Of a DNA stretch of 64,000 bases, positions 1 through 64,000 are shown piece after piece. Made by a program: the position numbers and the translations under genes. The stretch's first letter is position 1. Each line of letters starts with the position of its first letter. Under the pieces are notes generated by a model. It was not told the origin of the DNA. It made no database searches and saw only the letters and a program-made list of their open reading frames with translations. The DNA comes from Natrononativus amylolyticus (GTDB lineage: Archaea > Halobacteriota > Halobacteria > Halobacteriales > Natrialbaceae): the NCBI RefSeq assembly GCF_024362525.1, contig NZ_CP101460.1, positions 1 to 64,000 of the forward strand, in the 5' to 3' direction.

Positions 1-1
1 C

Positions 2-241
2 GACGCGAAGACGATCGAGCCGGGGCCGCACTTCGACCGGGTCGTCGAGTACGTCGACGGCGATACCGGCAGCCACTCGCGGGTCCTCCTCACCCACTTC
101 GCGCTCTGCGTGCTCGGCCTCGCTCTCATCGCGCTCGCGGGCCTGGACGTCCCCGTCCTCGCGGCGCTCGACCCGGTACTGGCGAGCGTGTTCGTGCTGC
201 TGGCCGTCGCCGCGAGTAGCCTCTATCACCTGTTGAGCTAA
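2..241 (+). CDS. Membrane protein, C-terminal part only
   Basis: The window opens inside this gene; 79 codons in frame 2 are visible and end at TAA. The visible part starts with a soluble acidic stretch and continues with two hydrophobic segments at about visible residues 29-48 and 55-75, the last running almost to the C-terminus. This looks like the end of a haloarchaeal integral membrane protein. No family can be recognised from this fragment, and the start lies upstream of the window. GC-rich codon use matches the neighbouring core genes. Confidence 0.55.
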   Translation, partial: DAKTIEPGPHFDRVVEYVDGDTGSHSRVLLTHFALCVLGLALIALAGLDVPVLAALDPVLASVFVLLAVAASSLYHLLS

Positions 242-338
242 CCGCACCACCGGTGCCCGTCTCGCGCAGGTGGCCCTGACGAGCGAGTGAACGGTAAAAA
301 AGAGGTGCTGTCCGCTCTCGCAGCAAGCGGTTATCGGA

Positions 339-1457
339 TCAGACGTGACCACCGAAGCCGAGCAACGGCGCGTCGTTGTCGTCGGTTTCGTTGTCTGCGT
401 CCTCGGTTGCGTCGTCCGTATCGTCGGTTTCGTTCGTGTCGTCGACACCGTTCTCGTCGGTGTCGTCGACCTCCGCATCGTCTTCGACGTCGTTCTCGTC
501 CACCTCGTCATCGTCCGCCGTCTCCTCAGTGAGCTCGATGAAGGCAACTTGGCCGAACTCGTCGGTCAGGACCATGTGGACGAACTCGCCCGCCTCGAGT
601 CCGGTCGTGTCGACCTCGAAGACGACGTCGTCGGTTTCGTCACCCTCGAGCGTTACCTCCTGTGACTCGACGAGGTCACCCTCGAGTCGGAACTCGACGT
701 CCTGCGTCGCCTGTTCGCTCGACGGGTTAGTGACAGAGGCCGTGACCGTGATCGTCTCGCCGATCGTTGCGGTCTCGGGCGCCTCGAGGCTATCGACCGT
801 GAACGACTCCGCCGGTTCCTCCTCAACCGGCTCTTCATCAACGGGTTCGTCATCGACCGGCTCATCGTCGACCGGCTCGTCGTCAGCAGGCTCCTCCTCG
901 ACCGGCTCATCATCGGCTGGTTCCTCCTCAACCGGCTCATCGTCGACTGGTTCTTCGTCGACTGGTTCTTCGTCGACTGGTTCTTCATCGACTGGTTCTT
1001 CATCGACTGGTTCTTCATCGACTGGTTCCTCATCGACCGGTTCGTCGTCGACCGGCTCCTCCTCAACCGGCTCCTCTTTCATCCGGTCCATCATCTCCTC
1101 GAGGTCCGCCACGTCGACATCATCGTCGATAACGAGGACGTAGACGTTCTCGACGGTGAGCTGCTCGACCGTCAGGTCCTCGACGACGACGAAGACCGGT
1201 CGATCTTCGTGCATCTCGTCGAGTTCTATCGGTTCCTCATCGTCCGGTGGTTCCTCCGTCGGCTCCTCGTCGTATCCGTCGTCGTACTCGTCGGTATCGG
1301 TCGGTTCCGTTTCGTCTGCGTCGGTGTCGTCTCGGTCGTTCGTGTCGGTCTCGTCTTCGTCGACGGCTGACAGGGCTCCCGCTGCCCCGATCGCCACCGC
1401 CGAACCCACGAGCAACAGCGCCACGACCACGACGGCTACCAGATTGCGTGCGTTCAT
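339..1457 (-). CDS. Secreted acidic repeat protein with CARDB-like domain
   Basis: The protein has 372 residues from the ATG at 1457, chosen because it directly precedes a hydrophobic signal or anchor segment (residues 4-25); the upstream in-frame extension is not signal-like. Then follow an acidic Thr/Asp linker, a short folded block (about 70-110), a long low-complexity tract of EEPVDEEPVD-type repeats (about 125-215), a beta-rich CARDB-like domain (about 217-310) with the 'LEAPETATIGETITVTASV' type of opening, and an acidic Asp/Thr tail. It is presumably exported and held at the cell surface, the repeat tract acting as a spacer. Function is unknown. The repeat tract probably varies in length between strains. 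Antisense Ser/Thr-rich open frames here are mirror images of the repeat. Confidence 0.8.
   Translation of the reverse strand: MNARNLVAVVVVALLLVGSAVAIGAAGALSAVDEDETDTNDRDDTDADETEPTDTDEYDDGYDEEPTEEPPDDEEPIELDEMHEDRPVFVVVEDLTVEQLTVENVYVLVIDDDVDVADLEEMMDRMKEEPVEEEPVDDEPVDEEPVDEEPVDEEPVDEEPVDEEPVDEEPVDDEPVEEEPADDEPVEEEPADDEPVDDEPVDDEPVDEEPVEEEPAESFTVDSLEAPETATIGETITVTASVTNPSSEQATQDVEFRLEGDLVESQEVTLEGDETDDVVFEVDTTGLEAGEFVHMVLTDEFGQVAFIELTEETADDDEVDENDVEDDAEVDDTDENGVDDTNETDDTDDATEDADNETDDNDAPLLGFGGHV
830..1075. repeat. Tandem 15-bp repeat encoding EEPVD units
   Basis: Within the secreted protein gene, units close to ACTGGTTCTTCGTCG (top strand) recur in tandem, cleanest at about 950-1030 and degenerate towards both ends. 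On the coding strand they spell Glu-Glu-Pro-Val-Asp and variants. The unit length is a multiple of three, so gain or loss of units keeps the frame. Confidence 0.8.
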
Positions 1458-1599
1458 AGTGTGCCCTGAAGGCGTGCTGGAATCGGCAGTGTGGCGCATA
1501 AACCGGCCCAACCTTTCCATCGGGAAATCGAACAATGCCCGCTGGGCGGACAGTCACTATCGGTCCGTTCACGCGATGAAAAGCGCGGTTGCGTGACAG

Positions 1600-2058
1600 T
1601 CACTCTCGAGGCGGCTGTTCGGAAGACCGCGAGGCGGGCGGCTCGTGGCCGCGCAGACAGACGAGGTTCTCGCGGCCGAGGCGGAGCTTCGTGATCTCGT
1701 CGTCCTCCTCGAGGTCCGTGAGCAGCCGGCTTACCTTCGCTTTCGACCAGTCGACGGAGTCGACGATCGCCGACTGCTTCATCCGCCCGCCGTTTTCGGT
1801 GACCAGTTCCCGAACCCGTTCGCGGTCGGTCATCACGTCCCCGCGGGACGGCTGGACCTCCGGTTCGGTCGTGTCGGTCGTCTCGAGTCGGTTTCGAAGC
1901 ACCAGCCCGGCCCCGAGCACCGCCAGGACGACGATACCGAACAGGGCCGCGAGGTGCGCTCCCGTCTCGAGCGGATACACCGGGAGCGCCGCCAAAACAG
2001 TCTCGAAACTGATAGATGTGTCGCGGGTAAATACCGGGACTCGGGATTCCACTCTCAT
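1600..2058 (-). CDS. Membrane-anchored winged-helix regulator
   Basis: The protein has 152 residues. One transmembrane segment lies at about 32-56, after a short external N-terminus. A charged linker leads to a cytoplasmic MarR/IclR-like winged helix (about 75-140): helix, 'MKQSAIVDSVDWSKAKVSRLL' type recognition helix pair, then a wing ending in 'LGRENLVCL'. Haloarchaea carry many such one-TM regulators with a C-terminal winged helix; their targets are mostly unknown. It may sense an envelope signal. The gene stands alone, preceded by about 220 bases that include an AT-rich stretch at 2135-2160, the likely promoter region. Confidence 0.8.
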   Translation of the reverse strand: MRVESRVPVFTRDTSISFETVLAALPVYPLETGAHLAALFGIVVLAVLGAGLVLRNRLETTDTTEPEVQPSRGDVMTDRERVRELVTENGGRMKQSAIVDSVDWSKAKVSRLLTDLEEDDEITKLRLGRENLVCLRGHEPPASRSSEQPPRE

Positions 2059-2279
2059 GTCGGAGGAAAGTACCTGTCAGTCGGTTTTTGGCTGTTCACG
2101 GTTGTCACGTACCGACGACGCCCCACCACAAAGTATTTTTTATAAGTCATTTATTGTTATTGATTTATCTGTACGTCAGGTGGGATTGTGATTCCGGATC
2201 GGATGGATGTCGAGGCTGTCGCGACGGACGGCCGAAGTCCCGTTCTCACGTAGCTACGGGGACCGTCGAAGTTTGTTCG

Positions 2280-2639
2280 TCAGGTTCCCGGCACGCCGAC
2301 CGCTTCGAAGCCGGTTACTCCCAGTACCGCGAGGACGTAGAGGACGATGAGCACCGACAGCCAGGCGATGATCGTGATCGCCGCGGCCTGGACCCAGCCG
2401 CCGGGGTACCGCGCGTTGACGACCGCGAGATAGGCGATCAGAACGAGCAGCGGTCCCAACAGCGGAATCCACCCGAAGAAGAAGCCGACTACGCCCCAAA
2501 CGATCGCCCCGAGCAGTGCCGTGATAATCGCGTACGTGTAGTCGTCCGTGTCGACGATGACCCGCGCGCCGACGTAGATGCCGAGCGCGCCGATGAGCAG
2601 GCTCACGATGAACACGACGAGGGTGTCGATGAGTGCCAT
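2280..2639 (-). CDS. Small four-helix membrane protein
   Basis: The protein has 119 residues from an ATG at 2639 and is almost entirely hydrophobic, with about four transmembrane segments. Short polar loops include a 'DTDDYTYA' segment between helices 1 and 2. It resembles haloarchaeal conserved hypothetical membrane proteins of about 120 residues with no assigned function. It does not obviously share an operon with either neighbour. Confidence 0.7.
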   Translation of the reverse strand: MALIDTLVVFIVSLLIGALGIYVGARVIVDTDDYTYAIITALLGAIVWGVVGFFFGWIPLLGPLLVLIAYLAVVNARYPGGWVQAAAITIIAWLSVLIVLYVLAVLGVTGFEAVGVPGT

Positions 2640-2783
2640 GGATCGGCCGTACTCTCGATGAACCGTTAGTTATCGCCGACCTACATCGAACGCCGCCTGA
2701 CGCTCTCTCTATCCGACACCTCCCAATCTGACAGTACCCATCGTCGTCACCTGCGCCGTCCTATCCGATTTCGCATGTGTTCG

Positions 2784-3758
2784 TCAGCTTGTCGTTCGCT
2801 CTCCTCGATCGGTCGCCTTTCGGGGACGTTCCGGGGCGGCGGTTCGCTCGGCGAGGTCCTGGATTCCCGCCTCGAGGTCGATCCGCGCCTCGAACTCGAG
2901 CCGACTGCGCGCTTTCGACACGTCCGCGCGGCTGTGGCGGATGTCGCCCTGCCGGGGCGGCCGGTGGACGATCGGTGCGTCGGTGTCGACGGCGCTCTTG
3001 ACCGTCTCGGCCAGTTCGAGGACGCTGGTCTGTGAACCGGTGCCGACGTTGTACGCTTCGCCGGTCCGGTCGGTCGTCGCGGCGGCGAGGTTCGCCCGGA
3101 CGACGTCCTCGACGTGGACGAAGTCGCGGGTCTGTTCGCCGTCGCCCTCGACCGTGATCGGCTCCCCAGCTTGGGCCTGTTCGAGGAACGCCGAGATCAC
3201 GCCGCTGTAGGGGCCCTGCTGGCGCGGCCCGTAAACGTTGAAGTACCGCAGTGCGACCGTCTCGAGGCCGTAGAGCGACGCGTACACCCGCGCGTACTGG
3301 TCGAGGGCGAGCTTCTGGACGCCGTACGGGGACGTCGGCTCCGTCCGCGCGGTCTCGGAGACCGGGACGTCGGTCGGATCGCCGTAGACCGCGGCGCTCG
3401 AGGCCAGCACGACCCGGGCGTCCTCTTGGCGTGCCTGCTCGAGGAGCAACAGACTGGCTTCGAGGTTCGTCCGGTTCGTCTCCCGCGGGCGATCGACGCT
3501 GCGGGTGACGCTCACGACCGCCGCCTCGTGGAAGACGACGTCGACGCCGTCGCAGGCGCGCTGGAGCGCGATCGGGTCGCGGACGTTCCCCTCGATCAGC
3601 CGGGCGTCGTCGTGGACGTGCGACCGGCTGCCGGTCGTGAGGTTGTCGAGGACGCGAACCTCGTTGTGTGGGGCGAGCGCGTCGACAAGGTGGCTGCCGA
3701 CGAAGCCCGCACCGCCGGTCACGAGCACGGTTCGGTCGGCGAGCGGTGGCGTCTCCAT
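2784..3758 (-). CDS. NAD-dependent epimerase/dehydratase (UDP-glucose 4-epimerase-like)
   Basis: An extended SDR of 324 residues. The Rossmann motif GGAGFVGSHL is at residues 15-24. The catalytic triad is visible as Ser120/Ser121 in 'LASSAAVYGD', Tyr145 and Lys149 in 'SPYGVQKL'. The 'ALRYFNVYGPRQ' motif typical of GalE/RfbB-like enzymes follows. It is expected to interconvert or dehydrate a nucleotide sugar in the cytoplasm for surface-glycan or N-glycan synthesis. Length is normal for the family. Some proteins of this type are dehydratases or GalNAc epimerases, so the substrate is uncertain. It is divergent from pyrC, with about 155 bases between their starts. Confidence 0.88.
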   Translation of the reverse strand: METPPLADRTVLVTGGAGFVGSHLVDALAPHNEVRVLDNLTTGSRSHVHDDARLIEGNVRDPIALQRACDGVDVVFHEAAVVSVTRSVDRPRETNRTNLEASLLLLEQARQEDARVVLASSAAVYGDPTDVPVSETARTEPTSPYGVQKLALDQYARVYASLYGLETVALRYFNVYGPRQQGPYSGVISAFLEQAQAGEPITVEGDGEQTRDFVHVEDVVRANLAAATTDRTGEAYNVGTGSQTSVLELAETVKSAVDTDAPIVHRPPRQGDIRHSRADVSKARSRLEFEARIDLEAGIQDLAERTAAPERPRKATDRGERTTS

Positions 3759-3915
3759 CGCCTACCGGGACCACCCCGGACGGGTTTAGTATCCGATTCA
3801 TACCGACGCGTATTCCGTCCTTACCGCTTGCCGGCCGCCCGTGGCCGCCGCTCGAGGTGGCGCTCATCGGCGGGCCAACACAAGCTATATCCGCGCCTGT
3901 TCGGTACGTCCGGCA

Positions 3916-5280
3916 ATGGCTGTCGACCTCGTCGTGAAGAATTGTACCGTCGTGACGACCGAGGGACGGACGCCCGATTCGGGTATCGCCGTCGAGGACG
4001 GGACGATCGTCGCCGTCGGCCGGAGCGACCGGCTTCCCGACGCCGACCGCACGCTCGACGGCGCGGGCAACGTGCTGGTGCCGGGGATCGTCGACGCCCA
4101 CATTCACAACCGCGAACCCGGCCTCGAGTACAAGGAAGACTGGGAGACCGCGACGCGGGCGGCCGCCGCGGGCGGCGTGACGACCGTCGTCGGTATGCCC
4201 AACACGGAGCCGGTGATCGACCGGCCGGAACGCCTCGCGGTGAAGTTCGACCGCGGCGAGGCGAGCGCGTACGTCGACTTTCAGAGCTTCGTCGTCGTTA
4301 CGAGCGAGAACAGAGAGCGGATTCCGGCGCTCGACGAGGCGGGCGCGCTCGGCTACAAGATCTTCCTCGGCTCGACCGTCGGGGACGTCCCGCCGCCGAC
4401 CGACGGCGAGATTCTCGAGGCGATGAACGCGATCCGGAAGACCGGTAAACGCCTCGGGTTCCACGAGGAAAACGGGGAGATCATCGACTACTACGAGCGA
4501 CAGTTCCGCGAGGCCGGACAGAATCGCCCCATCGATCACGCCCACTCGCGGCCCGTCATCGCCGAGCGCGAGGCGATCGAGCGGATGATCACGTTCGCCG
4601 AGGAAACGGGCGCGAAGATCCACATGTACCACGTCTCCTCGGGCTCCGGCGCGGAGGCGGTCGGTCGCGGCAAAGCCCGCGGCGTCGACGTTACCGCCGA
4701 GACGACGCCACACTACCTCTGGTTCACCGAGGACGTGCTGACCGAGAAGGGAAACGTCGCTCGCATCCAGCCGCCGATTCGCGACGAACGGGAGCAAGCG
4801 CGGCTGTGGAAGGCACTCGAGGACGGCGCGATCGACTCGATCGCCACCGATCACGCGCCCCACACCGACGAGGAGAAGAAGGTCGACGATCCGTTCGGGA
4901 ACACCTGGGAGGCCATCTCGGGGTTCGTCGGCCTCGAGACCGAGGTGCCGGTCATGCTCACGTTCGTCGACCAGGGAAAACTCTCCCTCGAGGAGTGGGT
5001 GTACCACCACGCCACGCGGCCCGCCCAGATCTGGGGGATGTACCCGCAGAAGGGATCGCTCCGGATCGGCACCGACGCCGACTTCGCGATCGTCGACCCC
5101 GACCGCGAGTGGACGCTCACGGACCGAAACGAGCTTCACTCGAAAACCCGCGTGACGCCGTTCGAAGGCGAGACGTTCACCGGAAAGGCGGTGAGTACCG
5201 TCGTCCGCGGCGAGGTCGTCTACGACGACGGCGAGATCACCGGCGAACCGGGGTACGGGAGCCGGGTCGACGTCGACTGA
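3916..5280 (+). CDS. pyrC: Dihydroorotase
   Basis: An amidohydrolase of 454 residues. The ATG at 3916 begins the usual small beta-sandwich segment ('MAVDLVVKNC'). Metal ligands are seen in 'DAHIHNREPG' (His62, His64), 'GYKIFLGST' (bridging Lys), 'HMYHVSSG' (His), 'TTPHYLWF' (His) and 'IATDHAPH' (Asp). Dihydroorotase closes carbamoyl-aspartate to dihydroorotate, the third step of pyrimidine synthesis. The class is close to allantoinase and hydantoinase, but the HxHNREPG pattern and single-gene core context fit the haloarchaeal pyrC. It is expected to be a cytoplasmic zinc enzyme. Confidence 0.88.
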   Translation: MAVDLVVKNCTVVTTEGRTPDSGIAVEDGTIVAVGRSDRLPDADRTLDGAGNVLVPGIVDAHIHNREPGLEYKEDWETATRAAAAGGVTTVVGMPNTEPVIDRPERLAVKFDRGEASAYVDFQSFVVVTSENRERIPALDEAGALGYKIFLGSTVGDVPPPTDGEILEAMNAIRKTGKRLGFHEENGEIIDYYERQFREAGQNRPIDHAHSRPVIAEREAIERMITFAEETGAKIHMYHVSSGSGAEAVGRGKARGVDVTAETTPHYLWFTEDVLTEKGNVARIQPPIRDEREQARLWKALEDGAIDSIATDHAPHTDEEKKVDDPFGNTWEAISGFVGLETEVPVMLTFVDQGKLSLEEWVYHHATRPAQIWGMYPQKGSLRIGTDADFAIVDPDREWTLTDRNELHSKTRVTPFEGETFTGKAVSTVVRGEVVYDDGEITGEPGYGSRVDVD

Positions 5281-5308
5281 GCGGGGCCGGCGCGGGCGGC
5301 GCGGGCGG

Positions 5309-5536
5309 CTACGGCGACCAGCGTTCGTCGTCGGCCGCCCGCTCGAGAACGCGCTGGACCGCCCAGGCCGTCCAGAGCGCCACGGCGGCCAGCACCGCGG
5401 CGACCTCGACGCCGGTGAGGGCGCCACCGCGGACCGTCGCAATCGCTGCGAGGACCGCGACCGTGAGCACCGCGATCCCGAAAACGTCGTAGAACGTTCG
5501 GGGCGTTCGAACGCTGGGAAATCGTGCCGTTCGCAT
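5309..5536 (-). CDS. Small two-helix membrane protein
   Basis: The protein has 75 residues: an N-terminal basic stretch, two hydrophobic segments (about 16-37 and 42-62) and a short charged tail. Composition and third-base GC match a real haloarchaeal gene. It lies convergent to pyrC, 28 bases after its stop, and starts 49 bases beyond the end of the cobyric acid synthase gene. No family recognised. Confidence 0.6.
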   Translation of the reverse strand: MRTARFPSVRTPRTFYDVFGIAVLTVAVLAAIATVRGGALTGVEVAAVLAAVALWTAWAVQRVLERAADDERWSP

Positions 5537-5585
5537 CGTTAGTACAGACGTACGCTCGCAGCCGCCATAACTGTGTTACCATGCA

Positions 5586-7205
5586 TCACGGGCGGCTCGA
5601 TTCGCCGGCAGTTTCCGCGACGAACGGCGGACCCAGCGCCTCGAGATCGACGTGGTCGCGAACGAGCGCGGCGGCTCGGTCGTACGCCGACGATCCGCTC
5701 GCGTCGTACTCGGTGTCGGGTCGCCGGCGGTCCGCACGGCGGTACACCGCCGCGAGGAACGCCTCCCGAACGTTTCGGTTGTCGAAGACGCCGTGAAGGT
5801 ACGTCCCGAAGACGCTCCCGCGGGCGGCGCTCGTCTCCCCCAGGGGCCGTCCCACCGCCTCGAGCGCGCTGGTCCGTCCCGCGTGGATCTCGTAGCCCGA
5901 CGCGGTTCCCGTCGCGCCGGCGAGCACCCGCGATTCGGACCCGTCGACGGGGACGGTAGTCCGCTCGAGGCGCTTCTCGCGTTCGAAGCGGGTTTCGACC
6001 GGAAGCAGTCCGAGTCCCTCGACGGACGCTCGCTCGCCGGTTCCCTCCCGATCCGCGTTCTCGAGTCGCTCCCCGAGGAGCTGGTAGCCGCCACAGAGGC
6101 CGACGATCGGACCGGAAAACCGCTCGAGGGCCGCGTCGATCCCCGCCTCCCGAAGCGCGAGGAGGTCGTCGACGGTGTTTTTCGTGCCGGGGAGGACGAC
6201 GGCGTCGGCTCGTTCGAGACGGGCCGTCGAATCGGCTCCCTCGAGCGGAAGGTACGCGACCCGAACGCCGGAAGCGGCGGCGAGCGCCTCGAGGTCCGTC
6301 GCGTTCGAGATTCGCGGCAGTCGCGGGACGGCGATCGTCACCGTTCGCTCTGCGTCGACGCCATTCGCTCGCCCGCGAACCTCGTACGAATCCACCGCTG
6401 GCAACCCCGCGCTATCCTCCTCGGGCAGGCCGGGGTCGCTGAAGGGCAGCACGCCGAGAACGGGGACGCCGGTTCGGGATTCGATCTCCTCGATTCCGGG
6501 CTCGAGAACCGCCGGATCGCCCCGGAACTTCGTGATGACGGCGCCGATCACGCGCTCGCGGAGGTCGTCGGGGAGCAACTCGATGGCTCCGTAGAGGCTG
6601 GCGAACGCGCCGCCGCGTTCGATGTCGACGACGAGCAGGATGTCGACCGCCCGCCCGCCCGATTCTCGTCGCTCGCTCGCGGCTTCGGCCGCAAGTCGCG
6701 GCGTCTCGACGTTCGCCAGGTCCCGATCGCGGAGGTTGATCTCGGCGACGCCGCCCGCGCCCTCTGCAACGATCACGTCGTGGGTTTCCGCCAGGCGTCG
6801 AAACGACGACTCGGCGGCGGCTCGAGCCCGTTTCCAGTGATGGTCACGATACTCGCCGGCGGCGAAGTGATCGACGGCCCGTCCCTGGAGGACGAGCTGG
6901 CTCTCGCCGTCGCCTCGCGGTTTCAGGAGGACGGGGTTGCAGTCGGTCGTCGGCGTGATGCGGGCGGCCCGACACTGGACGAACTGGGAGACGCCGATTT
7001 CGCCCCAGCGGTCGGTTTCTGCCCCGTCTCCGGGACCGCCGTCGGCGGTCGGCCGCAGGACGACGCGGGCGTTGTTGCTCATGTTCTGAGCCTTGAACGG
7101 CGCGACCGAAACCCCGCGGTCGGCGAGGTGGCGACAGAGCCCGGCCGCAACCGTCGACTTGCCGACGTGGCTCGCGGTCCCGGCGACGAGGAGGGTTCTG
7201 GTCAT
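5586..7205 (-). CDS. cbiP/cobQ: Cobyric acid synthase (glutamine-hydrolysing)
   Basis: The protein has 539 residues. The N-terminal P-loop '[10 protein letters not shown]' (about 9-18) and '[10 protein letters not shown]' are diagnostic of the CobQ/CbiP AAA-like ATPase domain. The C-terminal type I glutamine amidotransferase domain shows the nucleophile in '[10 protein letters not shown]' and the His of '[10 protein letters not shown]'. The enzyme amidates adenosylcobyrinic a,c-diamide at four positions to give adenosylcobyric acid, using glutamine and ATP, in cobalamin synthesis or salvage. Length is slightly above the bacterial enzyme. No other cobalamin gene lies in the window. Confidence 0.92.
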
Positions 7206-7292
7206 CCGAGTTGAGTGACCCTCGCCGGGGGCGGCCTTCGGCCTGTCGGTTTTTCGTACGGCCTGCTGTACCGAGTTATCGACGCGAGCGTC

Positions 7293-7487
7293 TCACTCGT
7301 CGTCCGCGTCGCTCTCGAAGGAGACGGCCTCCTCCTCGTGTGGCTCGATGTGACTCAGAATCTCGTGGGGGACGTAGCCGATGTTGTACCCGTCCTCGTT
7401 TCGCAACACGACGCCGTGTTCGAACTCCCGAAAGTCGTAGCAGTTGATCTCCTCGTACGCGTTCCCCGGTTTGTAGACGACTTTCAT
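7293..7487 (-). CDS. Small conserved haloarchaeal protein (64 aa)
   Basis: Starts at ATG 7487 ('MKVVYKPGNAYEE'). It is acidic, with a predicted compact beta-rich fold ('GVVLRNEDGYNIGYVPHE') and a Glu/Asp-rich tail. I recall very similar short hypothetical proteins in many haloarchaea, but no function. A longer in-frame extension upstream exists but is Arg/Gly/Pro-rich and looks non-coding. It lies between cobyric acid synthase and the ABC permease, same strand. Confidence 0.75.
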   Translation of the reverse strand: MKVVYKPGNAYEEINCYDFREFEHGVVLRNEDGYNIGYVPHEILSHIEPHEEEAVSFESDADDE

Positions 7488-7575
7488 GGGAGGCGATATA
7501 CCCCCGAACCGGTTCTCGGTGGGCCCTGCAGCTGCCGGGTTCCATTGGCGCGGCCGGTGAGCGACGGCGCGGCCG

Positions 7576-9009
7576 TCACTGTGCCGTACCGTCCCGGTAC
7601 CGACTCGTCCACCTGCGGCCGGCGCGACTCGAGAGCGCGAGGCCAATCGAGCCGAAGACTCCCGCCGAGCACGCGAGCGCGAACGCGACGGGACCGGTGA
7701 GCGGGACGACGGCGAACCCGACGACGAGCGCCGGGACGAGGGCGACCGCGACGCCGACGGTGAACGCCGCGAATCGGACGGCGTCGAACAGGAACTCGTT
7801 CGGATCGAAGCCGGCGATGTAGACCGTCAGCCCGTAGTAGTACAGCCCGTAGCCACCCAGCAAGAGCGCGCCGACGGCCGCATCGAGGGCGGTCGCCCCG
7901 TACCAGCCCACCGCGGCGAGGTACGGGACGGCGACGGCCGGCGCGCCGACGAGGACGAACGCGGTTCGCTTCGCCCGGAACACCGCGTCGACGGAGACGG
8001 GGTAGGCGAGGTACTCCTCGACGGCGTCGAACTGGGTGAGCCAGTTGTACGTCGTGAAGGCGCTCAGTCCCAACACGCCGCCGAAGAAGACGCCGGGTGA
8101 CGGCTCGAGACCCGTGATCCCCGCGACGACGCCGACGAGAAACGCGACGAGCGCGAGGAGGATGACGACCGAGACCAGCGGCTTCCAGACGCCGCCGGAC
8201 GAGCGGGTAAGATCGAGCAGCGTCTTGGCGACGAGACCGCTGTTCGCGCCCGGCAGCCGCCCCTCGAGTCCGACGAACCGGTCGCCCGCCGCCCGGGTCG
8301 GCCGTCCGAAGCTCGGGTCGTACACGGCGAGCGCGACCGCGGCGAGCGCGGCGGTCGCGCCGGCGACTGCGACGCCCGTGCGGAGCGATCCGACGTACGG
8401 AAACGCCTCGAGCAGCCGGTCCGGTCCCACGAGCCACCACGCACCGACGGCGAGCGATCCAGTCCCGGCGACGAGCGACCAGCCGGGCGCGCCGCGGGTC
8501 CGAAGCGCGATCAGCCCGACGGTGACCGCCATCCCCGCCGCGAAGGCGAGACACAGCGAGAGCCACAGCGAGACGACGGCTCCCGGCGTCGCGTTCGGAC
8601 CCTCGAGCCCCAGAACCGACAGCGCCATCGGAAGTACGAAGACGACCGCGTAGAACAGCGCGTCCTTCAGCAAGAAGAGCCCGAGGAGTCGTCGCCGCGA
8701 GAGCGGCAGCGTGGTCGCACTCGAGAGGAGCAGCGTCAGCCGACCGAAGACGTTCTCGAGCATGTCCGAGCCCGCGAAGCCGGCGGTGCCGCTGTAGAGG
8801 CCGAATCCGAGGGCAAAGAGGTGTAAACCGGCGACGACGCTCTCGCTCGCGGTCCCCGTTCGGGTCAGCGCGTACGCGCCGGCGACGGCCAGTCCGGCGA
8901 CGAGGACGGGAAAGAGCGCGAAGCGCCAGCCGCCGAACAGGCGGGTGTGCAGCCGCCACTCCTCGCGAAAGAGGAGCGCGAACGTCGACCAGTGCTGGCG
9001 CGCATTCAT
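7576..9009 (-). CDS. ABC-2 type transporter permease
   Basis: An integral membrane protein of 477 residues with about 10-12 hydrophobic segments, starting 'MNARQHWSTFALLFREEW', a common opening of haloarchaeal ABC-2 permeases. The ATG at 9009 overlaps the stop of the upstream ATPase gene, so the two are translationally coupled. Together they should form an exporter or membrane-stress transporter of unknown substrate. The much longer upstream extension of this frame runs antisense inside the ATPase region and is Arg-rich, so it was not used. Confidence 0.85.
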   Translation of the reverse strand: MNARQHWSTFALLFREEWRLHTRLFGGWRFALFPVLVAGLAVAGAYALTRTGTASESVVAGLHLFALGFGLYSGTAGFAGSDMLENVFGRLTLLLSSATTLPLSRRRLLGLFLLKDALFYAVVFVLPMALSVLGLEGPNATPGAVVSLWLSLCLAFAAGMAVTVGLIALRTRGAPGWSLVAGTGSLAVGAWWLVGPDRLLEAFPYVGSLRTGVAVAGATAALAAVALAVYDPSFGRPTRAAGDRFVGLEGRLPGANSGLVAKTLLDLTRSSGGVWKPLVSVVILLALVAFLVGVVAGITGLEPSPGVFFGGVLGLSAFTTYNWLTQFDAVEEYLAYPVSVDAVFRAKRTAFVLVGAPAVAVPYLAAVGWYGATALDAAVGALLLGGYGLYYYGLTVYIAGFDPNEFLFDAVRFAAFTVGVAVALVPALVVGFAVVPLTGPVAFALACSAGVFGSIGLALSSRAGRRWTSRYRDGTAQ

Positions 9010-9746
9010 GCGACCAGCGGCGACTCCTCTGTGGGCGGTTCGGTTCCGTCGACGCGCTCGAGGAAGACCTCGAGAAGCGAGTCGTCGGTCGGCAGCGACC
9101 GCTCGGCGACGAGTCGTCCCTCGGAGACGATGCCGACGCGCGTGCAAATCTCCTCGGCGACGTCGATGTTGTGCGTCGAAACGAAGACCGCGTTGCCGGC
9201 CGCGGCGTACCCGCGGAGGAAGCGTTTGACCTGCTCCTGGACGAGCGGATCGAGGTTCGCGAGCGGTTCGTCGATGAACACCGCCGCGGGTTCGTGGAAG
9301 AACGCCTGTGCGATCATCACCTTCTGTTGCTGGCCCCGCGAGAGGTCCGTGTGGAGGGTGTCGAGCTTCTCGCGGAACGCCAGCCGGTCGGCCCACAGGT
9401 CGGTTCGCTCGGCGACGGCGTCGGCGTCGAGGTTCCGGACGTCGCCGACGAACGCGAAGAACTCCCGCGGCGTGAGAAAGCTCGGCGGCGACTGCTGTTC
9501 CGGTAAGATGCCCACCCTGCGACGGGTTTCGATCGGGTCGTCGGCCGGGTCGGTCCCGAGAACGGTCGCGGTTCCGGCGTCGGGCTCGAGCTGGCCGGTC
9601 AGAGTGCGGATCGTCGTCGTCTTCCCGGCCCCGTTCGGGCCGAGAAATCCGAACAGTTCCCCGCGTGAAATCGAGAGAGTCATCCCGCAGAGTGCGTCGA
9701 CGGAGCCGTAGGACTTCTCGAGTCCCCGTGCCTCTATGACGGCCAT
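9006..9746 (-). CDS. ABC-2 type transporter ATP-binding protein
   Basis: The protein has 246 residues. Walker A is 'GPNGAGKTT', the signature is 'LSRGQQQKV', Walker B is 'AVFIDEPLA' and the switch His is in 'VSTHNID'. The start at ATG 9746 ('MAVIEARGLEKSYG') gives the normal family length. It forms an operon with the overlapping permease gene downstream. Substrate unknown. It lies at the end of the GC-rich core segment. Confidence 0.9.
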   Translation of the reverse strand: MAVIEARGLEKSYGSVDALCGMTLSISRGELFGFLGPNGAGKTTTIRTLTGQLEPDAGTATVLGTDPADDPIETRRRVGILPEQQSPPSFLTPREFFAFVGDVRNLDADAVAERTDLWADRLAFREKLDTLHTDLSRGQQQKVMIAQAFFHEPAAVFIDEPLANLDPLVQEQVKRFLRGYAAAGNAVFVSTHNIDVAEEICTRVGIVSEGRLVAERSLPTDDSLLEVFLERVDGTEPPTEESPLVA

Positions 9747-10205
9747 TTCGGTGCCCACGTTCGCAACTGGTGGTAATAACTGTGGTGGCCGCTCGAGTCG
9801 TCGAGCGAATCGCACGCCTGCGCCACCGACGGGACGCAAACGCTTTTCACTGCGGTTGTGGTCGCCCTAGCTGGCCCCGGAATCTTCCCTGGCGAGTGGT
9901 TCCGTCGACGGATTCCGGGGCTAGAGGCGTGCCTCGCGTTCTCGTCGCGACGACCGTCGTCCGGAACGCTCCTCCCGAGGGCCTCTTCGGCCGCCACGGA
10001 CGTCCACGTCCGCCGAGTTACTACTCCGTGAGCGTCCCCAACCCGTGGAAGTAGAAAAACACGGAGGAGCGCGAATGCACCGTTGGCGGAGAACACCGAC
10101 GCCATAGGTACCTCGTACACGGGCCGCCGCCGAAACCCGGCGCGGTCGCGGCAGCCCGGCCATCATCAGCGGAAAACGGTTCCCGTCCACTCGAGGTCCG
10201 CCGAT
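9747..10205. other. Gene-free stretch with an inverted repeat
   Basis: No open frame here has acidic haloarchaeal composition; those present are Arg/Pro-rich shadows. The clearest structure is the inverted repeat at 9875-9920. This stretch marks the transition from the compact core to the accessory region. Confidence 0.5.
9875..9920. repeat. 10-bp perfect inverted repeat
   Basis: CCCCGGAATC at 9875-9884 and GATTCCGGGG at 9911-9920, separated by 26 bases, with further partial matching (CTAG) outside. It could be a structured transcript end or the remains of a mobile element. It is not followed by a T-run in the top strand. Confidence 0.5.
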
Positions 10206-10320
10206 TCAGTCTCCACTCGCGATCTTCTCGGCGAAGTGCTCGCGAACCTTGTCGATCTTCGGCGCGGCGTGCATCGTACTGTGGACGTCCGTCGGCTCTG
10301 TTGAAATCCTTGAAGGGTTG
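10206..10320 (-). pseudogene. C-terminal gene fragment, possibly flavin disulfide reductase-like
   Basis: On the minus strand an open frame ends at TGA (10206-10208) and reads '...DVHSTMHAAPKIDKVREHF' then 'AEKIASGD'. It looks like a true, acidic C-terminus but has no beginning: a stop lies about 35 codons upstream, where the sequence joins the truncated gene on the other strand. The 'DVHSTMHAAP' pattern vaguely recalls the C-terminal dimerisation tail of dihydrolipoamide-dehydrogenase-like proteins. That match is from memory and weak. Confidence 0.35.
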
Positions 10321-10329
10321 TAGACTCAC

Positions 10330-10844
10330 GACTTAGACGCCGAAGAATGGTTGTGTCAGGAAACCGCAGACGGAATTCACATTGACGAATCGGGACTCAT
10401 TGGCGATCAACTCGTCGTACGAGAAGTCGGTAATCGCGCGCAGAACCCGGACTTCCTCGGAGTATATGACTCGAGCGCCCCGTCGTTCCGCTGGGACTGG
10501 AAACGGACACGTCTCACGACTTCGAGTACTTCACTGCGAACTCGGAGTATGTGTTTGGCCCCATGACTCGGGGGGTCGTTGCGTACGACCTCATGATCGG
10601 TGAAGATGAGTGGCGGATCGAGTTGCTAGACTTCCACAACCCTGGCCCAGCCGCGACCGACGACTCCCTCATCTTTGCCCAAGACGACGAATTCTACGTC
10701 CTCGATGCAGTATCTGGCGACGAAATCATCCATGAGCCGATCAGTGAAGCATCGAGACTCTCAGCGTTCACCGTGTACAACGATGAGCTAATTGCAGTCG
10801 GAACGGGCAACGGTGCTGACATTCACCGGCACACCTTGGCGTAG
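10330..10844 (+). pseudogene. PQQ/BamB-like beta-propeller protein, truncated and frameshifted
   Basis: From about 10330 the plus strand reads 'LDAEEWLCQETADGIHIDES' and continues to 'FRWDWK' (about 10505). It then resumes in another frame with 'TSHDFEYFTANSEYVFGPM' and runs to TAG at 10844. Repeats such as 'LIFAQDDEFYVLDAVSG' are typical of PQQ-like propellers, which act as envelope sensors, scaffolds or dehydrogenases. The N-terminal portion is missing and one frameshift is needed, so the gene is dead. Its 5' break coincides with the end of the fragment on the opposite strand, suggesting a deletion or IS-mediated junction near 10290-10325. Confidence 0.7.
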
Positions 10845-10891
10845 CCCTGGCAACTAGTAACACTGGAGTCGTTTTTCTTCTGTAGTAGATA

Positions 10892-11845
10892 TTAGAAATA
10901 GTTACTCACACTTGGAGTCGAGATCTGGTCAAGAGCGGCGTCGATCGCTGTTGTCAGCTCAGCAAGCGAGTCGAACAACCGGTTGCTCAGTGCTGATTGC
11001 AACTGTCTCCAGCACTCCTCGACTGGATCGAGTTCCGGCGAGTACGCCGCTAACGTGACGCCTGGAAATACGGTGCTCCATCCAGCGTGACGATCAAGTC
11101 ATCTCCGAATTCTTTGCACAATGGGAGAACGAAATGTTTGCGTGTTCGGCGGTGACGTACGCTTCGAACCTGGAGAAAAAGGGATCACCGTCTTCGGCGA
11201 TCGCGCCCAGCAGACGCGTCCAGTCGCGTTGCCCAGAGCGTTCGACGGCTGGCCGTGTACCGCGTGGTTTCCACGCGGCACACGGCTCGACTTGCACGCA
11301 TTTCTTGGTGTGATCGATACAGACTACTGTAGCGTCCATTTCCCGCCGTTTTTTGAACTCACCGCGGAACGTTTCTTGCTCGTCAGCATCGGATTCAACG
11401 GCTGTACGGTGTGGTTTTTGATAGCTCAATCCCGTTTCTTAGAGCAACCGTCGACAACTCGGGATCGAGCATTCGACATCGTACGTCTCGTCGAGATACT
11501 GCAGAACGAGCGCCGGCGTCCGCACCGGCGCGTCGAACCCAACTTCCTCGGGCGAGTCGTGAACAGCTACGTCGAACTGCTCTTGCTCTGTCTCTGAGAG
11601 TTTTCGTCCTCTCTCGGGCAGCTGACATTAGTCACGGTCTGCTCACGCGACTCGTCTGTGTCGAGTCGCGTGAGGCAACTATAGATCGTTTTCCGTTCAA
11701 CCCCGCACCACCCGGCAAGTTCAATCTGTGGAACGCCGTTTTTGTACGCGATCGCGGCTAGCAGCCGGTGTGTCGGCTTCTTTCCTTCTGCGTTGCCGAG
11801 TGCATTCTGTAGATCATCGACTGAGATTTCGTCAAGATGGTCCAT
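10892..11845 (-). pseudogene. IS630-like transposase, decayed (copy 1)
   Basis: Reading the minus strand from ATG 11845, 'MDHLDEISVDDLQNALGNAE' opens an N-terminal HTH of the haloarchaeal IS630 type. Later pieces in shifted frames read 'EMDATVVCIDHTKKCVQVEP' (DDE region), then the Pro-Glu-Leu and 'NRLFDSL' region, and end in 'VSNYF' with TAA at 10892. Several frameshifts and stops make it inactive. The total span (954 bp) matches an almost full-length transposase, so it decayed by point changes rather than large deletion. A second decayed relative lies at 36749-37738. Confidence 0.8.
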
Positions 11846-11981
11846 TGCAAAGGCCTACAGTGACTGAGTAATAAATTCTGACGGCTACTATCGCTTCGCA
11901 TCAGATCCGTGAAATTCGGTGTAAAAGTCACTCTTCCTAATGTCGACGACAAGGGATATCAACAAAGCCAAATAATTACAC

Positions 11982-12329
11982 TCAATCGGTTCGGTCAGTC
12001 CAGAAGTCGAAGCCTCGGCCGGGGGCGAAGACGTCGATCGCGACCGCTCGCTCGTCACCCGTATTTTCGACTCGGTGTGATTCCCAGGCTTCTAACAGCA
12101 CCGAACCGAGTTCTTTGAGGTGAACTTCGTCGGCCTCGGTGTAGACGGTCAGCTCGCCTTCGAGAACGACGCAGACCTGTTCGTTCTCGTGTTCGTGCAT
12201 CGGTGAGCTGTGTCCAGGCGGTTTCTCGAACCACTCAAACGTAAACTGCTCACTGCCCGCCAGGGAAACTCGGCGCCATCCCTCGTCCGGTTCGTACGTC
12301 TTCGCCCCCTCGAAGTGTACAGGTTTCAT
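11982..12329 (-). CDS. Cupin-domain protein, copy 1 of 3
   Basis: A single-domain cupin of 115 residues. Motif 1 is 'PGHSSPMHEHENEQVCVVLEGEL' in outline (metal ligands His-x-His, Glu), and motif 2 has the His of 'ESHRVENTGDERAVAIDVF'. It is nearly identical in length and sequence to the cupins at 26655-27002 and 45276-45623, which sit inside the duplicated catabolic modules. This copy stands apart, next to a dead IS630 and about 3 kb before the copy-A transporter operon. Role unknown; such small cupins are often isomerases, epimerases or sensors of sugar-like or acid intermediates. Its upstream region does not match the conserved promoter block of the other two. Confidence 0.8.
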   Translation of the reverse strand: MKPVHFEGAKTYEPDEGWRRVSLAGSEQFTFEWFEKPPGHSSPMHEHENEQVCVVLEGELTVYTEADEVHLKELGSVLLEAWESHRVENTGDERAVAIDVFAPGRGFDFWTDRTD

Positions 12330-12582
12330 TTCCAGCGTTTATCCTCATAGAAGCTACAAATTTTAAAGCTTGGGTTCACAGGTGGTTTGCCGCACTCCCA
12401 CGTCGGTATACCGAAATTATGACTTCAGTCCCATATTTGGAGGGAAGATTCTTGCAACGGTATGTCCAACATAGTCTAGTGAGTTATAGTACAGGGCGAT
12501 TCCGTCAAGTCGTGTCCACTGGATTGCGGGAAATGAAGAGAGGCTACCCTACTAACCTGTGGATAGTAGATAGGAATGACGG

Positions 12583-12599
12583 GTTCCTGAGTGCGGAAC
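12583..12599. promoter_or_regulatory. GTTCC-N7-GGAAC palindrome, site 1
   Basis: GTTCCTGAGTGCGGAAC. It is one of eight exact matches found by eye to the same split palindrome, all in gaps flanking the duplicated modules. The form fits an operator for a dimeric regulator such as the IclR protein at 39475, or a 5-bp stem with a 7-base loop. Confidence 0.55.
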
Positions 12600-12776
12600 T
12601 CAAACGGTATACTCAGAGTACAAACGCTGACTTGGGGTTCCGCTGGCAATTAGTATAAATTTTTATCCATTGATTTACTAAGAACTGAACCATGGCATTA
12701 CACGCATATGTGCGTAAGAGAACTAGGACACAGCTGGTTTGGAGGGGACGTCCAACCTCAGATATGGATTGCAGCC

Positions 12777-12793
12777 GTTCCTTACCCGGGAAC
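12777..12793. promoter_or_regulatory. GTTCC-N7-GGAAC palindrome, site 2
   Basis: GTTCCTTACCCGGGAAC, 194 bases after site 1 in the same gene-free gap. Confidence 0.55.
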
Positions 12794-13151
12794 AAGGGGG
12801 GAGGAGGGGTCACCAGTAGCTGTAGGTTTAGATCGTCCTTACAATCCCGTTGAATGCAGACGTATCCCGGACGTCCACATGGGCGTCCGGGGTACGCTCG
12901 TTCTCCCAATCCACGTCTAAGTTCTCCGAGCAGGTCGGCCATTTGCATGGTTACTTCTCGCCATCACCTGCTCGTTCCTCAAGCTCCCAGCTAGACAGCA
13001 CCGATTGGGTGAGGTACTTCCTCGAGTTATTCCATCTAGATTCATCCGGTATGGAACCTGCTCTTGTATGGTAGTCACTAGAAACGACCACAACCATTAT
13101 AAGATTCGGCCATGAAAATTGTTATACACTGCCACACAGTGTGATGACATC

Positions 13152-14252
13152 ATGCAAAGGCGTAAATTCGTTCGAAATAGTAGTGTCGGCATTGTCGGTG
13201 CATTAGGGCTCGCGGGATGTCTTGGGTCAGAGAATGGGGACGAACCGGAGGCAGATGATAGCGAGACAGATGATAGTGATGATGAAAACGCAGATGATAG
13301 CGATATAGACTTCCCTGATTCTCAACTAACTTGGATGATACCATGGGGAGAGGGAGGTGGTACTGACACTTACGCGCGACAAATCGCCCCACCCCTCGAA
13401 GATGCAATCGGACAATCGATACAGATTGACAACCGCGAAGGTGCTGGAAGCTTAGTTGGTTCCGAATGGCTGGCTATGCAAGATCCAGACGGATACACCT
13501 TCGGTACAATCAACAGTGCTGGAGCGCACTTCACGTGGCGCGCGGCCGAGGTTGACGACTGGCATATCGAGGAAGATTTCGAACCGATAAGCTACATAGG
13601 GGGTTTTGGTCACACGATTATTGTGAACAGAGACCAGGCCGAGGAGGCTGGTATTGAGGACTTTGGCAGCCTCAGAGACGCCTATGAAGACGGAGAAATT
13701 AGCGGGTTCGGAAACCATGGAGCAGGGAGCGATAGTCATCTAACAGCTTTACTCCTCAGAGAGGAGTACGGACTAGAATATGACACACTGGTCCCATATG
13801 ACGGCGGAGGTCCAATGCAAGAGGCTGTAATATCTGGTGAAGTCGCAGCAGGGACGGCAACTAACACATCAGCGCTTTCTGCGGAGGATTCAGGTGAAGC
13901 AATTGTTCTGGTGAACCTTACTGACCTCGATCTTACTACCACGTGGCCGGATATCGATGAAATAACCAATTATGGTGATAGTCTTGCATGGCTTCAAGAG
14001 CACTGGTTGACGCAACTTGCACCAGCTGGAACCCCAGAAGAAGAGCGACAAGTCATTTCTGAAGCCGTTGAGCAAGCGGTTAGTGCTGAAGAACCTCAAG
14101 AATGGGCCGAAGAAACCGGAAATATTCTTGAGTACGGAGATATGGAGGAGGCAGAAGAGTTGTGGACGGGAACTGTGGAGACAATGGAAGAGGAGGTGGA
14201 TAACGCAATCGGAGGATTTGACGAGTTCCTCAGAATGGTTGAAGAAAGCTAA
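13152..14252 (+). CDS. TctC/Bug-type solute-binding lipoprotein
   Basis: A protein of 366 residues. The start at ATG 13152 gives a Tat-like 'MQRRKF' N-terminus and lipobox 'LAGC' (Cys23), then an acidic linker and the Bug fold ('MIPWGEGGGTDTYARQIAPP', 'NREGAGSLVG'). Tripartite tricarboxylate transporter receptors of this family bind carboxylates outside the membrane and deliver them to TctAB. No tctA or tctB gene is seen in the window, so this is an orphan receptor, or its partners lie elsewhere. The gene is less GC-rich than the core genes and is followed by remnants of an ALDH and an IclR gene. Confidence 0.85.
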   Translation: MQRRKFVRNSSVGIVGALGLAGCLGSENGDEPEADDSETDDSDDENADDSDIDFPDSQLTWMIPWGEGGGTDTYARQIAPPLEDAIGQSIQIDNREGAGSLVGSEWLAMQDPDGYTFGTINSAGAHFTWRAAEVDDWHIEEDFEPISYIGGFGHTIIVNRDQAEEAGIEDFGSLRDAYEDGEISGFGNHGAGSDSHLTALLLREEYGLEYDTLVPYDGGGPMQEAVISGEVAAGTATNTSALSAEDSGEAIVLVNLTDLDLTTTWPDIDEITNYGDSLAWLQEHWLTQLAPAGTPEEERQVISEAVEQAVSAEEPQEWAEETGNILEYGDMEEAEELWTGTVETMEEEVDNAIGGFDEFLRMVEES

Positions 14253-14279
14253 AACGGTGTGTGAATAATACTACTGTTT

Positions 14280-14446
14280 TTATGGTCGTCCAACGTTTCT
14301 GACTATGGTCCGACTCTGCTGGCGCATGAATTGCTGCAGATACCAGGGCCCACCTGCGAACTGACCTGTCATCCCAGAAAACTTCCATCCACCCAAAGGC
14401 TGAACTTGAACCAGCGCACCGGTGGTAGCACTTTGTTCTCTGTTTG
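14280..14446 (-). pseudogene. Aldehyde dehydrogenase C-terminal remnant
   Basis: On the minus strand this reads 'SATTGALVQVQPLGGWKFSG' followed by 'GGPWYLQQFMRQQSRT' and a TAA stop at 14280. It closely matches the last 50 or so residues of the intact P5CDH-like enzyme at 61504-63102. Everything upstream of about 14446 is missing. It shows that a second copy of the ALDH once lay beside module copy A. Confidence 0.8.
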
Positions 14447-14564
14447 GCTCTGATAAATCGCCATACAGCTCCGTGTTCTAGTGTTTTGAGGGTATTGTGA
14501 GAGCGTCCATCTGCTTCGTCACTGCCGACCCCCTCGATGTTACAGCCAAATTCTCCCAGTGTGA

Positions 14565-14879
14565 GGTCTCGAGCAACGTGGTTTCTTACCGAAGGTCGCC
14601 GCCGTCTACGACTCACCAGAGCCGGTCACAGATACAGACGCCCTTTTCGAAGCACTAGCTGAAGTTCGCAGCCGTGGAATCGCATATTGTGGTCAAGAAC
14701 GTGTTGAGGGGTTACAATGCGTCGACGCACCTGTATTAAACGCTGACGACCAAGCCCTCGGGGCCATCAGTGCGGCTGGCCCGACAGCCAGAATTACAGG
14801 TGAGGGGTTCAGAAACGAGATCCCAGAGGTGGTCACACAAGCAGCAAGCGTTATTGAGATCAACACAAAGTGCGAATGA
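14565..14879 (+). pseudogene. IclR-family regulator, C-terminal fragment
   Basis: The plus-strand frame opens after a stop at 14562 and ends at TGA 14877-14879. It reads 'DTDALFEALAEVRSRGIAYC' then 'GQERVEGLQCVDAPVL' and 'LGAISAAGPTARITGEGF'. This is the effector-binding half of an IclR protein, very similar to the C-terminus of the intact regulator at 39475-40239. The DNA-binding half is absent. It is likely the broken regulator of module copy A. Confidence 0.8.
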
Positions 14880-15217
14880 ATATAATGGTGTGAATGGCGG
14901 TTGCAACTCACTAGTTGCTGGAGGCAGACGCGCTGCGAATAACGAATTGCTCAGTGCATCACGAACCGGCCGCAAAACTGCGTTGATCCCCCTCTCCCCT
15001 CACGAGCCATACTCTGATACTCATATAAAACACCGTCGGTGGAGTTAATCAAGTAGGACATTGACGAGATTAAACTTCGAATACGAATATTCACAGTATA
15101 GTCCATATCGCCACTGCTCTTAAATCGGGTTGTTGATTAGCGAATTTAGATAGTTAATGTCGCAGATACTGCAGTCTAGTATTACTGACCAGTGACCTTT
15201 CCAACACACTCAGCGTG
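14880..15217. other. Gene-free gap
   Basis: No supported gene or repeat is seen. The stretch lies between the IclR fragment and the 3' end of the transporter operon and is AT-rich near 15020-15130. Confidence 0.5.
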
Positions 15218-16228
15218 CTAATCGTATAGGTGACAGGCGCACAGTCGGTCGTCCTCACGACGGCGGAGTTCGGGAATGTCCTCTTCACAGACCGGCCCAA
15301 TATACTCCTGGCATCTGGTGTGGAACCGGCAACCAGAGGGTGGGTTCTCGGGACTGGGTGGGTTCCCTTCAAGAACGATCTGATTGTCCAGGGTCCCCTT
15401 CGATGCCCGCGGGACCGATGAGAGTAGCGCTTGCGTGTATGGGTGTTTAGGATCGTTGAAAAGTTCCTGGGTGGGCGCGACCTCAACGATTTTCCCAAGA
15501 TACATCACCGCCACTCGATCGCAAATGTGTTTAACGACGCTCATGTCGTGATTGATCACGAGATAGGTCAGATTGTATTCCTCTTGTAGGTCGTCAAGCA
15601 GATTGAGGATCTTCGCTTGTACAGAGACGTCGAGGGCGCTTGTCGGCTCGTCACAGACAATAAAACGAGGATTTACGCTCAGCGCGCGAGCGATCGAAAT
15701 CCGCTGTTGCTGACCGCCACTGAACTCGTGGGGTGCCCGGTGGAGATGATCGTTAGTGAGGCCCACGTCTTGGATGAGCGTTCGGGCGCGGTCCTCTCGC
15801 TCGTCCTTGGAGTGATCGGTAAGCCACTTCATGGGCTCCTCAATGATGTCGTTCACCCGCATACGCGGGTTGAGGCTCGAGGCGGCGTCCTGAAAGACGA
15901 TCTGCATCTCGCGTCGAAGTTCGCGTAAACGGTCCTTCGAGACAGCAGTGATATCCTCACCGTCAAAGAAGACCGAGCCGTCCGTTGGTTCTATCAATCT
16001 GAGAATGGACCGGCCAAGTGTCGATTTTCCACAACCCGATTCGCCAACCAAACCGAGTGTTTCTCCTTCACGAATCCGGAGGCTCGCACCATCAACCGCT
16101 TTGACATTCCCGACCTGCCGGTTGAGGACACCGCCTTTAACGGGATAATACTTTTTCAGGTCACGGACATCAACGAGTGCATCATCGGCGTTGGGACGGC
16201 TTGCCTGTGTGTGGTATGTGCCGGACAT
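15218..16228 (-). CDS. Dipeptide/oligopeptide ABC transporter ATPase (DppF/OppF type)
   Basis: The protein has 336 residues. Walker A is 'GESGCGKST', signature 'FSGGQQQRI', Walker B 'FIVCDEPTS', and the C-terminal oligopeptide-transporter extension has the Cys cluster ('CRFHTRC', 'GPVC'). It is the last gene of the copy-A operon and starts 3 bases after the stop of its DppD partner. With 16232-17293 it should form the nucleotide-binding heterodimer that energises the permeases at 17295 and 20514. The substrate is a small peptide or a related compound. Confidence 0.93.
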   Translation of the reverse strand: MSGTYHTQASRPNADDALVDVRDLKKYYPVKGGVLNRQVGNVKAVDGASLRIREGETLGLVGESGCGKSTLGRSILRLIEPTDGSVFFDGEDITAVSKDRLRELRREMQIVFQDAASSLNPRMRVNDIIEEPMKWLTDHSKDEREDRARTLIQDVGLTNDHLHRAPHEFSGGQQQRISIARALSVNPRFIVCDEPTSALDVSVQAKILNLLDDLQEEYNLTYLVINHDMSVVKHICDRVAVMYLGKIVEVAPTQELFNDPKHPYTQALLSSVPRASKGTLDNQIVLEGNPPSPENPPSGCRFHTRCQEYIGPVCEEDIPELRRREDDRLCACHLYD

Positions 16229-16231
16229 GGT

Positions 16232-17293
16232 TTACAGTTCGACGTTGCTCGAGGCTTCGGTTTCGAGTTGGTGCTGGAAATCATCGCCGTGGACTTCCCA
16301 CGGCGGTGAGGTGGCACTCGTATCGGTGTATAGGTGGCAGCTTACGCGGTGATCCTCGGTTCCCTCGACCGTTTCGAGTTCCGGAACGACTTCATTGCAG
16401 GGGTCTCCATGGTACTGTTCGCAGCGAGAGGCGAACGGACAACCCGAGAGCGGTTCTCGAAGACTCGGTACGGTCCCCTCGATGACTGCGAGTCGATCCG
16501 CTTGAGAGTCGATCTTAGGCACGCTCTTCCACAATTGGCGAGTGTATGGGTGCAATGGATTATCGAAGAAGTCGTCAATGTCGCAGGTTTCGGCGACTGT
16601 TCCGGCGTACATTACCGCCAGGCGGTCGGCCAGTTCGCTGACCACCGGCAAATCGTGTGTAATGAAGATAATGCTAGTGTCGAACTCCGATCGAAGTTCC
16701 CGGAATAACCGGAGGATTTGCGCCTGGATCGTTACGTCGAGGGCGGTCGTCGGCTCATCGGCGATGAGCAGTTCTGGTTCGGTCACGAGTGCCATCGCGA
16801 TCATCACACGTTGGCGCATCCCACCAGAGAGCTCGTGGGGATACTCATCAAGAAGTCGCTGCGAATCAGGAAGCCCGCATGACTCGAGCGTCTCTCGAGC
16901 TTGCTCGCGGGCTTCAGCCTTTGAGCAGTCAGTGTGTGCCAGCAGCGGCTCGGTCACCTGTTTGCCGATCGTCAACGCCGGATTGAGCGACGTCATTGGA
17001 TCTTGGTAGATCATGTTGATCCGACTGCCCCGAATCCCGTTCAATTCGGATTCGGAAAGTGAGAGCAGATCGGTACCGTCAAACCGGATCTCCCCTGAGA
17101 CGATCTTTGCGGGCGGGGACTGGAGTAATCCCATAACCGAGAGCATAGTGACGCTTTTCCCACACCCCGATTCACCGATCACGCCAAGGACCTCGTCGTG
17201 CTCAACCTCGAACGAGACGCCGTTTAACGCGTGGACAGTTCCCTGTTCGGTGTCGAAACGGACGTGAAGGTCGTCGATCTCTAGTAGTGCCAT
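16232..17293 (-). CDS. Dipeptide/oligopeptide ABC transporter ATPase (DppD/OppD type)
   Basis: The protein has 353 residues from ATG 17293 ('MALLEIDDLHVRFDTEQG'), one base after the permease stop. Walker A is 'GESGCGKSV', signature 'LSGGMRQRV', Walker B 'LLIADEPTT', and the C-terminal 'CPFASRC' cluster is present. In-frame sequence upstream lies inside the permease gene and is not used. It pairs with the DppF-type ATPase downstream. Confidence 0.93.
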   Translation of the reverse strand: MALLEIDDLHVRFDTEQGTVHALNGVSFEVEHDEVLGVIGESGCGKSVTMLSVMGLLQSPPAKIVSGEIRFDGTDLLSLSESELNGIRGSRINMIYQDPMTSLNPALTIGKQVTEPLLAHTDCSKAEAREQARETLESCGLPDSQRLLDEYPHELSGGMRQRVMIAMALVTEPELLIADEPTTALDVTIQAQILRLFRELRSEFDTSIIFITHDLPVVSELADRLAVMYAGTVAETCDIDDFFDNPLHPYTRQLWKSVPKIDSQADRLAVIEGTVPSLREPLSGCPFASRCEQYHGDPCNEVVPELETVEGTEDHRVSCHLYTDTSATSPPWEVHGDDFQHQLETEASSNVEL

Positions 17294-17294
17294 T

Positions 17295-18197
17295 TTATCG
17301 TGCCTGTTTGGGGTCGAGTGCGTCTCGGAGTCCGTCACCGATTGCGTTGAACGCGATGATCGTCGCCATAATCGCAAGGCCGGGGAACGTCGAGATCCAC
17401 CACGCAGACTGGAGGTCACCGCGACCATCAGCAATCAACGCTCCCCACTCGGGCGTCGGCGGATGAACACCCATTCCGAGGAACGACAGCGCAGCGGACC
17501 ACAAAATAACCGTCGGCATGGTGAGCGTGGCGTAAACGATGATGCTCGAGGACACGTTAGGAAGGATATGGCGGAGGATAATCCAGCGGTCAGGGACGCC
17601 TGACGACCGAGCTGCCTCGATATAATCCTCCTCAGTGACGCTTTTAACGTCGCCGCGGACGATCCGGGTGAAACCGCGCCAGCCAACGAGACTGATCGCG
17701 ATAATGAGCGGCGTGAGACCGCCACCGAGCATCCCCGCAATCGCGAGCGCGAGCACGATTCCCGGGATAGAAAGACTGACGTCAACGATCCGCATGATGA
17801 CCGCCTCAACGTACCCTTCATAGTAGCCGGCGATAAGGCCGAGGCCAACGCCAATGATCGACTGAATGCCGACAATCACTACCCCAAGGAAGAGCGCATA
17901 TCGCGTTCCGTAGATCACCCGTGAGAATACATCACGGCCGTAGTTGTCGGTACCGAACGGATACTCGAGTGAAGGCGCCTGGTTGATGACCTCATAGTTC
18001 TGGGTCATCGGGTCGTGCGGCGCGACAAGTGGGGCGACGATGGCGACGACAGTAAACAACAGTACGTACAGGAAGCCAGCGATCGCGAGCTTGCTCTGGG
18101 CGAGTCGTCTGAGGATGATGTACTGGTCGTTCCAACGGTCAGAGTCTACGAGACCACTAGACTCGTGCCCAGTATCAACCTCCCCCGAATGTGCCAT
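17295..18197 (-). CDS. Dipeptide ABC transporter permease (DppC type)
   Basis: The protein has 300 residues. A cytoplasmic N-terminus precedes a first TM (about 36-58), a periplasm-side loop with 'HPFGTDNYGRDVFSR'-like sequence (here 'YPFGTDNYGRDVF') and five further TM segments. The EAA loop that docks on the ATPases is 'EAARSSGVPDRWIILRHILP'. It belongs to the operon with DppD/DppF downstream, but two non-transporter genes (M24 and DUF1028) separate it from the DppB permease and the binding protein upstream. Confidence 0.93.
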   Translation of the reverse strand: MAHSGEVDTGHESSGLVDSDRWNDQYIILRRLAQSKLAIAGFLYVLLFTVVAIVAPLVAPHDPMTQNYEVINQAPSLEYPFGTDNYGRDVFSRVIYGTRYALFLGVVIVGIQSIIGVGLGLIAGYYEGYVEAVIMRIVDVSLSIPGIVLALAIAGMLGGGLTPLIIAISLVGWRGFTRIVRGDVKSVTEEDYIEAARSSGVPDRWIILRHILPNVSSSIIVYATLTMPTVILWSAALSFLGMGVHPPTPEWGALIADGRGDLQSAWWISTFPGLAIMATIIAFNAIGDGLRDALDPKQAR

Positions 18198-18335
18198 TCT
18201 GTATCAACCCTCATCTTGACGCGGTATATAATTTTCGCAAACGACAATCGAATTCGGCGGACAGAGCAAGCCCTATCGTAATCAATACCTCTGTGCGACG
18301 GAACGAACTCCTCGTCTGTTGATAGTAGGAACAAA

Positions 18336-19022
18336 TCAGTACTTGATCTCGAATCGATCGATCGACGCCGGCGGATCCTCGCCCCATTCTTCGTTCATAG
18401 AGCTATCATGTTCAGCCTGTGTCTCGAGAGCAGTCCGGTAGGCACGCCGGAGGCCTGCGATCGGCTTACCTGGGTCGTCGACACGGAGATTCCGGTGTAG
18501 TTTCGGCTCCGGACCGCGGACGAGTAGCGCCGCGCTTAGATTGTCGCCGCGTTTGTCCCCACCAGCCTCCTCACCCGCCTCAAGTGCCGACAGCAGTCGC
18601 TCCTCGAGCGGCCCGTCCGTTCGTTCAAATGTTCGACTCATCGCGTCGACGACTGCTTCACCCACGAGGAGATTGCCCGCAACGGTATGATCGGTGCCAG
18701 TTGCGTGACCTGCCCACGGCATCGACCGTTCACCTGTGTAGACAAATGACTCGCCGTCCAGTTCGACCCCATGGAGCTGGGTCCCCTCGGCACCCTCACG
18801 GTCGGCCAACAGCGTTTCGCAGGCTGTGGGAAGCGAGATATCGTGCTCAACGATGTCCAAAATTGGAATGCCGTACGAACGACCCGAGTCCCACGACTGC
18901 GTTGACAGCGCGACACCATCACCGACATACGGACAGACCGCTCCGACGGCGGGAAACACCGAAGCGATCGCAACACCAACAGTTCGTTCCGACGGGTCCC
19001 GTCCAACGATTGAAAACGTCAT
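18336..19022 (-). CDS. DUF1028 Ntn-hydrolase-like protein
   Basis: A protein of 228 residues with the DUF1028 signature: N-terminal 'MTFSIVGRDPSERTVGVAIA', 'FPAVGAVCPYVGDGVALSTQ', 'AGNLLVGEAVVDAM' and 'GDKRGDNLSAALLV'. The family has an Ntn-hydrolase-like fold and is usually of unknown function; it is often found with peptide or amide catabolism genes. Here it sits between the M24 protein and DppC inside the transporter operon, suggesting an amidase or acyl-transfer step on the imported compound. Spacing of about 140-165 bases on each side leaves room for internal promoters. Confidence 0.85.
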   Translation of the reverse strand: MTFSIVGRDPSERTVGVAIASVFPAVGAVCPYVGDGVALSTQSWDSGRSYGIPILDIVEHDISLPTACETLLADREGAEGTQLHGVELDGESFVYTGERSMPWAGHATGTDHTVAGNLLVGEAVVDAMSRTFERTDGPLEERLLSALEAGEEAGGDKRGDNLSAALLVRGPEPKLHRNLRVDDPGKPIAGLRRAYRTALETQAEHDSSMNEEWGEDPPASIDRFEIKY

Positions 19023-19186
19023 ATGTTCATATCTGTCGACTACGTCTTATCCCTTTCCTACACCCGTGAGGGAGTCGTCCCTACAAAGGCAGTACTCTCG
19101 ATCCGTATAGTCTCGTGGGAGTGAAACCTTGCTACCACGTGTGTGACCGGTTGTGTTCGGCAGCATATCAACAGGTGCGCCGGGCG

Positions 19187-20404
19187 TCAATAATTAATGA
19201 TGTTGCTCTCGAGGTCTTTCGGATAGTAGGTAATCTCCTCTGTACCGGATTCCGTAATGAGAACGGTATCGGAGTGGCGGTAGCCGGCGACGTCCGGGAT
19301 GAACAGCGCGGGTTCGAATGTGTAGGCGTGACCAGGCTGCATGACTTCGTCGCTTCCACGGTCGATGAACCCTCGCTCGTGGCCCTCCATTCCCATGTTG
19401 TGGCCCGTATGATGCTGGGTGTACTCGAGCAGCCCCTGCTCCTTACAGTAGTCGTGAACCGCCTGATCAACCTTCGAAACGGGCACGCCAGGACCCGCAG
19501 TGTCAATTGCTAGCGTTTGGAGGGTCTTCATCTGCTCGAAGTAGTGGCGATGCTCGTCGCTCGCTTCGCCGATAAACATGGTACGCTCGAGTTCGCTCTT
19601 GTAGCCGCCGACGTTCGACGAGGCGCCGGTGATGATGATGTCTCCGTGTTCGAGGCGGCGGTTTTCGGTGAGACCGTGGGGTAGTGCCGTGTTCGGCCCG
19701 GAGAGGAAGCCACAGGACGCCGGGAACCCACCGCGAAGGTGGGAATCGTACCGCGGACCAAGGGTGTTTAGCATAGCCATGGAAGCGTCGAGGCTGGCGC
19801 GTTTGGCGACCCATAGTTCGTGCTTTCCAGGTTCCGCATAGTCGGCCAGGTAGCGATGAGCCAGGTTCCCCCACTTAGCCGACTCGCGCATTAACTCCAT
19901 CTCGACATCGGATTTCGCTGTGCGTAGTTCCTCGATCCACTCGACCGTCTCGACGTCGATTCCAGCAAACTCGCTTAGCGCCGGCCCCGAGTACCCCCAG
20001 AAACCGGGCGCACCGTCCATGTCAGCCGCCGCTGTCGAGATGCCGAGATCGTCGATCATCTCTGCGATTTTCTCCTCGGGCGTATCCGAGGGGTGACGGT
20101 AGTACGTGGACTCGTCCGTCGTGCTGCCGGGGTAATCATAGTAGACGTAGGTGGACTCCAAAACGGGGAATTCGTCGGAATCCGCACGCTCGAGTTCGAG
20201 TCGGGGAACCGTAATTGCGACCTCCTCGTCGGTAACGGCGAGGCAGACCGGCCGTTCGGTTTGGAGGTGGTGAAAACCGCTCAACCACTCGATCCCAATC
20301 GGTGAAAAGAGACAGAGTGCGTCGACGTCCGCCTCACTGATCTGCTCTCGGACGGTATCGATGCGTCGATCGAACTCAGCTGTCGGTACGCTAACTAACG
20401 ACAT
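19187..20404 (-). CDS. Creatinase-like M24 family hydrolase, type 1b
   Basis: A protein of 405 residues with a two-domain creatinase/prolidase fold. Of the five M24 metal ligands only His335 ('HHTGHNMG') and Glu364 ('FEPAL') are kept. The first Asp is Thr259 ('IIITGASSN'), the second is Glu271 ('KSELERTMF') and the last Glu is Ser378 ('GYRHSDTVL'). The 'xxLERT' and 'GYRxxDxxLI' patterns recall metal-free creatinase, and His243 in 'PHGLT' matches the position of its catalytic His. Creatinase cleaves creatine to sarcosine and urea, and ectoine hydrolases are related. The real substrate is unknown, but simple prolidase activity is unlikely. It is encoded between DppB and DUF1028. Confidence 0.8.
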   Translation of the reverse strand: MSLVSVPTAEFDRRIDTVREQISEADVDALCLFSPIGIEWLSGFHHLQTERPVCLAVTDEEVAITVPRLELERADSDEFPVLESTYVYYDYPGSTTDESTYYRHPSDTPEEKIAEMIDDLGISTAAADMDGAPGFWGYSGPALSEFAGIDVETVEWIEELRTAKSDVEMELMRESAKWGNLAHRYLADYAEPGKHELWVAKRASLDASMAMLNTLGPRYDSHLRGGFPASCGFLSGPNTALPHGLTENRRLEHGDIIITGASSNVGGYKSELERTMFIGEASDEHRHYFEQMKTLQTLAIDTAGPGVPVSKVDQAVHDYCKEQGLLEYTQHHTGHNMGMEGHERGFIDRGSDEVMQPGHAYTFEPALFIPDVAGYRHSDTVLITESGTEEITYYPKDLESNIINY

Positions 20405-20513
20405 GGTATGATACTCGAATACAACCCTCTTAAAGCTAGGAATGGCGGCGAGATAGACCACCGACAGACGAGGCTTGTGAACACCTGTCGAGGAAAGCGT
20501 AAAAACGGGGCGT

Positions 20514-21455
20514 TTAGTCGTAGTCGATCCGCGGATCCAGATAGCTATAAGCGATGTCGACCGCGAGGTTTGCGATCAGGACGATTACAGAGTAGACGAG
20601 TATGGTCCCCTGTACGACGGGGTAATCACGTTGAAGGACGGCGTCGACAAGCAGTCGGCCCATCCCCGGCCACGAGAACACTACTTCGATGATAACCGTT
20701 CCAGAGAAAATCAACGGAACTTGGAGGCCGATAAGCGTGATAACCGGAATCATCGCATTCTTCATTCCGTGAGTATAGATGACCGCTTTCGAGCCGATTC
20801 CCTTCCCACGAGCGGTACGGATGTAGTCCTCGTTCAGTATCTCGAGCATTGACGAGCGCATGAGCCGCGTCAGTAAGCCGGCCCGACGCGTCCCCGTGGC
20901 GATTGCTGGCAACAGAATGAACGACCACCACGTCAGTGTCAACATTATCCCGCCACGGCCGGACACCGGAAAGAACTGCCACCGAACGGCGAACAGGTAG
21001 ATGAGTACCAGGCCGAGCCAGAACGACGGCATCGACAGCCAGAAAATCGCGAATAGCATCGATGTATTGTCGACCCAGGAGTACTGGCGGACAGCACTGA
21101 TGACGCCGAGGGGCAATGCGATAATGAGCGTGAGTGCCATCGCAACGATAGCGAGTTCGAGCGTCGGTCCCAGCCGATCGAGAATCATGACTGCTACCGG
21201 CCGCCCCGTCTGAATCGACGTTCCGAGGTCGCCCTGCATGACCCCGAGCATCCAATCGACGTACCGAATGTGCGCCGGCTGGTCCAGCCCCATCTCTCGC
21301 TCGAGTTGGGCAACCGCTTCCGGGCTCGCACCGTCGCCGAGAGCCAGACGGGCCGGGTTACCGGGAGCGAAGTAGACGATCGACGAGATAACGATCGTGA
21401 CCCCGAACAGTACCGGGACCATCTGTAGCGTCCGTCGGATGGCGTATACGAGCAT
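20514..21455 (-). CDS. Dipeptide ABC transporter permease (DppB type)
   Basis: The protein has 313 residues with six TM segments. The N-terminal 'MLVYAIRRTLQMVPVLFG' is the classic DppB opening; the loop 'LDQPAHIRYVDWMLGVMQGD' and the EAA region around 'TARGKGIGSKAVIYTHGMKN' follow. It starts 2 bases after the binding-protein stop, so the two are coupled. The next gene on the strand is the type 1b M24 protein. Confidence 0.93.
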   Translation of the reverse strand: MLVYAIRRTLQMVPVLFGVTIVISSIVYFAPGNPARLALGDGASPEAVAQLEREMGLDQPAHIRYVDWMLGVMQGDLGTSIQTGRPVAVMILDRLGPTLELAIVAMALTLIIALPLGVISAVRQYSWVDNTSMLFAIFWLSMPSFWLGLVLIYLFAVRWQFFPVSGRGGIMLTLTWWSFILLPAIATGTRRAGLLTRLMRSSMLEILNEDYIRTARGKGIGSKAVIYTHGMKNAMIPVITLIGLQVPLIFSGTVIIEVVFSWPGMGRLLVDAVLQRDYPVVQGTILVYSVIVLIANLAVDIAYSYLDPRIDYD

Positions 21456-21457
21456 TC

Positions 21458-23131
21458 TTAGCTACGATCGACGTCGAGGACGTGAGTGTGATAGCGGTGC
21501 ACGTCACCCCACCAGGGGTGCTCGAGGAATCCTTCCGCACTGATCTCGTTTTTGTGGGAATAGAATTTTCGATACCCCAAGAGCGGAACGGCCGGAACCT
21601 CCTCGAGGATGATCTCCTGTGCTCTGAGGAGGTCTTCTTCCTGTTCGTCGTCATCCGGTTCGATGAACGCAGAATCGATACGGTCGTCGAACTCCTCATT
21701 ACGCCACATCGAGAAGTTATTCCCTCCCTCGTCGGCGTTGTGGTTGTCGCTATGGAAGCCCGACTCGAGCGTGTTGATCGCCAAGTGACCGCTGCCCAGC
21801 GCCATCGTCAAGAGGTTGTGCTCCAGTCCCTCCACCCGATCGTAGAGGAGACCTGACTCGAGGATTTCGAGGTTGACATCGAAGCCGATCTGACCGAGCA
21901 TGTCCTGAACGACCTCGCCGACGCTCGAGTAGGGGTCCATTTCGAACGCGAAGAACGAAAGCTCGAGGGGCTCGCCATCCCGCTCTCGGGTCTCTCCTTC
22001 TCCGTCGTTCTCCCAGCCGGCGTCGTCGAGCAATTCGCGAGCGGCGTCGGGATCGTACTCATGACCGACGTCTCGGGCGGTCTCTTCGTCCATCGCACCG
22101 ACCGCAACGTGTGGTGAGATGCTGTAGATTGGGTACGCCTCGTCGTTGACCGCCGCCGTAATGATCGCATCTCTGTCGACGCCATACGCGATCGCTTCCC
22201 TGACCTCTAACTCGTCAGTCGGCGGTGTTTCGACGTTCAAGACGAGGTAGTGTGGGTGAGCGTCGTCGACGCGAGTAATGTCGGTATTGTCGTGGTCTTC
22301 AACGTCGCCCGTGTCACTCGGAGACACCCACAGACTCGCATCGGCTGCCCCGACGGTAACTTCGTTGAGTAGCGTCGTCGGCTCCGGGACAATTCGAACG
22401 TGATACTCCTCGAAGTTTACCGGGCCCTGATTTCGAATGAAATCAGGGCCCCTGTCATAATCGTCGTTACGAACGTATACGATCTCTTCGTCCCTCGCCC
22501 ACTCTTCTAACTCGAGTGGGCCACTCCCGACAATAGTCTCCTGTCCGTACTCGTCACCCGCGTCCTCAACCGCTTCCCGCGAGGCGAACCCCATGTGCAC
22601 GTTCGAGAGATAGAAAGTAAACAGGGGGTGCGGTTCGTCGAAGTGAAACGTCAGTTCGTGGTCTCCTGTCTCCTCAATCGAATCGAGCGAGCCGAACTGC
22701 CAAGCGTTCGGTGAATTCTCGTGGGCGCGCTCGAGGTTCCATTTGGCGACGTCGGCGGTAAGATCGGTGCCATCGTGGAACTCGACACCTTCCTCGAAGG
22801 CAATCGTGTATTCGGTGTTGTCGTCGTTGGATTCGTACTCTGTCGCCAGCTGCGGGACCGGCTCAAAGTCGTGATCGATTGTGAACAGCCGTTCGTGAAC
22901 GGGGCTGAGGCACATCATTTCGGGGACCCGGACTGCTGTGTGAATGTCGAGTGTTCCTGGGTCAGAATCGAGCGCGTCTATGAACACCGTCGGGTCCTCT
23001 CCGCTCCCATCGTCGTCACCCGTTTCGCCGTTTTCATCCCCCATACAACCTGCTAATGCGAGAACACCACCGGCACCAATTGTCTGAACTACAGTTCGTC
23101 GGGTGAGCGTGTTTCTGCCACCATATGCCAT
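21458..23131 (-). CDS. Dipeptide ABC transporter substrate-binding lipoprotein (SBP family 5), copy A
   Basis: The protein has 557 residues. The ATG at 23131 gives a Tat signal ('TRRTVV') and lipobox 'LAGC' (Cys29), then an acidic linker and the family-5 fold ('YTIAFEEGVEFHDGTDLTAD', 'AIAYGVDRDAII'). An upstream in-frame extension lacks a signal and is not used. As first gene of the operon it should capture the substrate at the cell surface. The coding sequence contains a perfect 13-bp inverted repeat at 22422-22451. It is not closely related to the copy-B binding protein at 47719. Confidence 0.92.
   Translation of the reverse strand: MAYGGRNTLTRRTVVQTIGAGGVLALAGCMGDENGETGDDDGSGEDPTVFIDALDSDPGTLDIHTAVRVPEMMCLSPVHERLFTIDHDFEPVPQLATEYESNDDNTEYTIAFEEGVEFHDGTDLTADVAKWNLERAHENSPNAWQFGSLDSIEETGDHELTFHFDEPHPLFTFYLSNVHMGFASREAVEDAGDEYGQETIVGSGPLELEEWARDEEIVYVRNDDYDRGPDFIRNQGPVNFEEYHVRIVPEPTTLLNEVTVGAADASLWVSPSDTGDVEDHDNTDITRVDDAHPHYLVLNVETPPTDELEVREAIAYGVDRDAIITAAVNDEAYPIYSISPHVAVGAMDEETARDVGHEYDPDAARELLDDAGWENDGEGETRERDGEPLELSFFAFEMDPYSSVGEVVQDMLGQIGFDVNLEILESGLLYDRVEGLEHNLLTMALGSGHLAINTLESGFHSDNHNADEGGNNFSMWRNEEFDDRIDSAFIEPDDDEQEEDLLRAQEIILEEVPAVPLLGYRKFYSHKNEISAEGFLEHPWWGDVHRYHTHVLDVDRS
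22422..22451. repeat. Perfect 13-bp inverted repeat inside a coding sequence
   Basis: GGGCCCTGATTTC at 22422-22434 and GAAATCAGGGCCC at 22439-22451 with a 4-base loop. It falls in the binding-protein gene, where it encodes part of the 'GPDFIRNQGP' segment. A 13-bp perfect stem is longer than expected by chance. Confidence 0.8.
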
Positions 23132-23277
23132 GGTATGGTATGACCCATTCTGGTATTTATACTTATCGTTGACGTCGGTTATAGGAGGGGTGTCTAATTT
23201 AAATTGGGTACGTCCATCCGCCGTCAAGGCTATTCGACTGCGAACAGTAAAGTATTACCTCACCAATGTGAGAGTGG

Positions 23278-24480
23278 ATGACACGTCCATACCTTCCGTC
23301 GACAGCATACGATTCCCGCATCGACCGTGCCAGAGACGAACTCGCAGAGACTGATGCCGATGCGCTCTGTCTCTTCTCAGCGACGAGCATCGAGTGGCTC
23401 GTCGGCTTCTGGCACCTTCAGACCGAACGGCCGGTCTGTCTCACCGTTACCGACGAAACCGTACACGTCGCGGCCCCACGATTGGAACTCGAGCGTGCGG
23501 AGGTTGTGAGCCACATTGACCACGTACACCACTATTACGATTATCCCGGCGGAGGCGACGGGTATCCGCACCATCCCTCGCGAACTCCGGAAGAGACGAT
23601 CGACGACATGCTCGCAGAACTCAACGTTGAGACGGTTTATGCCGATATGGACGGCGCACCCGGCTACTGGGGCTACAGCGGACCTACCCTCTCCGATTTA
23701 GCTGACGTCGACGTAAAGACCGTCGACTGGGTGACCGAGTGGCGAAAGGAAAAGTCAGCTGCTGAAATCGAACTCGTGATGGAGTCCGGCAAGTGGGGGA
23801 ACCTGGCTCATCGCTACCTGGCCGAATACGCCGAACCAGGGAAACACGAGTTCTGGGTCGCCAAACGCGCCAGTCTCGACGCTTCTATGGCTATGTTTGA
23901 CACCTACGGCGACGAGTACCAGTCGCACCTCCGCGGCGGGTTTCCGGCCTCCTGTGGCTTCCTCTCCGGGCCGAACACGGCACTGCCCCACGGCCTCACC
24001 GAAAACCGCCGCCTCAAGGAGGGTGACGTTCTCGTGACGGGCGCCTCGTCGAACGTCGGCGGCTACAGGAGCGAACTCGAGCGTACCATGTTCGTCGGCG
24101 AGCCGAGCGACGAACAGGAACACTACTTTGAGCTGATGCTCGAGGCTCAGTCCATCGCCATCGACGAGAGTGGACCGGGCGTTCCGTGCTCGCACGTCGA
24201 CCAGGCGGTTCACGACTACTTTGACGAACAGGGCGTTCTGAAGTACGCCCAGCACCATACTGGACACAATCTGGGCATGGAGGCCCACGAGCGTGAGTTC
24301 ATCGATCGGGGAAGCGACGAGGTCATGCAACCCGGTCACGTCTACTCCATCGAGCCAGGAATCTACGTGCCGGATGAGGCAGGCTACCGCCACTCGGATA
24401 CCATCGTCATCACCGACGAGGGTATAGAGATGGTCACGTACTACCCACGAGAACTCGAGGGGAACATCATCACCTGGTAA
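23278..24480 (+). CDS. Creatinase-like M24 family hydrolase, type 1a
   Basis: A protein of 400 residues, a paralogue of the type 1b protein throughout ('SIEWLVGFWHLQTERPVCL', 'FPASCGFLSGPNTALPHGLT'). It shows the same loss of metal ligands: 'TGASSNVGGYRSELERTMF' and 'GYRHSDTIVI', with His and Glu kept in 'HHTGHNLGME' and 'SIEPGIYVP'. It is transcribed divergently from the binding-protein operon, 146 bases from its start, and converges on the metal-type M24 gene. Two such proteins in one module suggest a heteromer or two related substrates. The start ATG 23278 aligns with the paralogue's N-terminus. Confidence 0.8.
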   Translation: MTRPYLPSTAYDSRIDRARDELAETDADALCLFSATSIEWLVGFWHLQTERPVCLTVTDETVHVAAPRLELERAEVVSHIDHVHHYYDYPGGGDGYPHHPSRTPEETIDDMLAELNVETVYADMDGAPGYWGYSGPTLSDLADVDVKTVDWVTEWRKEKSAAEIELVMESGKWGNLAHRYLAEYAEPGKHEFWVAKRASLDASMAMFDTYGDEYQSHLRGGFPASCGFLSGPNTALPHGLTENRRLKEGDVLVTGASSNVGGYRSELERTMFVGEPSDEQEHYFELMLEAQSIAIDESGPGVPCSHVDQAVHDYFDEQGVLKYAQHHTGHNLGMEAHEREFIDRGSDEVMQPGHVYSIEPGIYVPDEAGYRHSDTIVITDEGIEMVTYYPRELEGNIITW

Positions 24481-24508
24481 CAACGGCCGGCACAACCGGA
24501 TGGTTCGG

Positions 24509-25669
24509 TTAGATGGACCGTTCGCTCGGAGCGATCTCCTTCGGATACGTGACGTAGTTTTCGTAGCCGTTCGGGGTGATCTCGACAACGTCCTCGAGTC
24601 GGACACCTCCTCGTGAGGGGTCGTAGACGCCGGGTTCGACCGTGATCACGTTCCCGACCTGAAGTTCTTCGTCCGTCGAGAGAAACGGCCGTTCGTGGAT
24701 GCTTGCGCCGATGCCGTGGCCGACACCATGGTAGAGGCCGACCTCGACGTCGCCTGTCTCGAACCCGTACTCGGCGAGTTCGTCGGCGACGCGGTTCTGG
24801 ACGTTGCTGGCAGGCTGACCGGCACCGTCCTCGAGCACCTCCATCGCTCCCTCGAAGGCGTCCGACACTGCTGCGTACGCCTCCCGTTCCCATTCACCTA
24901 CTTCACCCGGTACGAACGTTCGGCTCAGATCGCCGTAGTAGCCGTGGGGGCCTCGTGGTCCGAGATCTAGCAGTACTGTTTCGCCGGGCGCGATCTCGTC
25001 GTAGCCGGTGAAGTGCAAGTCCGCACAGGAGGTCCCCGCGCCGATGACGGTGCTTCCCCCACTGAGGCCGTTACGGGCGAGCTCGGCGTTCACCTCTCGC
25101 CGGAGGCGTTCGGTCGTCAGCGCCTCTCCCTTCCACAGGAGTTCGTCGCCGTTGACGGTCGCCCTCGCGAGGATCGTCTCCGCCCTGGCCATTCCCCGCT
25201 GAGTCGCCGCTTCGATCGCCTCGAGCAGTCCGCGCTCCGCCGGCGTTTTGACGATCCGCCCCTCCTGGATCGAGTCGGCGAGCACTACATCGTAGCCGAG
25301 GTCTCGGAACGCCCGAACCGTCCCGTGTTTCGCGTTACCAGGGAGGAGCAGACGATTTCCGACGTCGTGGCGCTCAAGAACGGTGTACGCTCGTTCCGTC
25401 GGTGGCGGCCGCTCCGCGGTCGTCGTGTCGACGACGTCGCCCGGAAACTCACGTTCTGCCTGTTCTCCGAAGCGATCGGGGGCACAGAGGATGGCAGTGC
25501 TGTCGGTGTATACGAACGCGTAGTCGCGGTCAGGGCCGCCAAAGCGCGACAGATAGGACAACATTTCGTCGAAGCAGTCCCCGACGTGGACGTACGCATC
25601 GGCGTCATGAGCTGCGAGTTTATCGTTGATGAATTCGTACTCCGTGTTCAATCGTCTCGGATACTCCAT
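24509..25669 (-). CDS. M24 family aminopeptidase/Xaa-Pro dipeptidase, type 3
   Basis: The protein has 386 residues. All five metal ligands are visible: Asp in 'VLLDLGPRG', Asp in 'YYGDLSRTF', His in 'GVGHGIGAS', Glu in 'TVEPGVYD' and Glu in 'RLEDVVEI'. It should be a dinuclear-metal aminopeptidase P or prolidase-like enzyme. The ATG at 25669 ('MEYPRRLNTEYEF') is chosen because the decayed copy-B relative begins at the equivalent codon and a GAAGGGA purine run precedes it; an ATG 24 bases further upstream is possible. It is divergent from the aldolase gene. Confidence 0.85.
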   Translation of the reverse strand: MEYPRRLNTEYEFINDKLAAHDADAYVHVGDCFDEMLSYLSRFGGPDRDYAFVYTDSTAILCAPDRFGEQAEREFPGDVVDTTTAERPPPTERAYTVLERHDVGNRLLLPGNAKHGTVRAFRDLGYDVVLADSIQEGRIVKTPAERGLLEAIEAATQRGMARAETILARATVNGDELLWKGEALTTERLRREVNAELARNGLSGGSTVIGAGTSCADLHFTGYDEIAPGETVLLDLGPRGPHGYYGDLSRTFVPGEVGEWEREAYAAVSDAFEGAMEVLEDGAGQPASNVQNRVADELAEYGFETGDVEVGLYHGVGHGIGASIHERPFLSTDEELQVGNVITVEPGVYDPSRGGVRLEDVVEITPNGYENYVTYPKEIAPSERSI

Positions 25670-25804
25670 CGTGATTCCCTTCGATATGTTCATCCAAGAA
25701 GGTATCGACAGCCTACACAAGTGGTACGTAATCGTTGTTTCGTCACCGGCGCAACGAATACCGCAGTCGAAACTGCTTAGTTCGAATGCTTCCGTGGTAA
25801 CTGT

Positions 25805-26599
25805 ATGTCCACTGGAAAACGTGCGCGCCTCGACCGAATCGGGACGAACGGAAAAATTCTCAACGTGCCGATGGATCACGGAATTACGATCGGCGCTGTT
25901 GCCGGATTACGAAACATCGAGTCTACGATCGACGCCGTGACACGGGCCGGTGCCGATAGCATCCTCACACAGAAAGGGCTCGCCCCGCGCGTCCATCCGA
26001 ACAAGAACGGCGCCGGCTATATCATCCACGTCAACGCCTCAACGACACTTGGTCCGGACGCCAACGACAAGCGCCTCACCGGAACCGTCGAGGAGGCCGT
26101 TCGCCTCGGCGCCGACGCGGTTTCAATACACCTGAACGTCGGTTCCGACTCCGAGCCGCGCCAGCTCGAGCACCTTGCCGAACTCACCGCTGACGCCGCC
26201 AAGTATGGGATGCCAGTCCTCGCGATGACCTACGCTCGCGGCCCCGGCATTGACGAGCACGACCCGAACAGCCTCGGTCATGCAGTTCGCCTCGCTGAGG
26301 AGGCCGGTGCTGACATCGCGAAAACCGCCTACAGCGGAGATGCCGAGAGCTACCGGGACGTCGTAGAATCGACCGCCATTCCGGTCATTATGGCCGGCGG
26401 CTCCCCGGGAACCGACCGGGAGATGCTCGAGAACATCCGCGGCGCAATGGACGCCGGTGCCGCGGGCATTTCGATGGGGCGGTCGATCTTCCAGCACCCC
26501 GACTCCGAGGCGATGGCCCGGGCTGCTTCTAGTATTGTTCACGACGACCGTTCGCCTAGAGAAGCCCTTGAAATTGCCGAACTCGAGTCGTTAGACTGA
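25805..26599 (+). CDS. DhnA-type class I aldolase, copy A
   Basis: A TIM-barrel aldolase of 264 residues (COG1830/DhnA-LsrF-AroA' group). Catalytic candidates are Asp24 in 'PMDHGITIG', Tyr143 in 'MTYARGPG' and the Schiff-base Lys173 in 'DIAKTAYSG'; phosphate-binding 'MAGGSPG' and 'ISMGRSIFQ' follow near the end. Relatives make 2-amino-3,7-dideoxy-threo-hept-6-ulosonate or act on fructose bisphosphate or AI-2 phosphate. The cupin/SDR/aminotransferase context suggests a retro-aldol step in a catabolic pathway instead. Nearly the same protein is encoded at 45912-46703. Confidence 0.87.
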   Translation: MSTGKRARLDRIGTNGKILNVPMDHGITIGAVAGLRNIESTIDAVTRAGADSILTQKGLAPRVHPNKNGAGYIIHVNASTTLGPDANDKRLTGTVEEAVRLGADAVSIHLNVGSDSEPRQLEHLAELTADAAKYGMPVLAMTYARGPGIDEHDPNSLGHAVRLAEEAGADIAKTAYSGDAESYRDVVESTAIPVIMAGGSPGTDREMLENIRGAMDAGAAGISMGRSIFQHPDSEAMARAASSIVHDDRSPREALEIAELESLD

Positions 26600-26654
26600 G
26601 CCGACAACAGGGGTGGCTACCGGAACCGATTCTCGCGACCGACAGCCGTTGAGC

Positions 26655-27002
26655 TTACTCTGTTCGGTCGGTCCAGAAGTCGAAGCCTCGGCCAGGAGCG
26701 AAGACGTCAATCGCAACGGCGCGCTCGTCACCGGTGTTTTCGACACGGTGTGGCTCTCCTGATTCGAGGAGTACGGAGTCGTGTTGCTTGAGTCGGACGT
26801 CGTCGTTCTCGGTGAATACCGTGATTTCACCCTCGAGGACGACACAGACCTGTTCGTTCTCGTGATCGTGCATGGGAGAGGAGTGCCCAGGCGGCTTCTC
26901 GAACCACTCGAAGGTGAACTGGTCACTGCCCGCCAGCGAGACTCGGCGCCATCCTTCGTCCGGCTCGTACGTGTCTGCGTTATCGAATCGTACAGGTTTC
27001 AT
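26655..27002 (-). CDS. Cupin-domain protein, copy 2 (module A)
   Basis: A single cupin of 115 residues with 'PGHSSPMHDHENEQVCVV' (His-x-His, Glu ligands) and 'PHRVENTGDERAVAIDVF'. It converges on the aldolase gene, and the 43 bases before its start match those before the module-B cupin at 33 positions without a gap. It likely binds a metal and acts on, or senses, an intermediate of the module. Confidence 0.85.
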   Translation of the reverse strand: MKPVRFDNADTYEPDEGWRRVSLAGSDQFTFEWFEKPPGHSSPMHDHENEQVCVVLEGEITVFTENDDVRLKQHDSVLLESGEPHRVENTGDERAVAIDVFAPGRGFDFWTDRTE

Positions 27003-27045
27003 CTGCGGTGTATGACTCAGTCGAGGTAAAAAATCATAATTGTTT
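27003..27045 (-). promoter_or_regulatory. Conserved promoter block of module-A cupin
   Basis: Reading towards the ATG, the block starts AAACAATTAT, contains CGACTGAG and ATACAC, and aligns gap-free with 45233-45275 before the module-B cupin (33 of 43 identical by my count). The AT-rich start is a likely TATA region about 35-43 bases before the ATG. Confidence 0.55.
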
Positions 27046-27095
27046 GGGTTCTCCAGACCAGGAAGGATCAGAAGACAGTATTCAAGCGGTAAGAT

Positions 27096-27887
27096 CTATA
27101 AGTTCGACGCGGACGCGCCTCCGTCGATCGGCACCGCCACCCCGTTGAGGTAGCTCGAGCGCGGTGAGCTAAGAAACGCAACAACCTCTCCAAGCTCGGT
27201 CGGTTTGCCGATTCGCTCGAGCGGAATTCCCGAACCGCGGGCGTCGATACCGTCTTCGTAGGAGTCGTACTCGCCCCGGTCGACCGCCTGTTCGACCAGT
27301 TCCTGGATTCGGGAGGTTTCGTGGGGGCCGGGCAACACCGCGTTTGCTCGAACTTCGGGGGAGAGTTCCTTCGAGAGCGTCTTCTCGAGGCCGACGACGC
27401 TCATCCGAACCGAGTTCGAGAGAACCAACGAGTCAATTGCCTCCTTGACGCTCCGGGAGGTAATCGTCACTATTGTGCCGCCGTCGCCTTCACGGAGGGG
27501 GGCGGAGGCCTCGCGAACAAGTCGGACGACACTCATGACGAGCAGGTCGAATGCGTCGTACCAGTCCTCGTCATCCAGTTCGAGGAACGGTCCACTCGGC
27601 GGGCCGCCGGCGCTCGTTACGAGATGATCCAGGCGGTCAAACTCGTCGAGGGTCGTCTCAACGAGCGTTTCAATATCGTCCGGGTCCGTTAGATCACCTG
27701 AAACGCCGACGATCCGACCATCCCCGAGTGTCTCTAGATCGGTGACCGCCTCGTCAAGCGCGTCCTCGTCGCGCCCGTTGATGACGACGTTGGCGTTTTC
27801 TCGCGCGAAGACCTCAGCAGAGGCGTAACCGAGGCCGCCACTCGAAGCCGTTGTCAGTGCGACGTTTCCGGCGAGTTCTAAGCTCAT
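27096..27887 (-). CDS. Atypical SDR oxidoreductase lacking YxxxK, copy A
   Basis: The protein has 263 residues. The cofactor motif is 'TASSGGLGYASAEVFARE', the Asn motif is 'TSAGGPPSGPF' and the C-terminus is a classical SDR end ('AVPIDGGASASNL'). Where SDRs have YxxxK, the sequence reads 'VLSNSVRMSVVGLEKTLSK', i.e. Ser and Arg replace Tyr and Lys. Such FabG-like proteins exist as a subgroup, but their reaction is poorly defined. The start at ATG 27887 matches the copy-B gene, and both proteins are exactly 263 residues. It lies between the cupin and an aminotransferase remnant, as in copy B. Confidence 0.85.
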   Translation of the reverse strand: MSLELAGNVALTTASSGGLGYASAEVFARENANVVINGRDEDALDEAVTDLETLGDGRIVGVSGDLTDPDDIETLVETTLDEFDRLDHLVTSAGGPPSGPFLELDDEDWYDAFDLLVMSVVRLVREASAPLREGDGGTIVTITSRSVKEAIDSLVLSNSVRMSVVGLEKTLSKELSPEVRANAVLPGPHETSRIQELVEQAVDRGEYDSYEDGIDARGSGIPLERIGKPTELGEVVAFLSSPRSSYLNGVAVPIDGGASASNL

Positions 27888-27954
27888 ACCACTCATGCGA
27901 TATTCTCGAGCCCATATAACTCTTCGGCCGGGAGCTACCTTGGTCGGATATCCT

Positions 27955-28095
27955 GCCAGCACCGACATCTGGCTGAAACTCTTCAGTTGGATTACGTTGG
28001 CACTCGACTGGCTTGCCCCCGCGATCTCAACGTGAGCTGAATAGGTCCAGCTGGGGCCAGGAAGCAACACTTCGTCACCAGTATCAACTTTTAAT
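27955..28095 (-). pseudogene. Aminotransferase remnant (module A)
   Basis: Minus-strand sequence reads 'DTGDEVLLPGPSWTYSAHVE' and, after a frameshift, 'NPTEEFQPDV'. These match residues of about 118-157 in the intact aminotransferase of module B ('DSGDEVLIPDPSWTYGAHVK', 'DPDDGFQPDI'). Both ends of the gene are gone. Its position between the SDR and FAD oxidoreductase genes is the same as the intact gene's relative position in module B. Confidence 0.8.
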
Positions 28096-28211
28096 GGTTT
28101 GTATCCGTGTTGTCGGATTCATCCTCGGGGTCAAGCCCCGGGGTATTCTCCCCGACCGCCGATAACAATTCAATCGTTCTGAGAATCGCGAAGTAGTCTG
28201 AAACGGAATAC

Positions 28212-29366
28212 TCAATCGATAACGGTTCCTTCTTCGAGGGGGCTACCACCATCGAACCGGTCACTCGAAAGCATAGAGATATCGATGGAATGTGCTTCCC
28301 CGTCAGCGATAAGCTCGGCAACGAGTTGACCAGTTGCGGGTGCTTGCATAAACCCATGACCAGAAAAGCCAACGGCATTGATGAAGCCAGGAATGGCCTC
28401 CTCAATGATTGGATGGTGATCCGGCGTGACGGCATATAGCCCCGCCCATGACTGTCGAATCTCTGAACGAGGGCCAAAGTAATCAGCGCACTTTGCGGCC
28501 TCTTCAACTACTTGCGCTGCCCATTCGAGAGAAACGCGGTTAGAATACTCATCAGGATCCATCTCTGGGTCTAAGTCAGTAAAATGCCCCCCAGCCACGA
28601 CATTCCCATCACGTTCCGGGCGGAAGTGAACACTCGCATCAGCGTCAATTGTAAACGGAACAGTATCAGGAACCGACGTTTCAGGGTCAACGATTACGAG
28701 CTGACGTCGACGTGGCGAAACCGGCAGCGAAAGGTCCACCATTTTTCCGACCTGTGCCGCCCAGGGACCGGTAGCGTTAACGACGAAATCGGCGTCAATT
28801 CGGCCCTGATCCGTCTCAACACCGGAGACGCTCCCGTCGTTAGCGCAGATCACGTCTTTCACTTCGACCTTTGTTCGAATATCCACGCCCGCATCGTTTG
28901 CGGCGATCGAGAAACCCTGCAACCCTAGATGTGGGTCTGCAAATCCATCCGTTGGCGAATACGTTCCGCCGACAAATTCCTCAGTTCGAAGGGCAGGGCA
29001 AAGTTCGCTGGCTTGCTCGGGAGTAACGAACTCACTCGAGACCCCGATTTTGTTTTGCTTTCGGACATTTTCACGAAATCGATCCGCAGTCTCATCTGTT
29101 CGAGCGAGGAAGAGATAACCGGGTTGTCGATAGGTGATCTCCGTATCGAATTCCTCATCAAAGGTTTCCCAGACTTCGATACTCGCAAGGGACAACTCCG
29201 CGCTCACAGGTGAGGAGAACTGTGCTCGAATACCGCCATTAGCTCGGTCAGTACTTCCTGATCCGAGGGTCCCTTTCTCAAGAACAGTGACATCGACGTT
29301 ACGCTGTTTGAGATAGTACGCACTTGCAAGTCCGACAATCCCCCCTCCAATAATGACAGTGTGCAT
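28212..29366 (-). CDS. DAO-family FAD-dependent oxidoreductase, copy A
   Basis: The protein has 384 residues from ATG 29366. The dinucleotide motif is VIIGGGIVGLAS (Gly7-x-Gly9-x-x-Gly12), followed by the DAO-family 'GSGSTDRANGGIRAQFSSP' and a C-terminal 'GFINAVGFSGHGFMQAPATG' FAD-binding loop. The family includes D-amino-acid dehydrogenase, glycine/sarcosine oxidase and hydroxyproline or betaine demethylating enzymes; it oxidises C-N bonds of amino or imino acids. The copy-B protein (40590) has identical length and end. The TATA box and leaderless spacing are also conserved between copies. Confidence 0.88.
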   Translation of the reverse strand: MHTVIIGGGIVGLASAYYLKQRNVDVTVLEKGTLGSGSTDRANGGIRAQFSSPVSAELSLASIEVWETFDEEFDTEITYRQPGYLFLARTDETADRFRENVRKQNKIGVSSEFVTPEQASELCPALRTEEFVGGTYSPTDGFADPHLGLQGFSIAANDAGVDIRTKVEVKDVICANDGSVSGVETDQGRIDADFVVNATGPWAAQVGKMVDLSLPVSPRRRQLVIVDPETSVPDTVPFTIDADASVHFRPERDGNVVAGGHFTDLDPEMDPDEYSNRVSLEWAAQVVEEAAKCADYFGPRSEIRQSWAGLYAVTPDHHPIIEEAIPGFINAVGFSGHGFMQAPATGQLVAELIADGEAHSIDISMLSSDRFDGGSPLEEGTVID

Positions 29367-29388
29367 GGAACACGATACCCAGTCATCG

Positions 29389-29395
29389 TATATAA
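29389..29395 (-). promoter_or_regulatory. TATA box of FAD oxidoreductase gene, copy A
   Basis: On the minus strand AGTTCTTATATACGATG with TTATATA 22 bases before the ATG, identical in core sequence and spacing to the copy-B promoter. It implies a leaderless or nearly leaderless transcript. Confidence 0.7.
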
Positions 29396-29574
29396 GAACT
29401 TGCGCCGCACAAATCAGGAAAGGTAGAGTCAAATGTCAATATACGGGTCGTATGCATCGACGATCGCTATCTACGACAACCTATGACACTCACTCGAGTC
29501 GGTGACTGACGAGATCGAGTGCTGGGCGGGGAGCTGGCTCGAGGAGTCGGAGCGACGAATAGCGGTGCGTCTTT

Positions 29575-30693
29575 TCACTCGCTCAAATCGAACGCCACCG
29601 CCAGATCCGTCGGCCAGTAGACAAACCGGTACCGTCCAGCAGGGAGGTCGGGACAGACCTCGAGCAGCGGGTGGCCAGTGTCGAAATCGCCAGTCGCCAT
29701 CTCGAGCGTCCAGTCGAACCCGGTGTGAGGCTGATGGGTGTACCCTTCGTCGGTGTAGCCTGGCCCGTACCCGTCGTCGTCGTAGACGCGAACGTCCTGC
29801 CATCCGGCGTCGGTGTAGACCTCGAGACCGAACTTCTGTGCGTTTCCGGTCGTCTGTGACTCGTTCGTAGTATTGACCATCTTGATCGCTACCGACTCGC
29901 CGCGATCGACGGTGAGCCGATCGACGCGCATGGAAAATCGGTCTGTGTCACCCCAGGTGACGTCCTCGACCGGCGACATGCGTGTGACGTCCTCGTCCGC
30001 GCATTCGAGTGCGGACGGAACGATGTCGGGGTCGCCATCTGGCCGAACGTACCCCTCGAGTTCTTCTGGCTCGACGGAGATGTCGAGCGCCGCCTCGACG
30101 GTTTCCGTCTCGTCCCATCCGTCGGTGATCGTTACTTCAGTCCGAGCAGGCCACTCGGCGTCGTCGGCGACGGTCACACGCGCAAGTGCGGATGGATACA
30201 ACAGTGCCTGACCACACTCCGCCCCCTTGTCACTGGTCTCGAGGACGGTCGCCGTCGCCGTCAACACCTCGCCCTCGAGGGACACGTCCTCGATTTCGAG
30301 GGTGTCGTGACAGATGTTCGGCCCGCCTGACTCGACGAACAACAGGAGCTGGCTCTCGAAGTCGGTTTCTCGGACGAACGGCCCGACGGTCTCCTCGAGT
30401 CGCTCCTCGGAGACGGCGTGGATCGGCGTCACGTGCGCCAGTCGGTCTTCCGAGCCGGCGAGCGCGCAGGTTCCGATCGCGTCCTCGTCCCAGTCGGGGC
30501 GGTCGGTTCGGGTCGTGTACTGGATCGTCTCGACGGCCTCGATGCCGTCGTCCGTTTCGTCGTCACCGTCGGTAGAGTCGTCGTCCCCAGCGGGTGAGTT
30601 GCCATCCGTTTCGCTTGCCAGACAGCCCGCCAGCGAGAGGCCTCCGGCGAGTGCGCCGTAGTGAAGCAATCGTCGTCGTGTCGTCGTGGTCAT
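29575..30693 (-). CDS. Tat lipoprotein of unknown function
   Basis: The protein has 372 residues. The N-terminus 'MTTTTRRRLLHYGALAGG' carries a twin-Arg signal and lipobox 'LAGC' (Cys24), then an acidic linker rich in Asp/Thr. The body is beta-rich, with a C-terminal Ig-like region containing 'RVDRLTVDRGESVAIKMVN' and 'PAGRYRFVYWP'. It should be anchored outside the membrane. No family recognised. High-GC codon use differs from the decayed neighbours, so it may belong to the older chromosomal background. Confidence 0.75.
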   Translation of the reverse strand: MTTTTRRRLLHYGALAGGLSLAGCLASETDGNSPAGDDDSTDGDDETDDGIEAVETIQYTTRTDRPDWDEDAIGTCALAGSEDRLAHVTPIHAVSEERLEETVGPFVRETDFESQLLLFVESGGPNICHDTLEIEDVSLEGEVLTATATVLETSDKGAECGQALLYPSALARVTVADDAEWPARTEVTITDGWDETETVEAALDISVEPEELEGYVRPDGDPDIVPSALECADEDVTRMSPVEDVTWGDTDRFSMRVDRLTVDRGESVAIKMVNTTNESQTTGNAQKFGLEVYTDAGWQDVRVYDDDGYGPGYTDEGYTHQPHTGFDWTLEMATGDFDTGHPLLEVCPDLPAGRYRFVYWPTDLAVAFDLSE

Positions 30694-30966
30694 ACGTCTG
30701 GATAGCGTCGCCGCTGATAAGTGCTTGTGGTAAGGTGAAAGAGCGATAGTACCCGCGAATCGGGAGGGGGTCGCGAAACAGTCGGTCAGTCAGCTGGCTC
30801 GAGTTCGACCGGGTAGAAACGTTGAGGAGGTGCTGGTGGTCGACGTATAGGCAGGAAATCGCACCGGCGAACTCGAGCGTGTGATGTACGCTCGTTGGTT
30901 CTCTAATAGTTGCTTGCATTTTGGAAATCGTGGCCGTGGTGAATCGCTATACGGCATTGAATTTGC

Positions 30967-31835
30967 CTAGTTCACAGCACGCTTGATGTTGTAGACGACA
31001 CATCAAGAGATTTCACGGAACTCTCGATACCAGCTTCGCGCACACTCGGCGATGTCGTGCGTACGCTTGCTCACCGAGAAGACGGTTTCAGACAGCGCTC
31101 TCTGGCCGTAGAGAGCCTCATCGATCCGCGCGTTATGCGCGGGAGCGAAATTCATGATGTTTGATCAACGGTCTCACGCCCTCTTCCCTCCGCTTATCGC
31201 ATAATAGCTGCCAATCGTAGCCGTTGTCGGCTGCGGGGCTGTGCAACTCGCCCGCGTTGCGGCGGGCGAGTTGCCAGCCGAGCAGGGTGTCGTGGCGCTT
31301 CTCGGTCGTGCAGTGAACGTCGAGAACAGCTTGTGGCTCAGTATCGACGAGAGCGGTTGTTTTGAGCGTCTGAACACGATAATTCGTCCGTCGGCAGTAG
31401 TGTTTGCTGGCGTTTTCGCGGTCGAAAAACGTCGTGCCCATCGCAGCATGACCGGATGGCTCGTGTAGCCCACAAAATCACGGAGTGATTTTGGGACGCA
31501 GCTGCACGAGAGCTTGCTCTTGTGAACGCCGACAGGCGCAACAGCACTCGCCAGACTGCCATCTTGATCCTGTCAAACGCCTTCACGAGCGTCGAGTGAT
31601 CAGGGAGATCGGCCTTATCAAGGCCAATCTCCGCCAGTATTTGTGGCATCTCGGTCAGGAGATCGAGCGCCTCGCGGCAGGATTTCTCCAAATAAATCCG
31701 CAGACAATGTAGCGAAACAGCGGCATAGTCGGCGAATCCGCCGCCACCCTCCGGAGCGGCGGATTCGCCTCGACCACCAACAGCACTTTTAGCTAACGTC
31801 ACTACCTTCCCAGTGAAGCGGGAGATTTTGGACAG
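30967..31835 (-). pseudogene. IS5-family (ISH-type) transposase, decayed
   Basis: The minus strand opens with 'SKISRFTGKVVTLAKSAVGG', with CTG where the ATG should be at 31833-31835. It continues 'GGGGFADYAAVSLHCLRIYL', 'LHEPSGHAAMGTTFFDRENA' and 'HYCRRTNYRVQTLKTTALVD', and ends 'VVYNIKRAVN' with TAG at 30967. Frameshifts, stops and a hairpin-rich insertion at about 31468-31536 inactivate it. Confidence 0.82.
31473..31524. repeat. Double hairpin inserted in the IS5 transposase
   Basis: Two adjacent hairpins: CAAAATCAC/GTGATTTTG (31473-31481 and 31485-31493, 3-base loop) and CACGAGAGC/GCTCTTGTG (31505-31513 and 31516-31524, 2-base loop, one mismatch). They interrupt the reading between 'VLLRLSA' and 'LHEPSG', where IS5-family proteins are normally continuous, so they look like a small palindromic insertion. 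Confidence 0.6.
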
Positions 31836-32037
31836 TGAGCCTCCGCCGTTTCCCGCTTCAACTCCCTAGCTCTGCCGGACCAAGTCAGCGCAGTCTTGCG
31901 ATTCACAAGAGCCAACGAGACAAAATAACCACGGTCGTCGATTAGCATGACCCCCCAGCGCGATCTACTACGACACTGTCTCGATCCTTCGCTAAACGAG
32001 CACGAATGCTATCATGCACGTTCAATTGTTGGGAAAC

Positions 32038-34062
32038 TCAGATGATTGGATAAAACGGTGCGAGCTCGTCATCCCGGTACAGCACGTCGTCGTGGACGAC
32101 CACCGTGTCCATATCACCGAGGAGTTCCCGAAACCCGGCAGCGTCGACCGTCATCTCGAATGCGTTTCCAGAGAGTTGAAACGATGAAGACTGGAGTGGG
32201 ATAACGTACATGTACCCAATCTCCGGAAGTTCAGTTCGGACTGTGACCCGGAACGTTCCATCTCCATTTTCGGCTGCAATGACCGGGGCGATGTAGATCT
32301 CTTCTGAGCGCACCAACAGCGTCGTCCCGTCGCCAATCACTGCAGCATCGTTCTCACCACCGTAGCGCGTCGCATACCGTAGCCCCCGGTCGAGAGTAAC
32401 GCCCTCGGTCAACAGGCGAAGGAATGTCTGTCGAAAGTCGGCCTGTTCTGCTGATTGCGTGCGATTGGTGTGGACAATTGCGGCAACGCTTCCTCGCTCA
32501 ACGAATGATCGACCAAGTTCTAACGAGGCAGGTCCGTCCAGGTAGACAATCTTGGTGTTCGACTGCTCAAGGTCAGCCAGTCGAAAGCGGCCGTCCGCAC
32601 ACGAAAGTCCATCCTCGCAATCACCGAGGTAGTGAAATAGATCGATCTCTGAGCGAAGTATTTTCGATATCTTTGCCCGCGACGGGTCGTCATGAACCTC
32701 GAGATCGACTGGGAGGGCGTACTCGTCGCGGTAAACGGCCGCAATCGAGTCGCAGATATCGCGGTCGCCGTCGCGGCCACGAACCAGGATGACCCGGCAT
32801 TCTGTTTCCGGCCGGCCGAGGTACCTGGATTTGTTCACGTAGGCATCGGTCATCGGCCGGTATGCACCGTCTGGTGGATTCGATGTGAGCCAGCCGACGA
32901 ACGGCGCCTCGGGCGCACCGATGGTTGCGTTTGGATTGGCTGCTGAGACGCCGGTACCGGGTGGGATGGCGTTCGTTCCTCGTTCTTCGGTAGCGCCTGG
33001 AATGAAAATCTGCTGAAGATCGGCTAACATGAACGGCAGTGCCTGCGCGTTATCGAGGGTTGGTTCGACGACGGTCAACGAATGCCATGGCGGCAGACCT
33101 GGCTCGATCCGTTCATAATCGATGTCGAGGTACGTTTGGAGTCGGTCAGCGAGGGAAGCGGTTCGACACCACTCCGGATCAAAATCGAGTGACGTGAGAA
33201 GTTCAACGTCGACGGAGTCTATCTCGAAGTACTGGTCAAACCGAACGAGGTTATCTAATAACACTACTCGGCGGAGTAGCCTGCCGACCTCGAACTGGAA
33301 CGATGGGAGGGGGGAAAACTCCTCGTGCAGTTCCACGTCGGGTGCCGAGAGATAGGGGGAGGACGCCGTCGTCAAGTGAACTGTGGCGCCCAGGTAATAC
33401 GCTAGCGGTGCAGTGGGAAACAGATACTCCAACTCGTCCGGAACGTAAAGTTCGATATTCGTCTGCGTGGCGTGTGCGACAACCGGTTCCGGGATGGATT
33501 CGGCACCGTACTCGATCGCCGGCGGGTGACCACGACTCATTGGTGCAGCCCGATCCGGCTCTGTATCGGTGACTGACGCCGAGGCGTACGTCAGTGCGGT
33601 CGCGATTCCGCCAGTCGTCGGTGGGACGGTGACGGTGTGTCGGGGGTACTTGCTGAGGCTTAGGAAACCGATTGTGACCGACGTTGGGTGCTCGAACGAG
33701 AGTGTGAGCTCGTTTTCGGCGGAGAAGGTGATCGTCGCGGCTTCGTCGAATCGAACGAGAATTTGGATGTTTGCATCCATCCGCAGAACGTAAGAGTCGG
33801 TTGGTAGTTCGGGCTCGCCCGAGTCACTTTCGACTGTCGAATAGTTGAAAAACTCGCCGGTAGCATCCGCATTGGCGACTTCGGCATTGGTACAGTGCGG
33901 GAAGAATAGTTCCGTCGCCCGGCCGGAGACAGTGGCATCGACGAAGTAGGGTAGCCCCTTCTCTGGAGCGGGCTGATCCCATCCAACGGTGTCGACTTGA
34001 ACCGAGCTATTGGTTACGTCGACCGCCTGGATCGTCGTGTCCACGAGTGTTACCTCAACCAT
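32038..34062 (-). CDS. CHAT-like domain protein, catalytic Cys apparently lost
   Basis: The protein has 674 residues. The N-terminal half (1-260) is beta-rich with no recognised domain. The C-terminal part (about 420-590) has the outline of haloarchaeal CHAT (caspase-HetF) proteases: the His segment 'EIDLFHYLGDCEDGLSCADG' (His477) and the following strand, where 'LNAC'-type sequence is expected but 'IVYLDGPASLELGRSFVERG' is found. The usual Cys is therefore Asp or Gly (about 508-510). A 'AVIGDGTTLLV' segment and a 100-residue beta-rich tail follow. It is the second gene of an operon with a histidine kinase, 32 bases downstream. It may be a binding or scaffold pseudo-protease. Confidence 0.65.
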   Translation of the reverse strand: MVEVTLVDTTIQAVDVTNSSVQVDTVGWDQPAPEKGLPYFVDATVSGRATELFFPHCTNAEVANADATGEFFNYSTVESDSGEPELPTDSYVLRMDANIQILVRFDEAATITFSAENELTLSFEHPTSVTIGFLSLSKYPRHTVTVPPTTGGIATALTYASASVTDTEPDRAAPMSRGHPPAIEYGAESIPEPVVAHATQTNIELYVPDELEYLFPTAPLAYYLGATVHLTTASSPYLSAPDVELHEEFSPLPSFQFEVGRLLRRVVLLDNLVRFDQYFEIDSVDVELLTSLDFDPEWCRTASLADRLQTYLDIDYERIEPGLPPWHSLTVVEPTLDNAQALPFMLADLQQIFIPGATEERGTNAIPPGTGVSAANPNATIGAPEAPFVGWLTSNPPDGAYRPMTDAYVNKSRYLGRPETECRVILVRGRDGDRDICDSIAAVYRDEYALPVDLEVHDDPSRAKISKILRSEIDLFHYLGDCEDGLSCADGRFRLADLEQSNTKIVYLDGPASLELGRSFVERGSVAAIVHTNRTQSAEQADFRQTFLRLLTEGVTLDRGLRYATRYGGENDAAVIGDGTTLLVRSEEIYIAPVIAAENGDGTFRVTVRTELPEIGYMYVIPLQSSSFQLSGNAFEMTVDAAGFRELLGDMDTVVVHDDVLYRDDELAPFYPII

Positions 34063-34094
34063 CGCAAAGACAGATGAAAGGAAACAGGATAAGA

Positions 34095-36332
34095 CTATTG
34101 CCCATCATCGAGTTTGGATTCAGCCATAATTTCGAACCGCGCACCGCCGGAGTCGCTTTGAGTGACAGAAACTTCCCACCCGTGAGCACCGGCAATTTCG
34201 GTGACGATGGAAAGGCCGAATCCGGTGCCGTCGGGATTCGTTGAAAACCCCATGTCCAGTACTTGTTCGCGTTCGTGCTCTGGAATACCCTCCCCGTTAT
34301 CGGCTACGAAGAACCCGCCGGACTCGAGTGTCCCGACCTGAATGGTAACCGTACCATCATTGTGCTCGATAGCATTGCGAATAAGGTTCTCGAAGAGCTC
34401 CTGTAAGCGGTGTGGATCAGCCGTTAGGTGATCGCTGTTCTTGATGGTCAACGACGCCGCGCCTGTATCCACATTCTTCCAGGCATCGCGAACAATGGCC
34501 TCGAGCTCGACCCGCTCGGTTTCACCGATAAGGGCACCTTCCCGGGCGAGTGCCAGTAGTTCGTCAATCATCCGCGTTATTCGATCGAGAGCCGCGTCGA
34601 CTTCTTTCAAATTGTTACTATCACCTGTATCGACTGCCATTTCGAGGTATCCCTGTGCAACGTTCAACGGATTGCGGAGGTCGTGGCTGACAATGCTGGC
34701 GAAGGCGTCAAGCCGCTCATTTTTCCCCTGGAGTTCACGTTCACGGCTTCTCATCTCACTAATATCTGTGTAGATAAAATATCCTTGCCGGCGATCGTCG
34801 TCACTTGAGACGGGGACGCTGCGAACCAGGAACGGATTTCGACCGTTGACAGTCTGGCGGACTACTTCCCGATCTAGCCGACCTCCTTCTGTGACTGTTT
34901 CGTAAAACTTGTCGGCGGCGTCCCGTTCCTCTTCGGGAACCAGAAGCTCCATGGCAGACGCGCCGATGGCATGCTTCGGCTCGTACCCAAACAATCGGAC
35001 GAACGCCGAGTTCACCGCTTTGATATGCGGAATACCGTCTTTGAACTCGTAGCGAACCGCGGCGTCCGGAATGTTCTGAAACAGGGCGGCAAACCGGTCA
35101 CGCTCCTGGGTGATCGTATCCTTGAATTTGACACGTTTCAACGCGTGGGCCACGTGAGTCGTCAGCAATTCCGCAAGTTCGCGGTCGGTTTCGGTGAACG
35201 CAGTCGGTTCTTCCGAGAGAACCTGAAAGATACCGTACCCGTCGATGGGAACGGAGAGTGCGGATCGAAATGCCTCGTCCGTCGGTTTGGCGGCGGGCTC
35301 GCGGTCGATATCGTCGATGACGAACGTCATCTCCTCCTGAAATGTTCGACCTGCGATACCTTCGTCGGCACGCAGACGTCTCGGTTCGGTGTAGATATCC
35401 GAAGCAGAGGCAGCTACCGGAAGGAGGAGATCGTTTTCTACCCTGCATACGACGCATGCTTCGAACTCTAGAATGGTTTCGGCTGACTCGACGGTAATAT
35501 CGGTAATTGCCTCGTGAGAAGTTGCGGATTCGAGTCTGGACGCGGTCGTGTGAAGTCGCTCGATTTTCTCTAAGGATCTTTCCCGGTTGAGGGATCGGTC
35601 TGGTGCGGGTTGGAACAATGTAAGCCCCCACGTGGCAGCTAGCGGTCTCGTTTCGACGATGTAGGTACCTTCTCCTATGACAAACTCGCGAACGCGTCGT
35701 TCCCCCTTCAGGGCAGCGGTATAGTTCGCATTGAGGTGTGCCGCAGTCACTGGATTCTCGGTGAAAGCTTCGTCGATACTACGTCCCTCGAGCGTTGCTG
35801 GGTCGAGTGCAGTTTCGAACTGGGTACCCGCTGCGAAGACGTGTTGGTGGGTAGTGTCGAATACACAGATGAAAACGTCCTCGTCGGCGACGAGTGAACG
35901 GAGTGTCGGCTTCCAGAAGTGATATCGATTTACCCGTTTCGCATGCGACGCCTCGAGCACGTTCAGCACCCGTGTCACAGCCAATCGACCCCAGTCATCT
36001 GGGCTGCCGTCGGCCACTACGATGTCGCTCGCTCCGGCGCTCAGCGCAGCAGTGGTTCCGATCTCATTTTCTGAAGTGATGGCGACGATGGGAACCGTGG
36101 AGATACGATCAGCGGCCGCTTCGATTCGCTCGAGTAGACTGTGCTCTGAATCCGTTCCAATCACGAGACAGTCGAGGTCCTCAGGCTCAATGCCGTTGAT
36201 CGTGGTGCACGAAGTGATCTCGATGTCGTATTGGTCGTTTACACCCGCCCGAAACGATTCGAACTGCGAGACGAGTCGATCGTGGATCTCGGGTTCAACG
36301 GCGAGCACAACCTGGCTGTGTTCTATGTCCAT
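34095..36332 (-). CDS. PAS/GAF sensor histidine kinase
   Basis: The protein has 745 residues. Order: a degenerate receiver-like N-terminus (about 1-125), PAS-like (140-235), GAF (255-405), PAS (410-525) with 'YFIYTDISEMRSRERELQGK' linker, HisKA with phospho-acceptor His550 in 'SIVSHDLRNPL', and HATPase with N box 'ENLIRNAIEHND', G1 'VADNGEGIP' and G2 'GTGFGLSIV'. There are no TM segments, so it senses a cytoplasmic signal (ligand, redox or light through PAS/GAF). No separate response regulator lies nearby; its operon partner is the CHAT-like protein, which is unusual. Confidence 0.9.
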   Translation of the reverse strand: MDIEHSQVVLAVEPEIHDRLVSQFESFRAGVNDQYDIEITSCTTINGIEPEDLDCLVIGTDSEHSLLERIEAAADRISTVPIVAITSENEIGTTAALSAGASDIVVADGSPDDWGRLAVTRVLNVLEASHAKRVNRYHFWKPTLRSLVADEDVFICVFDTTHQHVFAAGTQFETALDPATLEGRSIDEAFTENPVTAAHLNANYTAALKGERRVREFVIGEGTYIVETRPLAATWGLTLFQPAPDRSLNRERSLEKIERLHTTASRLESATSHEAITDITVESAETILEFEACVVCRVENDLLLPVAASASDIYTEPRRLRADEGIAGRTFQEEMTFVIDDIDREPAAKPTDEAFRSALSVPIDGYGIFQVLSEEPTAFTETDRELAELLTTHVAHALKRVKFKDTITQERDRFAALFQNIPDAAVRYEFKDGIPHIKAVNSAFVRLFGYEPKHAIGASAMELLVPEEERDAADKFYETVTEGGRLDREVVRQTVNGRNPFLVRSVPVSSDDDRRQGYFIYTDISEMRSRERELQGKNERLDAFASIVSHDLRNPLNVAQGYLEMAVDTGDSNNLKEVDAALDRITRMIDELLALAREGALIGETERVELEAIVRDAWKNVDTGAASLTIKNSDHLTADPHRLQELFENLIRNAIEHNDGTVTIQVGTLESGGFFVADNGEGIPEHEREQVLDMGFSTNPDGTGFGLSIVTEIAGAHGWEVSVTQSDSGGARFEIMAESKLDDGQ

Positions 36333-36748
36333 CCTCTGACTACATGAAATTGGAAGGTTCGATACAAATCTTTACCGGTCCCACCAGGGGGTTTCTTCTT
36401 GAAACCGATTTATTTCGGGTCATCGCTAAGCGGTTTCGTGGACCAAACAGACACCCGAAGAAATTCTGTCCACCGTCCATGGGACGTTGGCCGTGCTGTG
36501 TCTGAGTAAACAAGCTGAAATAGCGTACCAAGACGGCAAACGGCCGTATTATGGCTTAGAGACAGCTGAACAACACAAGACGTTCACGGTCCCAATTCGA
36601 TACTAATTGTCACGACGGTAAGTTTCACATACGCTCGTGGCCGCTCAAGAGATCCAAACCTCGTACGAGCAGGTGATCGAGATTCGAATAGTTCCTTGCG
36701 GCGTGTGCATCTTTACCGCTAGAGTTAATAAAAAACCATAGTAAACAG
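36333..36748. other. Gene-free gap upstream of the histidine kinase
   Basis: No credible gene. It presumably contains the kinase operon promoter near 36340-36375. A short inverted repeat GGTTTC-TTCTT-GAAACC is seen near 36390. Confidence 0.5.
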
Positions 36749-37738
36749 TAGAAATGATTACTCGTATGCTGATAGAGAGTCGACCATGAGCGGTATCGAC
36801 TGCTGTTGGCAGCGTAGCAAGCGACTCGAAGAACCGGTTGCTGAGTACCGATAGAGTTGTACTCGAGCACTCTTCAACTGGATTGAATTCCGATGAATAC
36901 GCTGGTACCGTGACACGGTCGGGCTCGTCACGAACCTGGCGGCCCGTGACGACTGCACTCGGAAGTGCGGCGCTCTATCGAAGACACCAATCGAGTCACC
37001 TTCGCACGCTTTTCATACTGCTAAAATGAGGTGTGTGGTACGTTCGTTAGTCACATACTTTTCGAATCGGGAGAAAAAACGACCGCTGTTCTCGGTGATT
37101 GCTCCCAACAGATGCGTCCAGTCGCATTGACCAGAGAGTTGATCAGGCATTCGAGTGCCATGCGGAAACCACGCGGCACGCGGTTCAACCTGAACGGATT
37201 TCTTGGTTTGAACGATAAACACTACCGTGGCGTCCATTTCCCGCCGTTCTATTGCGTTCCTCAGGGACCGTTTCTTGTTTCTCGACTTCCGATTCGGCGT
37301 TGTCCAGCGTGGCTTTTGATTGCTCGATCCCGCTTCTTTGAGCACCCATCGGCAACTCGGAACGAGTACTCGACATCGGACGATTCGACAAGATATTGCT
37401 GAACCAGCGCCGGCGTTCACACCGGTGCATTAATCCCAACTCGTCGGGAAACCCGTGGACAGTTTCTTCGAACCTTATTAATCGACTTTCTGATATCTCC
37501 CGTTCAATCTCAGAACTCTGTCATCAATCACGCTCGTTCAAGCGACTCGTCGGTGTTGAGTTGCATGAGCCATCTATAAATTGTTGGTCGCTGAACGCCA
37601 TACCAGTCGGCTAGTGCAGTCTGTGTGACACCATTTTTACGTAATCTCCGCGAACAGCCGTTGTGTCGGCTTCTCTCCGTCCACGTTGTCCAGGGCGTTT
37701 CGCATATCCTCGACGGAGATCTCGTCACGATAATCCAC
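36749..37738 (-). pseudogene. IS630-like transposase, decayed (copy 2)
   Basis: From a GTG at 37738 the minus strand reads 'DYRDEISVEDMRNALDNVD', then 'NGVTQTALADWYGVQRPTIY', 'EMDATVVFIVQTKKSVQVEP' and 'HLLGAITENSGRFFSRFEKY', in several frames. It is the same family as 10892-11845 but clearly diverged from it, so the two are separate old insertions and not products of the module duplication. Confidence 0.8.
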
Positions 37739-37800
37739 TACTGTAGGGACAATTACTGAGTAAAAAATTCTAACATATACCATTGTCGTAACTGCAAACC

Positions 37801-38121
37801 AATGCATACCTGATCGCGAGACATGTCGATGACCAGCGTACAACCCGTTCGAGTTTCCCGCCCCACAACACGTGGGATTTTACCGACACCGTCCTCCTCA
37901 ACCAAGATGGGTACGACAAGGGTTGACCGCGCAATGGGTTCCCTGAAATGACAAGTCTACAGCTGGTGGGACGGTTCGCCAAACATGGGCCGCCTCTCAA
38001 ACACTCTTCGACTGATGGCACGAACAGAATTATCCAGATGGAGGAGATACCACCACCGAGTACCGACAAGAACGATGCATATTCGCTCGAGATGGTCCAC
38101 GAGGAAGACTATCGTCTTTGA
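37801..38121 (+). pseudogene. Decayed coding stretch with in-frame TGA codons
   Basis: One plus-strand frame reads as acidic coding sequence ('NTWDFTDTVLLNQDGYDKG', 'SLEMVHEEDYRL') but is interrupted by TGA near 37924 and again near 38119. No start is seen. Composition suggests a former gene; the family is not recognised. Could be chance. Confidence 0.3.
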
Positions 38122-38261
38122 GGATATGAGCCGTATTGGCTGAGAGATACGGTACATATCGTATGTGAACTTACGGTTGCACAAACTTTCATGCTACAGG
38201 TCTGTAATTAGACTGTTATGATCATGAGCGAAGCTACGCACTCCTGTCACCAATCGAAATC

Positions 38262-38692
38262 AGTTTGAGTTTGCTAGGAGTGAGTTTAGCGATCGGTTTG
38301 AGTGGTGTCTTAACATCTCCTGATAGCCATCCGGTTACGCTCATTTCGGATGCTATTGGCCTCGCTGCATTTGCCACCACTGGTGCAATCGTTGCGACTG
38401 CGGCGAATGTTTCAGCCTTTGGTGTTGTCGCTATCGCAACAATCAACGCAGCGGTGGTGGTGCAGTTGCAGATATTCTCCTCGATCGTCCTCCATTTATC
38501 TTGTTCGACGACTTTTATGCGAGTTGTGCAGTCTTGGGTGGAAGCACGTATTGGATTCTTATAAGTGTGGGCTCCACTGGAAGTACAGCCGCAGCAGGGT
38601 GTGCAGTGGTGACATTCGGGACTCGATTTGTAGCAGTTACGTATGGTTAGAACCTTCCCACAATACAAAAGACCGGTTTGATTAGGCGTTGA
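38262..38692 (+). pseudogene. TRIC/UPF0126 channel protein, truncated and broken
   Basis: The plus strand reads 'HPVTLISDAIGLAAFATTGA' and 'SAFGVVAIATINA'. A frameshift near 38455 is needed before 'GGAVADILLDRPPFILFDD' and 'FYASCAVLGGSTYWILI'. A TAG (38648-38650) replaces a Trp codon after 'VAVTYG', and the tail 'NLPTIQKTGLIRR' ends at TGA. TRIC proteins are trimeric cation channels of six or seven TM; the first repeat is missing here. Confidence 0.75.
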
Positions 38693-38716
38693 CGTTCTCT
38701 CCTAGTAAGCTGTTCA

Positions 38717-38733
38717 GTTCCTTACTGAGGAAC
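38717..38733. promoter_or_regulatory. GTTCC-N7-GGAAC palindrome, site 3
   Basis: GTTCCTTACTGAGGAAC, 25 bases after the broken TRIC gene, in the gap leading to the IclR gene. Confidence 0.55.
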
Positions 38734-39321
38734 AAGTGGAGAAACAGTAGAAAACCCATCGCTCTATTGAGATTTTGCGAAAGAGTTGACCGTCTTGGGA
38801 GCGTCAGGGTATTTTAATCCGCACACACAGTATTGCTATGCTTTTCAATACTGAATGGGCCAACGGGTGATGGATACTACACCCACTATTCATTTGTGAT
38901 TGCTGGTGGATTGGCAGGTTCACAGCCACCGATATAATTGCCCAGTGGGTAGAGTGAAGGCGGTTCTCAAGAAGAAGTCAACGAAGCAATTAACCAAACC
39001 ATTGATGTATCGGTATGTGGATGACTCCGACGTCCCCTATTGGCCACAACCAATAGTGCGTCTCGGGGGCGGAATACACAACTGGATTCACAAGCAACGG
39101 TTCAAGTTAATAACGGTATTCGTATAACATGTACCACTCGCCTTCAGTCGGCTACTCAGATCCAATTATCCTTTAAAGGTTAGTTGGTACTGCTAAGTCT
39201 ATTGAATCTACGTTACTAATCGTACACTTCACATGACTAGGTGGACACCGCCTAACTTACGGCACGACGTGTTACAAGCATATGGTTGTAAATCCATCTC
39301 TGAGTGTGACCATAACGTTCT

Positions 39322-39338
39322 GTTCCTCAATGGGGAAC
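39322..39338. promoter_or_regulatory. GTTCC-N7-GGAAC palindrome, site 4
   Basis: GTTCCTCAATGGGGAAC, in the gene-free gap downstream of the IclR gene. Confidence 0.55.
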
Positions 39339-39436
39339 AGATGAAGCTGATATTTCCATTATTATTCGACCTGCATTTTGCCTCTGTTAACAGTTTTACA
39401 CTTTGGGGCCGAACGGCAAAATAACACTCGGATAGC

Positions 39437-39453
39437 GTTCCTCAGGTGGGAAC
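39437..39453. promoter_or_regulatory. GTTCC-N7-GGAAC palindrome, site 5
   Basis: GTTCCTCAGGTGGGAAC, just beyond the IclR stop codon. In this position it could also act as a hairpin in the IclR mRNA 3' end. Confidence 0.55.
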
Positions 39454-39474
39454 AGTCTACCTGGGGATAGTTGC

Positions 39475-40239
39475 TCATCCATACGTGACGTTAATCTCGA
39501 TGACGTTGGCTGCCTGTGAAACGAGTTCTGGGATTTCCTTCTTGAACCGTTCGCCCTTGATTCGGGTCGTCGGACCGGCTACGCTAATTGCCCCAAGGAC
39601 GCGGTCGTCCGTACTCAAGATGGGTGCTGCGACACACTGTAGCCCCTCGACCCGCTCTTGCCCGCAGTAAGCGACCCCTCGCTCCCTTATTTCCTCGAGC
39701 GAGTCGAACAGTGTCTCCCGATCGGTGATCGTATACTGAGTTTCTTTAGGTAGGCCATGAGTGTCGAGAACCTCGTGTACCCGCTGTTCGGGAAAGTTTG
39801 CGAGAATTGCTTTCCCAAGAGCGGTGTTATGCAGATAACGTCGTTTTCCGGTGTGGGTGTCTAGCGTTACCGCATTGTCCCCATGGGCACGAAAGAGGTA
39901 GACACCGCGTCCATGCTCTTCAACCATCAAGTTCGCGACCTCGCCGGTTTGATCTGCTAAGTTCGTGACTTCTGGACGGGCAATCTCATAGATCTTCCGA
40001 CGCTTTCGGGCGTACTCGCCAACCTCGAAGAAGCCAAGACCGAGATCGTAAGTATCGCCGTTTTTCACAACATAATCATGCGCTCGGAGTGTGGAGAGAT
40101 GATCGTGAACCGTACTCTTGGACATCCCCAGTTCGTCAGCTAAGGTGGTCACACCTGCGCCTTTGAGCTCACGTAACGCGTCGATCACCCGGATCGTGTT
40201 CTCGGTCGTCCGAAGTGGTGCGGTTTGTGGCGTTGCCAT
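39475..40239 (-). CDS. IclR-family transcriptional regulator
   Basis: The protein has 254 residues from ATG 40239 ('MATPQTAPLRTTENTIRVID'). The N-terminal winged helix (about 12-75) includes 'GVTTLADELGMSKSTVHDHL'. The effector domain includes 'GKRRYLHNTALGKAILANFP' and 'ERVEGLQCVAAPILSTDDRV'. The start is supported by a TATA-like ATATTTAT 24 bases upstream. It is divergent from the FAD oxidoreductase gene, with a GTTCC palindrome between them, so it is the natural candidate regulator of the module. The broken twin at 14565-14879 lies by module A. Confidence 0.9.
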   Translation of the reverse strand: MATPQTAPLRTTENTIRVIDALRELKGAGVTTLADELGMSKSTVHDHLSTLRAHDYVVKNGDTYDLGLGFFEVGEYARKRRKIYEIARPEVTNLADQTGEVANLMVEEHGRGVYLFRAHGDNAVTLDTHTGKRRYLHNTALGKAILANFPEQRVHEVLDTHGLPKETQYTITDRETLFDSLEEIRERGVAYCGQERVEGLQCVAAPILSTDDRVLGAISVAGPTTRIKGERFKKEIPELVSQAANVIEINVTYG

Positions 40240-40263
40240 ACGATGAGGGGGGTGGTGCAGGAA

Positions 40264-40273
40264 CATAAATATT
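40264..40273 (-). promoter_or_regulatory. TATA box of IclR gene
   Basis: Minus strand AATATTTATG, ending 24 bases before ATG 40239, fitting a leaderless transcript and supporting that start over ATGs further upstream. Confidence 0.55.
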
Positions 40274-40408
40274 GTACCTCTCTCAGGAATCACAGATCAG
40301 TTTGATGTTTTATGAACTAGATGTTAAGCCCGCTTGGATATTGGGACCTCGATGGGTGTAACACCAAATCAATTCAGTTTGCCGAGTTCGTATCAGTCGA
40401 TCAGGTTC

Positions 40409-40425
40409 GTTCCTCTATAAGGAAC
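40409..40425. promoter_or_regulatory. GTTCC-N7-GGAAC palindrome, site 6 (divergent IclR/FAD intergenic)
   Basis: GTTCCTCTATAAGGAAC lies in the 350-base region between the divergent IclR and FAD oxidoreductase genes, 170 bases from the IclR start and 165 bases from the FAD gene start. This is the site best placed to be an operator. Confidence 0.6.
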
Positions 40426-40560
40426 GCAAATCAATCGTCACGAACGAGGTTCAGATACTCGAGTACTTGCTGAACCACACACCTAGTATAGCGGTAGATT
40501 GCGAATCGACTAGAGTTTCGCAGATCTAAGCGGTGTTGTCGGAGATACTGACACCAGTTC

Positions 40561-40567
40561 TTATATA
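40561..40567 (+). promoter_or_regulatory. TATA box of FAD oxidoreductase gene, copy B
   Basis: TTATATA within AGTTCTTATATACGATG, 22 bases before ATG 40590; the same core and spacing as in module A. Confidence 0.7.
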
Positions 40568-40589
40568 CGATGGCTAGCAATCGGTTATC

Positions 40590-41744
40590 ATGCATACGGT
40601 GATCGTTGGTGGCGGAGTTATCGGACTATCGAGTGCGTACTACCTGAGAAAACGCGGCATCGAGGTGACAGTTCTAGAGAAGTCTACGCTCGGTTCGGGG
40701 AGCACAGACCGAGCAAACGGAGGTATTCGAGCCCAGTTTTCGTCTCCGGTTAGCGCAAACCTTTCACTGGCGAGTATCGACGTCTGGGAACGCTTCGAAG
40801 CCGACTTTGGCATAGACCTCGAATACCGCCGTCCAGGATATCTGTTCCTCGCTCGGACGGAGACCACGGCCGAACGGTTCCGCGAAAACGTTCGAAAACA
40901 GAACGAGCTCGGCGTGCCGAGCGAATTTGTGAGCCCCGAACGGGCCGCGTCGCTCTGTCCCGAACTTCACACCGACGAGTTCGTTGGTGGGGCGTATTCG
41001 CCGACGGACGGCTTTGCAGACCCTCATCTCGGCCTACAGGGGTTCTCTATCGCGGCAACCGAGGCCGGTGCCGAAATTCGGACGAAGGTCGAGGTGACCG
41101 ACGTCGAACTCGATGGAACCGGGCAGGTGCGCGGCGTCACGACGACAGACGGGGCGATCGATGCCGATTACGTCGTCAACGCAGGGGGCCCTTGGGCTGC
41201 CGAAATCGGTGCAATGGCCGGACTATCGCTCCCAATCTCACCTCGGCGAAGAAAGCTAGTCATCGTTGATCCGGCGATCCCCGTCTCTGACGACGTCCCG
41301 TTCACAATCGATGCGGACGCCAGTGTTCACTTCCGCCCAGAACGAAACGGAAACGTCGTCGCTGGTGGCCATTTCTCCGAGTCTGACCCTGAAATGGATC
41401 CCGATCGGTTCTCGGAACGTGTTTCACTCGAGTGGTCAGCGCAAGTCATCGAGGAGGCAGCAGAGTGCGCTGGCTACTTTGGACTGGATTCTGAAATCAG
41501 ACAATCGTGGGCGGGATTATACGCGGTGACACCCGACCACCATCCCATTATCGAAGAATCCATTCCGGGATTCATTAACGCGGTTGGTTTTTCTGGGCAT
41601 GGGTTTATGCAGGCACCTGCTACGGGAAAACTCGTTGCTGAAATCGTTGCCGATGGGGAGCCACACTCGGTCGATGTGTCGATGCTTTCGAAGGATCGGT
41701 TCGATGGCGGAAGTCCGCTTGAAGAAGGTACGGTGATTGACTGA
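40590..41744 (+). CDS. DAO-family FAD-dependent oxidoreductase, copy B
   Basis: A protein of 384 residues, the twin of 28212-29366. It shows VIVGGGVIGLSS (Gly7, Gly9, Gly12), 'GSGSTDRANGGIRAQFSSP' and 'GFSGHGFMQAPATGKLVAE', and ends 'FDGGSPLEEGTVID' as in copy A. It is expected to oxidise an amino or imino acid (sarcosine, proline-like or D-amino acid) with FAD, passing electrons to oxygen or the respiratory chain. It leads the module-B genes and is divergent from IclR. Codon third positions are less GC-rich than in the core region. Confidence 0.88.
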   Translation: MHTVIVGGGVIGLSSAYYLRKRGIEVTVLEKSTLGSGSTDRANGGIRAQFSSPVSANLSLASIDVWERFEADFGIDLEYRRPGYLFLARTETTAERFRENVRKQNELGVPSEFVSPERAASLCPELHTDEFVGGAYSPTDGFADPHLGLQGFSIAATEAGAEIRTKVEVTDVELDGTGQVRGVTTTDGAIDADYVVNAGGPWAAEIGAMAGLSLPISPRRRKLVIVDPAIPVSDDVPFTIDADASVHFRPERNGNVVAGGHFSESDPEMDPDRFSERVSLEWSAQVIEEAAECAGYFGLDSEIRQSWAGLYAVTPDHHPIIEESIPGFINAVGFSGHGFMQAPATGKLVAEIVADGEPHSVDVSMLSKDRFDGGSPLEEGTVID

Positions 41745-41960
41745 TCGAGGTGTTTTCACAAGTTGCCGCTGTACGCCAACTGTGTGGCAGGTGGTTGATG
41801 GTACATTGGTACAGAATTCCTGTGAATCAAGCACCATTTTGAATCTGTTACTCATAGGGGTGGGGCGTGTATCTCTCTTTCCGTGGGAGATAGAGGAGGG
41901 ATCGACGTTGAAGCGATACCGGCCGAACAGAAAGTGAATTGACCCGTGATAGCTCCGAAC

Positions 41961-41970
41961 CTATATGTAT
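41961..41970 (+). promoter_or_regulatory. TATA box of HalOD1 gene
   Basis: CTATATGTAT ending 21 bases before ATG 41992, consistent with a leaderless start. Confidence 0.5.
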
Positions 41971-41991
41971 GATGGGGGCACATGACATTCT

Positions 41992-42246
41992 ATGTCGGGG
42001 ACGGCAACAGTCAGTCAATGTGTAGTTCAAGAGATAGCCAAAGAGGAGGGGATCGACCCACTTGAGTTGAGGTGGTCACTTTACGGGGTCATCGATCCGG
42101 ACGCTTTGAATTCCCTCTTCCAGTCGACTGCCACTAAAGAGACCGATACGAAAATTATCGTCGAATTCAACTATCACGACTATACAGTACGTGTTGAGGA
42201 CGGCGACGTCCACGTGATTAAACCGGCGCGTGCGACTGAAAGCTAA
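41992..42246 (+). CDS. HalOD1 output-domain protein
   Basis: The protein has 84 residues: a helix followed by 'DPLELRWSLYGVIDPDALNS' and a C-terminal beta hairpin ('IIVEFNYHDYTVRVEDGDV'). This is the haloarchaeal HalOD1 output domain, normally found alone in short proteins or fused to response regulators. Role unknown, probably in signalling. It sits between the FAD oxidoreductase and aminotransferase genes in module B and has no counterpart in module A. Confidence 0.8.
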   Translation: MSGTATVSQCVVQEIAKEEGIDPLELRWSLYGVIDPDALNSLFQSTATKETDTKIIVEFNYHDYTVRVEDGDVHVIKPARATES

Positions 42247-42258
42247 ATCAAAAACAGC

Positions 42259-42500
42259 TCACAGACCAGCGTCGGCGATGGCCGGCTGGAGATAAGACAA
42301 CGTATCCGAGAATGGCAGGGTTTTAGTTATGTTCGATTTGGTTGGCCAAACCAACCCTACGGTGAACATCGCCAAAGCTACGACTCCAAAGAGATTCACT
42401 TTGATCATCCCGCCTGCGTTGTGAACGGAAATCAGAAACTCGACCACAACGATGACGAGGAAATGCTTTCCAACACAGGTCTTCGTCTACGCCGTGCGTT
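42259..42500 (-). pseudogene. Membrane-protein C-terminal remnant
   Basis: The minus-strand frame opens after a stop near 42500 and reads 'GKHFLVIVVVEFLISVHNAG' then 'VNLFGVVALAMFTVGLVWP', ending 'LQPAIADAGL'. It has two hydrophobic segments and a plausible C-terminal tail but no clear start and no upstream continuation. Probably the end of a lost membrane protein. Family not recognised. Confidence 0.35.
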
Positions 42501-42601
42501 TCCAGAACAATGTCCGTTCCGATCGACTGCTGGGAGGGAACGATAACGCTCGTAGATGTCGACATTTTCACATCCTGATCGATCAACTGGCGTCCAACGA
42601 T

Positions 42602-42610
42602 CTATATTTT
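42602..42610 (+). promoter_or_regulatory. TATA-like box before small ORF
   Basis: CTATATTTT ends 20 bases before ATG 42631, the spacing expected of a leaderless haloarchaeal promoter. Confidence 0.4.
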
Positions 42611-42630
42611 GCACCCAAACGGAAACCGTC

Positions 42631-42876
42631 ATGGGTGAGAATAGATTCGAAGAGATGGGTGAAGCGTTACTGAACGATGCGGAGACTGATCGGTTGTACC
42701 TTGACGGTGACGACGAATTGGACGACTCTCAGGACCGATCACACTGCACCCCACCACCCGACGGCAGTGCCGTTTCACTGACGTTGGTTGTCGGTTCGGC
42801 ATGTTTCATCACGGTTCCCAGGATCGGACGTCAATACGTTCCGATAGGAATCGGTATTGTCAGAAGCGCTCGTTAG
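42631..42876 (+). CDS. Small ORF, acidic N-terminus; possibly a truncated gene
   Basis: The frame has 81 residues, beginning 'MGENRFEEMGEALLNDAETD' and 'RLYLDGDDELDD', a convincing acidic haloarchaeal N-terminus behind a TATA-like box. From about residue 35 the composition becomes non-acidic ('HCTPPPDGSAVSL'), suggesting that the true 3' part was replaced or lost by a frameshift. Family not recognised. It may be a pseudogene. Confidence 0.4.
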   Translation: MGENRFEEMGEALLNDAETDRLYLDGDDELDDSQDRSHCTPPPDGSAVSLTLVVGSACFITVPRIGRQYVPIGIGIVRSAR

Positions 42877-43028
42877 TTGCAGTGCCACCAATGAGCGATG
42901 CACTGGGGGACGATCCCCTTTCGAAAGCAGTCACGTGGAGGCGAGCACGTCGATCTTGCGACCGTCAGCAAGCGACCAGTGCTGCACCGACCGGGTGCTT
43001 TTTATCCCCGCTGTGCGATGGGTCGTCC

Positions 43029-44192
43029 ATGTCTTTAGCTAACCCAGCGGCGATACGAATGGATCGGATACCGTTCTCCGGCATTAGAGAAATTTTTGAG
43101 GAATGCGATAGGCTCGAAGCAGCGGGGAACGACATCGTCCACCTCGAGATCGGCCGGCCAGATTTCGACACCCCTGATCCGATCAAGGACGCTGCAAAAG
43201 ACGCGATGGATGCGGGACACGTCCATTATACGTCGAACTATGGCATCCAGGAACTGCGTGAGGCGGTCGCATCCACATTCGCTCGAGACAACGACCTCGA
43301 GTACGATCCGAACGGTGAGGTGGTCGTCACGACCGGGGCGACTGAGGCGGTTTTCGTCACTATCATGGGGCTCGTCGATAGCGGCGACGAGGTGCTCATC
43401 CCCGATCCGAGTTGGACCTACGGTGCACACGTCAAGCTGGCGGGTGGTGAACCGGTTCAGTATCGTCTCGATCCTGACGACGGCTTTCAGCCCGACATCG
43501 AATCGGTGGCCGACGCCATTACCGACCGGACGAAACTGCTCATCGTCAACAGTCCCCACAATCCGACCGGGAGCGTCCTCTCACACGAGCGAGCCCAGGC
43601 ACTCAGGGATCTGGCCGTTGACAACGACCTCCTCGTTCTCTCCGACGAGATTTACGAAAAAATCGTTTACAGCGGGGGTTCCCATCGCAGCCTCGCCACC
43701 TACGACGGCCTCCGAAACCGAACTGTGACGGTAAACGGTGCGTCGAAAGCGTACTCGATGACCGGGTGGCGACTCGGGTACCTGGGTGCCCCTGAATCAC
43801 TCATCGACCCCATCGTTCGGGTACGACAGTACACGACGACGTGTGCCCCATCACTCTCACAGTGGGCTGCGGTGCATGCACTACAGAGCAATCTCCATGA
43901 ACCACTGGTCGAGTCGTTTGCCGAGCGTCGATTGTATGTGCTCGACCGAATCGACGACATCCCGGGAATGTCGTGTCCGCAGCCTGACGGTGCGTTCTAC
44001 GTGTTTCCGACGATTCCAGACGGGTTCAACGACGAAGTCGAGTTCACTTGGTCGCTGCTTCGCGAAGCCGGTGTCGCGGTCGTTCCCGGAACGGTGTTCG
44101 GATCGACTGGAACCGGCCGAATCCGGATCGCCTACACGAATTCGATTAACCGCACCAGAGAGGGGTTTGACCGACTCGAAGCGTACCTCTAG
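43029..44192 (+). CDS. Class I/II PLP-dependent aminotransferase
   Basis: A fold-type I aminotransferase of 387 residues: 'HYTSNYGIQELREAV', 'TTGATEAVF', 'NSPHNPTGSV' (Asn178 region), 'LSDEIYEKIVY' (Asp206, Tyr209), Schiff-base Lys240 in 'NGASKAYSMTGWRLGY' and the C-terminal 'RIRIAY' Arg. The ATG at 43029 ('MSLANPAAIRMDRIPFSG') gives the usual length; longer upstream reading is not convincing. It should move an amino group between an amino acid and a 2-oxo acid within the module. Only a fragment survives in module A. Confidence 0.88.
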   Translation: MSLANPAAIRMDRIPFSGIREIFEECDRLEAAGNDIVHLEIGRPDFDTPDPIKDAAKDAMDAGHVHYTSNYGIQELREAVASTFARDNDLEYDPNGEVVVTTGATEAVFVTIMGLVDSGDEVLIPDPSWTYGAHVKLAGGEPVQYRLDPDDGFQPDIESVADAITDRTKLLIVNSPHNPTGSVLSHERAQALRDLAVDNDLLVLSDEIYEKIVYSGGSHRSLATYDGLRNRTVTVNGASKAYSMTGWRLGYLGAPESLIDPIVRVRQYTTTCAPSLSQWAAVHALQSNLHEPLVESFAERRLYVLDRIDDIPGMSCPQPDGAFYVFPTIPDGFNDEVEFTWSLLREAGVAVVPGTVFGSTGTGRIRIAYTNSINRTREGFDRLEAYL

Positions 44193-44345
44193 CGATTCGC
44201 CACGCCTGACGCGTTGTATCGGTCCACTTTCAGTATCTACTTCGAATTCATCGATCGGCGAACGGTGTAGCATAAAGAACACATAATGTGCGAGACTGAT
44301 CGGCAACCGAAGAATTATGTGGATCCGAAAACCCCATACAGGTGT

Positions 44346-45137
44346 ATGAGCCTTCAACTTGATGGACACGTCGCACTGATAACGGCTTCGAGTAGCGGTC
44401 TCGGTTACTCGTCTGCGGAAGTATTCGCTCGGGAGGGGGCCAACGTCGTCGTAAACGGGCGTGATGAGGAACGACTCGCCGATGCGGTGTCAGAACTCGA
44501 CGAACTCGGCGACGGTGACGTCGTCAGTGTGCCGGGCGATCTAACTGATCCAGACGACATCGACACGCTCGTCGACCGAACACTCGAGGAGTTCGATCGA
44601 CTGGATCACCTCGTGACGAGCGCTGGTGGCCCGCCGAGTGGCCCGTTTCTCGATCTGGACGATGATGATTGGTACCACGCCTTTGACCTCCTCGTGATGA
44701 GCGTCGTTCGACTCGTCCGGGCAGCCGCCGAGCCACTCGCCGCGGGCGACGGCGGAACGGTCGTCACCATCACCTCCCGGAGTGTGAAGGAGGCGATCGA
44801 TTCGCTCGTTCTCTCGAACGCCGTCCGAATGAGCGTCATCGGCCTCGAGAAGACGCTATCGAAGGAACTCGCCCCCGACGTTCGTGCGAATGCGGTTCTC
44901 CCGGGCCCTCACGAGACATCGCGGATTCGAGAACTCGTCGAACAGGCTGTCGACCGGGGCGAGTACGAGTCCTACGAAGACGGTCTCGAGGCGCGGGGAT
45001 CCGGTATCCCGCTCGAACGGATCGGCGAACCGACCGAACTCGGCGAGGTCGTGGCCTTCCTGAGCTCACCCCGCTCGAGTTACATAAACGGAGTTGCGGT
45101 GCCAATCGACGGCGGTGCAGGGGCATCGAACCTCTAA
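44346..45137 (+). CDS. Atypical SDR oxidoreductase lacking YxxxK, copy B
   Basis: The protein has 263 residues from ATG 44346, colinear with the copy-A protein. It shows 'TASSSGLGYSSAEVFARE', 'TSAGGPPSGPF' and 'AVPIDGGAGASNL'. The usual catalytic YxxxK is again replaced ('VLSNAVRMSVIGLEKTLSK'). Conservation of the same substitutions in both copies means they are a property of the family, not decay. It follows the aminotransferase and precedes the cupin. Confidence 0.85.
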   Translation: MSLQLDGHVALITASSSGLGYSSAEVFAREGANVVVNGRDEERLADAVSELDELGDGDVVSVPGDLTDPDDIDTLVDRTLEEFDRLDHLVTSAGGPPSGPFLDLDDDDWYHAFDLLVMSVVRLVRAAAEPLAAGDGGTVVTITSRSVKEAIDSLVLSNAVRMSVIGLEKTLSKELAPDVRANAVLPGPHETSRIRELVEQAVDRGEYESYEDGLEARGSGIPLERIGEPTELGEVVAFLSSPRSSYINGVAVPIDGGAGASNL

Positions 45138-45232
45138 GCAGTTGTCCGAAACCCGGCGCTCAGACCTGCTCCCATCTTGAGCGGCGGCGCCTAGCGAGGT
45201 GAGTCGAACCCCACTTTCGTTCCCCTAAATCC

Positions 45233-45275
45233 AAACAATTATCATTTCCCCCTTCGACTGAGCTATACACAGCAA
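45233..45275 (+). promoter_or_regulatory. Conserved promoter block of module-B cupin
   Basis: Starts AAACAATTAT, contains CGACTGAG and ATACAC and runs to the ATG; gap-free counterpart of 27003-27045. Confidence 0.55.
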
Positions 45276-45623
45276 ATGAAACCTGTACGCTTCGAAAACA
45301 CAGAGACGTATGAGCCTGATGACGGCTGGAAACGCGCCTCACTCGCCGGGAGCAACCAGTTCACGTTTGAATGGTTTGAGAAACCACCGGGACACTCGTC
45401 CCCCATGCATGACCATGAGAACGAGCAGGTCTGTGTTGTGCTAGAAGGGGAACTGACGGTGTTCACCGAGAGTGATCAGGTCACACTCAAGAAGCATGAT
45501 TCGGTGCTGCTGGAGTCGTGGGAGTCTCATCGCGTCGAAAATACGGGCGATGAACGCGCAGTTGCGCTCGACGTTTTTGCACCCGGACGTGGGTTCGACT
45601 TCTGGACCGATCGAGAGGATTAA
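45276..45623 (+). CDS. Cupin-domain protein, copy 3 (module B)
   Basis: The protein has 115 residues, with 'PGHSSPMHDHENEQVCVV' and 'SHRVENTGDERAVALDVF'. It lies after the SDR gene and converges on the aldolase, as in module A. It has its own conserved promoter block, so it need not be cotranscribed with the SDR gene. Confidence 0.85.
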   Translation: MKPVRFENTETYEPDDGWKRASLAGSNQFTFEWFEKPPGHSSPMHDHENEQVCVVLEGELTVFTESDQVTLKKHDSVLLESWESHRVENTGDERAVALDVFAPGRGFDFWTDRED

Positions 45624-45911
45624 ACCGGCCGGCAATTTCACCGATCCTTCTTCTGACTCGACGTCTCTGAGACGAGGAGTGACGGTTAGGATGGACCGGT
45701 GTAGTCACGGTACTCACGTGTCTCCGACCGCCGACACCTCTGCAACTGGTGGCTTGCTGGATTACGCGATCGCTTGCAACGAGGAACACGCCACGCTAGT
45801 GACGAGTGTTGGCTGGCGAATCGTGGGGTAGGCGTGGGCTGCTTTTCGATGACCCGGTAGTCCGGTGGTTCGACAGCTACAACAGAGGTCGCTGTACGAT
45901 GCTACTCGTAG

Positions 45912-46703
45912 TTAGCGTACCTGCAATTCGGCGATCTCAAGCGCCTCGGTGGGCGAGGCGTCCTTGTGGACGACGCTCGCGACCGCCCGAGTCATTGCCT
46001 CCGGATCGTCGTGCTGGAAGATAGAGCGACCCATCGAGACGCCGGCGGCACCTGCATCGAGTGCACCACGAGCGTTCTCGAGCATTTCACGGTCAGATGC
46101 CGGAGAACCGCCGGCCATAATGACGGGGAGGTTCGTCGCCGCAGTGACCTCCCGGTAACTCGATTCGCTCCCACTGTAGGCCGTTTTGGCAATATCGGCA
46201 CCGACCTCCTCCGCGAGGCGAACCGCGTGAGCGAGGCTCGTCGCGTCGTGTTCATCGACACCGGGCCCTCGAGCGTATGCCATCGCCAGCACGGGCATGC
46301 CGAACCGTTCTGCGTCGGCCGTGATACCGGCGAGTTGCTCGAGTTGCCGTGGTTCGGAGTCAGAACCGACGTTCAGGTGGAGAGAGACGCCGTCCGCCCC
46401 GAGTCGAACCGCTTCCTCGACTGTTCCAGTGAGGCGTTTGTCGTTCGTGTCGGGACCGAGTGTCGTCGACGCGTTGAGGTGAATAATGTACCCCGCATCG
46501 CTCTTATTGGGGTGGACGCGCTCGGCAAGCCCCTTCTGTGTGAGAACGCTGTCGGCACCGCCGCGGCTGACGGCGTCGATTGTCTCTTCGATACGTTTGA
46601 GACCCGTTACTGCACCGATTGTGATGCCGTGATCCATCGGAACGTTGAACATTCGCCCATTCGTCCCGATGTTTTCAAGTCGTGCGTCTTTCCCAATGGA
46701 CAT
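45912..46703 (-). CDS. DhnA-type class I aldolase, copy B
   Basis: The protein has 263 residues with 'VPMDHGITIG', 'LAMAYARGPG' and the Schiff-base Lys in 'DIAKTAYSGS', and ends with 'GVSMGRSIFQ' and an acidic tail. It is a twin of 25805-26599 over its whole length. Convergent with the cupin and divergent from the M24 pseudogene, exactly as in module A. It should cleave or form a C-C bond of a keto intermediate through a Lys Schiff base. Confidence 0.87.
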   Translation of the reverse strand: MSIGKDARLENIGTNGRMFNVPMDHGITIGAVTGLKRIEETIDAVSRGGADSVLTQKGLAERVHPNKSDAGYIIHLNASTTLGPDTNDKRLTGTVEEAVRLGADGVSLHLNVGSDSEPRQLEQLAGITADAERFGMPVLAMAYARGPGVDEHDATSLAHAVRLAEEVGADIAKTAYSGSESSYREVTAATNLPVIMAGGSPASDREMLENARGALDAGAAGVSMGRSIFQHDDPEAMTRAVASVVHKDASPTEALEIAELQVR

Positions 46704-46824
46704 AGTCGCTACACCGGCACACCCGGACTAAACTTTTTCGACTCCATCAGCCGCCTCACTCGACGAGAGCGCCGGTTCGCTGTTCGGTTCCTTCTCGATC
46801 GATTGGGGAAAAATACGTCAGGCG

Positions 46825-47513
46825 ATGTAGCATCCAAGGCGACTGGAGACAGTGTATGACTGGATCGACGAGGAACTCGACAAACACGACGCCGATGCAT
46901 ACGTTCACATCGGTGACTGTTTCGACGAGATGTTGTACGACCTGACTCGATTTGGTGGCCCAGACCGCGACTACGCGTTCGTCTACGGAGATGGGACCTG
47001 TTCCCCAGGACGGTTTGGTGAACAGGCGAGCCGTGAGTTTCCCGGCGCTGTCGCAACCACTGGAGAGGGAAGGCCACCGCCACCTGAACGGGCACGAGCC
47101 GTGCTCGAGGAGAGGAGAACCGTCGAAAGGTTGCTACTTCCAGGGGGCGCCACCCACTGGACGGTACAGGCGTTCCCCATGGCCTCACCGAAAACCGACG
47201 GCTCGAGCACGGCGAATCATCACCACCGGTGCATCGTCGAACGTCGGAGGGTACATAACTGAACTCGGACGGACGATGTTTCTCGGGGAGGCAAGCGATG
47301 AACACCGCCACTACTGTGCACATATGAAAGCGTTGCAGGCGCTGGCAATCGACACTGCCGGGCCGGGTGTTCCCGTCGCCGCTGTCGATCAAGCAGTTCA
47401 CGACTACGGGAACGAACACGGACTACTCGAGTACATGCAAACACCACACCGGGCACAACATCGGGATGGAAGGCCACGAACGCGGGTTCATCGACCGAGT
47501 CAGTGACGTCACC
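46825..47513 (+). pseudogene. Chimeric M24 pseudogene (type 3 N-terminus, type 1b C-terminus)
   Basis: ATG at 46825 is followed directly by TAG where type 3 has Glu. The frame continues 'HPRRLETVYDWIDEELDKHD' and 'HIGDCFDEMLYDLTRFGGPD', like the N-terminus of 24509-25669, to 'THWTVQAF'. From about 47170 the sequence switches to type 1b, in shifted frames: 'TGASSNVGGYITELGRTMFL', 'EASDEHRHYCAHMKALQAL' and 'GMEGHERGFIDR'. It is then cut off at about 47513. The C-part is clearly closer to 19187-20404 (1b) than to 23278-24480 (1a). A deletion between two M24 genes lying in the same direction explains it. Confidence 0.8.
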
Positions 47514-47695
47514 ACTGAACCAATCAATAAGCACTTGATTGGCTGTGCGGTCGTCCCCTCCGTGGGTACTCATTACGAATCGGCAATCATTCGTGGCCTC
47601 TGGTGTATGCTGTCGAATACGGGGAAGTGAGCGGTTCTGAGAGGTGATTCCACCACTTATTCCCCACCCAATTGCCTCTACCACAACCCAAATGT

Positions 47696-47705
47696 ATTTG
47701 TATAT
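47696..47705 (+). promoter_or_regulatory. TATA box of module-B binding-protein gene
   Basis: ATTTGTATAT, ending 13 bases before ATG 47719 and 19 bases before the second in-frame ATG at 47725. Spacing slightly favours 47725 or a start a little further downstream for a strictly leaderless mRNA. Confidence 0.4.
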
Positions 47706-47718
47706 GCACTCGATTCGT

Positions 47719-49542
47719 ATGAGTATGCCAACAAATGGCAAGTTAGTGCGAACACGGAGACAGATGCTTGGGTATCTCGGTATCGCCGGAACCAGTGCCA
47801 TTGCGGGTTGTTTCGGATCCGATGATGATGGGAATGGTGGAGCCGACGACGATACGAGTAATGGTGGTGAGCAGGATGAACAGGTATTCATCGCTGGATC
47901 TTCCGGCGATGGGGATACACTCGTCCCGTTCCAGATTGGTGATACGACCTCGGCAGGGTACGTGGCAATGACGATGGATGGAAGCTATGCTCTCGATTCA
48001 TCATCGGACTTCGAGGTATTTCCGCTGTGGATGGACATCGACACCGAGGATGGGGAAACCTATCACTGTGAACTCAGAGATCACCTGGAGTGGAGCGAGC
48101 CATACGGTGAGATGACCGCCGAGGACTGGGTGTACTACATCACCGAGATCCATCAGGGGGAGGACAACTGGGCCGGTTCGCTCGACGCCGGAAGCTGGGA
48201 CGGTGTCGAAGCCGAAAAGACGGGAACGTATACGTTCGACCTTCACTTGCCGGAGGTGGATCCCTCGTTCGAGCGGCGCACCTTCATGTCCGGGAAAACG
48301 ATCATGCCGAAAGCCCTTATCGAGGACTTCGTCGAAGACCGAGACATCGACGGACTCACAGAGCACGAAGACGTCCAGGAGCTCAAGTACACGGGTAATC
48401 TCGGCCCGTATACGTTCGAACAGTGGGATCGGGAATCCGAGTATGTCGTCACCCGGAACGACGACTACTATATGCACGACGCCGATGACGTGCCGGAAAG
48501 CTGGCAGAACGCGCCGTACTTCGAGCAGTACACGTTCAACATCATCCCCGAAGAGAGCTCTCGCCTCGCTTCGTTGCGAACCGGTGGCATCCACTCTACG
48601 TACGTTCCACCGCCGCGTGTCGACCGAATCAACGACGAAGACGACACGTACGTGAACATGGCTCCGACGGCTCGCGTCAATCCGCTTGCCTACAACCACC
48701 GGACGAACGGATGGGATCAGTTGAACAACACCGACGTTCGTCGCGCCCTCGGGTATATCGTCAACAAGCGAATCATCCTCGAGGAAATCGAACGAGGACT
48801 CGGCGAAGTCGCACAGACGTACCAGCCGTCGTGGTCGGAGTGGTTTGTAGATGACGGGATCGAGGAGTTCGGCGTCGGCGATTCTCACGATTACGATCTC
48901 GCGATGGAGGAGCTCGAGGCAGCCTTGCCTTCAGACTACGGCTACGACGACGGAGAGTTGCTCGGGCCGGACGGCCGGCAGGTAACCCTCGACCTCGTTG
49001 CACTCAGTGGGTTTGATACAATCAGCACGACCGCCGAGTTTATCCAGCAGGAGTACGCCGAAGCAGGGATCGATGTCGACATCAACCTTGTCGAATGGAG
49101 TACGATGGTCAGTAGGTATCTCGAAAACGAGTGGCAGGGCGACGGCGAACAGCCGTGGTCGGCGGGGAGTCAAAACGACGGACCGAACGACGGGACTGCG
49201 AGTGCCGACGATTGGGATCTGATGTACGGGCTGAACTACTACACGTTCCCGTTGACGCCCGCAAGCGGGTCGATGTACTTCAGCGAACAGGGGCCGTACA
49301 ATAGCTTCGGATACAAGCCAAGTGACGAGATTGAAACGCTATGGGACGAAGCTGCTCGAACCGTCGATGAGGACGAGCGCTTCGACATTATGACCGACAT
49401 TTACAGCGATCTGAATCACGAGCAACCAGTGAACTTCCTCTACTACGGAGATGACACGATGGGGTACCGATCGAAGGTCTCTGGACCGATCGAAGAGTGG
49501 GGGCACACGTGGGATAGCGTCACCTGGCAGTTCGAAGCATAG
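47719..49542 (+). CDS. Dipeptide ABC transporter substrate-binding lipoprotein (SBP family 5), copy B
   Basis: The protein has 607 residues from ATG 47719 (ATG 47725 is equally possible). The signal 'LVRTRRQMLGYLGIAGT' (Tat-like) and lipobox 'IAGC' (Cys31) are followed by an acidic linker. The family-5 fold includes 'WSEPYGEMTAEDWVYYITEI' and 'RALGYIVNKRIILEEIERG'. It heads an operon with DppB, DppC, DppD and DppF. It differs strongly from the copy-A binding protein, so module B acquired another transporter. Confidence 0.9.
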   Translation: MSMPTNGKLVRTRRQMLGYLGIAGTSAIAGCFGSDDDGNGGADDDTSNGGEQDEQVFIAGSSGDGDTLVPFQIGDTTSAGYVAMTMDGSYALDSSSDFEVFPLWMDIDTEDGETYHCELRDHLEWSEPYGEMTAEDWVYYITEIHQGEDNWAGSLDAGSWDGVEAEKTGTYTFDLHLPEVDPSFERRTFMSGKTIMPKALIEDFVEDRDIDGLTEHEDVQELKYTGNLGPYTFEQWDRESEYVVTRNDDYYMHDADDVPESWQNAPYFEQYTFNIIPEESSRLASLRTGGIHSTYVPPPRVDRINDEDDTYVNMAPTARVNPLAYNHRTNGWDQLNNTDVRRALGYIVNKRIILEEIERGLGEVAQTYQPSWSEWFVDDGIEEFGVGDSHDYDLAMEELEAALPSDYGYDDGELLGPDGRQVTLDLVALSGFDTISTTAEFIQQEYAEAGIDVDINLVEWSTMVSRYLENEWQGDGEQPWSAGSQNDGPNDGTASADDWDLMYGLNYYTFPLTPASGSMYFSEQGPYNSFGYKPSDEIETLWDEAARTVDEDERFDIMTDIYSDLNHEQPVNFLYYGDDTMGYRSKVSGPIEEWGHTWDSVTWQFEA

Positions 49543-49582
49543 TCCACACTGAACCAGTTCCGCAAACGTTCACAGACCACAT

Positions 49583-50602
49583 ATGCGAAATTCATACTTA
49601 GGCTGGTATATTGCTCGACGGGTCGCCTGGGCTGTCGTCGCCACGTTCATCATCCTGTCCATTACGTTCTTCCTGATGTATCTCACGCCGGAGACGCATA
49701 CGCAGGATATGATGTTTTCAGCGGCTGTCGAGCAGGGGCAGGATCCAGACGAGATTCGAGAAACCATCGAAGCTCAACGCGGACAGGATCGCCCGGTACA
49801 CGAACAGTACATCGACTACATGGTAAACATGGCCACCTTCAACTGGGGCTGGTCGCATACCCGAATGCAACCGGTCACAGAGGCCGTCGCGAACGCCTAT
49901 CCGTACTCGCTGATGTACGGCATCCCGGCAGTAATCTTGTCGACGATCCTCGGATTGGCGATCGGGCTCTACTCCGCGACTAACCAGTACACCCGGACGG
50001 ACTACGCGGCAACCTTCTTTGCCTTCTTCGGGCTGAGCATTCCAAACTTTTGGTTTGCAATCGTCCTCCTGTTGCTCTTTGGCGTCTACCTCGAGTGGGT
50101 TCCAATTACGTTCGACGCTAACGCGGCCAAAGACCCGAACGGGAACATTACAGTCGGATCGATGCTGAGCGGAGATAACCTCCGCCAGCTCGTGCTCCCA
50201 GTTTTCGTGTTGACAACTGGGGCAATCGCATCAATGATGCGGTATGCACGAGCCGAAGCGCTTGAGTACGTCCGAGCTGACTTCGTGAAAACGGCAAAGG
50301 CAAAAGGGGCAAGCGGCCGTCGAATCCTCTACAGACACATCTTCCGACCCGCATCCGTCCCGCTGTCGACGATCATGGTCGGCGACCTGTTAGGGATTAT
50401 CTTCGTCGCTTCGTATCTCATCGAGGTCGTCTTCAGTATACCAGGGCTCGGGCAGTTGAGTTACAACGCGATCATGGATCGGGACACGCCGGTCGTGATG
50501 GCGACCGTGCTCATCCCAACGTTTGTCGCGATCATCGGCAATCTCGTACAGGACATCGCGTACACTGTACTCGATCCACGTATTGACTTCGGTGATCGAT
50601 AA
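49583..50602 (+). CDS. Dipeptide ABC transporter permease (DppB type), copy B
   Basis: The protein has 339 residues and six TM segments. It begins 'MRNSYLGWYIARRVAWAVVA'; the long extracytoplasmic loop carries 'AQRGQDRPVHEQYIDYMVNM' and the EAA loop is 'KTAKAKGASGRRILYRHIFR'. Its TAA overlaps the ATG of the next gene by one base (TAATG), so translation is coupled. Confidence 0.93.
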   Translation: MRNSYLGWYIARRVAWAVVATFIILSITFFLMYLTPETHTQDMMFSAAVEQGQDPDEIRETIEAQRGQDRPVHEQYIDYMVNMATFNWGWSHTRMQPVTEAVANAYPYSLMYGIPAVILSTILGLAIGLYSATNQYTRTDYAATFFAFFGLSIPNFWFAIVLLLLFGVYLEWVPITFDANAAKDPNGNITVGSMLSGDNLRQLVLPVFVLTTGAIASMMRYARAEALEYVRADFVKTAKAKGASGRRILYRHIFRPASVPLSTIMVGDLLGIIFVASYLIEVVFSIPGLGQLSYNAIMDRDTPVVMATVLIPTFVAIIGNLVQDIAYTVLDPRIDFGDR

Positions 50603-51774
50603 TGTCGACGGAACACGAAACCTTCGAGGACGTCGATTGGGACGAAATCGATCGCGAACGAGGGGGAATTCCGTTGCGAACAGTCGCCCTCGTCGGGACG
50701 TACACCCTTCTCGTCCTGGCGTTCTTGTACGATTGGTTGGTTCTCCCAAGCGGAGTGCCACTCATCGAAGTCGACGGGGTCGGCTCTATCAGTATTTCGC
50801 CGGTCGACTGGCTCTTTATCGCAACGATGCTTGCACTGTTTTTCTTTGTCGTCATTCCACTGTATCAGAACAAACGAATGACGCTCCATTACTGGGCCCA
50901 GTTCAAGCAGAACAGGATGGCAATCCTGAGCTTGATTTACCTATTCATCATCTTCCTGATCGGGACGATCGGTCCGCTCTTTCTGGATCCACCCCGCCTC
51001 GAGATGATGAGCGCGTATCAGCCGCCCATTGGAATGACGGTCGATAGCGCGATTCCGCTCGATTGTACCGGTACGGTGTCGGACGGGAATTGCTACGGCA
51101 CCTGGAGCCATCCCTTCGGGACGACACACGAAGGGAAAGACATCCTGGTGAGCGTTATCTACGGGATGCAAGTCAGTATGAAAATCGGCCTCATCTCGAC
51201 GCTGATCATCATCGTCATCGCGACGATCGTCGGCACGGCCTCGGCCTACTTCGGTGGAGCGGTCGACGAAATCCTCATGCGGTACGTCGACATCCAGATC
51301 ACGTTCCCGACGTTCTTCCTCTACTTGTTGCTCGTGTACCTCATCGGCGGGAGCCTGTTCGTGATGATCGTAATCTTCGGTCTCACCGGGTGGGGTGGGA
51401 TCGCTCGCATCGTTCGGAGCGAGGCGCTCCAGCGTCGCGAAGAGTCATACATCATGGCCGCACAGAACGCAGGGGCGAGTGGGTTCTACATTATGCGCCA
51501 CCACCTCGTTCCCAACGTCTCGAACAGCGTCATCACTGCGGCGACGCTGCTCATTCCAGGATTAATCCTGTACGAGGCCGCGTTGTCGTTCCTCGGACTC
51601 GGAGATCCGACCATCCCCTCGTGGGGCCAGGTGATCGCCGACGGTCGGAACGACTTACACGACGCCTGGTGGATCTCGACTATCCCTGGGATCTTCCTGT
51701 TCATGACGATCCTGGCGTTCAACTTCCTCGGTGACGCGCTACGAGACGCACTTGATCCACGACTAGACCACTAA
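50602..51774 (+). CDS. Dipeptide ABC transporter permease (DppC type), N-terminally extended
   Basis: The protein has 390 residues, about 90 more than usual. The extra N-terminal part has two additional TM segments (about 25-45 and 70-92) before the standard first helix at about 112-130. The core has 'SHPFGTTHEGKDILVSVIYG' and EAA loop 'AAQNAGASGFYIMRHHLVPN'. Extensions of this kind occur in haloarchaeal DppC proteins; their role is unknown. Two bases separate it from the ATPase gene. Confidence 0.92.
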   Translation: MSTEHETFEDVDWDEIDRERGGIPLRTVALVGTYTLLVLAFLYDWLVLPSGVPLIEVDGVGSISISPVDWLFIATMLALFFFVVIPLYQNKRMTLHYWAQFKQNRMAILSLIYLFIIFLIGTIGPLFLDPPRLEMMSAYQPPIGMTVDSAIPLDCTGTVSDGNCYGTWSHPFGTTHEGKDILVSVIYGMQVSMKIGLISTLIIIVIATIVGTASAYFGGAVDEILMRYVDIQITFPTFFLYLLLVYLIGGSLFVMIVIFGLTGWGGIARIVRSEALQRREESYIMAAQNAGASGFYIMRHHLVPNVSNSVITAATLLIPGLILYEAALSFLGLGDPTIPSWGQVIADGRNDLHDAWWISTIPGIFLFMTILAFNFLGDALRDALDPRLDH

Positions 51775-51776
51775 CA

Positions 51777-52832
51777 ATGACGACAGAACCACTCCTCTCG
51801 GTGCGAAGCTTGCACACCCACTTCCACGTCAACGAGACTGTGCGCGCTGTTGACGGCGTCTCTTTCGATGTGAACGCCGGTGAAACAGTCTGCATCGTCG
51901 GCGAATCGGGAAGCGGGAAAACGGTAACTGGCGAATCGATTACGAGATTATTTGCGAGTCCACCCGGCGAGATTCCTGAGGGATCGATTCGGTTCAAGGG
52001 GCGTGAAGTGACGGAGATGGACGACACCGAACTCCGCGAACTTCGCGGCGGACACATCAGTCACATCTTCCAGAATCCGCAGGGGGCACTCAACCCAGTG
52101 TACACCATCGGCTGGCAGATAATGGAAGCGATTACGCTCCATCAGGATGTCTCAAAGGAGGAGGCGCGAGAACAGGCAATTAGCTTGCTGGACCGGGTTG
52201 GCATACCCGAACCAGTAGAACGTCTCCGACAGTACCCCCACGAGTTCAGCGGTGGGATGAAACAACGCGTCATCATCGCCATCGCACTCGCATGTCAGCC
52301 CGACCTGCTTATCGCCGACGAGCCGACGACGGCACTGGACGTCACGATTCAGGCCCAGATCATCTCGCTATTGAACGATCTTCAGGAGGAATTCGGCATC
52401 GGCATCATTTTCATTACGCACGATCTAGGCGTCGTTGCCGAAATCGCCGATAGAGTCATCGTGATGTACGCAGGGAAGATCATGGAACGTGGAGACGTGA
52501 TGGACATCTTCAAGGAACCAGCCCATCCGTACACCAGGGCGTTGTTCGATTGCCTCCCGGAATCGGGTTCACTCGGCGGAATCCCGGGAACCTTACCGGA
52601 TCCGACGGCGATACCGCCCGGATGCCGGTTCGCGGTGCGGTGTGAGTATGACGTCGACGAGTGCTGGAGCGGCGACCAACCCGCATTCGAATCCGCAACC
52701 GGAACCGACCACGAGGTGTCGTGTCTCCACTACCGTACTGGATCCGACCAGTCTGTGTTGGCTTCCGTCGGCTCGACCAACACGGACGAGAGTGCGCTGG
52801 CAAATGGAGGAGATCACAATGACGCAGAGTAA
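51777..52832 (+). CDS. Dipeptide ABC transporter ATPase (DppD type), copy B
   Basis: The protein has 351 residues. Walker A is 'GESGSGKTV', signature 'FSGGMKQRV', Walker B 'LLIADEPTT', and the C-terminal cluster is 'CRFAVRCEYDVDEC'. Its 3' end overlaps the next ATPase gene by 14 bases. The C-terminal 30 residues after 'VSCLHYRTG' are Ser/Asn-rich and probably disordered. Confidence 0.93.
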   Translation: MTTEPLLSVRSLHTHFHVNETVRAVDGVSFDVNAGETVCIVGESGSGKTVTGESITRLFASPPGEIPEGSIRFKGREVTEMDDTELRELRGGHISHIFQNPQGALNPVYTIGWQIMEAITLHQDVSKEEAREQAISLLDRVGIPEPVERLRQYPHEFSGGMKQRVIIAIALACQPDLLIADEPTTALDVTIQAQIISLLNDLQEEFGIGIIFITHDLGVVAEIADRVIVMYAGKIMERGDVMDIFKEPAHPYTRALFDCLPESGSLGGIPGTLPDPTAIPPGCRFAVRCEYDVDECWSGDQPAFESATGTDHEVSCLHYRTGSDQSVLASVGSTNTDESALANGGDHNDAE

Positions 52833-54207
52833 CGGACACAGACAGAAACACGAGCAAGAACAGGAACAGGTATCCCACCACTCCACCGTTGACGAAACGC
52901 CCCTCGTCTCGGTTCGCGGCCTCACGAAACACTACCCGATCACGGAGGGTATCATCAAGACCGAAGTCGGTCGCGTGCGAGCCGTCGATGGTATCGACTT
53001 CGACGTGTACCCGGGTGAAACGCTCGGTATCGTTGGCGAAAGCGGCTGTGGCAAGTCAACTGTCGCCACGACACTGCTGCAGCTGGAAGAGCCGACGGAT
53101 GGCGTAATCAATTTCGACGGAGACGATATCGCTTCGTACGACTCGGACGATCTCAAGCGATTTCGTCGACGTGCGCAAATGATATTTCAGGATCCTGATT
53201 CGAGCTTTGATCCCCGAATGAGTATCGGCGAATCCGTCGGTGAACCGCTTCGAGTACAGGGAATGAGCGATCGCGATCGGCGACGCAGTATCGTGAAAGA
53301 TCTCCTCGAGCGAGTGGGGCTTTCGGGCGGTGACATCGATCGGTACCCTCACGAGTTCTCCGGCGGCCAAAAACAACGCATCGGGCTGGCTCGAGCGCTG
53401 TCGGTCAACCCTGACCTGATCGTGGCGGACGAACCAGTATCGGCGCTCGACGTATCTGTGCAATCGGACATTCTGGCGCTCATCAACGAGTTGCAAACGT
53501 CGTTTGGTCAAAGCATCATCTTCATCAGCCACGACATGTCTGTCGTTCGCCAGATATGTGATCGGGTTGCCGTGATGTACCTCGGCGAAATCGTCGAGAT
53601 CGGGCCGACCGATCAGATTTTCACCGACCCACAGCATCCGTATACGCGGGCATTGATTGCGTCGATCCCGACCCCCGATCCGACTGATCGTGGGCTTGGT
53701 GGCGAGTTGAGTGGCGACGTCCCGAGCCCCTCCTCGCCACCGAGTGGCTGTCGTTTCCACACACGGTGTCCCGAGGTGATTCAGCCCGACGAGTACAGCT
53801 TTGACCAATCCGTCTGGCGAGGGATACTGAACCTGCGTCAGCGTCTGTCTGAAGGGAGGATCAGTCCGGACACGTACGCAGCGGAGGTCGTCGCGGAGAA
53901 CGACCAGTACACTGATCCACAACAGGTGTCCAAAGATGAATTGCGGAGGCGAATTCGCAAAGACTTCGGACTTCTCGAACCGATCGCCGATCAACAGGCC
54001 AAATCGATCCTCGAAGCGGCACTCGAACACGTCATTTCTGGGAACCTAGACGGAGCGACCACGCTGCTGGCCGACGAGCTGTCAACTCCGTGTGAACGGA
54101 GAGAGCCGACCCTCGAACCGACTGACGCCGGCCATCCCGCAGCCTGTCTCCGCCACGAGCTCGAGACCGAATCGATCAGCGCCTACACACAGTCGGCTCG
54201 AGAGTAG
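52819..54207 (+). CDS. Dipeptide ABC transporter ATPase (DppF type) with long C-terminal extension
   Basis: The protein has 462 residues. ATG 52819 is chosen because GGAGGAG lies about 7 bases before it; another in-frame ATG (52804) lies further upstream. Walker A is 'GESGCGKST', signature 'FSGGQKQRI', Walker B 'LIVADEPVS'. After 'CRFHTRCPEV' the usual end is replaced by about 120 residues, largely helical and acidic ('DELRRRIRKDFGLLEPIADQ'), ending with 'HPAACLRHELE'. Such insertions occur in some haloarchaeal OppF proteins; role unknown. Confidence 0.9.
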   Translation: MTQSNGHRQKHEQEQEQVSHHSTVDETPLVSVRGLTKHYPITEGIIKTEVGRVRAVDGIDFDVYPGETLGIVGESGCGKSTVATTLLQLEEPTDGVINFDGDDIASYDSDDLKRFRRRAQMIFQDPDSSFDPRMSIGESVGEPLRVQGMSDRDRRRSIVKDLLERVGLSGGDIDRYPHEFSGGQKQRIGLARALSVNPDLIVADEPVSALDVSVQSDILALINELQTSFGQSIIFISHDMSVVRQICDRVAVMYLGEIVEIGPTDQIFTDPQHPYTRALIASIPTPDPTDRGLGGELSGDVPSPSSPPSGCRFHTRCPEVIQPDEYSFDQSVWRGILNLRQRLSEGRISPDTYAAEVVAENDQYTDPQQVSKDELRRRIRKDFGLLEPIADQQAKSILEAALEHVISGNLDGATTLLADELSTPCERREPTLEPTDAGHPAACLRHELETESISAYTQSARE

Positions 54208-54434
54208 CGTCGGCCTCGAGATTGTTTCACTGACGATCACGGAGACGTCCGATTCGAGCGGCTGTATCCAGAACGAGTGTATCGTCAGCTGATCGTCGTC
54301 GGGTTCGTTCTCCATCGCCAACGGAAGCACACTGGGCACGGTAACGGGGTCGACACACGTGACGACGATGTCCTCGATCAATGGTCGCTAGTCAGATCGA
54401 TCTGCCAGATCCGGCGAAACGGCTCCGGAGCTCG

Positions 54435-56672
54435 TCAGCGATAGGTATCGATTTCGTATTCGGCCGGTGGCTCGACGCCGTGGAGGTGTCGGACGAAGTA
54501 ATCCCATCGGCGGCGATGGAAGTACCGATCGTCGCTGAGGTCGTGGGTTCGGTTCGGCAATATCAACAGGTCGAAATCTTTGTTGGCTTCGATGAGCGCG
54601 TTTACCAGCCGACGAGTGGCAGCCGGCGGGACGTTTTGATCGAGTTCGCCGTGGACGAGGAGTAACTTCCCCTCGAGTCGGTCGGCGAATGCGACGTTCG
54701 ATTGTGTTTCATAGTGATCGTCGAGCGGGTAGCCCATCCAGAGCTCGTTCCACGAAGCTTTGTCGAGGCGATGATCGTGGTTGCCACTGGAGGAGACTGC
54801 GACGTCGTAGAACTCGCCCTGTCGCATGAGCGCGTTCGCTGCGTCGTAGCCACCAGCGGAGTGGCCGTAGATGCCGACTCGGCTTCCGTCGATGTGCGAA
54901 TGCGTCTCAGCCAGTTGCTCGATGGCTGCTCGGTGATCCTCGAGACCGATCCGGCTCAGGTTTTTATGCGAGCGATCCCGGAACGCCTTCGACCGACGAC
55001 CTGTTCCACGGCCGTCGATCATGACCACGATGAAGCCGAGTTCAGCGATTGCCTGGCCGTTAGATCGGTAGGCGTCGAAGCGTTTTGGTACGTGAGCGTC
55101 GTGGGGCCCGGTGTAGACGTGCTCGACGACCGGATACTCGGCTGACGGATCGAACGTCGACGGTCGCCACATGACGCCGTAGAGGTCGGTTTCGCCGTCC
55201 GCTGCCGTCGCGGTGAACGGCGTCGGCGCCGTCCATCCGGTGTCGGCCAGTTGGTCGATATCGGCTGTTTCGAGGTGCTTGACGACCCCACCATCATCGC
55301 ACCGTCGCACGACGGTGACCGGCGGTTCGTCGACTCGCGAGTACGAATCCACGAAGTACGTTCCCGACGCCGAGATGGTGACCGAGTGGTCGGCTGGTTC
55401 TGGGGTCAAGAGGGTTAACTCACTCCCATCGAAGTTTACCCGGTACCAGCGACGGAGGTAGGGATCACAATCACCCTCTCGGTCGCTCGCCGCAAAATAA
55501 ACTCGTTGCTGCTCTTCGTCGACGTATCCCACTTCGCGAACCACCCAGTCGCCACTCGTGAGCTGGCAGACGAATTCGCCCGAGTCGCCGTCGACGAGGT
55601 ACAGGTGATTCCAGCCACTTCGCTCGGAGGTCACGAGTATCCGGTCGCCGTCATCGACGGCCCGTGTATCGGACAGATAAGGATCGACGACCGTGTCGGA
55701 TTCGTCTTCGAATACTACGCGGGACGCACCTGACGTCGCGTTCGCTTCGATGTACTGGGCCGACGAGAACCCGCGCGACCGCCGGTAATAGGTGAGGTGC
55801 TCGCCGTCCTCGATCCAGTCGAACAGCGGCCCCGATCCGTAGTACAGGATCGGAATGGGGTCGACGTCCAGGGGGGTTTGGGTACGGCGTTCGATGTCGA
55901 ATACGATGGGCTCTGCGACCGGGAGACCGACTTCTCCCGGAAGCGGGTACGTGTAGGTAACGCACTTCGGGCGCACCTGATCGTCCGGGGTCGATTGGAC
56001 GAGCGCCAACTCGGTGGCGTTGCGACGATCGAGTCGATACGTCATCAGCCGCCGAGAATCGGGCGACCACTGCACATCGATCGGTCGTTCGTCACTCGAC
56101 GGATCCTCATCGAGCAGCTCTGTGGGGGGACGCAGTGGCGTGGCATAGCTGTACCGCTCCTCGCCATCGTTCGTCAGTCGAAGCACCGACCCGTGGGTGG
56201 TCTCTCGAACGTAGAGGTCGTTGTCCCTGATGAACGCGGCCCAGCGACCGTCAGGAGAGATGCTCGTCGAAGGCGTTGACGAGGACGACGAAGATGCAGT
56301 CACAGGTTCGACCCCAGTCGCTGCCGACAGCTCGCATTCGAATCGAGTTCCGTCGACGGTGAAGCGAATCGTCGCCTCGTCGTCCCCGTATTCGAACTCC
56401 TCAAAGGGAAGCTCATCGGCCGTGTATGTCGTCCCCAGCGTGCGCGACAATGCACTCGCCACATGTTCGTGGTCGAACGCCGGCGCGACCGTGTCGTCCA
56501 CGAGGTTGACGTCGATAAATGTCGCCCCGTCTCGAGTATCTCGTCGATACCAGAATCGATCCTGGTCGTCGATCCAGTTGATCTCGAGGTCGTCGTTACG
56601 CACCAGCGACTCGGCATTCTTCGGGAGAAATTGCTCGGCTCGCTCGTAGTCTTCACGCGTTCCGTAGCTCAT
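54435..56672 (-). CDS. S9 family prolyl oligopeptidase / dipeptidyl-peptidase IV-like
   Basis: The protein has 745 residues from ATG 56672; a GTG 12 bases upstream is less likely. The N-terminal beta-propeller (about 60-480) has DPP IV features ('ISPDGRWAAFIRDNDLYVRE', 'PIDVQWSPDSRRLMTYRLDR'). The C-terminal alpha/beta hydrolase shows the nucleophile in 'IYGHSAGGYD', Asp in 'HGELDQNVPP' and His in 'LPNRTHDLSDD'. No signal peptide is seen, so it is likely cytoplasmic. It should cut peptides after proline, supplying dipeptides to the M24 enzymes. It converges on the ABC operon. Confidence 0.9.
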   Translation of the reverse strand: MSYGTREDYERAEQFLPKNAESLVRNDDLEINWIDDQDRFWYRRDTRDGATFIDVNLVDDTVAPAFDHEHVASALSRTLGTTYTADELPFEEFEYGDDEATIRFTVDGTRFECELSAATGVEPVTASSSSSSTPSTSISPDGRWAAFIRDNDLYVRETTHGSVLRLTNDGEERYSYATPLRPPTELLDEDPSSDERPIDVQWSPDSRRLMTYRLDRRNATELALVQSTPDDQVRPKCVTYTYPLPGEVGLPVAEPIVFDIERRTQTPLDVDPIPILYYGSGPLFDWIEDGEHLTYYRRSRGFSSAQYIEANATSGASRVVFEDESDTVVDPYLSDTRAVDDGDRILVTSERSGWNHLYLVDGDSGEFVCQLTSGDWVVREVGYVDEEQQRVYFAASDREGDCDPYLRRWYRVNFDGSELTLLTPEPADHSVTISASGTYFVDSYSRVDEPPVTVVRRCDDGGVVKHLETADIDQLADTGWTAPTPFTATAADGETDLYGVMWRPSTFDPSAEYPVVEHVYTGPHDAHVPKRFDAYRSNGQAIAELGFIVVMIDGRGTGRRSKAFRDRSHKNLSRIGLEDHRAAIEQLAETHSHIDGSRVGIYGHSAGGYDAANALMRQGEFYDVAVSSSGNHDHRLDKASWNELWMGYPLDDHYETQSNVAFADRLEGKLLLVHGELDQNVPPAATRRLVNALIEANKDFDLLILPNRTHDLSDDRYFHRRRWDYFVRHLHGVEPPAEYEIDTYR

Positions 56673-56993
56673 GGTGAAGGTCACTCACGGCAGGTAATCA
56701 ATATTTCCACACCGGGCCGACTGACGCGGCGGATGTCGTTGTTTCACTCGGATAGGCCAATCATATTTTATTGCCCCCAGTCCTTCCGAAAGGAGATCCA
56801 ATAAGCTGTCGCAGCCGTGCGATATTTTCCTTTAACTGAAAATAGCCTGGGATGAATTCCTATGGCGGTGGAGCAGCTCAACGCTGACGAGATTACGTCA
56901 ATGCATAGAGCCCCATCTGCACAGTAGTAGTGACGGACCCGATCGGGCGAGCCACGTGACGTTGGGAATCGGTTACGCCCGATGGAGATTATC

Positions 56994-57010
56994 GTTCCCC
57001 ATTGGGGAAC
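56994..57010. promoter_or_regulatory. GTTCC-N7-GGAAC palindrome, site 7
   Basis: GTTCCCCATTGGGGAAC: the most symmetric copy, with flanking CG pairs extending the palindrome outward (ATCGTTCC / GGAACGAT). Confidence 0.6.
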
Positions 57011-57279
57011 GATTGTGGGCCAGTAAGGAATCATAAAACCTCGAGTTAGGAGCCAGACAATCGTTGAGCTAAGCGATTGGAAGCCGTGAGAACTACCCTG
57101 ACCGTGTCCGATCGGTCGCCGAGCCATCACCGGAAACCGACCGTCGCAGAAGATGTGAAGCGCAACCGACTGGCGGGGGATTTCCCGCGCCGTCAGGTCA
57201 TGGCATAGGCTCAAGCGACGATATCCGTGTTCTGGTATGTGGTTCGACCCCACCCCCCAAATCATTGGAACGAGAGTCC

Positions 57280-57296
57280 ATTCCTTTCTGAGGAAC
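57280..57296. promoter_or_regulatory. GTTCC-N7-GGAAC palindrome, site 8 (one mismatch)
   Basis: ATTCCTTTCTGAGGAAC, one base from the consensus, between sites 7 and 9. Confidence 0.4.
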
Positions 57297-57465
57297 ATAG
57301 TCGTGTGCAATTAACCAACGTCAGAACCCAGATGTGGTAGCCGATCTTGACCCGGGGTCAGGTCTGTTCCACACTCGAGTTCAGTAGAACGTGTACCGTT
57401 GAATGACGAGGTCACTAATTCGATCCAATTACAAACATACGCTTGTATACCTTGGAAAGGTTACC

Positions 57466-57482
57466 GTTCCCGTACGAGGAAC
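57466..57482. promoter_or_regulatory. GTTCC-N7-GGAAC palindrome, site 9
   Basis: GTTCCCGTACGAGGAAC, exact in both arms, with a CGTACG centre. Confidence 0.55.
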
Positions 57483-58268
57483 TCAAAGGAATGGACGAGC
57501 GACACACCACACGGGTCGACGGCAAAAACCGATGTTTCGTCACGCGATCTGCATTCAGATACGACGGCAGTAATGATAATACGACCACGGCAAAATCCCC
57601 ATTTAACCCAACTCGTCCCACGGCCCGAACGGCCACCGTGATTTTATTGGACGGACTAGGGATTATCGCGGTGACCGAATCGACAACAGGTCGGCCTGCA
57701 GCAACTCTGAACACCGCCGCTCATGCCTGAATCGGTACACTGTACCGCATCCGGGTTAGTGAATCGGTTAACACATGAAATAGTACGAAAAGAGCCACCC
57801 CACGTCAGTACACGCCTGATCGCACGAGGAATCGGTATCACTGTGTATTTCGTTTTAATTGCTACTAAAGACTTCGTCGATCCCAGGGAGCGTCTGCGAT
57901 TCGGCTTGGAGTGGCAGGGTCTGTGCGACACGCTCGAGTGTGCGTGAGTCGGGCGAATTCGGTGGTGGAGGTGCAGAGCCACCAGCGATCGGTCGCTCTG
58001 GCGATTCACCAACGCGATGCGTTGTGATAGTAAGGGGAACTTCTACGAATCCAATTCGGTGAACCACCGCTGCCGATGATTCCGGGGCCTCGAGTGGTCC
58101 CGCACTCTCGTGAGATGGCAGTTCCGTCGTTGAGCGTATCGGAAGGTTGTAGGCACGCTGCAACAGCGCCGATGCGGGTTTCGACTGGCGATCCAGAGCA
58201 ATCCATCAGCCACATCATCAACCAGAATATGAGTTCGGTAACCGATGACAGCGATCCGTGACTATTCG

Positions 58269-59249
58269 TCAATGGTTGTTTGACCGGGGTACGGGAGCGA
58301 CCTCCCTCGTGGATGTGTCACAACCACGTTCTGTCGAGTGGGTCGTTGCCACCAGATAAACTCCCACAGCCATGACGACCCCGCCAATAAGAAACCGTGA
58401 TCCCAGCTGCTCACCGAGAAAAACGGCCCCGAACGCTGCCCCGACAACGGGCTGTGCGAAGAAAAACGCAGAGACGACGCTCGCGTCGCCGTACTCCATT
58501 CCCTTGTACCAGAGATACCACGCGCCGGCTGTCCCAGCGAGTCCCAGATAGAGGATGGCCACGACAATCGATGGGGTAACTAGCAGTAGATGCGGTGAGA
58601 ACTCAGTCGTTAGGATCTCGTACGGCACGAGAATCCCGGTAACCGGAACTGCCACCGCACTCGAATACGCGGCCGTCTCGAGGGCAGAGTAGCGTTCGAT
58701 AAGCGGCTTCCCCCAGACAGTATATACCGCCCACGTCGCGCTCGCGATTAGCAACATCCCTATCCCCACTGTCGCGCCACCACGAAGATCGGTAAGATCG
58801 TACTGGCCCGAGAGGACGATGATCGTTCCAACCGCTGCCAGAACCAGACCGGTAAGGAGTCGTCCCGTGAGACGCTCTCCGAGCACCACGATTCCCAGCG
58901 CGACCGTGAAAACCGGGGTCAACACCGTAATCAGCGACCCCTGGCTCGCCGTCGTGAGATCGGTTCCGACGAACTGTGTAACGATCGAGACAGCGACGAC
59001 AACCCCGAGTGCGGTAAATCCAAGAACATCTCGTCGCGAAGTGGTTCGATTCGGATATTTCAGGCGGACGATTATCAACAGGGCTATCGATCCGACCGTG
59101 ATTCTGAGGAACGCAAGCGTGAGAGGCGGGACAGTATTGAATCCCCACTTGCTCACGACGTAGAGTCCGCCCCAGAGCGCTGCTGCCAGAAGGGGGGCCA
59201 GCACGAACAGATACGGTGTGATCACTGGCCTGACCCGTGTTCTGTACAT
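58269..59249 (-). CDS. EamA/DMT-family transporter
   Basis: The protein has 326 residues and ten hydrophobic segments in two EamA repeats ('AALWGGLYVVSKWGFNTVPP' in the first, 'ATWAVYTVWGKPLIERYSAL' in the second). Drug/metabolite exporters of this family often export amino acids or related metabolites. It is next to a bat-type regulator and an Xaa-Pro dipeptidase on the same strand, suggesting export of surplus amino acids from peptide breakdown, but this is inference. Confidence 0.88.
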   Translation of the reverse strand: MYRTRVRPVITPYLFVLAPLLAAALWGGLYVVSKWGFNTVPPLTLAFLRITVGSIALLIIVRLKYPNRTTSRRDVLGFTALGVVVAVSIVTQFVGTDLTTASQGSLITVLTPVFTVALGIVVLGERLTGRLLTGLVLAAVGTIIVLSGQYDLTDLRGGATVGIGMLLIASATWAVYTVWGKPLIERYSALETAAYSSAVAVPVTGILVPYEILTTEFSPHLLLVTPSIVVAILYLGLAGTAGAWYLWYKGMEYGDASVVSAFFFAQPVVGAAFGAVFLGEQLGSRFLIGGVVMAVGVYLVATTHSTERGCDTSTREVAPVPRSNNH

Positions 59250-59305
59250 ACGCTTCCTTCGTGTCGCCCGAGGATAGCTGATTTTGTTAGGAGGTTAACC
59301 CCGCG

Positions 59306-60049
59306 TCAACGGTTAACGTGCCCCTTGAGAGAGCGGTTTTCTTCTTCGATGGGTTCCGAGTCGAGAACTGAACCTACCGGTGAGAGTAGCTTCGTCTCAG
59401 CACGCCGAATTGTCTTCGATGTCGCAGCTGAGGATACGTCGAAAGCTGTCGCCAGATCTTCCAGAGTCGCTGATCGCGGTACATCGTAGTAGCCCGCCTC
59501 GATCGCATGACGCACCGTCTTCCGTTCGGTCGGTGTCAGGGTTCGACACGCCTCGATCACCGCCGTACCGACCTCGGTGGCTCGAACTCCCTCGAAGACG
59601 GTTGCCAGGTCAAGCTGGGTCCGCTCGTACTCAGTGAGTGTGTTGTCCGCGTGGAGATCATCGAGCGCCGACTCCGCCGACGCCGCATCGTCGAAGCCGA
59701 TCTCCCACTGTTCGGTTCCGTCAACGTTTCTGAACGGGCCGGTAAGGTATCCATCGTGACTGATAACTGTTCCCATCGCCTGGGTTGTTTTCAACGTGAG
59801 CCGAGCCCTTGCGTTCGACCGCTGTAGCGCCAGCAGTTCGAACGACTCTGTTTCTTGATGTGACTGAACGATGTCGAGCCCGGCCGTGACGGCTTTCCGG
59901 TTCTCTCCCGCCGCGAGTACCCGTAATTCGAGGCGGGATTTGTCGTGGTGGTAGTACCAATGCGGGGTTACGAAAGCGATTTCGTGGGCTGCACTGGCCT
60001 CGCTAAGGGGACAATCGTCCTGGCGAATGGTCAATGTAAGCCTGATCAT
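59306..60049 (-). CDS. Bat-type HTH_10 transcriptional regulator
   Basis: The protein has 247 residues. The N-terminal two thirds are the beta-rich sensor region typical of haloarchaeal bacterio-opsin-activator-like regulators. The C-terminal HTH_10 domain (about 168-225) reads 'LTPTERKTVRHAIEAGYYDV' then 'ATLEDLATAFDVSSAATSKT'. It lies 56 bases upstream of the EamA gene on the same strand and probably controls it or the adjacent dipeptidase. Confidence 0.88.
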   Translation of the reverse strand: MIRLTLTIRQDDCPLSEASAAHEIAFVTPHWYYHHDKSRLELRVLAAGENRKAVTAGLDIVQSHQETESFELLALQRSNARARLTLKTTQAMGTVISHDGYLTGPFRNVDGTEQWEIGFDDAASAESALDDLHADNTLTEYERTQLDLATVFEGVRATEVGTAVIEACRTLTPTERKTVRHAIEAGYYDVPRSATLEDLATAFDVSSAATSKTIRRAETKLLSPVGSVLDSEPIEEENRSLKGHVNR

Positions 60050-60200
60050 ATCCCAACAACGCTCCGTAACAAAAAATCTGTTATGGAATGACGTTCCTCC
60101 GGTGAACTCGCCTATCCATCGAGTGTCGACAACGTATTGGGATGAGGATCCTTGGTCTCAGCGGTCGGCCATTTGACCGGGACGTCGAGAGGACAGTGAA

Positions 60201-61310
60201 TCAGAGTGCCCGCCACGTTCGCGGTGAGTCATTGAGGCGCTCGCAACCGTCTTCGGTCACGACGACGAGATCTTCGATCCGGACGCCGAACTCGCCATCG
60301 AGGTAAATTCCGGGTTCCACGCTGAAAACCATACCCGGCTCGAGCGTGTGGTCGTTCCCCTCGACGATGTAGGGCTGCTCGTGGACATCCAGGCCGACAC
60401 CGTGGCCGGTTCTGTGGGTGAAGAATTCGCCGTAGCCGGCGTCTTCAATGACCTGGCGAACCACAGCGTCGACGACGCTGGCGGTAACACCCGGTTCGAC
60501 CGATTCGATTCCAGCCTCGAGTGCCGCGTTGACGGTCTCGTGTACCGATCGGAACCGTTCAGGTGGCTCGCCGTCGAAGACGACTGTCCGCGTCTGGTCG
60601 CCGGGATACTGATCGACCGTCGCCCCGAAGTCGAGGACGACCGCATCGCCTGGTCGAATCTCGCGGTCACTGCGCCGATGGTGGGGGTGTGCGCCGTTAG
60701 GGCCCGAGCCGACGATGGTTTCGAACGCCGGGCCGGTGGTGCCAGCGTCCGAGAGACGTCGGTCAATCTCCGCCGCGAGTTCCGCCTCGGTCATCCCGAT
60801 CGCATCGACACCGAGGGATCGAACGTCCCGACTCACCTGATCGGAGATCGTTGCCGCCTGCCGAAGTGCCTCGAGCTCCGGTTCGTCTTTCTGCATCCGG
60901 AGTTCGCCGACGACTGTGCTCGCACGCTCGAATTCGACCCCTGGAAGCCGGGACTGCAAGTCGAGGAGGAACGTCGCCCACAGCGTGTCACCGACGAGAA
61001 TCGTGTCACCGGCTCCAAACACGTCAAGAACGTCCTCGAGTACCGTGTCCGGCCCGCCTCCGTCGTCCCAGAGTCGGACGCTCTTGATTTGGCTCGTGTT
61101 ACGAATCTGTTCATCGTACATCGTCGGTGCGACGAACGTTGGATCTCCCTCGGCAGGGACGACGAAAAGGAGATGGCGTTCACTCGGCTCGTCGATGAAC
61201 CCGGTCAAGTAGTACATGTTCGATCCGGGGCCGACAACGAGCCCGTCGATCCCGCGTCGCTGGAGCATTGACTGACATCGGCTGCGTCGTCGGTCGAGTG
61301 CTGAACCCAT
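60201..61310 (-). CDS. pepQ: Xaa-Pro dipeptidase (M24B)
   Basis: The protein has 369 residues from ATG 61310. It has an N-terminal creatinase-like domain ('MYYLTGFIDEPSERHLLFV') and a catalytic domain with all ligands: Asp in 'VVLDFGATV', Asp in 'YPGDQTRTV', His in 'TGHGVGLD', Glu in 'SVEPGIYLD' and Glu in 'RIEDLVVV'. 'HRTGHGVGLDVHEQPYI' is the signature of prolidases. It should split Xaa-Pro dipeptides in the cytoplasm with Mn or Co. The long upstream in-frame extension is Cys/His/Ser-rich and non-coding. Divergent from the ALDH gene. Confidence 0.9.
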   Translation of the reverse strand: MGSALDRRRSRCQSMLQRRGIDGLVVGPGSNMYYLTGFIDEPSERHLLFVVPAEGDPTFVAPTMYDEQIRNTSQIKSVRLWDDGGGPDTVLEDVLDVFGAGDTILVGDTLWATFLLDLQSRLPGVEFERASTVVGELRMQKDEPELEALRQAATISDQVSRDVRSLGVDAIGMTEAELAAEIDRRLSDAGTTGPAFETIVGSGPNGAHPHHRRSDREIRPGDAVVLDFGATVDQYPGDQTRTVVFDGEPPERFRSVHETVNAALEAGIESVEPGVTASVVDAVVRQVIEDAGYGEFFTHRTGHGVGLDVHEQPYIVEGNDHTLEPGMVFSVEPGIYLDGEFGVRIEDLVVVTEDGCERLNDSPRTWRAL

Positions 61311-61503
61311 ACCGCTCAAATCTCGGGCACTGTAATGAAAGTATCCATCCAAGCACCACGAAACGGAGCGAGCATTCGACTCCAGACGGAGTGAAATTCC
61401 GTGTGCAGTCCGATCAGGTGGGCAGCCAGCATTAGCGAAGTCGGATCGTCCGTTGTTGTGGCATTCGACATCTTTAAACCGAGCCCCAAGAGACTGTATA
61501 GTG

Positions 61504-63102
61504 ATGACATCTGGCCAATTTGAGAACGTACTCACAGTTCACACACATGAACAGAACGGAATGCTCGACGAATTCCATGAGGACTACGAGAACGCAGTCG
61601 AGGCGGTAGGAGACGACCTTGGTGAGAACCACCCACTGTGGATTAACGGGCAGGCCGTCGAAACGAACGAGTCGTTCACAGTCACCGACCCAGGTAATTT
61701 CGACCGAGTGATCGGCGAATTCGCCGCCGGGGGCCCAGAACACGTCGACGACGCAGTTGAGGCGGCTAACGATGCGTTCGACGACTGGAAGGATACTCCC
61801 TTCGACGAGCGCGTGGCGATCTTCCGTCAAGCGGCGGATCAGATCGAAGATCGAAAGTACGAGATCGCCGCAGTAATGGGCTTCGAGAACGGCAAGAACC
61901 GAACGGAAGCGCTTGCCGAAGTCGATGAAGCGATCGACTTCCTCCGCTATTACAGCGACGATTTCGAGCGCAACGAGGGCTACACGTCTGCGCCCGTAGA
62001 ACCGACGCCCGGCCAGCGTTGTGTCAGTGACCTCCAACCGTACGGCGTATTCGGCGTCGTTACCCCGTTCAACTTCCCGTTTGCGATCCTCGTAGGAATG
62101 ACCACCGGTGCCCTGATTACCGGAAACACCGCAGTGGTCAAACCGGCGAGTACCACACCCCTTACGGCTCACCTCTTCGTCGAGATTCTAACCGAAGCGG
62201 GCATCCCAGACGGGGTCGTCAACCTGGTTACTGGTGGCGGACGAGACGTCGGCCAGCCGATGATCGAGCACGAACACGTCGCCGGATTCGCTTTCACCGG
62301 CTCACGCGAGGTTGGCCTCAAGATTCAGGAAACATTCGACGAGATGGGCAAACGAGGACCAGTCATCGCTGAGCTCGGCGGGAAAAACCCGGTGATCGTA
62401 ACCGACTCTGCGGACATCTCGAAAGCCGTCTCGGGCGTTAAGTTCGGTGCGTTCTCGTTCAGCGGGCAGAAGTGTTCGGCAACGTCCCGCGTTTACGTCC
62501 ATACGGACGTTATCGACGAGTTCACCGAACGCCTGGTTGAGGAAACCAATAAGCTGTCCATCGGCCGGCCGGAGGACGAGGACACCGTCGTGTCACCCCT
62601 CATCGACGATGGTGCTCTCGAACGCTACAACGAGATTACCGAGCTGGCAGCGGCTGACGGCACGGTGCTGACTGGTGGCGAGACGGTCGACGACTCTGCA
62701 CTGCCCGACGGCAGGTACGTACAGCCCACGGTCGTGGCGGACATTTCACACGGTCACGAGCTCGCCACGGACGAGCACTTCCTCCCGTTCGTTACTATCC
62801 ACCCCGTCTCGAGCCTCGATGAGGCGCTCACAAAAGCCAACGATAGCGACTACGCCCTCTGTGCCGGACTCTTCACTGAAGAGGAATCAGAAGCTGAAAC
62901 CTGGTTCGACCGTATCGAATCGGGAATGTGCTATGTCAACCGATCCCAGAGTGCGACGACTGGTGCACTGGTTCAGGCCCAGCCATTTGGTGGCTGGAAG
63001 TTCTCCGGTACGACCGGGAAGTTTGCCGGCGGCCCCTGGTATCTCCAGCAGTTCATGCGCCAGCAGAGCCGTACCGTCGTCGGCGACGTCGGACAGCCCT
63101 AA
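61504..63102 (+). CDS. 1-pyrroline-5-carboxylate dehydrogenase-like aldehyde dehydrogenase
   Basis: The protein has 532 residues. NAD-binding 'VTPFNFPFAILVGMTTGALI' and 'GFAFTGSREVG', catalytic Glu in 'IAELGGKNPVIV' and Cys in 'FSFSGQKCSATSR'; the C-terminal 'YLQQFMRQQSRT' is typical of P5CDH-like ALDHs. P5CDH oxidises glutamate semialdehyde to glutamate in proline catabolism, matching the adjacent dipeptidase and nearby S9 peptidase. No proline dehydrogenase gene is recognised in the window unless a FAD oxidoreductase fills that role. A remnant of a second copy is at 14280-14446. Confidence 0.88.
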   Translation: MTSGQFENVLTVHTHEQNGMLDEFHEDYENAVEAVGDDLGENHPLWINGQAVETNESFTVTDPGNFDRVIGEFAAGGPEHVDDAVEAANDAFDDWKDTPFDERVAIFRQAADQIEDRKYEIAAVMGFENGKNRTEALAEVDEAIDFLRYYSDDFERNEGYTSAPVEPTPGQRCVSDLQPYGVFGVVTPFNFPFAILVGMTTGALITGNTAVVKPASTTPLTAHLFVEILTEAGIPDGVVNLVTGGGRDVGQPMIEHEHVAGFAFTGSREVGLKIQETFDEMGKRGPVIAELGGKNPVIVTDSADISKAVSGVKFGAFSFSGQKCSATSRVYVHTDVIDEFTERLVEETNKLSIGRPEDEDTVVSPLIDDGALERYNEITELAAADGTVLTGGETVDDSALPDGRYVQPTVVADISHGHELATDEHFLPFVTIHPVSSLDEALTKANDSDYALCAGLFTEEESEAETWFDRIESGMCYVNRSQSATTGALVQAQPFGGWKFSGTTGKFAGGPWYLQQFMRQQSRTVVGDVGQP

Positions 63103-63362
63103 CACGTCTGATCCAAAGCTCATTCACCACATCGAGTCACCTCGGTTGTCGGCTTGACTCGACGCGATGTTTTGGTTCCGTCCGAATGTTTGGGTTCGTC
63201 GCTGGGCCAGGTCACACATCCCCCTGTCCAAACCCAATTCGTTCGGGAATTCTTCGCTCGAAGGGCAGCACGCGACGAATCAGATGATAACCCCCGTCCT
63301 GACAGTATCGAGTGGCGAGAGAGCACCGTACGTGGACGCTCTTGAGTAGTACTTTGTTGATC

Positions 63363-63935
63363 CCTCAGTGTAGCTTGAATAGCATGTTTGAGTACTTCTC
63401 TCCCGACCTTTCGCAGTCATTCCGGTCGAAGCTGGAACGCTTGTGACTACTCCCACGACGGAAGTCATGGGCTTTCTCCTCGAATCTGTGTAAATACGTA
63501 TGTCCTTCGAAATGCCTCGGTGTAGCGAGAGCCACGGTCTCAGCAGCGACCCGGGGCTCTCGCAGGTATTGACATGGACATCTCCATGCGCGGAGTCGTC
63601 GCCACCCTGGACGACGTATTTGCGAGCGAATGCGTCGTCTCGTTGAGTCGTTCGTATCCTCGAAATCCATCGGTGTAGATGGTCAGTGGCTCCTTCTCGC
63701 TGTTGGCGGGAATGAGTTGAACTGCCTTCTCGCCGACAGCTTTGCGGGGGGTCACGTACTGGTTTTCAGCACCACGACCGACGATCGTAAACACCAACGC
63801 TTTGTCCGGTTCGTACGATCCCTCAACGTGGAAAGGGCCTCGTGAGTGCAACTCTCGTCGTACTCACGCCCTCTCGGCGCCAAAGAGACGGAGGATTTCG
63901 TCGATTTCGACCGGGTCGACTACAGTAGCCACTGA
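63363..63935 (-). pseudogene. IS1595/ISH4-like transposase, decayed, possibly running past the window
   Basis: On the minus strand: 'RGPFHVEGSYEPDKALVFTI', 'VGRGAENQYVTPRKAVGEKA' and 'EPLTIYTDGFRGYERLNE', then in another frame 'GDVHVNTCESPGSLLRPWLS' and 'LHRGISKD'. These are the DDE-region patterns of ISXO2/ISH4-like transposases. A stop lies before 'RRELHSRGPF' and frameshifts follow, so it is inactive. Sequence upstream of about 63935 could continue outside the window. Confidence 0.7.
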
Positions 63936-64000
63936 GAGTTAATGCACATATGATCGCCAGATGTAGAAGCGATCGGTGTACAAATAGTTTTAGTTGTTAC

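Follow-up and report, generated by a model that had tools for sequence, protein, structure and literature searches.

A conserved M24 subfamily with an altered metal site, associated with a peptide-type importer in haloarchaea and possibly with the release of proline

The window analysed here is a stretch of 64,000 nucleotides, positions 1 to 64,000 of contig NZ_CP101460.1 of Natrononativus amylolyticus. It contains a peptide-type ABC importer encoded on the reverse strand by a co-directional run of genes from 23113 to 15218. The run consists of a family 5 (peptide/nickel type) solute-binding lipoprotein (SBP, 21458..23113), a DppB-type permease (20514..21455), the M24 protein mA (19187..20404), a DUF1028 protein (18336..19022), a DppC-type permease (17295..18197), a DppD-type ATPase (16232..17434) and a DppF-type ATPase (15218..16228). 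mA, a ligand-depleted protein of 405 residues with a creatinase fold, occupies the interval between DppB and DUF1028 in this operon; by homology it starts at the ATG at 20404, whereas the listed open reading frame begins at a GTG at 20461. The ligand-depleted paralogue mB (23278..24480, forward strand, 400 residues) is divergent from the SBP gene, and is followed by mC (24509..25693, reverse strand), a canonical M24 protein with all five metal ligands that is a recurrent partner of proteins of the mA/mB type. Bacterial homologues of the DUF1028 protein likewise adjoin dipeptide ABC transporters.

Beyond mC lie a DeoC/DhnA-type class I aldolase (25805..26599, forward), which is present in two more loci of the mA/mB kind, a small cupin (26655..27002, reverse; the other two copies lie at 11982 and 45276), an SDR dehydrogenase (27096..27890, reverse; second copy at 44346) and a DAO-family FAD oxidoreductase (28212..29432, reverse). 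The DAO protein falls in the sarcosine oxidase beta superfamily; among proteins of known structure its best relative is chain B of 1y56, the L-proline dehydrogenase complex of Pyrococcus horikoshii. A dipeptidyl-peptidase IV-type S9 peptidase is encoded at 54435..56684 (reverse), and a Δ1-pyrroline-5-carboxylate (L-glutamate γ-semialdehyde) dehydrogenase (P5CDH) at 61453..63102 (forward), 37 kb from mB. The P5CDH gene adjoins mD (60201-61535), the fourth M24 protein of the window and a canonical one with five ligands kept. Proline dehydrogenase (ProDH, PF01619) is absent from the window, the sole copy of the genome being on C1.

Both mA and mB are intact M24 proteins that share 66% identity and contain the Peptidase_M24 (PF00557; 2e-37 and 3e-42) and Creatinase_N (PF01321) domains. 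The initial annotation described the pair as having lost most of its metal ligands, and alignment bears this out: three of the five are replaced, the canonical Asp/Asp/His/Glu/Glu set (Asp1, Asp2, His, Glu1 and Glu2) having become Gly/Glu/His/Glu/Ser. In mB these positions are Gly255 (preceded by Thr254), Glu266, His330, Glu359 and Ser373, and in mA they are Gly260, Glu271, His335, Glu364 and Ser378. mC and mD, in which the five ligands are intact, provide an internal control for the loss. Judged from the aligned residues, a dinuclear metal site of known type cannot be built in either protein, while Glu266, His330 and Glu359 of mB are possible ligands that could still hold one metal. The key residues of mB are H238, G255, E266, E268, H326, H330, H337, E359, R371, H372 and S373; the residue equivalences given here derive from sequence alignment and from the global structural match.

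The altered site is conserved. Across 67 haloarchaeal homologues the Asp2, His, Glu1 and Glu2 positions are invariant, and the Asp1 position is Gly or Ile and never Asp. Comparison with Natrialba orthologues gives a dN/dS ratio of 0.09-0.11, and comparison of mA with mB gives 0.23. Because these ratios are low and the positions are invariant, the altered site reflects neither chance nor decay, which rules out a pseudogene or sequencing artefact. The pair is also not unique to the window, as the family is carried by 116 of the 292 haloarchaeal genomes sampled (~40%), where database annotation names it a metal-dependent Xaa-Pro peptidase. mA and mB fall within a conserved M24 ('pita-bread') subfamily, hitherto unrecognised, whose fold resembles that of creatinase and whose catalytic centre is altered. 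A search of the open literature on creatinase in haloarchaea, metal-independent M24 proteins and DUF1028 found nothing useful.

An AlphaFold2 model (pLDDT 90.3) has the pita-bread fold with the N-terminal domain of creatinase and prolidase. Structure comparison places creatinases (EC 3.5.3.3; 1chm, 7yto and 1kp0) at ranks 1-3 with Z scores of 41.3-41.6 (r.m.s.d. 2.1-2.3 over ~375 residues), ahead of the best prolidase (39.5) and the ectoine hydrolase DoeA (36), although with Foldseek alone creatinases and prolidases are intermixed among the matches. This order agrees with the suggestion of the initial annotation that the SELERTMF segment is creatinase-like, the Glu of LERT being the equivalent of creatinase Glu262. 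Creatinase, a creatine amidinohydrolase, has likewise lost both Asp ligands, and the equivalents of its His232, Glu262, Glu358 and Arg64 are all kept in the mA/mB family. The first three align with H238, E268 and E359 of mB, which are invariant; in creatinase (1chm) His232 is catalytic and Glu262 and Glu358 form a clamp for the guanidinium group. In contrast, Phe62, Ala260 and His376 of creatinase, which lie around the substrate, are Thr49, Glu266 and Ser373 in mB, and sequence identity is ~24%. In a phylogenetic tree the family and creatinase lie on one side of a branch with a support of 90 (unstarred), the family forming a separate long branch with a path of 4.3-4.6 substitutions per site to the creatinases; an AU test of grouping creatinase with canonical M24 proteins gives p 0.085.

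In sequence, the best matches of mA and mB are the M24B proteins prolidase PepQ and aminopeptidase P (E about 1e-34), which have the same two-domain fold and a similar proline gene context, but in which Asp1, Asp2 and Glu2 are present. The NCBIfam model PepQ_Arch gives 118-127 bits, far below its cut-off (630). The second-shell residues of prolidases (H238, H326, H337 and R371 in mB numbering) are kept and are invariant in the family. Human prolidase holds its Xaa-Pro substrate with His255 and His377 (PMC8438212), which correspond to the retained H238 and H337 of mB. A different comparison is offered by DoeA, a creatinase-similar M24 enzyme that opens the ectoine ring (PMC3187862). Like mA and mB, DoeA/EutD (6twk, 6yo9) has an M24 fold that has lost its metal ligands, and it is a hydrolase for an imported small solute. 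However, ectoine opening, initially named as conceivable, is unlikely for mA and mB because DoeA has other residues at nearly every active-site position compared, and the DoeA models score far below their cut-offs (TIGR02993, 58-63 bits against 613; NF038259, 41-58 against 575), so that a DoeA-like ectoine hydrolase was rejected. No doeB deacetylase is annotated in the N. magadii (Natrialba) locus.

The initial link to a peptide-type ABC importer is genuine and recurrent, and reaches Deinococcus: 8 of 10 loci of the transporter clade and 6/6 Deinococcus loci have peptide-type ABC genes next to the family member. The six Deinococcus homologues, plasmid-encoded proteins of the 'Xaa-Pro peptidase family' with about 40% identity (L115-L120), have the same Glu/Glu/His/Glu/Ser signature as the haloarchaeal family and are neighboured by IclR and a peptide ABC importer, and in most cases by peptidases. 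They differ in that Phe replaces His46 and no ProDH is annotated in the neighbourhood. In haloarchaea, the transporter/symporter-linked copies adjoin genes for ProDH, P5CDH, Xaa-Pro dipeptidases, PutP-like symporters and peptide importers. Of 22 distinct transporter/symporter-linked loci, 9 have proline-catabolism or Xaa-Pro genes within ~10 kb, as against none of 28 loci of the chromosomal clade (Fisher p 2.7e-4, with one locus entered twice in the test), and ProDH flanks seven of the linked loci where the expectation is about 0.7% per locus. The 28 copies of the chromosomal clade have no conserved neighbours among the marker genes checked; since this clade shares the altered site without informative neighbours, the chemistry of the family need not be tied to proline.

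From sequences, conservation, predicted fold and gene neighbourhoods we infer a catalytic role, a substrate and a pathway order. With something close to an even chance, mA and mB may be hydrolases that act on an imported N-substituted compound and release proline, or a secondary amino acid like it, on a route to glutamate. The adjacent Dpp-type importer would bring in an Xaa-Pro dipeptide, an N-acyl-proline or a relative, and cytoplasmic mA and mB would cleave its C-N bond to a secondary (imino) amino acid, of which proline is the most likely. The DAO/proline-dehydrogenase-like flavoprotein would oxidize the released proline, a step left to ProDH in other genomes, and P5CDH would then produce glutamate. 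Within the active site His238 may act as acid/base, with Glu268 and Glu359 holding the cationic end of the substrate in the manner of creatinase. Of the two metal sites the second is destroyed (Gly255, Ser373) and the first keeps Glu266, His330 and Glu359, so that catalysis could be either metal-free or one-metal, of which we prefer the former. Against this reading, the canonical prolidases mC and mD are already present, so mA and mB must do something different; the lack of a PF01619 ProDH in the window and the distance of P5CDH from mB also count against it. The broader proposal, of a metal-free or one-metal class of M24 hydrolases that is common to haloarchaea and Deinococcus and uses a creatinase-like His/Glu/Glu centre to cleave cyclic or N-acyl derivatives of proline, is more speculative and on the whole doubtful. 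A hydroxyproline route (DAO, P5CDH, aminotransferase and aldolase) was also considered and fits the gene list.

The retained creatinase residues and the top structural match would suit a creatinase or other guanidino-compound amidinohydrolase, which would split imported creatine, or another N-amidino amino acid like it, into urea and a secondary amino acid for oxidation by the DAO protein. The sarcosine oxidase superfamily of the latter is consistent with this, as are a diverged paralogue of the family beside SolA (L122) and a close relative of the transporter clade (L124, 70% identity) near a creatininase-family gene. The protein encoded by that gene nevertheless reaches 100 bits where the creatininase cut-off is 235, and the divergence from creatinases and the changed residues around the substrate argue the other way. 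Creatinase neighbours are of the creatinine/sarcosine type and those of the family of the proline/peptide type; no creatininase, sarcosine oxidase or urea genes are annotated in the N. magadii locus. Such a function has only a slight chance of being correct, and the creatine-to-sarcosine-to-glycine route envisaged initially is not supported, the DAO protein being nearest to an archaeal L-proline dehydrogenase subunit and the partner genes being those of proline metabolism. Co-occurrence with the creatininase-family domain PF02633 carries no information on this route, because the domain is found in 292/292 haloarchaea. L124 also adjoins caprolactamase-like and N-carbamoylase genes, and its neighbours point to cyclic amides or ureides. 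These would suit a ring-opening enzyme, for which DoeA sets a precedent: it would hydrolyse a cyclic amide or amidine, such as a lactam, a hydantoin or a cyclic Xaa-Pro dipeptide, and the metal prolidase mC would act after it. In other loci the family is accompanied by a canonical M24 or by an amidohydrolase-type Xaa-Pro dipeptidase, either of which could complete the breakdown. The dissimilarity of the active site to that of DoeA, and the lower Z score, count against ring opening, which is improbable but a serious rival.

A usual Xaa-Pro dipeptidase whose tight site (Glu266, His330, Glu359) binds one metal would account for the proline and peptide context and for the invariant second shell, and three of the four tight-site residues remain, the change of Asp to Glu being conservative. 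Yet Asp1 and the bridging Glu2 are absent in every member, and the new invariant E268 is shared with metal-free creatinase; we know of no mono-metal prolidase with a site of this type and regard this reading as unlikely. Loss of metal ligands, together with the intact mC beside mA and mB, might instead indicate a non-catalytic scaffold, sensor or partner of mC, comparable to the M24-like domain of Spt16, which has the same fold (Z 30-32). Against this, the putative catalytic residues are invariant and the family is widespread on chromosomes without an adjacent mC, leaving it a small chance.

If the metal-free or one-metal class is real, the pita-bread fold would support a third chemistry that does without a dinuclear site, after creatine and ectoine hydrolysis, now concealed under the name 'Xaa-Pro peptidase'. 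Hydrolysis of proline compounds without a dinuclear centre would mean that this fold has escaped from metal chemistry one more time in evolution, and would correct a large block of annotation in the ~40% of genomes concerned. The preferred reading of mA and mB as proline-releasing hydrolases also outlines how imported proline compounds might be converted to glutamate in haloarchaea, of which just 1 of 10 genomes was found to contain P5CDH (PMC3102087). The only decayed copy of the family in the window is at 46825..47522 (forward strand) upstream of a second peptide ABC transporter, and consists of an mC-like N-terminal part fused to frameshifted mA-like pieces.

The two M24 proteins mA (19187–20404, − strand) and mB (23278–24480, + strand) share 66% identity and lie in bases 1–64000 of C3, a 240,954-base contig of the haloarchaeal genome. 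mA sits within a peptide-importer operon on the − strand, in the order solute-binding lipoprotein (SBP, 21458–23113), DppB (20514–21455), mA, DUF1028 (18336–19022), DppC (17295–18197) and two importer ATPases reaching to 15218. mB and the SBP gene are transcribed divergently, and a third M24 protein, mC (24509–25693, − strand), keeps all five ligands. A decayed copy at 46825–47522, in which an N-terminal mC-like segment broken by an in-frame stop continues into frameshifted mA-like pieces, lies upstream of a second Opp-type transporter (47644–54207). In two Sulfitobacter plasmids (L100, L101) one operon carries DUF1028, a dipeptide ABC transporter and a gamma-glutamyltransferase-family gene; DUF1028 may therefore accompany dipeptide or amide import more generally.

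The canonical metal ligands are Asp246, Asp257, His339, Glu384 and Glu423 in E. coli PepQ (PMC4213023) and Asp276, Asp287, His370, Glu412 and Glu452 in human prolidase, where the tight metal lies by His370, the weak metal by Asp276, and Gly-Pro is held by His255 and His377 (PMC8438212). The alignment gives Gly255, Glu266, His330, Glu359 and Ser373 in mB and the identical set in mA, as the initial annotation had correctly listed. By analogy with prolidase, the weak site of mB is therefore lost and the tight site part-kept, with three residues left and Glu in place of Asp. The proteins may be ‘metal-free’, in the same annotation's term, although the three tight-site residues left could still hold one metal. 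Prolidase His255 and His377 correspond to His238 and His337 of mB, both invariant, and Glu268 (SELERT) is also Glu in creatinase (Glu262 of 1chm), whereas canonical enzymes have Thr/Ser. Across 67 haloarchaeal members from three clades no variation is seen at H238, E266, E268, H326, H330, H337, E359, R371 and S373; at the first Asp position two clades have Gly and the remaining one has Ile. The dN/dS values are 0.09 (mB against N. magadii), 0.11 (mB against Natrialba SSL1) and 0.23 (mA against mB). The function of mA and mB is retained, not decaying.

Sequence ranking by phmmer places prolidases first (3q6d, 6e-34) and creatinase lower (1chm, 2e-22). VIA-align of the AF2 model (pLDDT 90.3, pTM 0.89) ranks creatinases top (1chm, Z 41.6, r.m.s.d. 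2.1, 374 aligned; 7yto 41.5; 1kp0 41.3), above Xanthomonas Xaa-Pro dipeptidase (Z 39.5) and EutD/DoeA (36); Foldseek alone intermixes prolidases and creatinase. In trees creatinase is a long branch near the main clade but outside it (supports below 95), and grouping it with the canonical enzymes is not rejected (AU test, p 0.085). The modelled scaffold is thus creatinase-like, yet mA and mB are not established as creatinases. Creatinase genes are common on Klebsiella (about 300) and Acinetobacter (about 100) plasmid records, annotated as M24 or aminopeptidase P, and at one locus (L096, 9338–10555) such a gene adjoins an amino-acid ABC importer.

Ligand-depleted M24 proteins are more widespread than the initial annotation knew. 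mB has matches at E below 1e-80 in 116 of the 292 genomes sampled from the class. Three haloarchaeal clades were recovered, transporter-linked (T, 62–83% identity to mB), symporter-linked (P, about 40–46%) and chromosomal (C, about 54–62%), the last including a paralogue in the same genome (C1:2319217–2320407). All 31 loci of a genome-contig scan, which reaches close relatives only, are haloarchaeal, as are all among the matches listed for a phylum-wide sample. Deinococcus plasmids, found with a P-clade query, carry the same signature (six examined, ~40% identical to mB). The NCBI name for such proteins is ‘Xaa-Pro peptidase family protein’. A second, very diverged ligand-depleted clade with an EEERT motif (L084 11545–12708, L093 10859–12025, L094 11824–12987, L123 10175–11341) is encoded next to or close by the P-clade gene and an Xaa-Pro dipeptidase of the COG1228 type. 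A DoeA-like M24 of the genome that holds the window (L004, C1:2247979–2248608) has lost all metal ligands, with a signature close to ectoine hydrolase.

Genes lying up to about 10 kb from each locus were compared with 21 neighbour markers. Clade T gave 11 rows, of which L015 and L076 appear to be one contig (both 288,182 bases), leaving 10 distinct loci with DppB (8), SBP (7), DUF1028 (5), mC-type M24 (4), proline dehydrogenase (ProDH, 3), P5C dehydrogenase (P5CDH, 2), a DAO-family FAD oxidoreductase (DAO, 2) and aldolase (2). The 12 clade P loci have a sodium/solute symporter (9), an amidohydrolase-type Xaa-Pro dipeptidase (4; matching NCBIfam NF051886 below its cut-off), ProDH (2), P5CDH (1) and DPP-IV (1); at two extra P-type loci ProDH is 0.9 kb (G076) and 2.3 kb (G166) away. 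None of the 21 markers was found within about 10 kb of the 28 clade C loci. Proline-related genes occur at 9 of the 22 distinct loci of clades T and P and at none of the 28 loci of clade C (Fisher p 2.7e-4, computed with 9/23, the duplicate T locus left in). Such p-values are guides only, as markers were picked after viewing the loci and the genomes, being related, do not count as independent. In Natrinema zhouii a diverged paralogue that has Lys at 266, Leu at 337 and Cys at 373 adjoins SolA.

In the window, DAO (28212–29432) best matches chain B of 1y56 (E 1.6e-63), then dimethylglycine dehydrogenase (9e-37). 1y56, whose chain B was deposited under the name sarcosine oxidase, is cited in PMC1949818 as the P. 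horikoshii L-proline dehydrogenase complex. P5CDH (61453–63102; best model D1pyr5carbox2, below its cut-off), a P5CDH fragment (14283–14444) and a DPP-IV-type peptidase (54435–56684) are also encoded. On N. magadii pNMAG02 consecutive genes encode SBP, Dpp, DUF1028, mB, mC, proline dehydrogenase and an aldehyde dehydrogenase, and the six Deinococcus loci carry IclR and a peptide-type ABC importer with, variously, DUF885, S10, M20 or membrane dipeptidase genes. The kinship of DAO, the P5CDH and DPP-IV genes, the pNMAG02 row and the Deinococcus loci together favour peptide or amide derivatives of proline as substrate. The creatine-to-sarcosine route called conceivable earlier finds little support, DAO being nearest to 1y56 chain B and the partner genes proline-related. 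Cyclic amides or ureides may be the substrates instead: in Haladaptatus pallidirubidus (L124) a protein 70% identical to mB neighbours an mC-type M24, a sodium/proline symporter, and caprolactamase-like, N-carbamoylase and creatininase-family genes, the last three kinds going against a simple proline-peptide reading.

The anatomy alone is established, and we infer substrate and chemistry; the M24 fold is represented here by a new variant whose chemistry is putative. For a proline peptide or amide, the compound would be taken in by the importer and mA/mB would hydrolyse its bond to the imino nitrogen. His238 would serve as the acid/base and Glu268/Glu359 would bind the cationic end, the reaction running either without metal or with a single one at Glu266/His330/Glu359. 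mC would complete dipeptide breakdown, and DAO or ProDH, then P5CDH, would oxidise the product to glutamate. The roles given to these residues follow the general picture of creatinase (1chm).

Two sets of DAO, SDR, cupin and aldolase genes, matching in relative order and 77–87% identical, lie at 25805–29432 and 40557–46703, and a third cupin copy is at 11982. Both aldolases (25805–26599 and 45921–46703) resemble 2-amino-3,7-dideoxyheptulosonate synthase, the former passing the NCBIfam cut-off (345 vs 299); this name may be wrong for both, because they are placed in catabolic modules. Together with an aminotransferase (42801–44192) and P5CDH, the aldolases would fit a hydroxyproline-type route.
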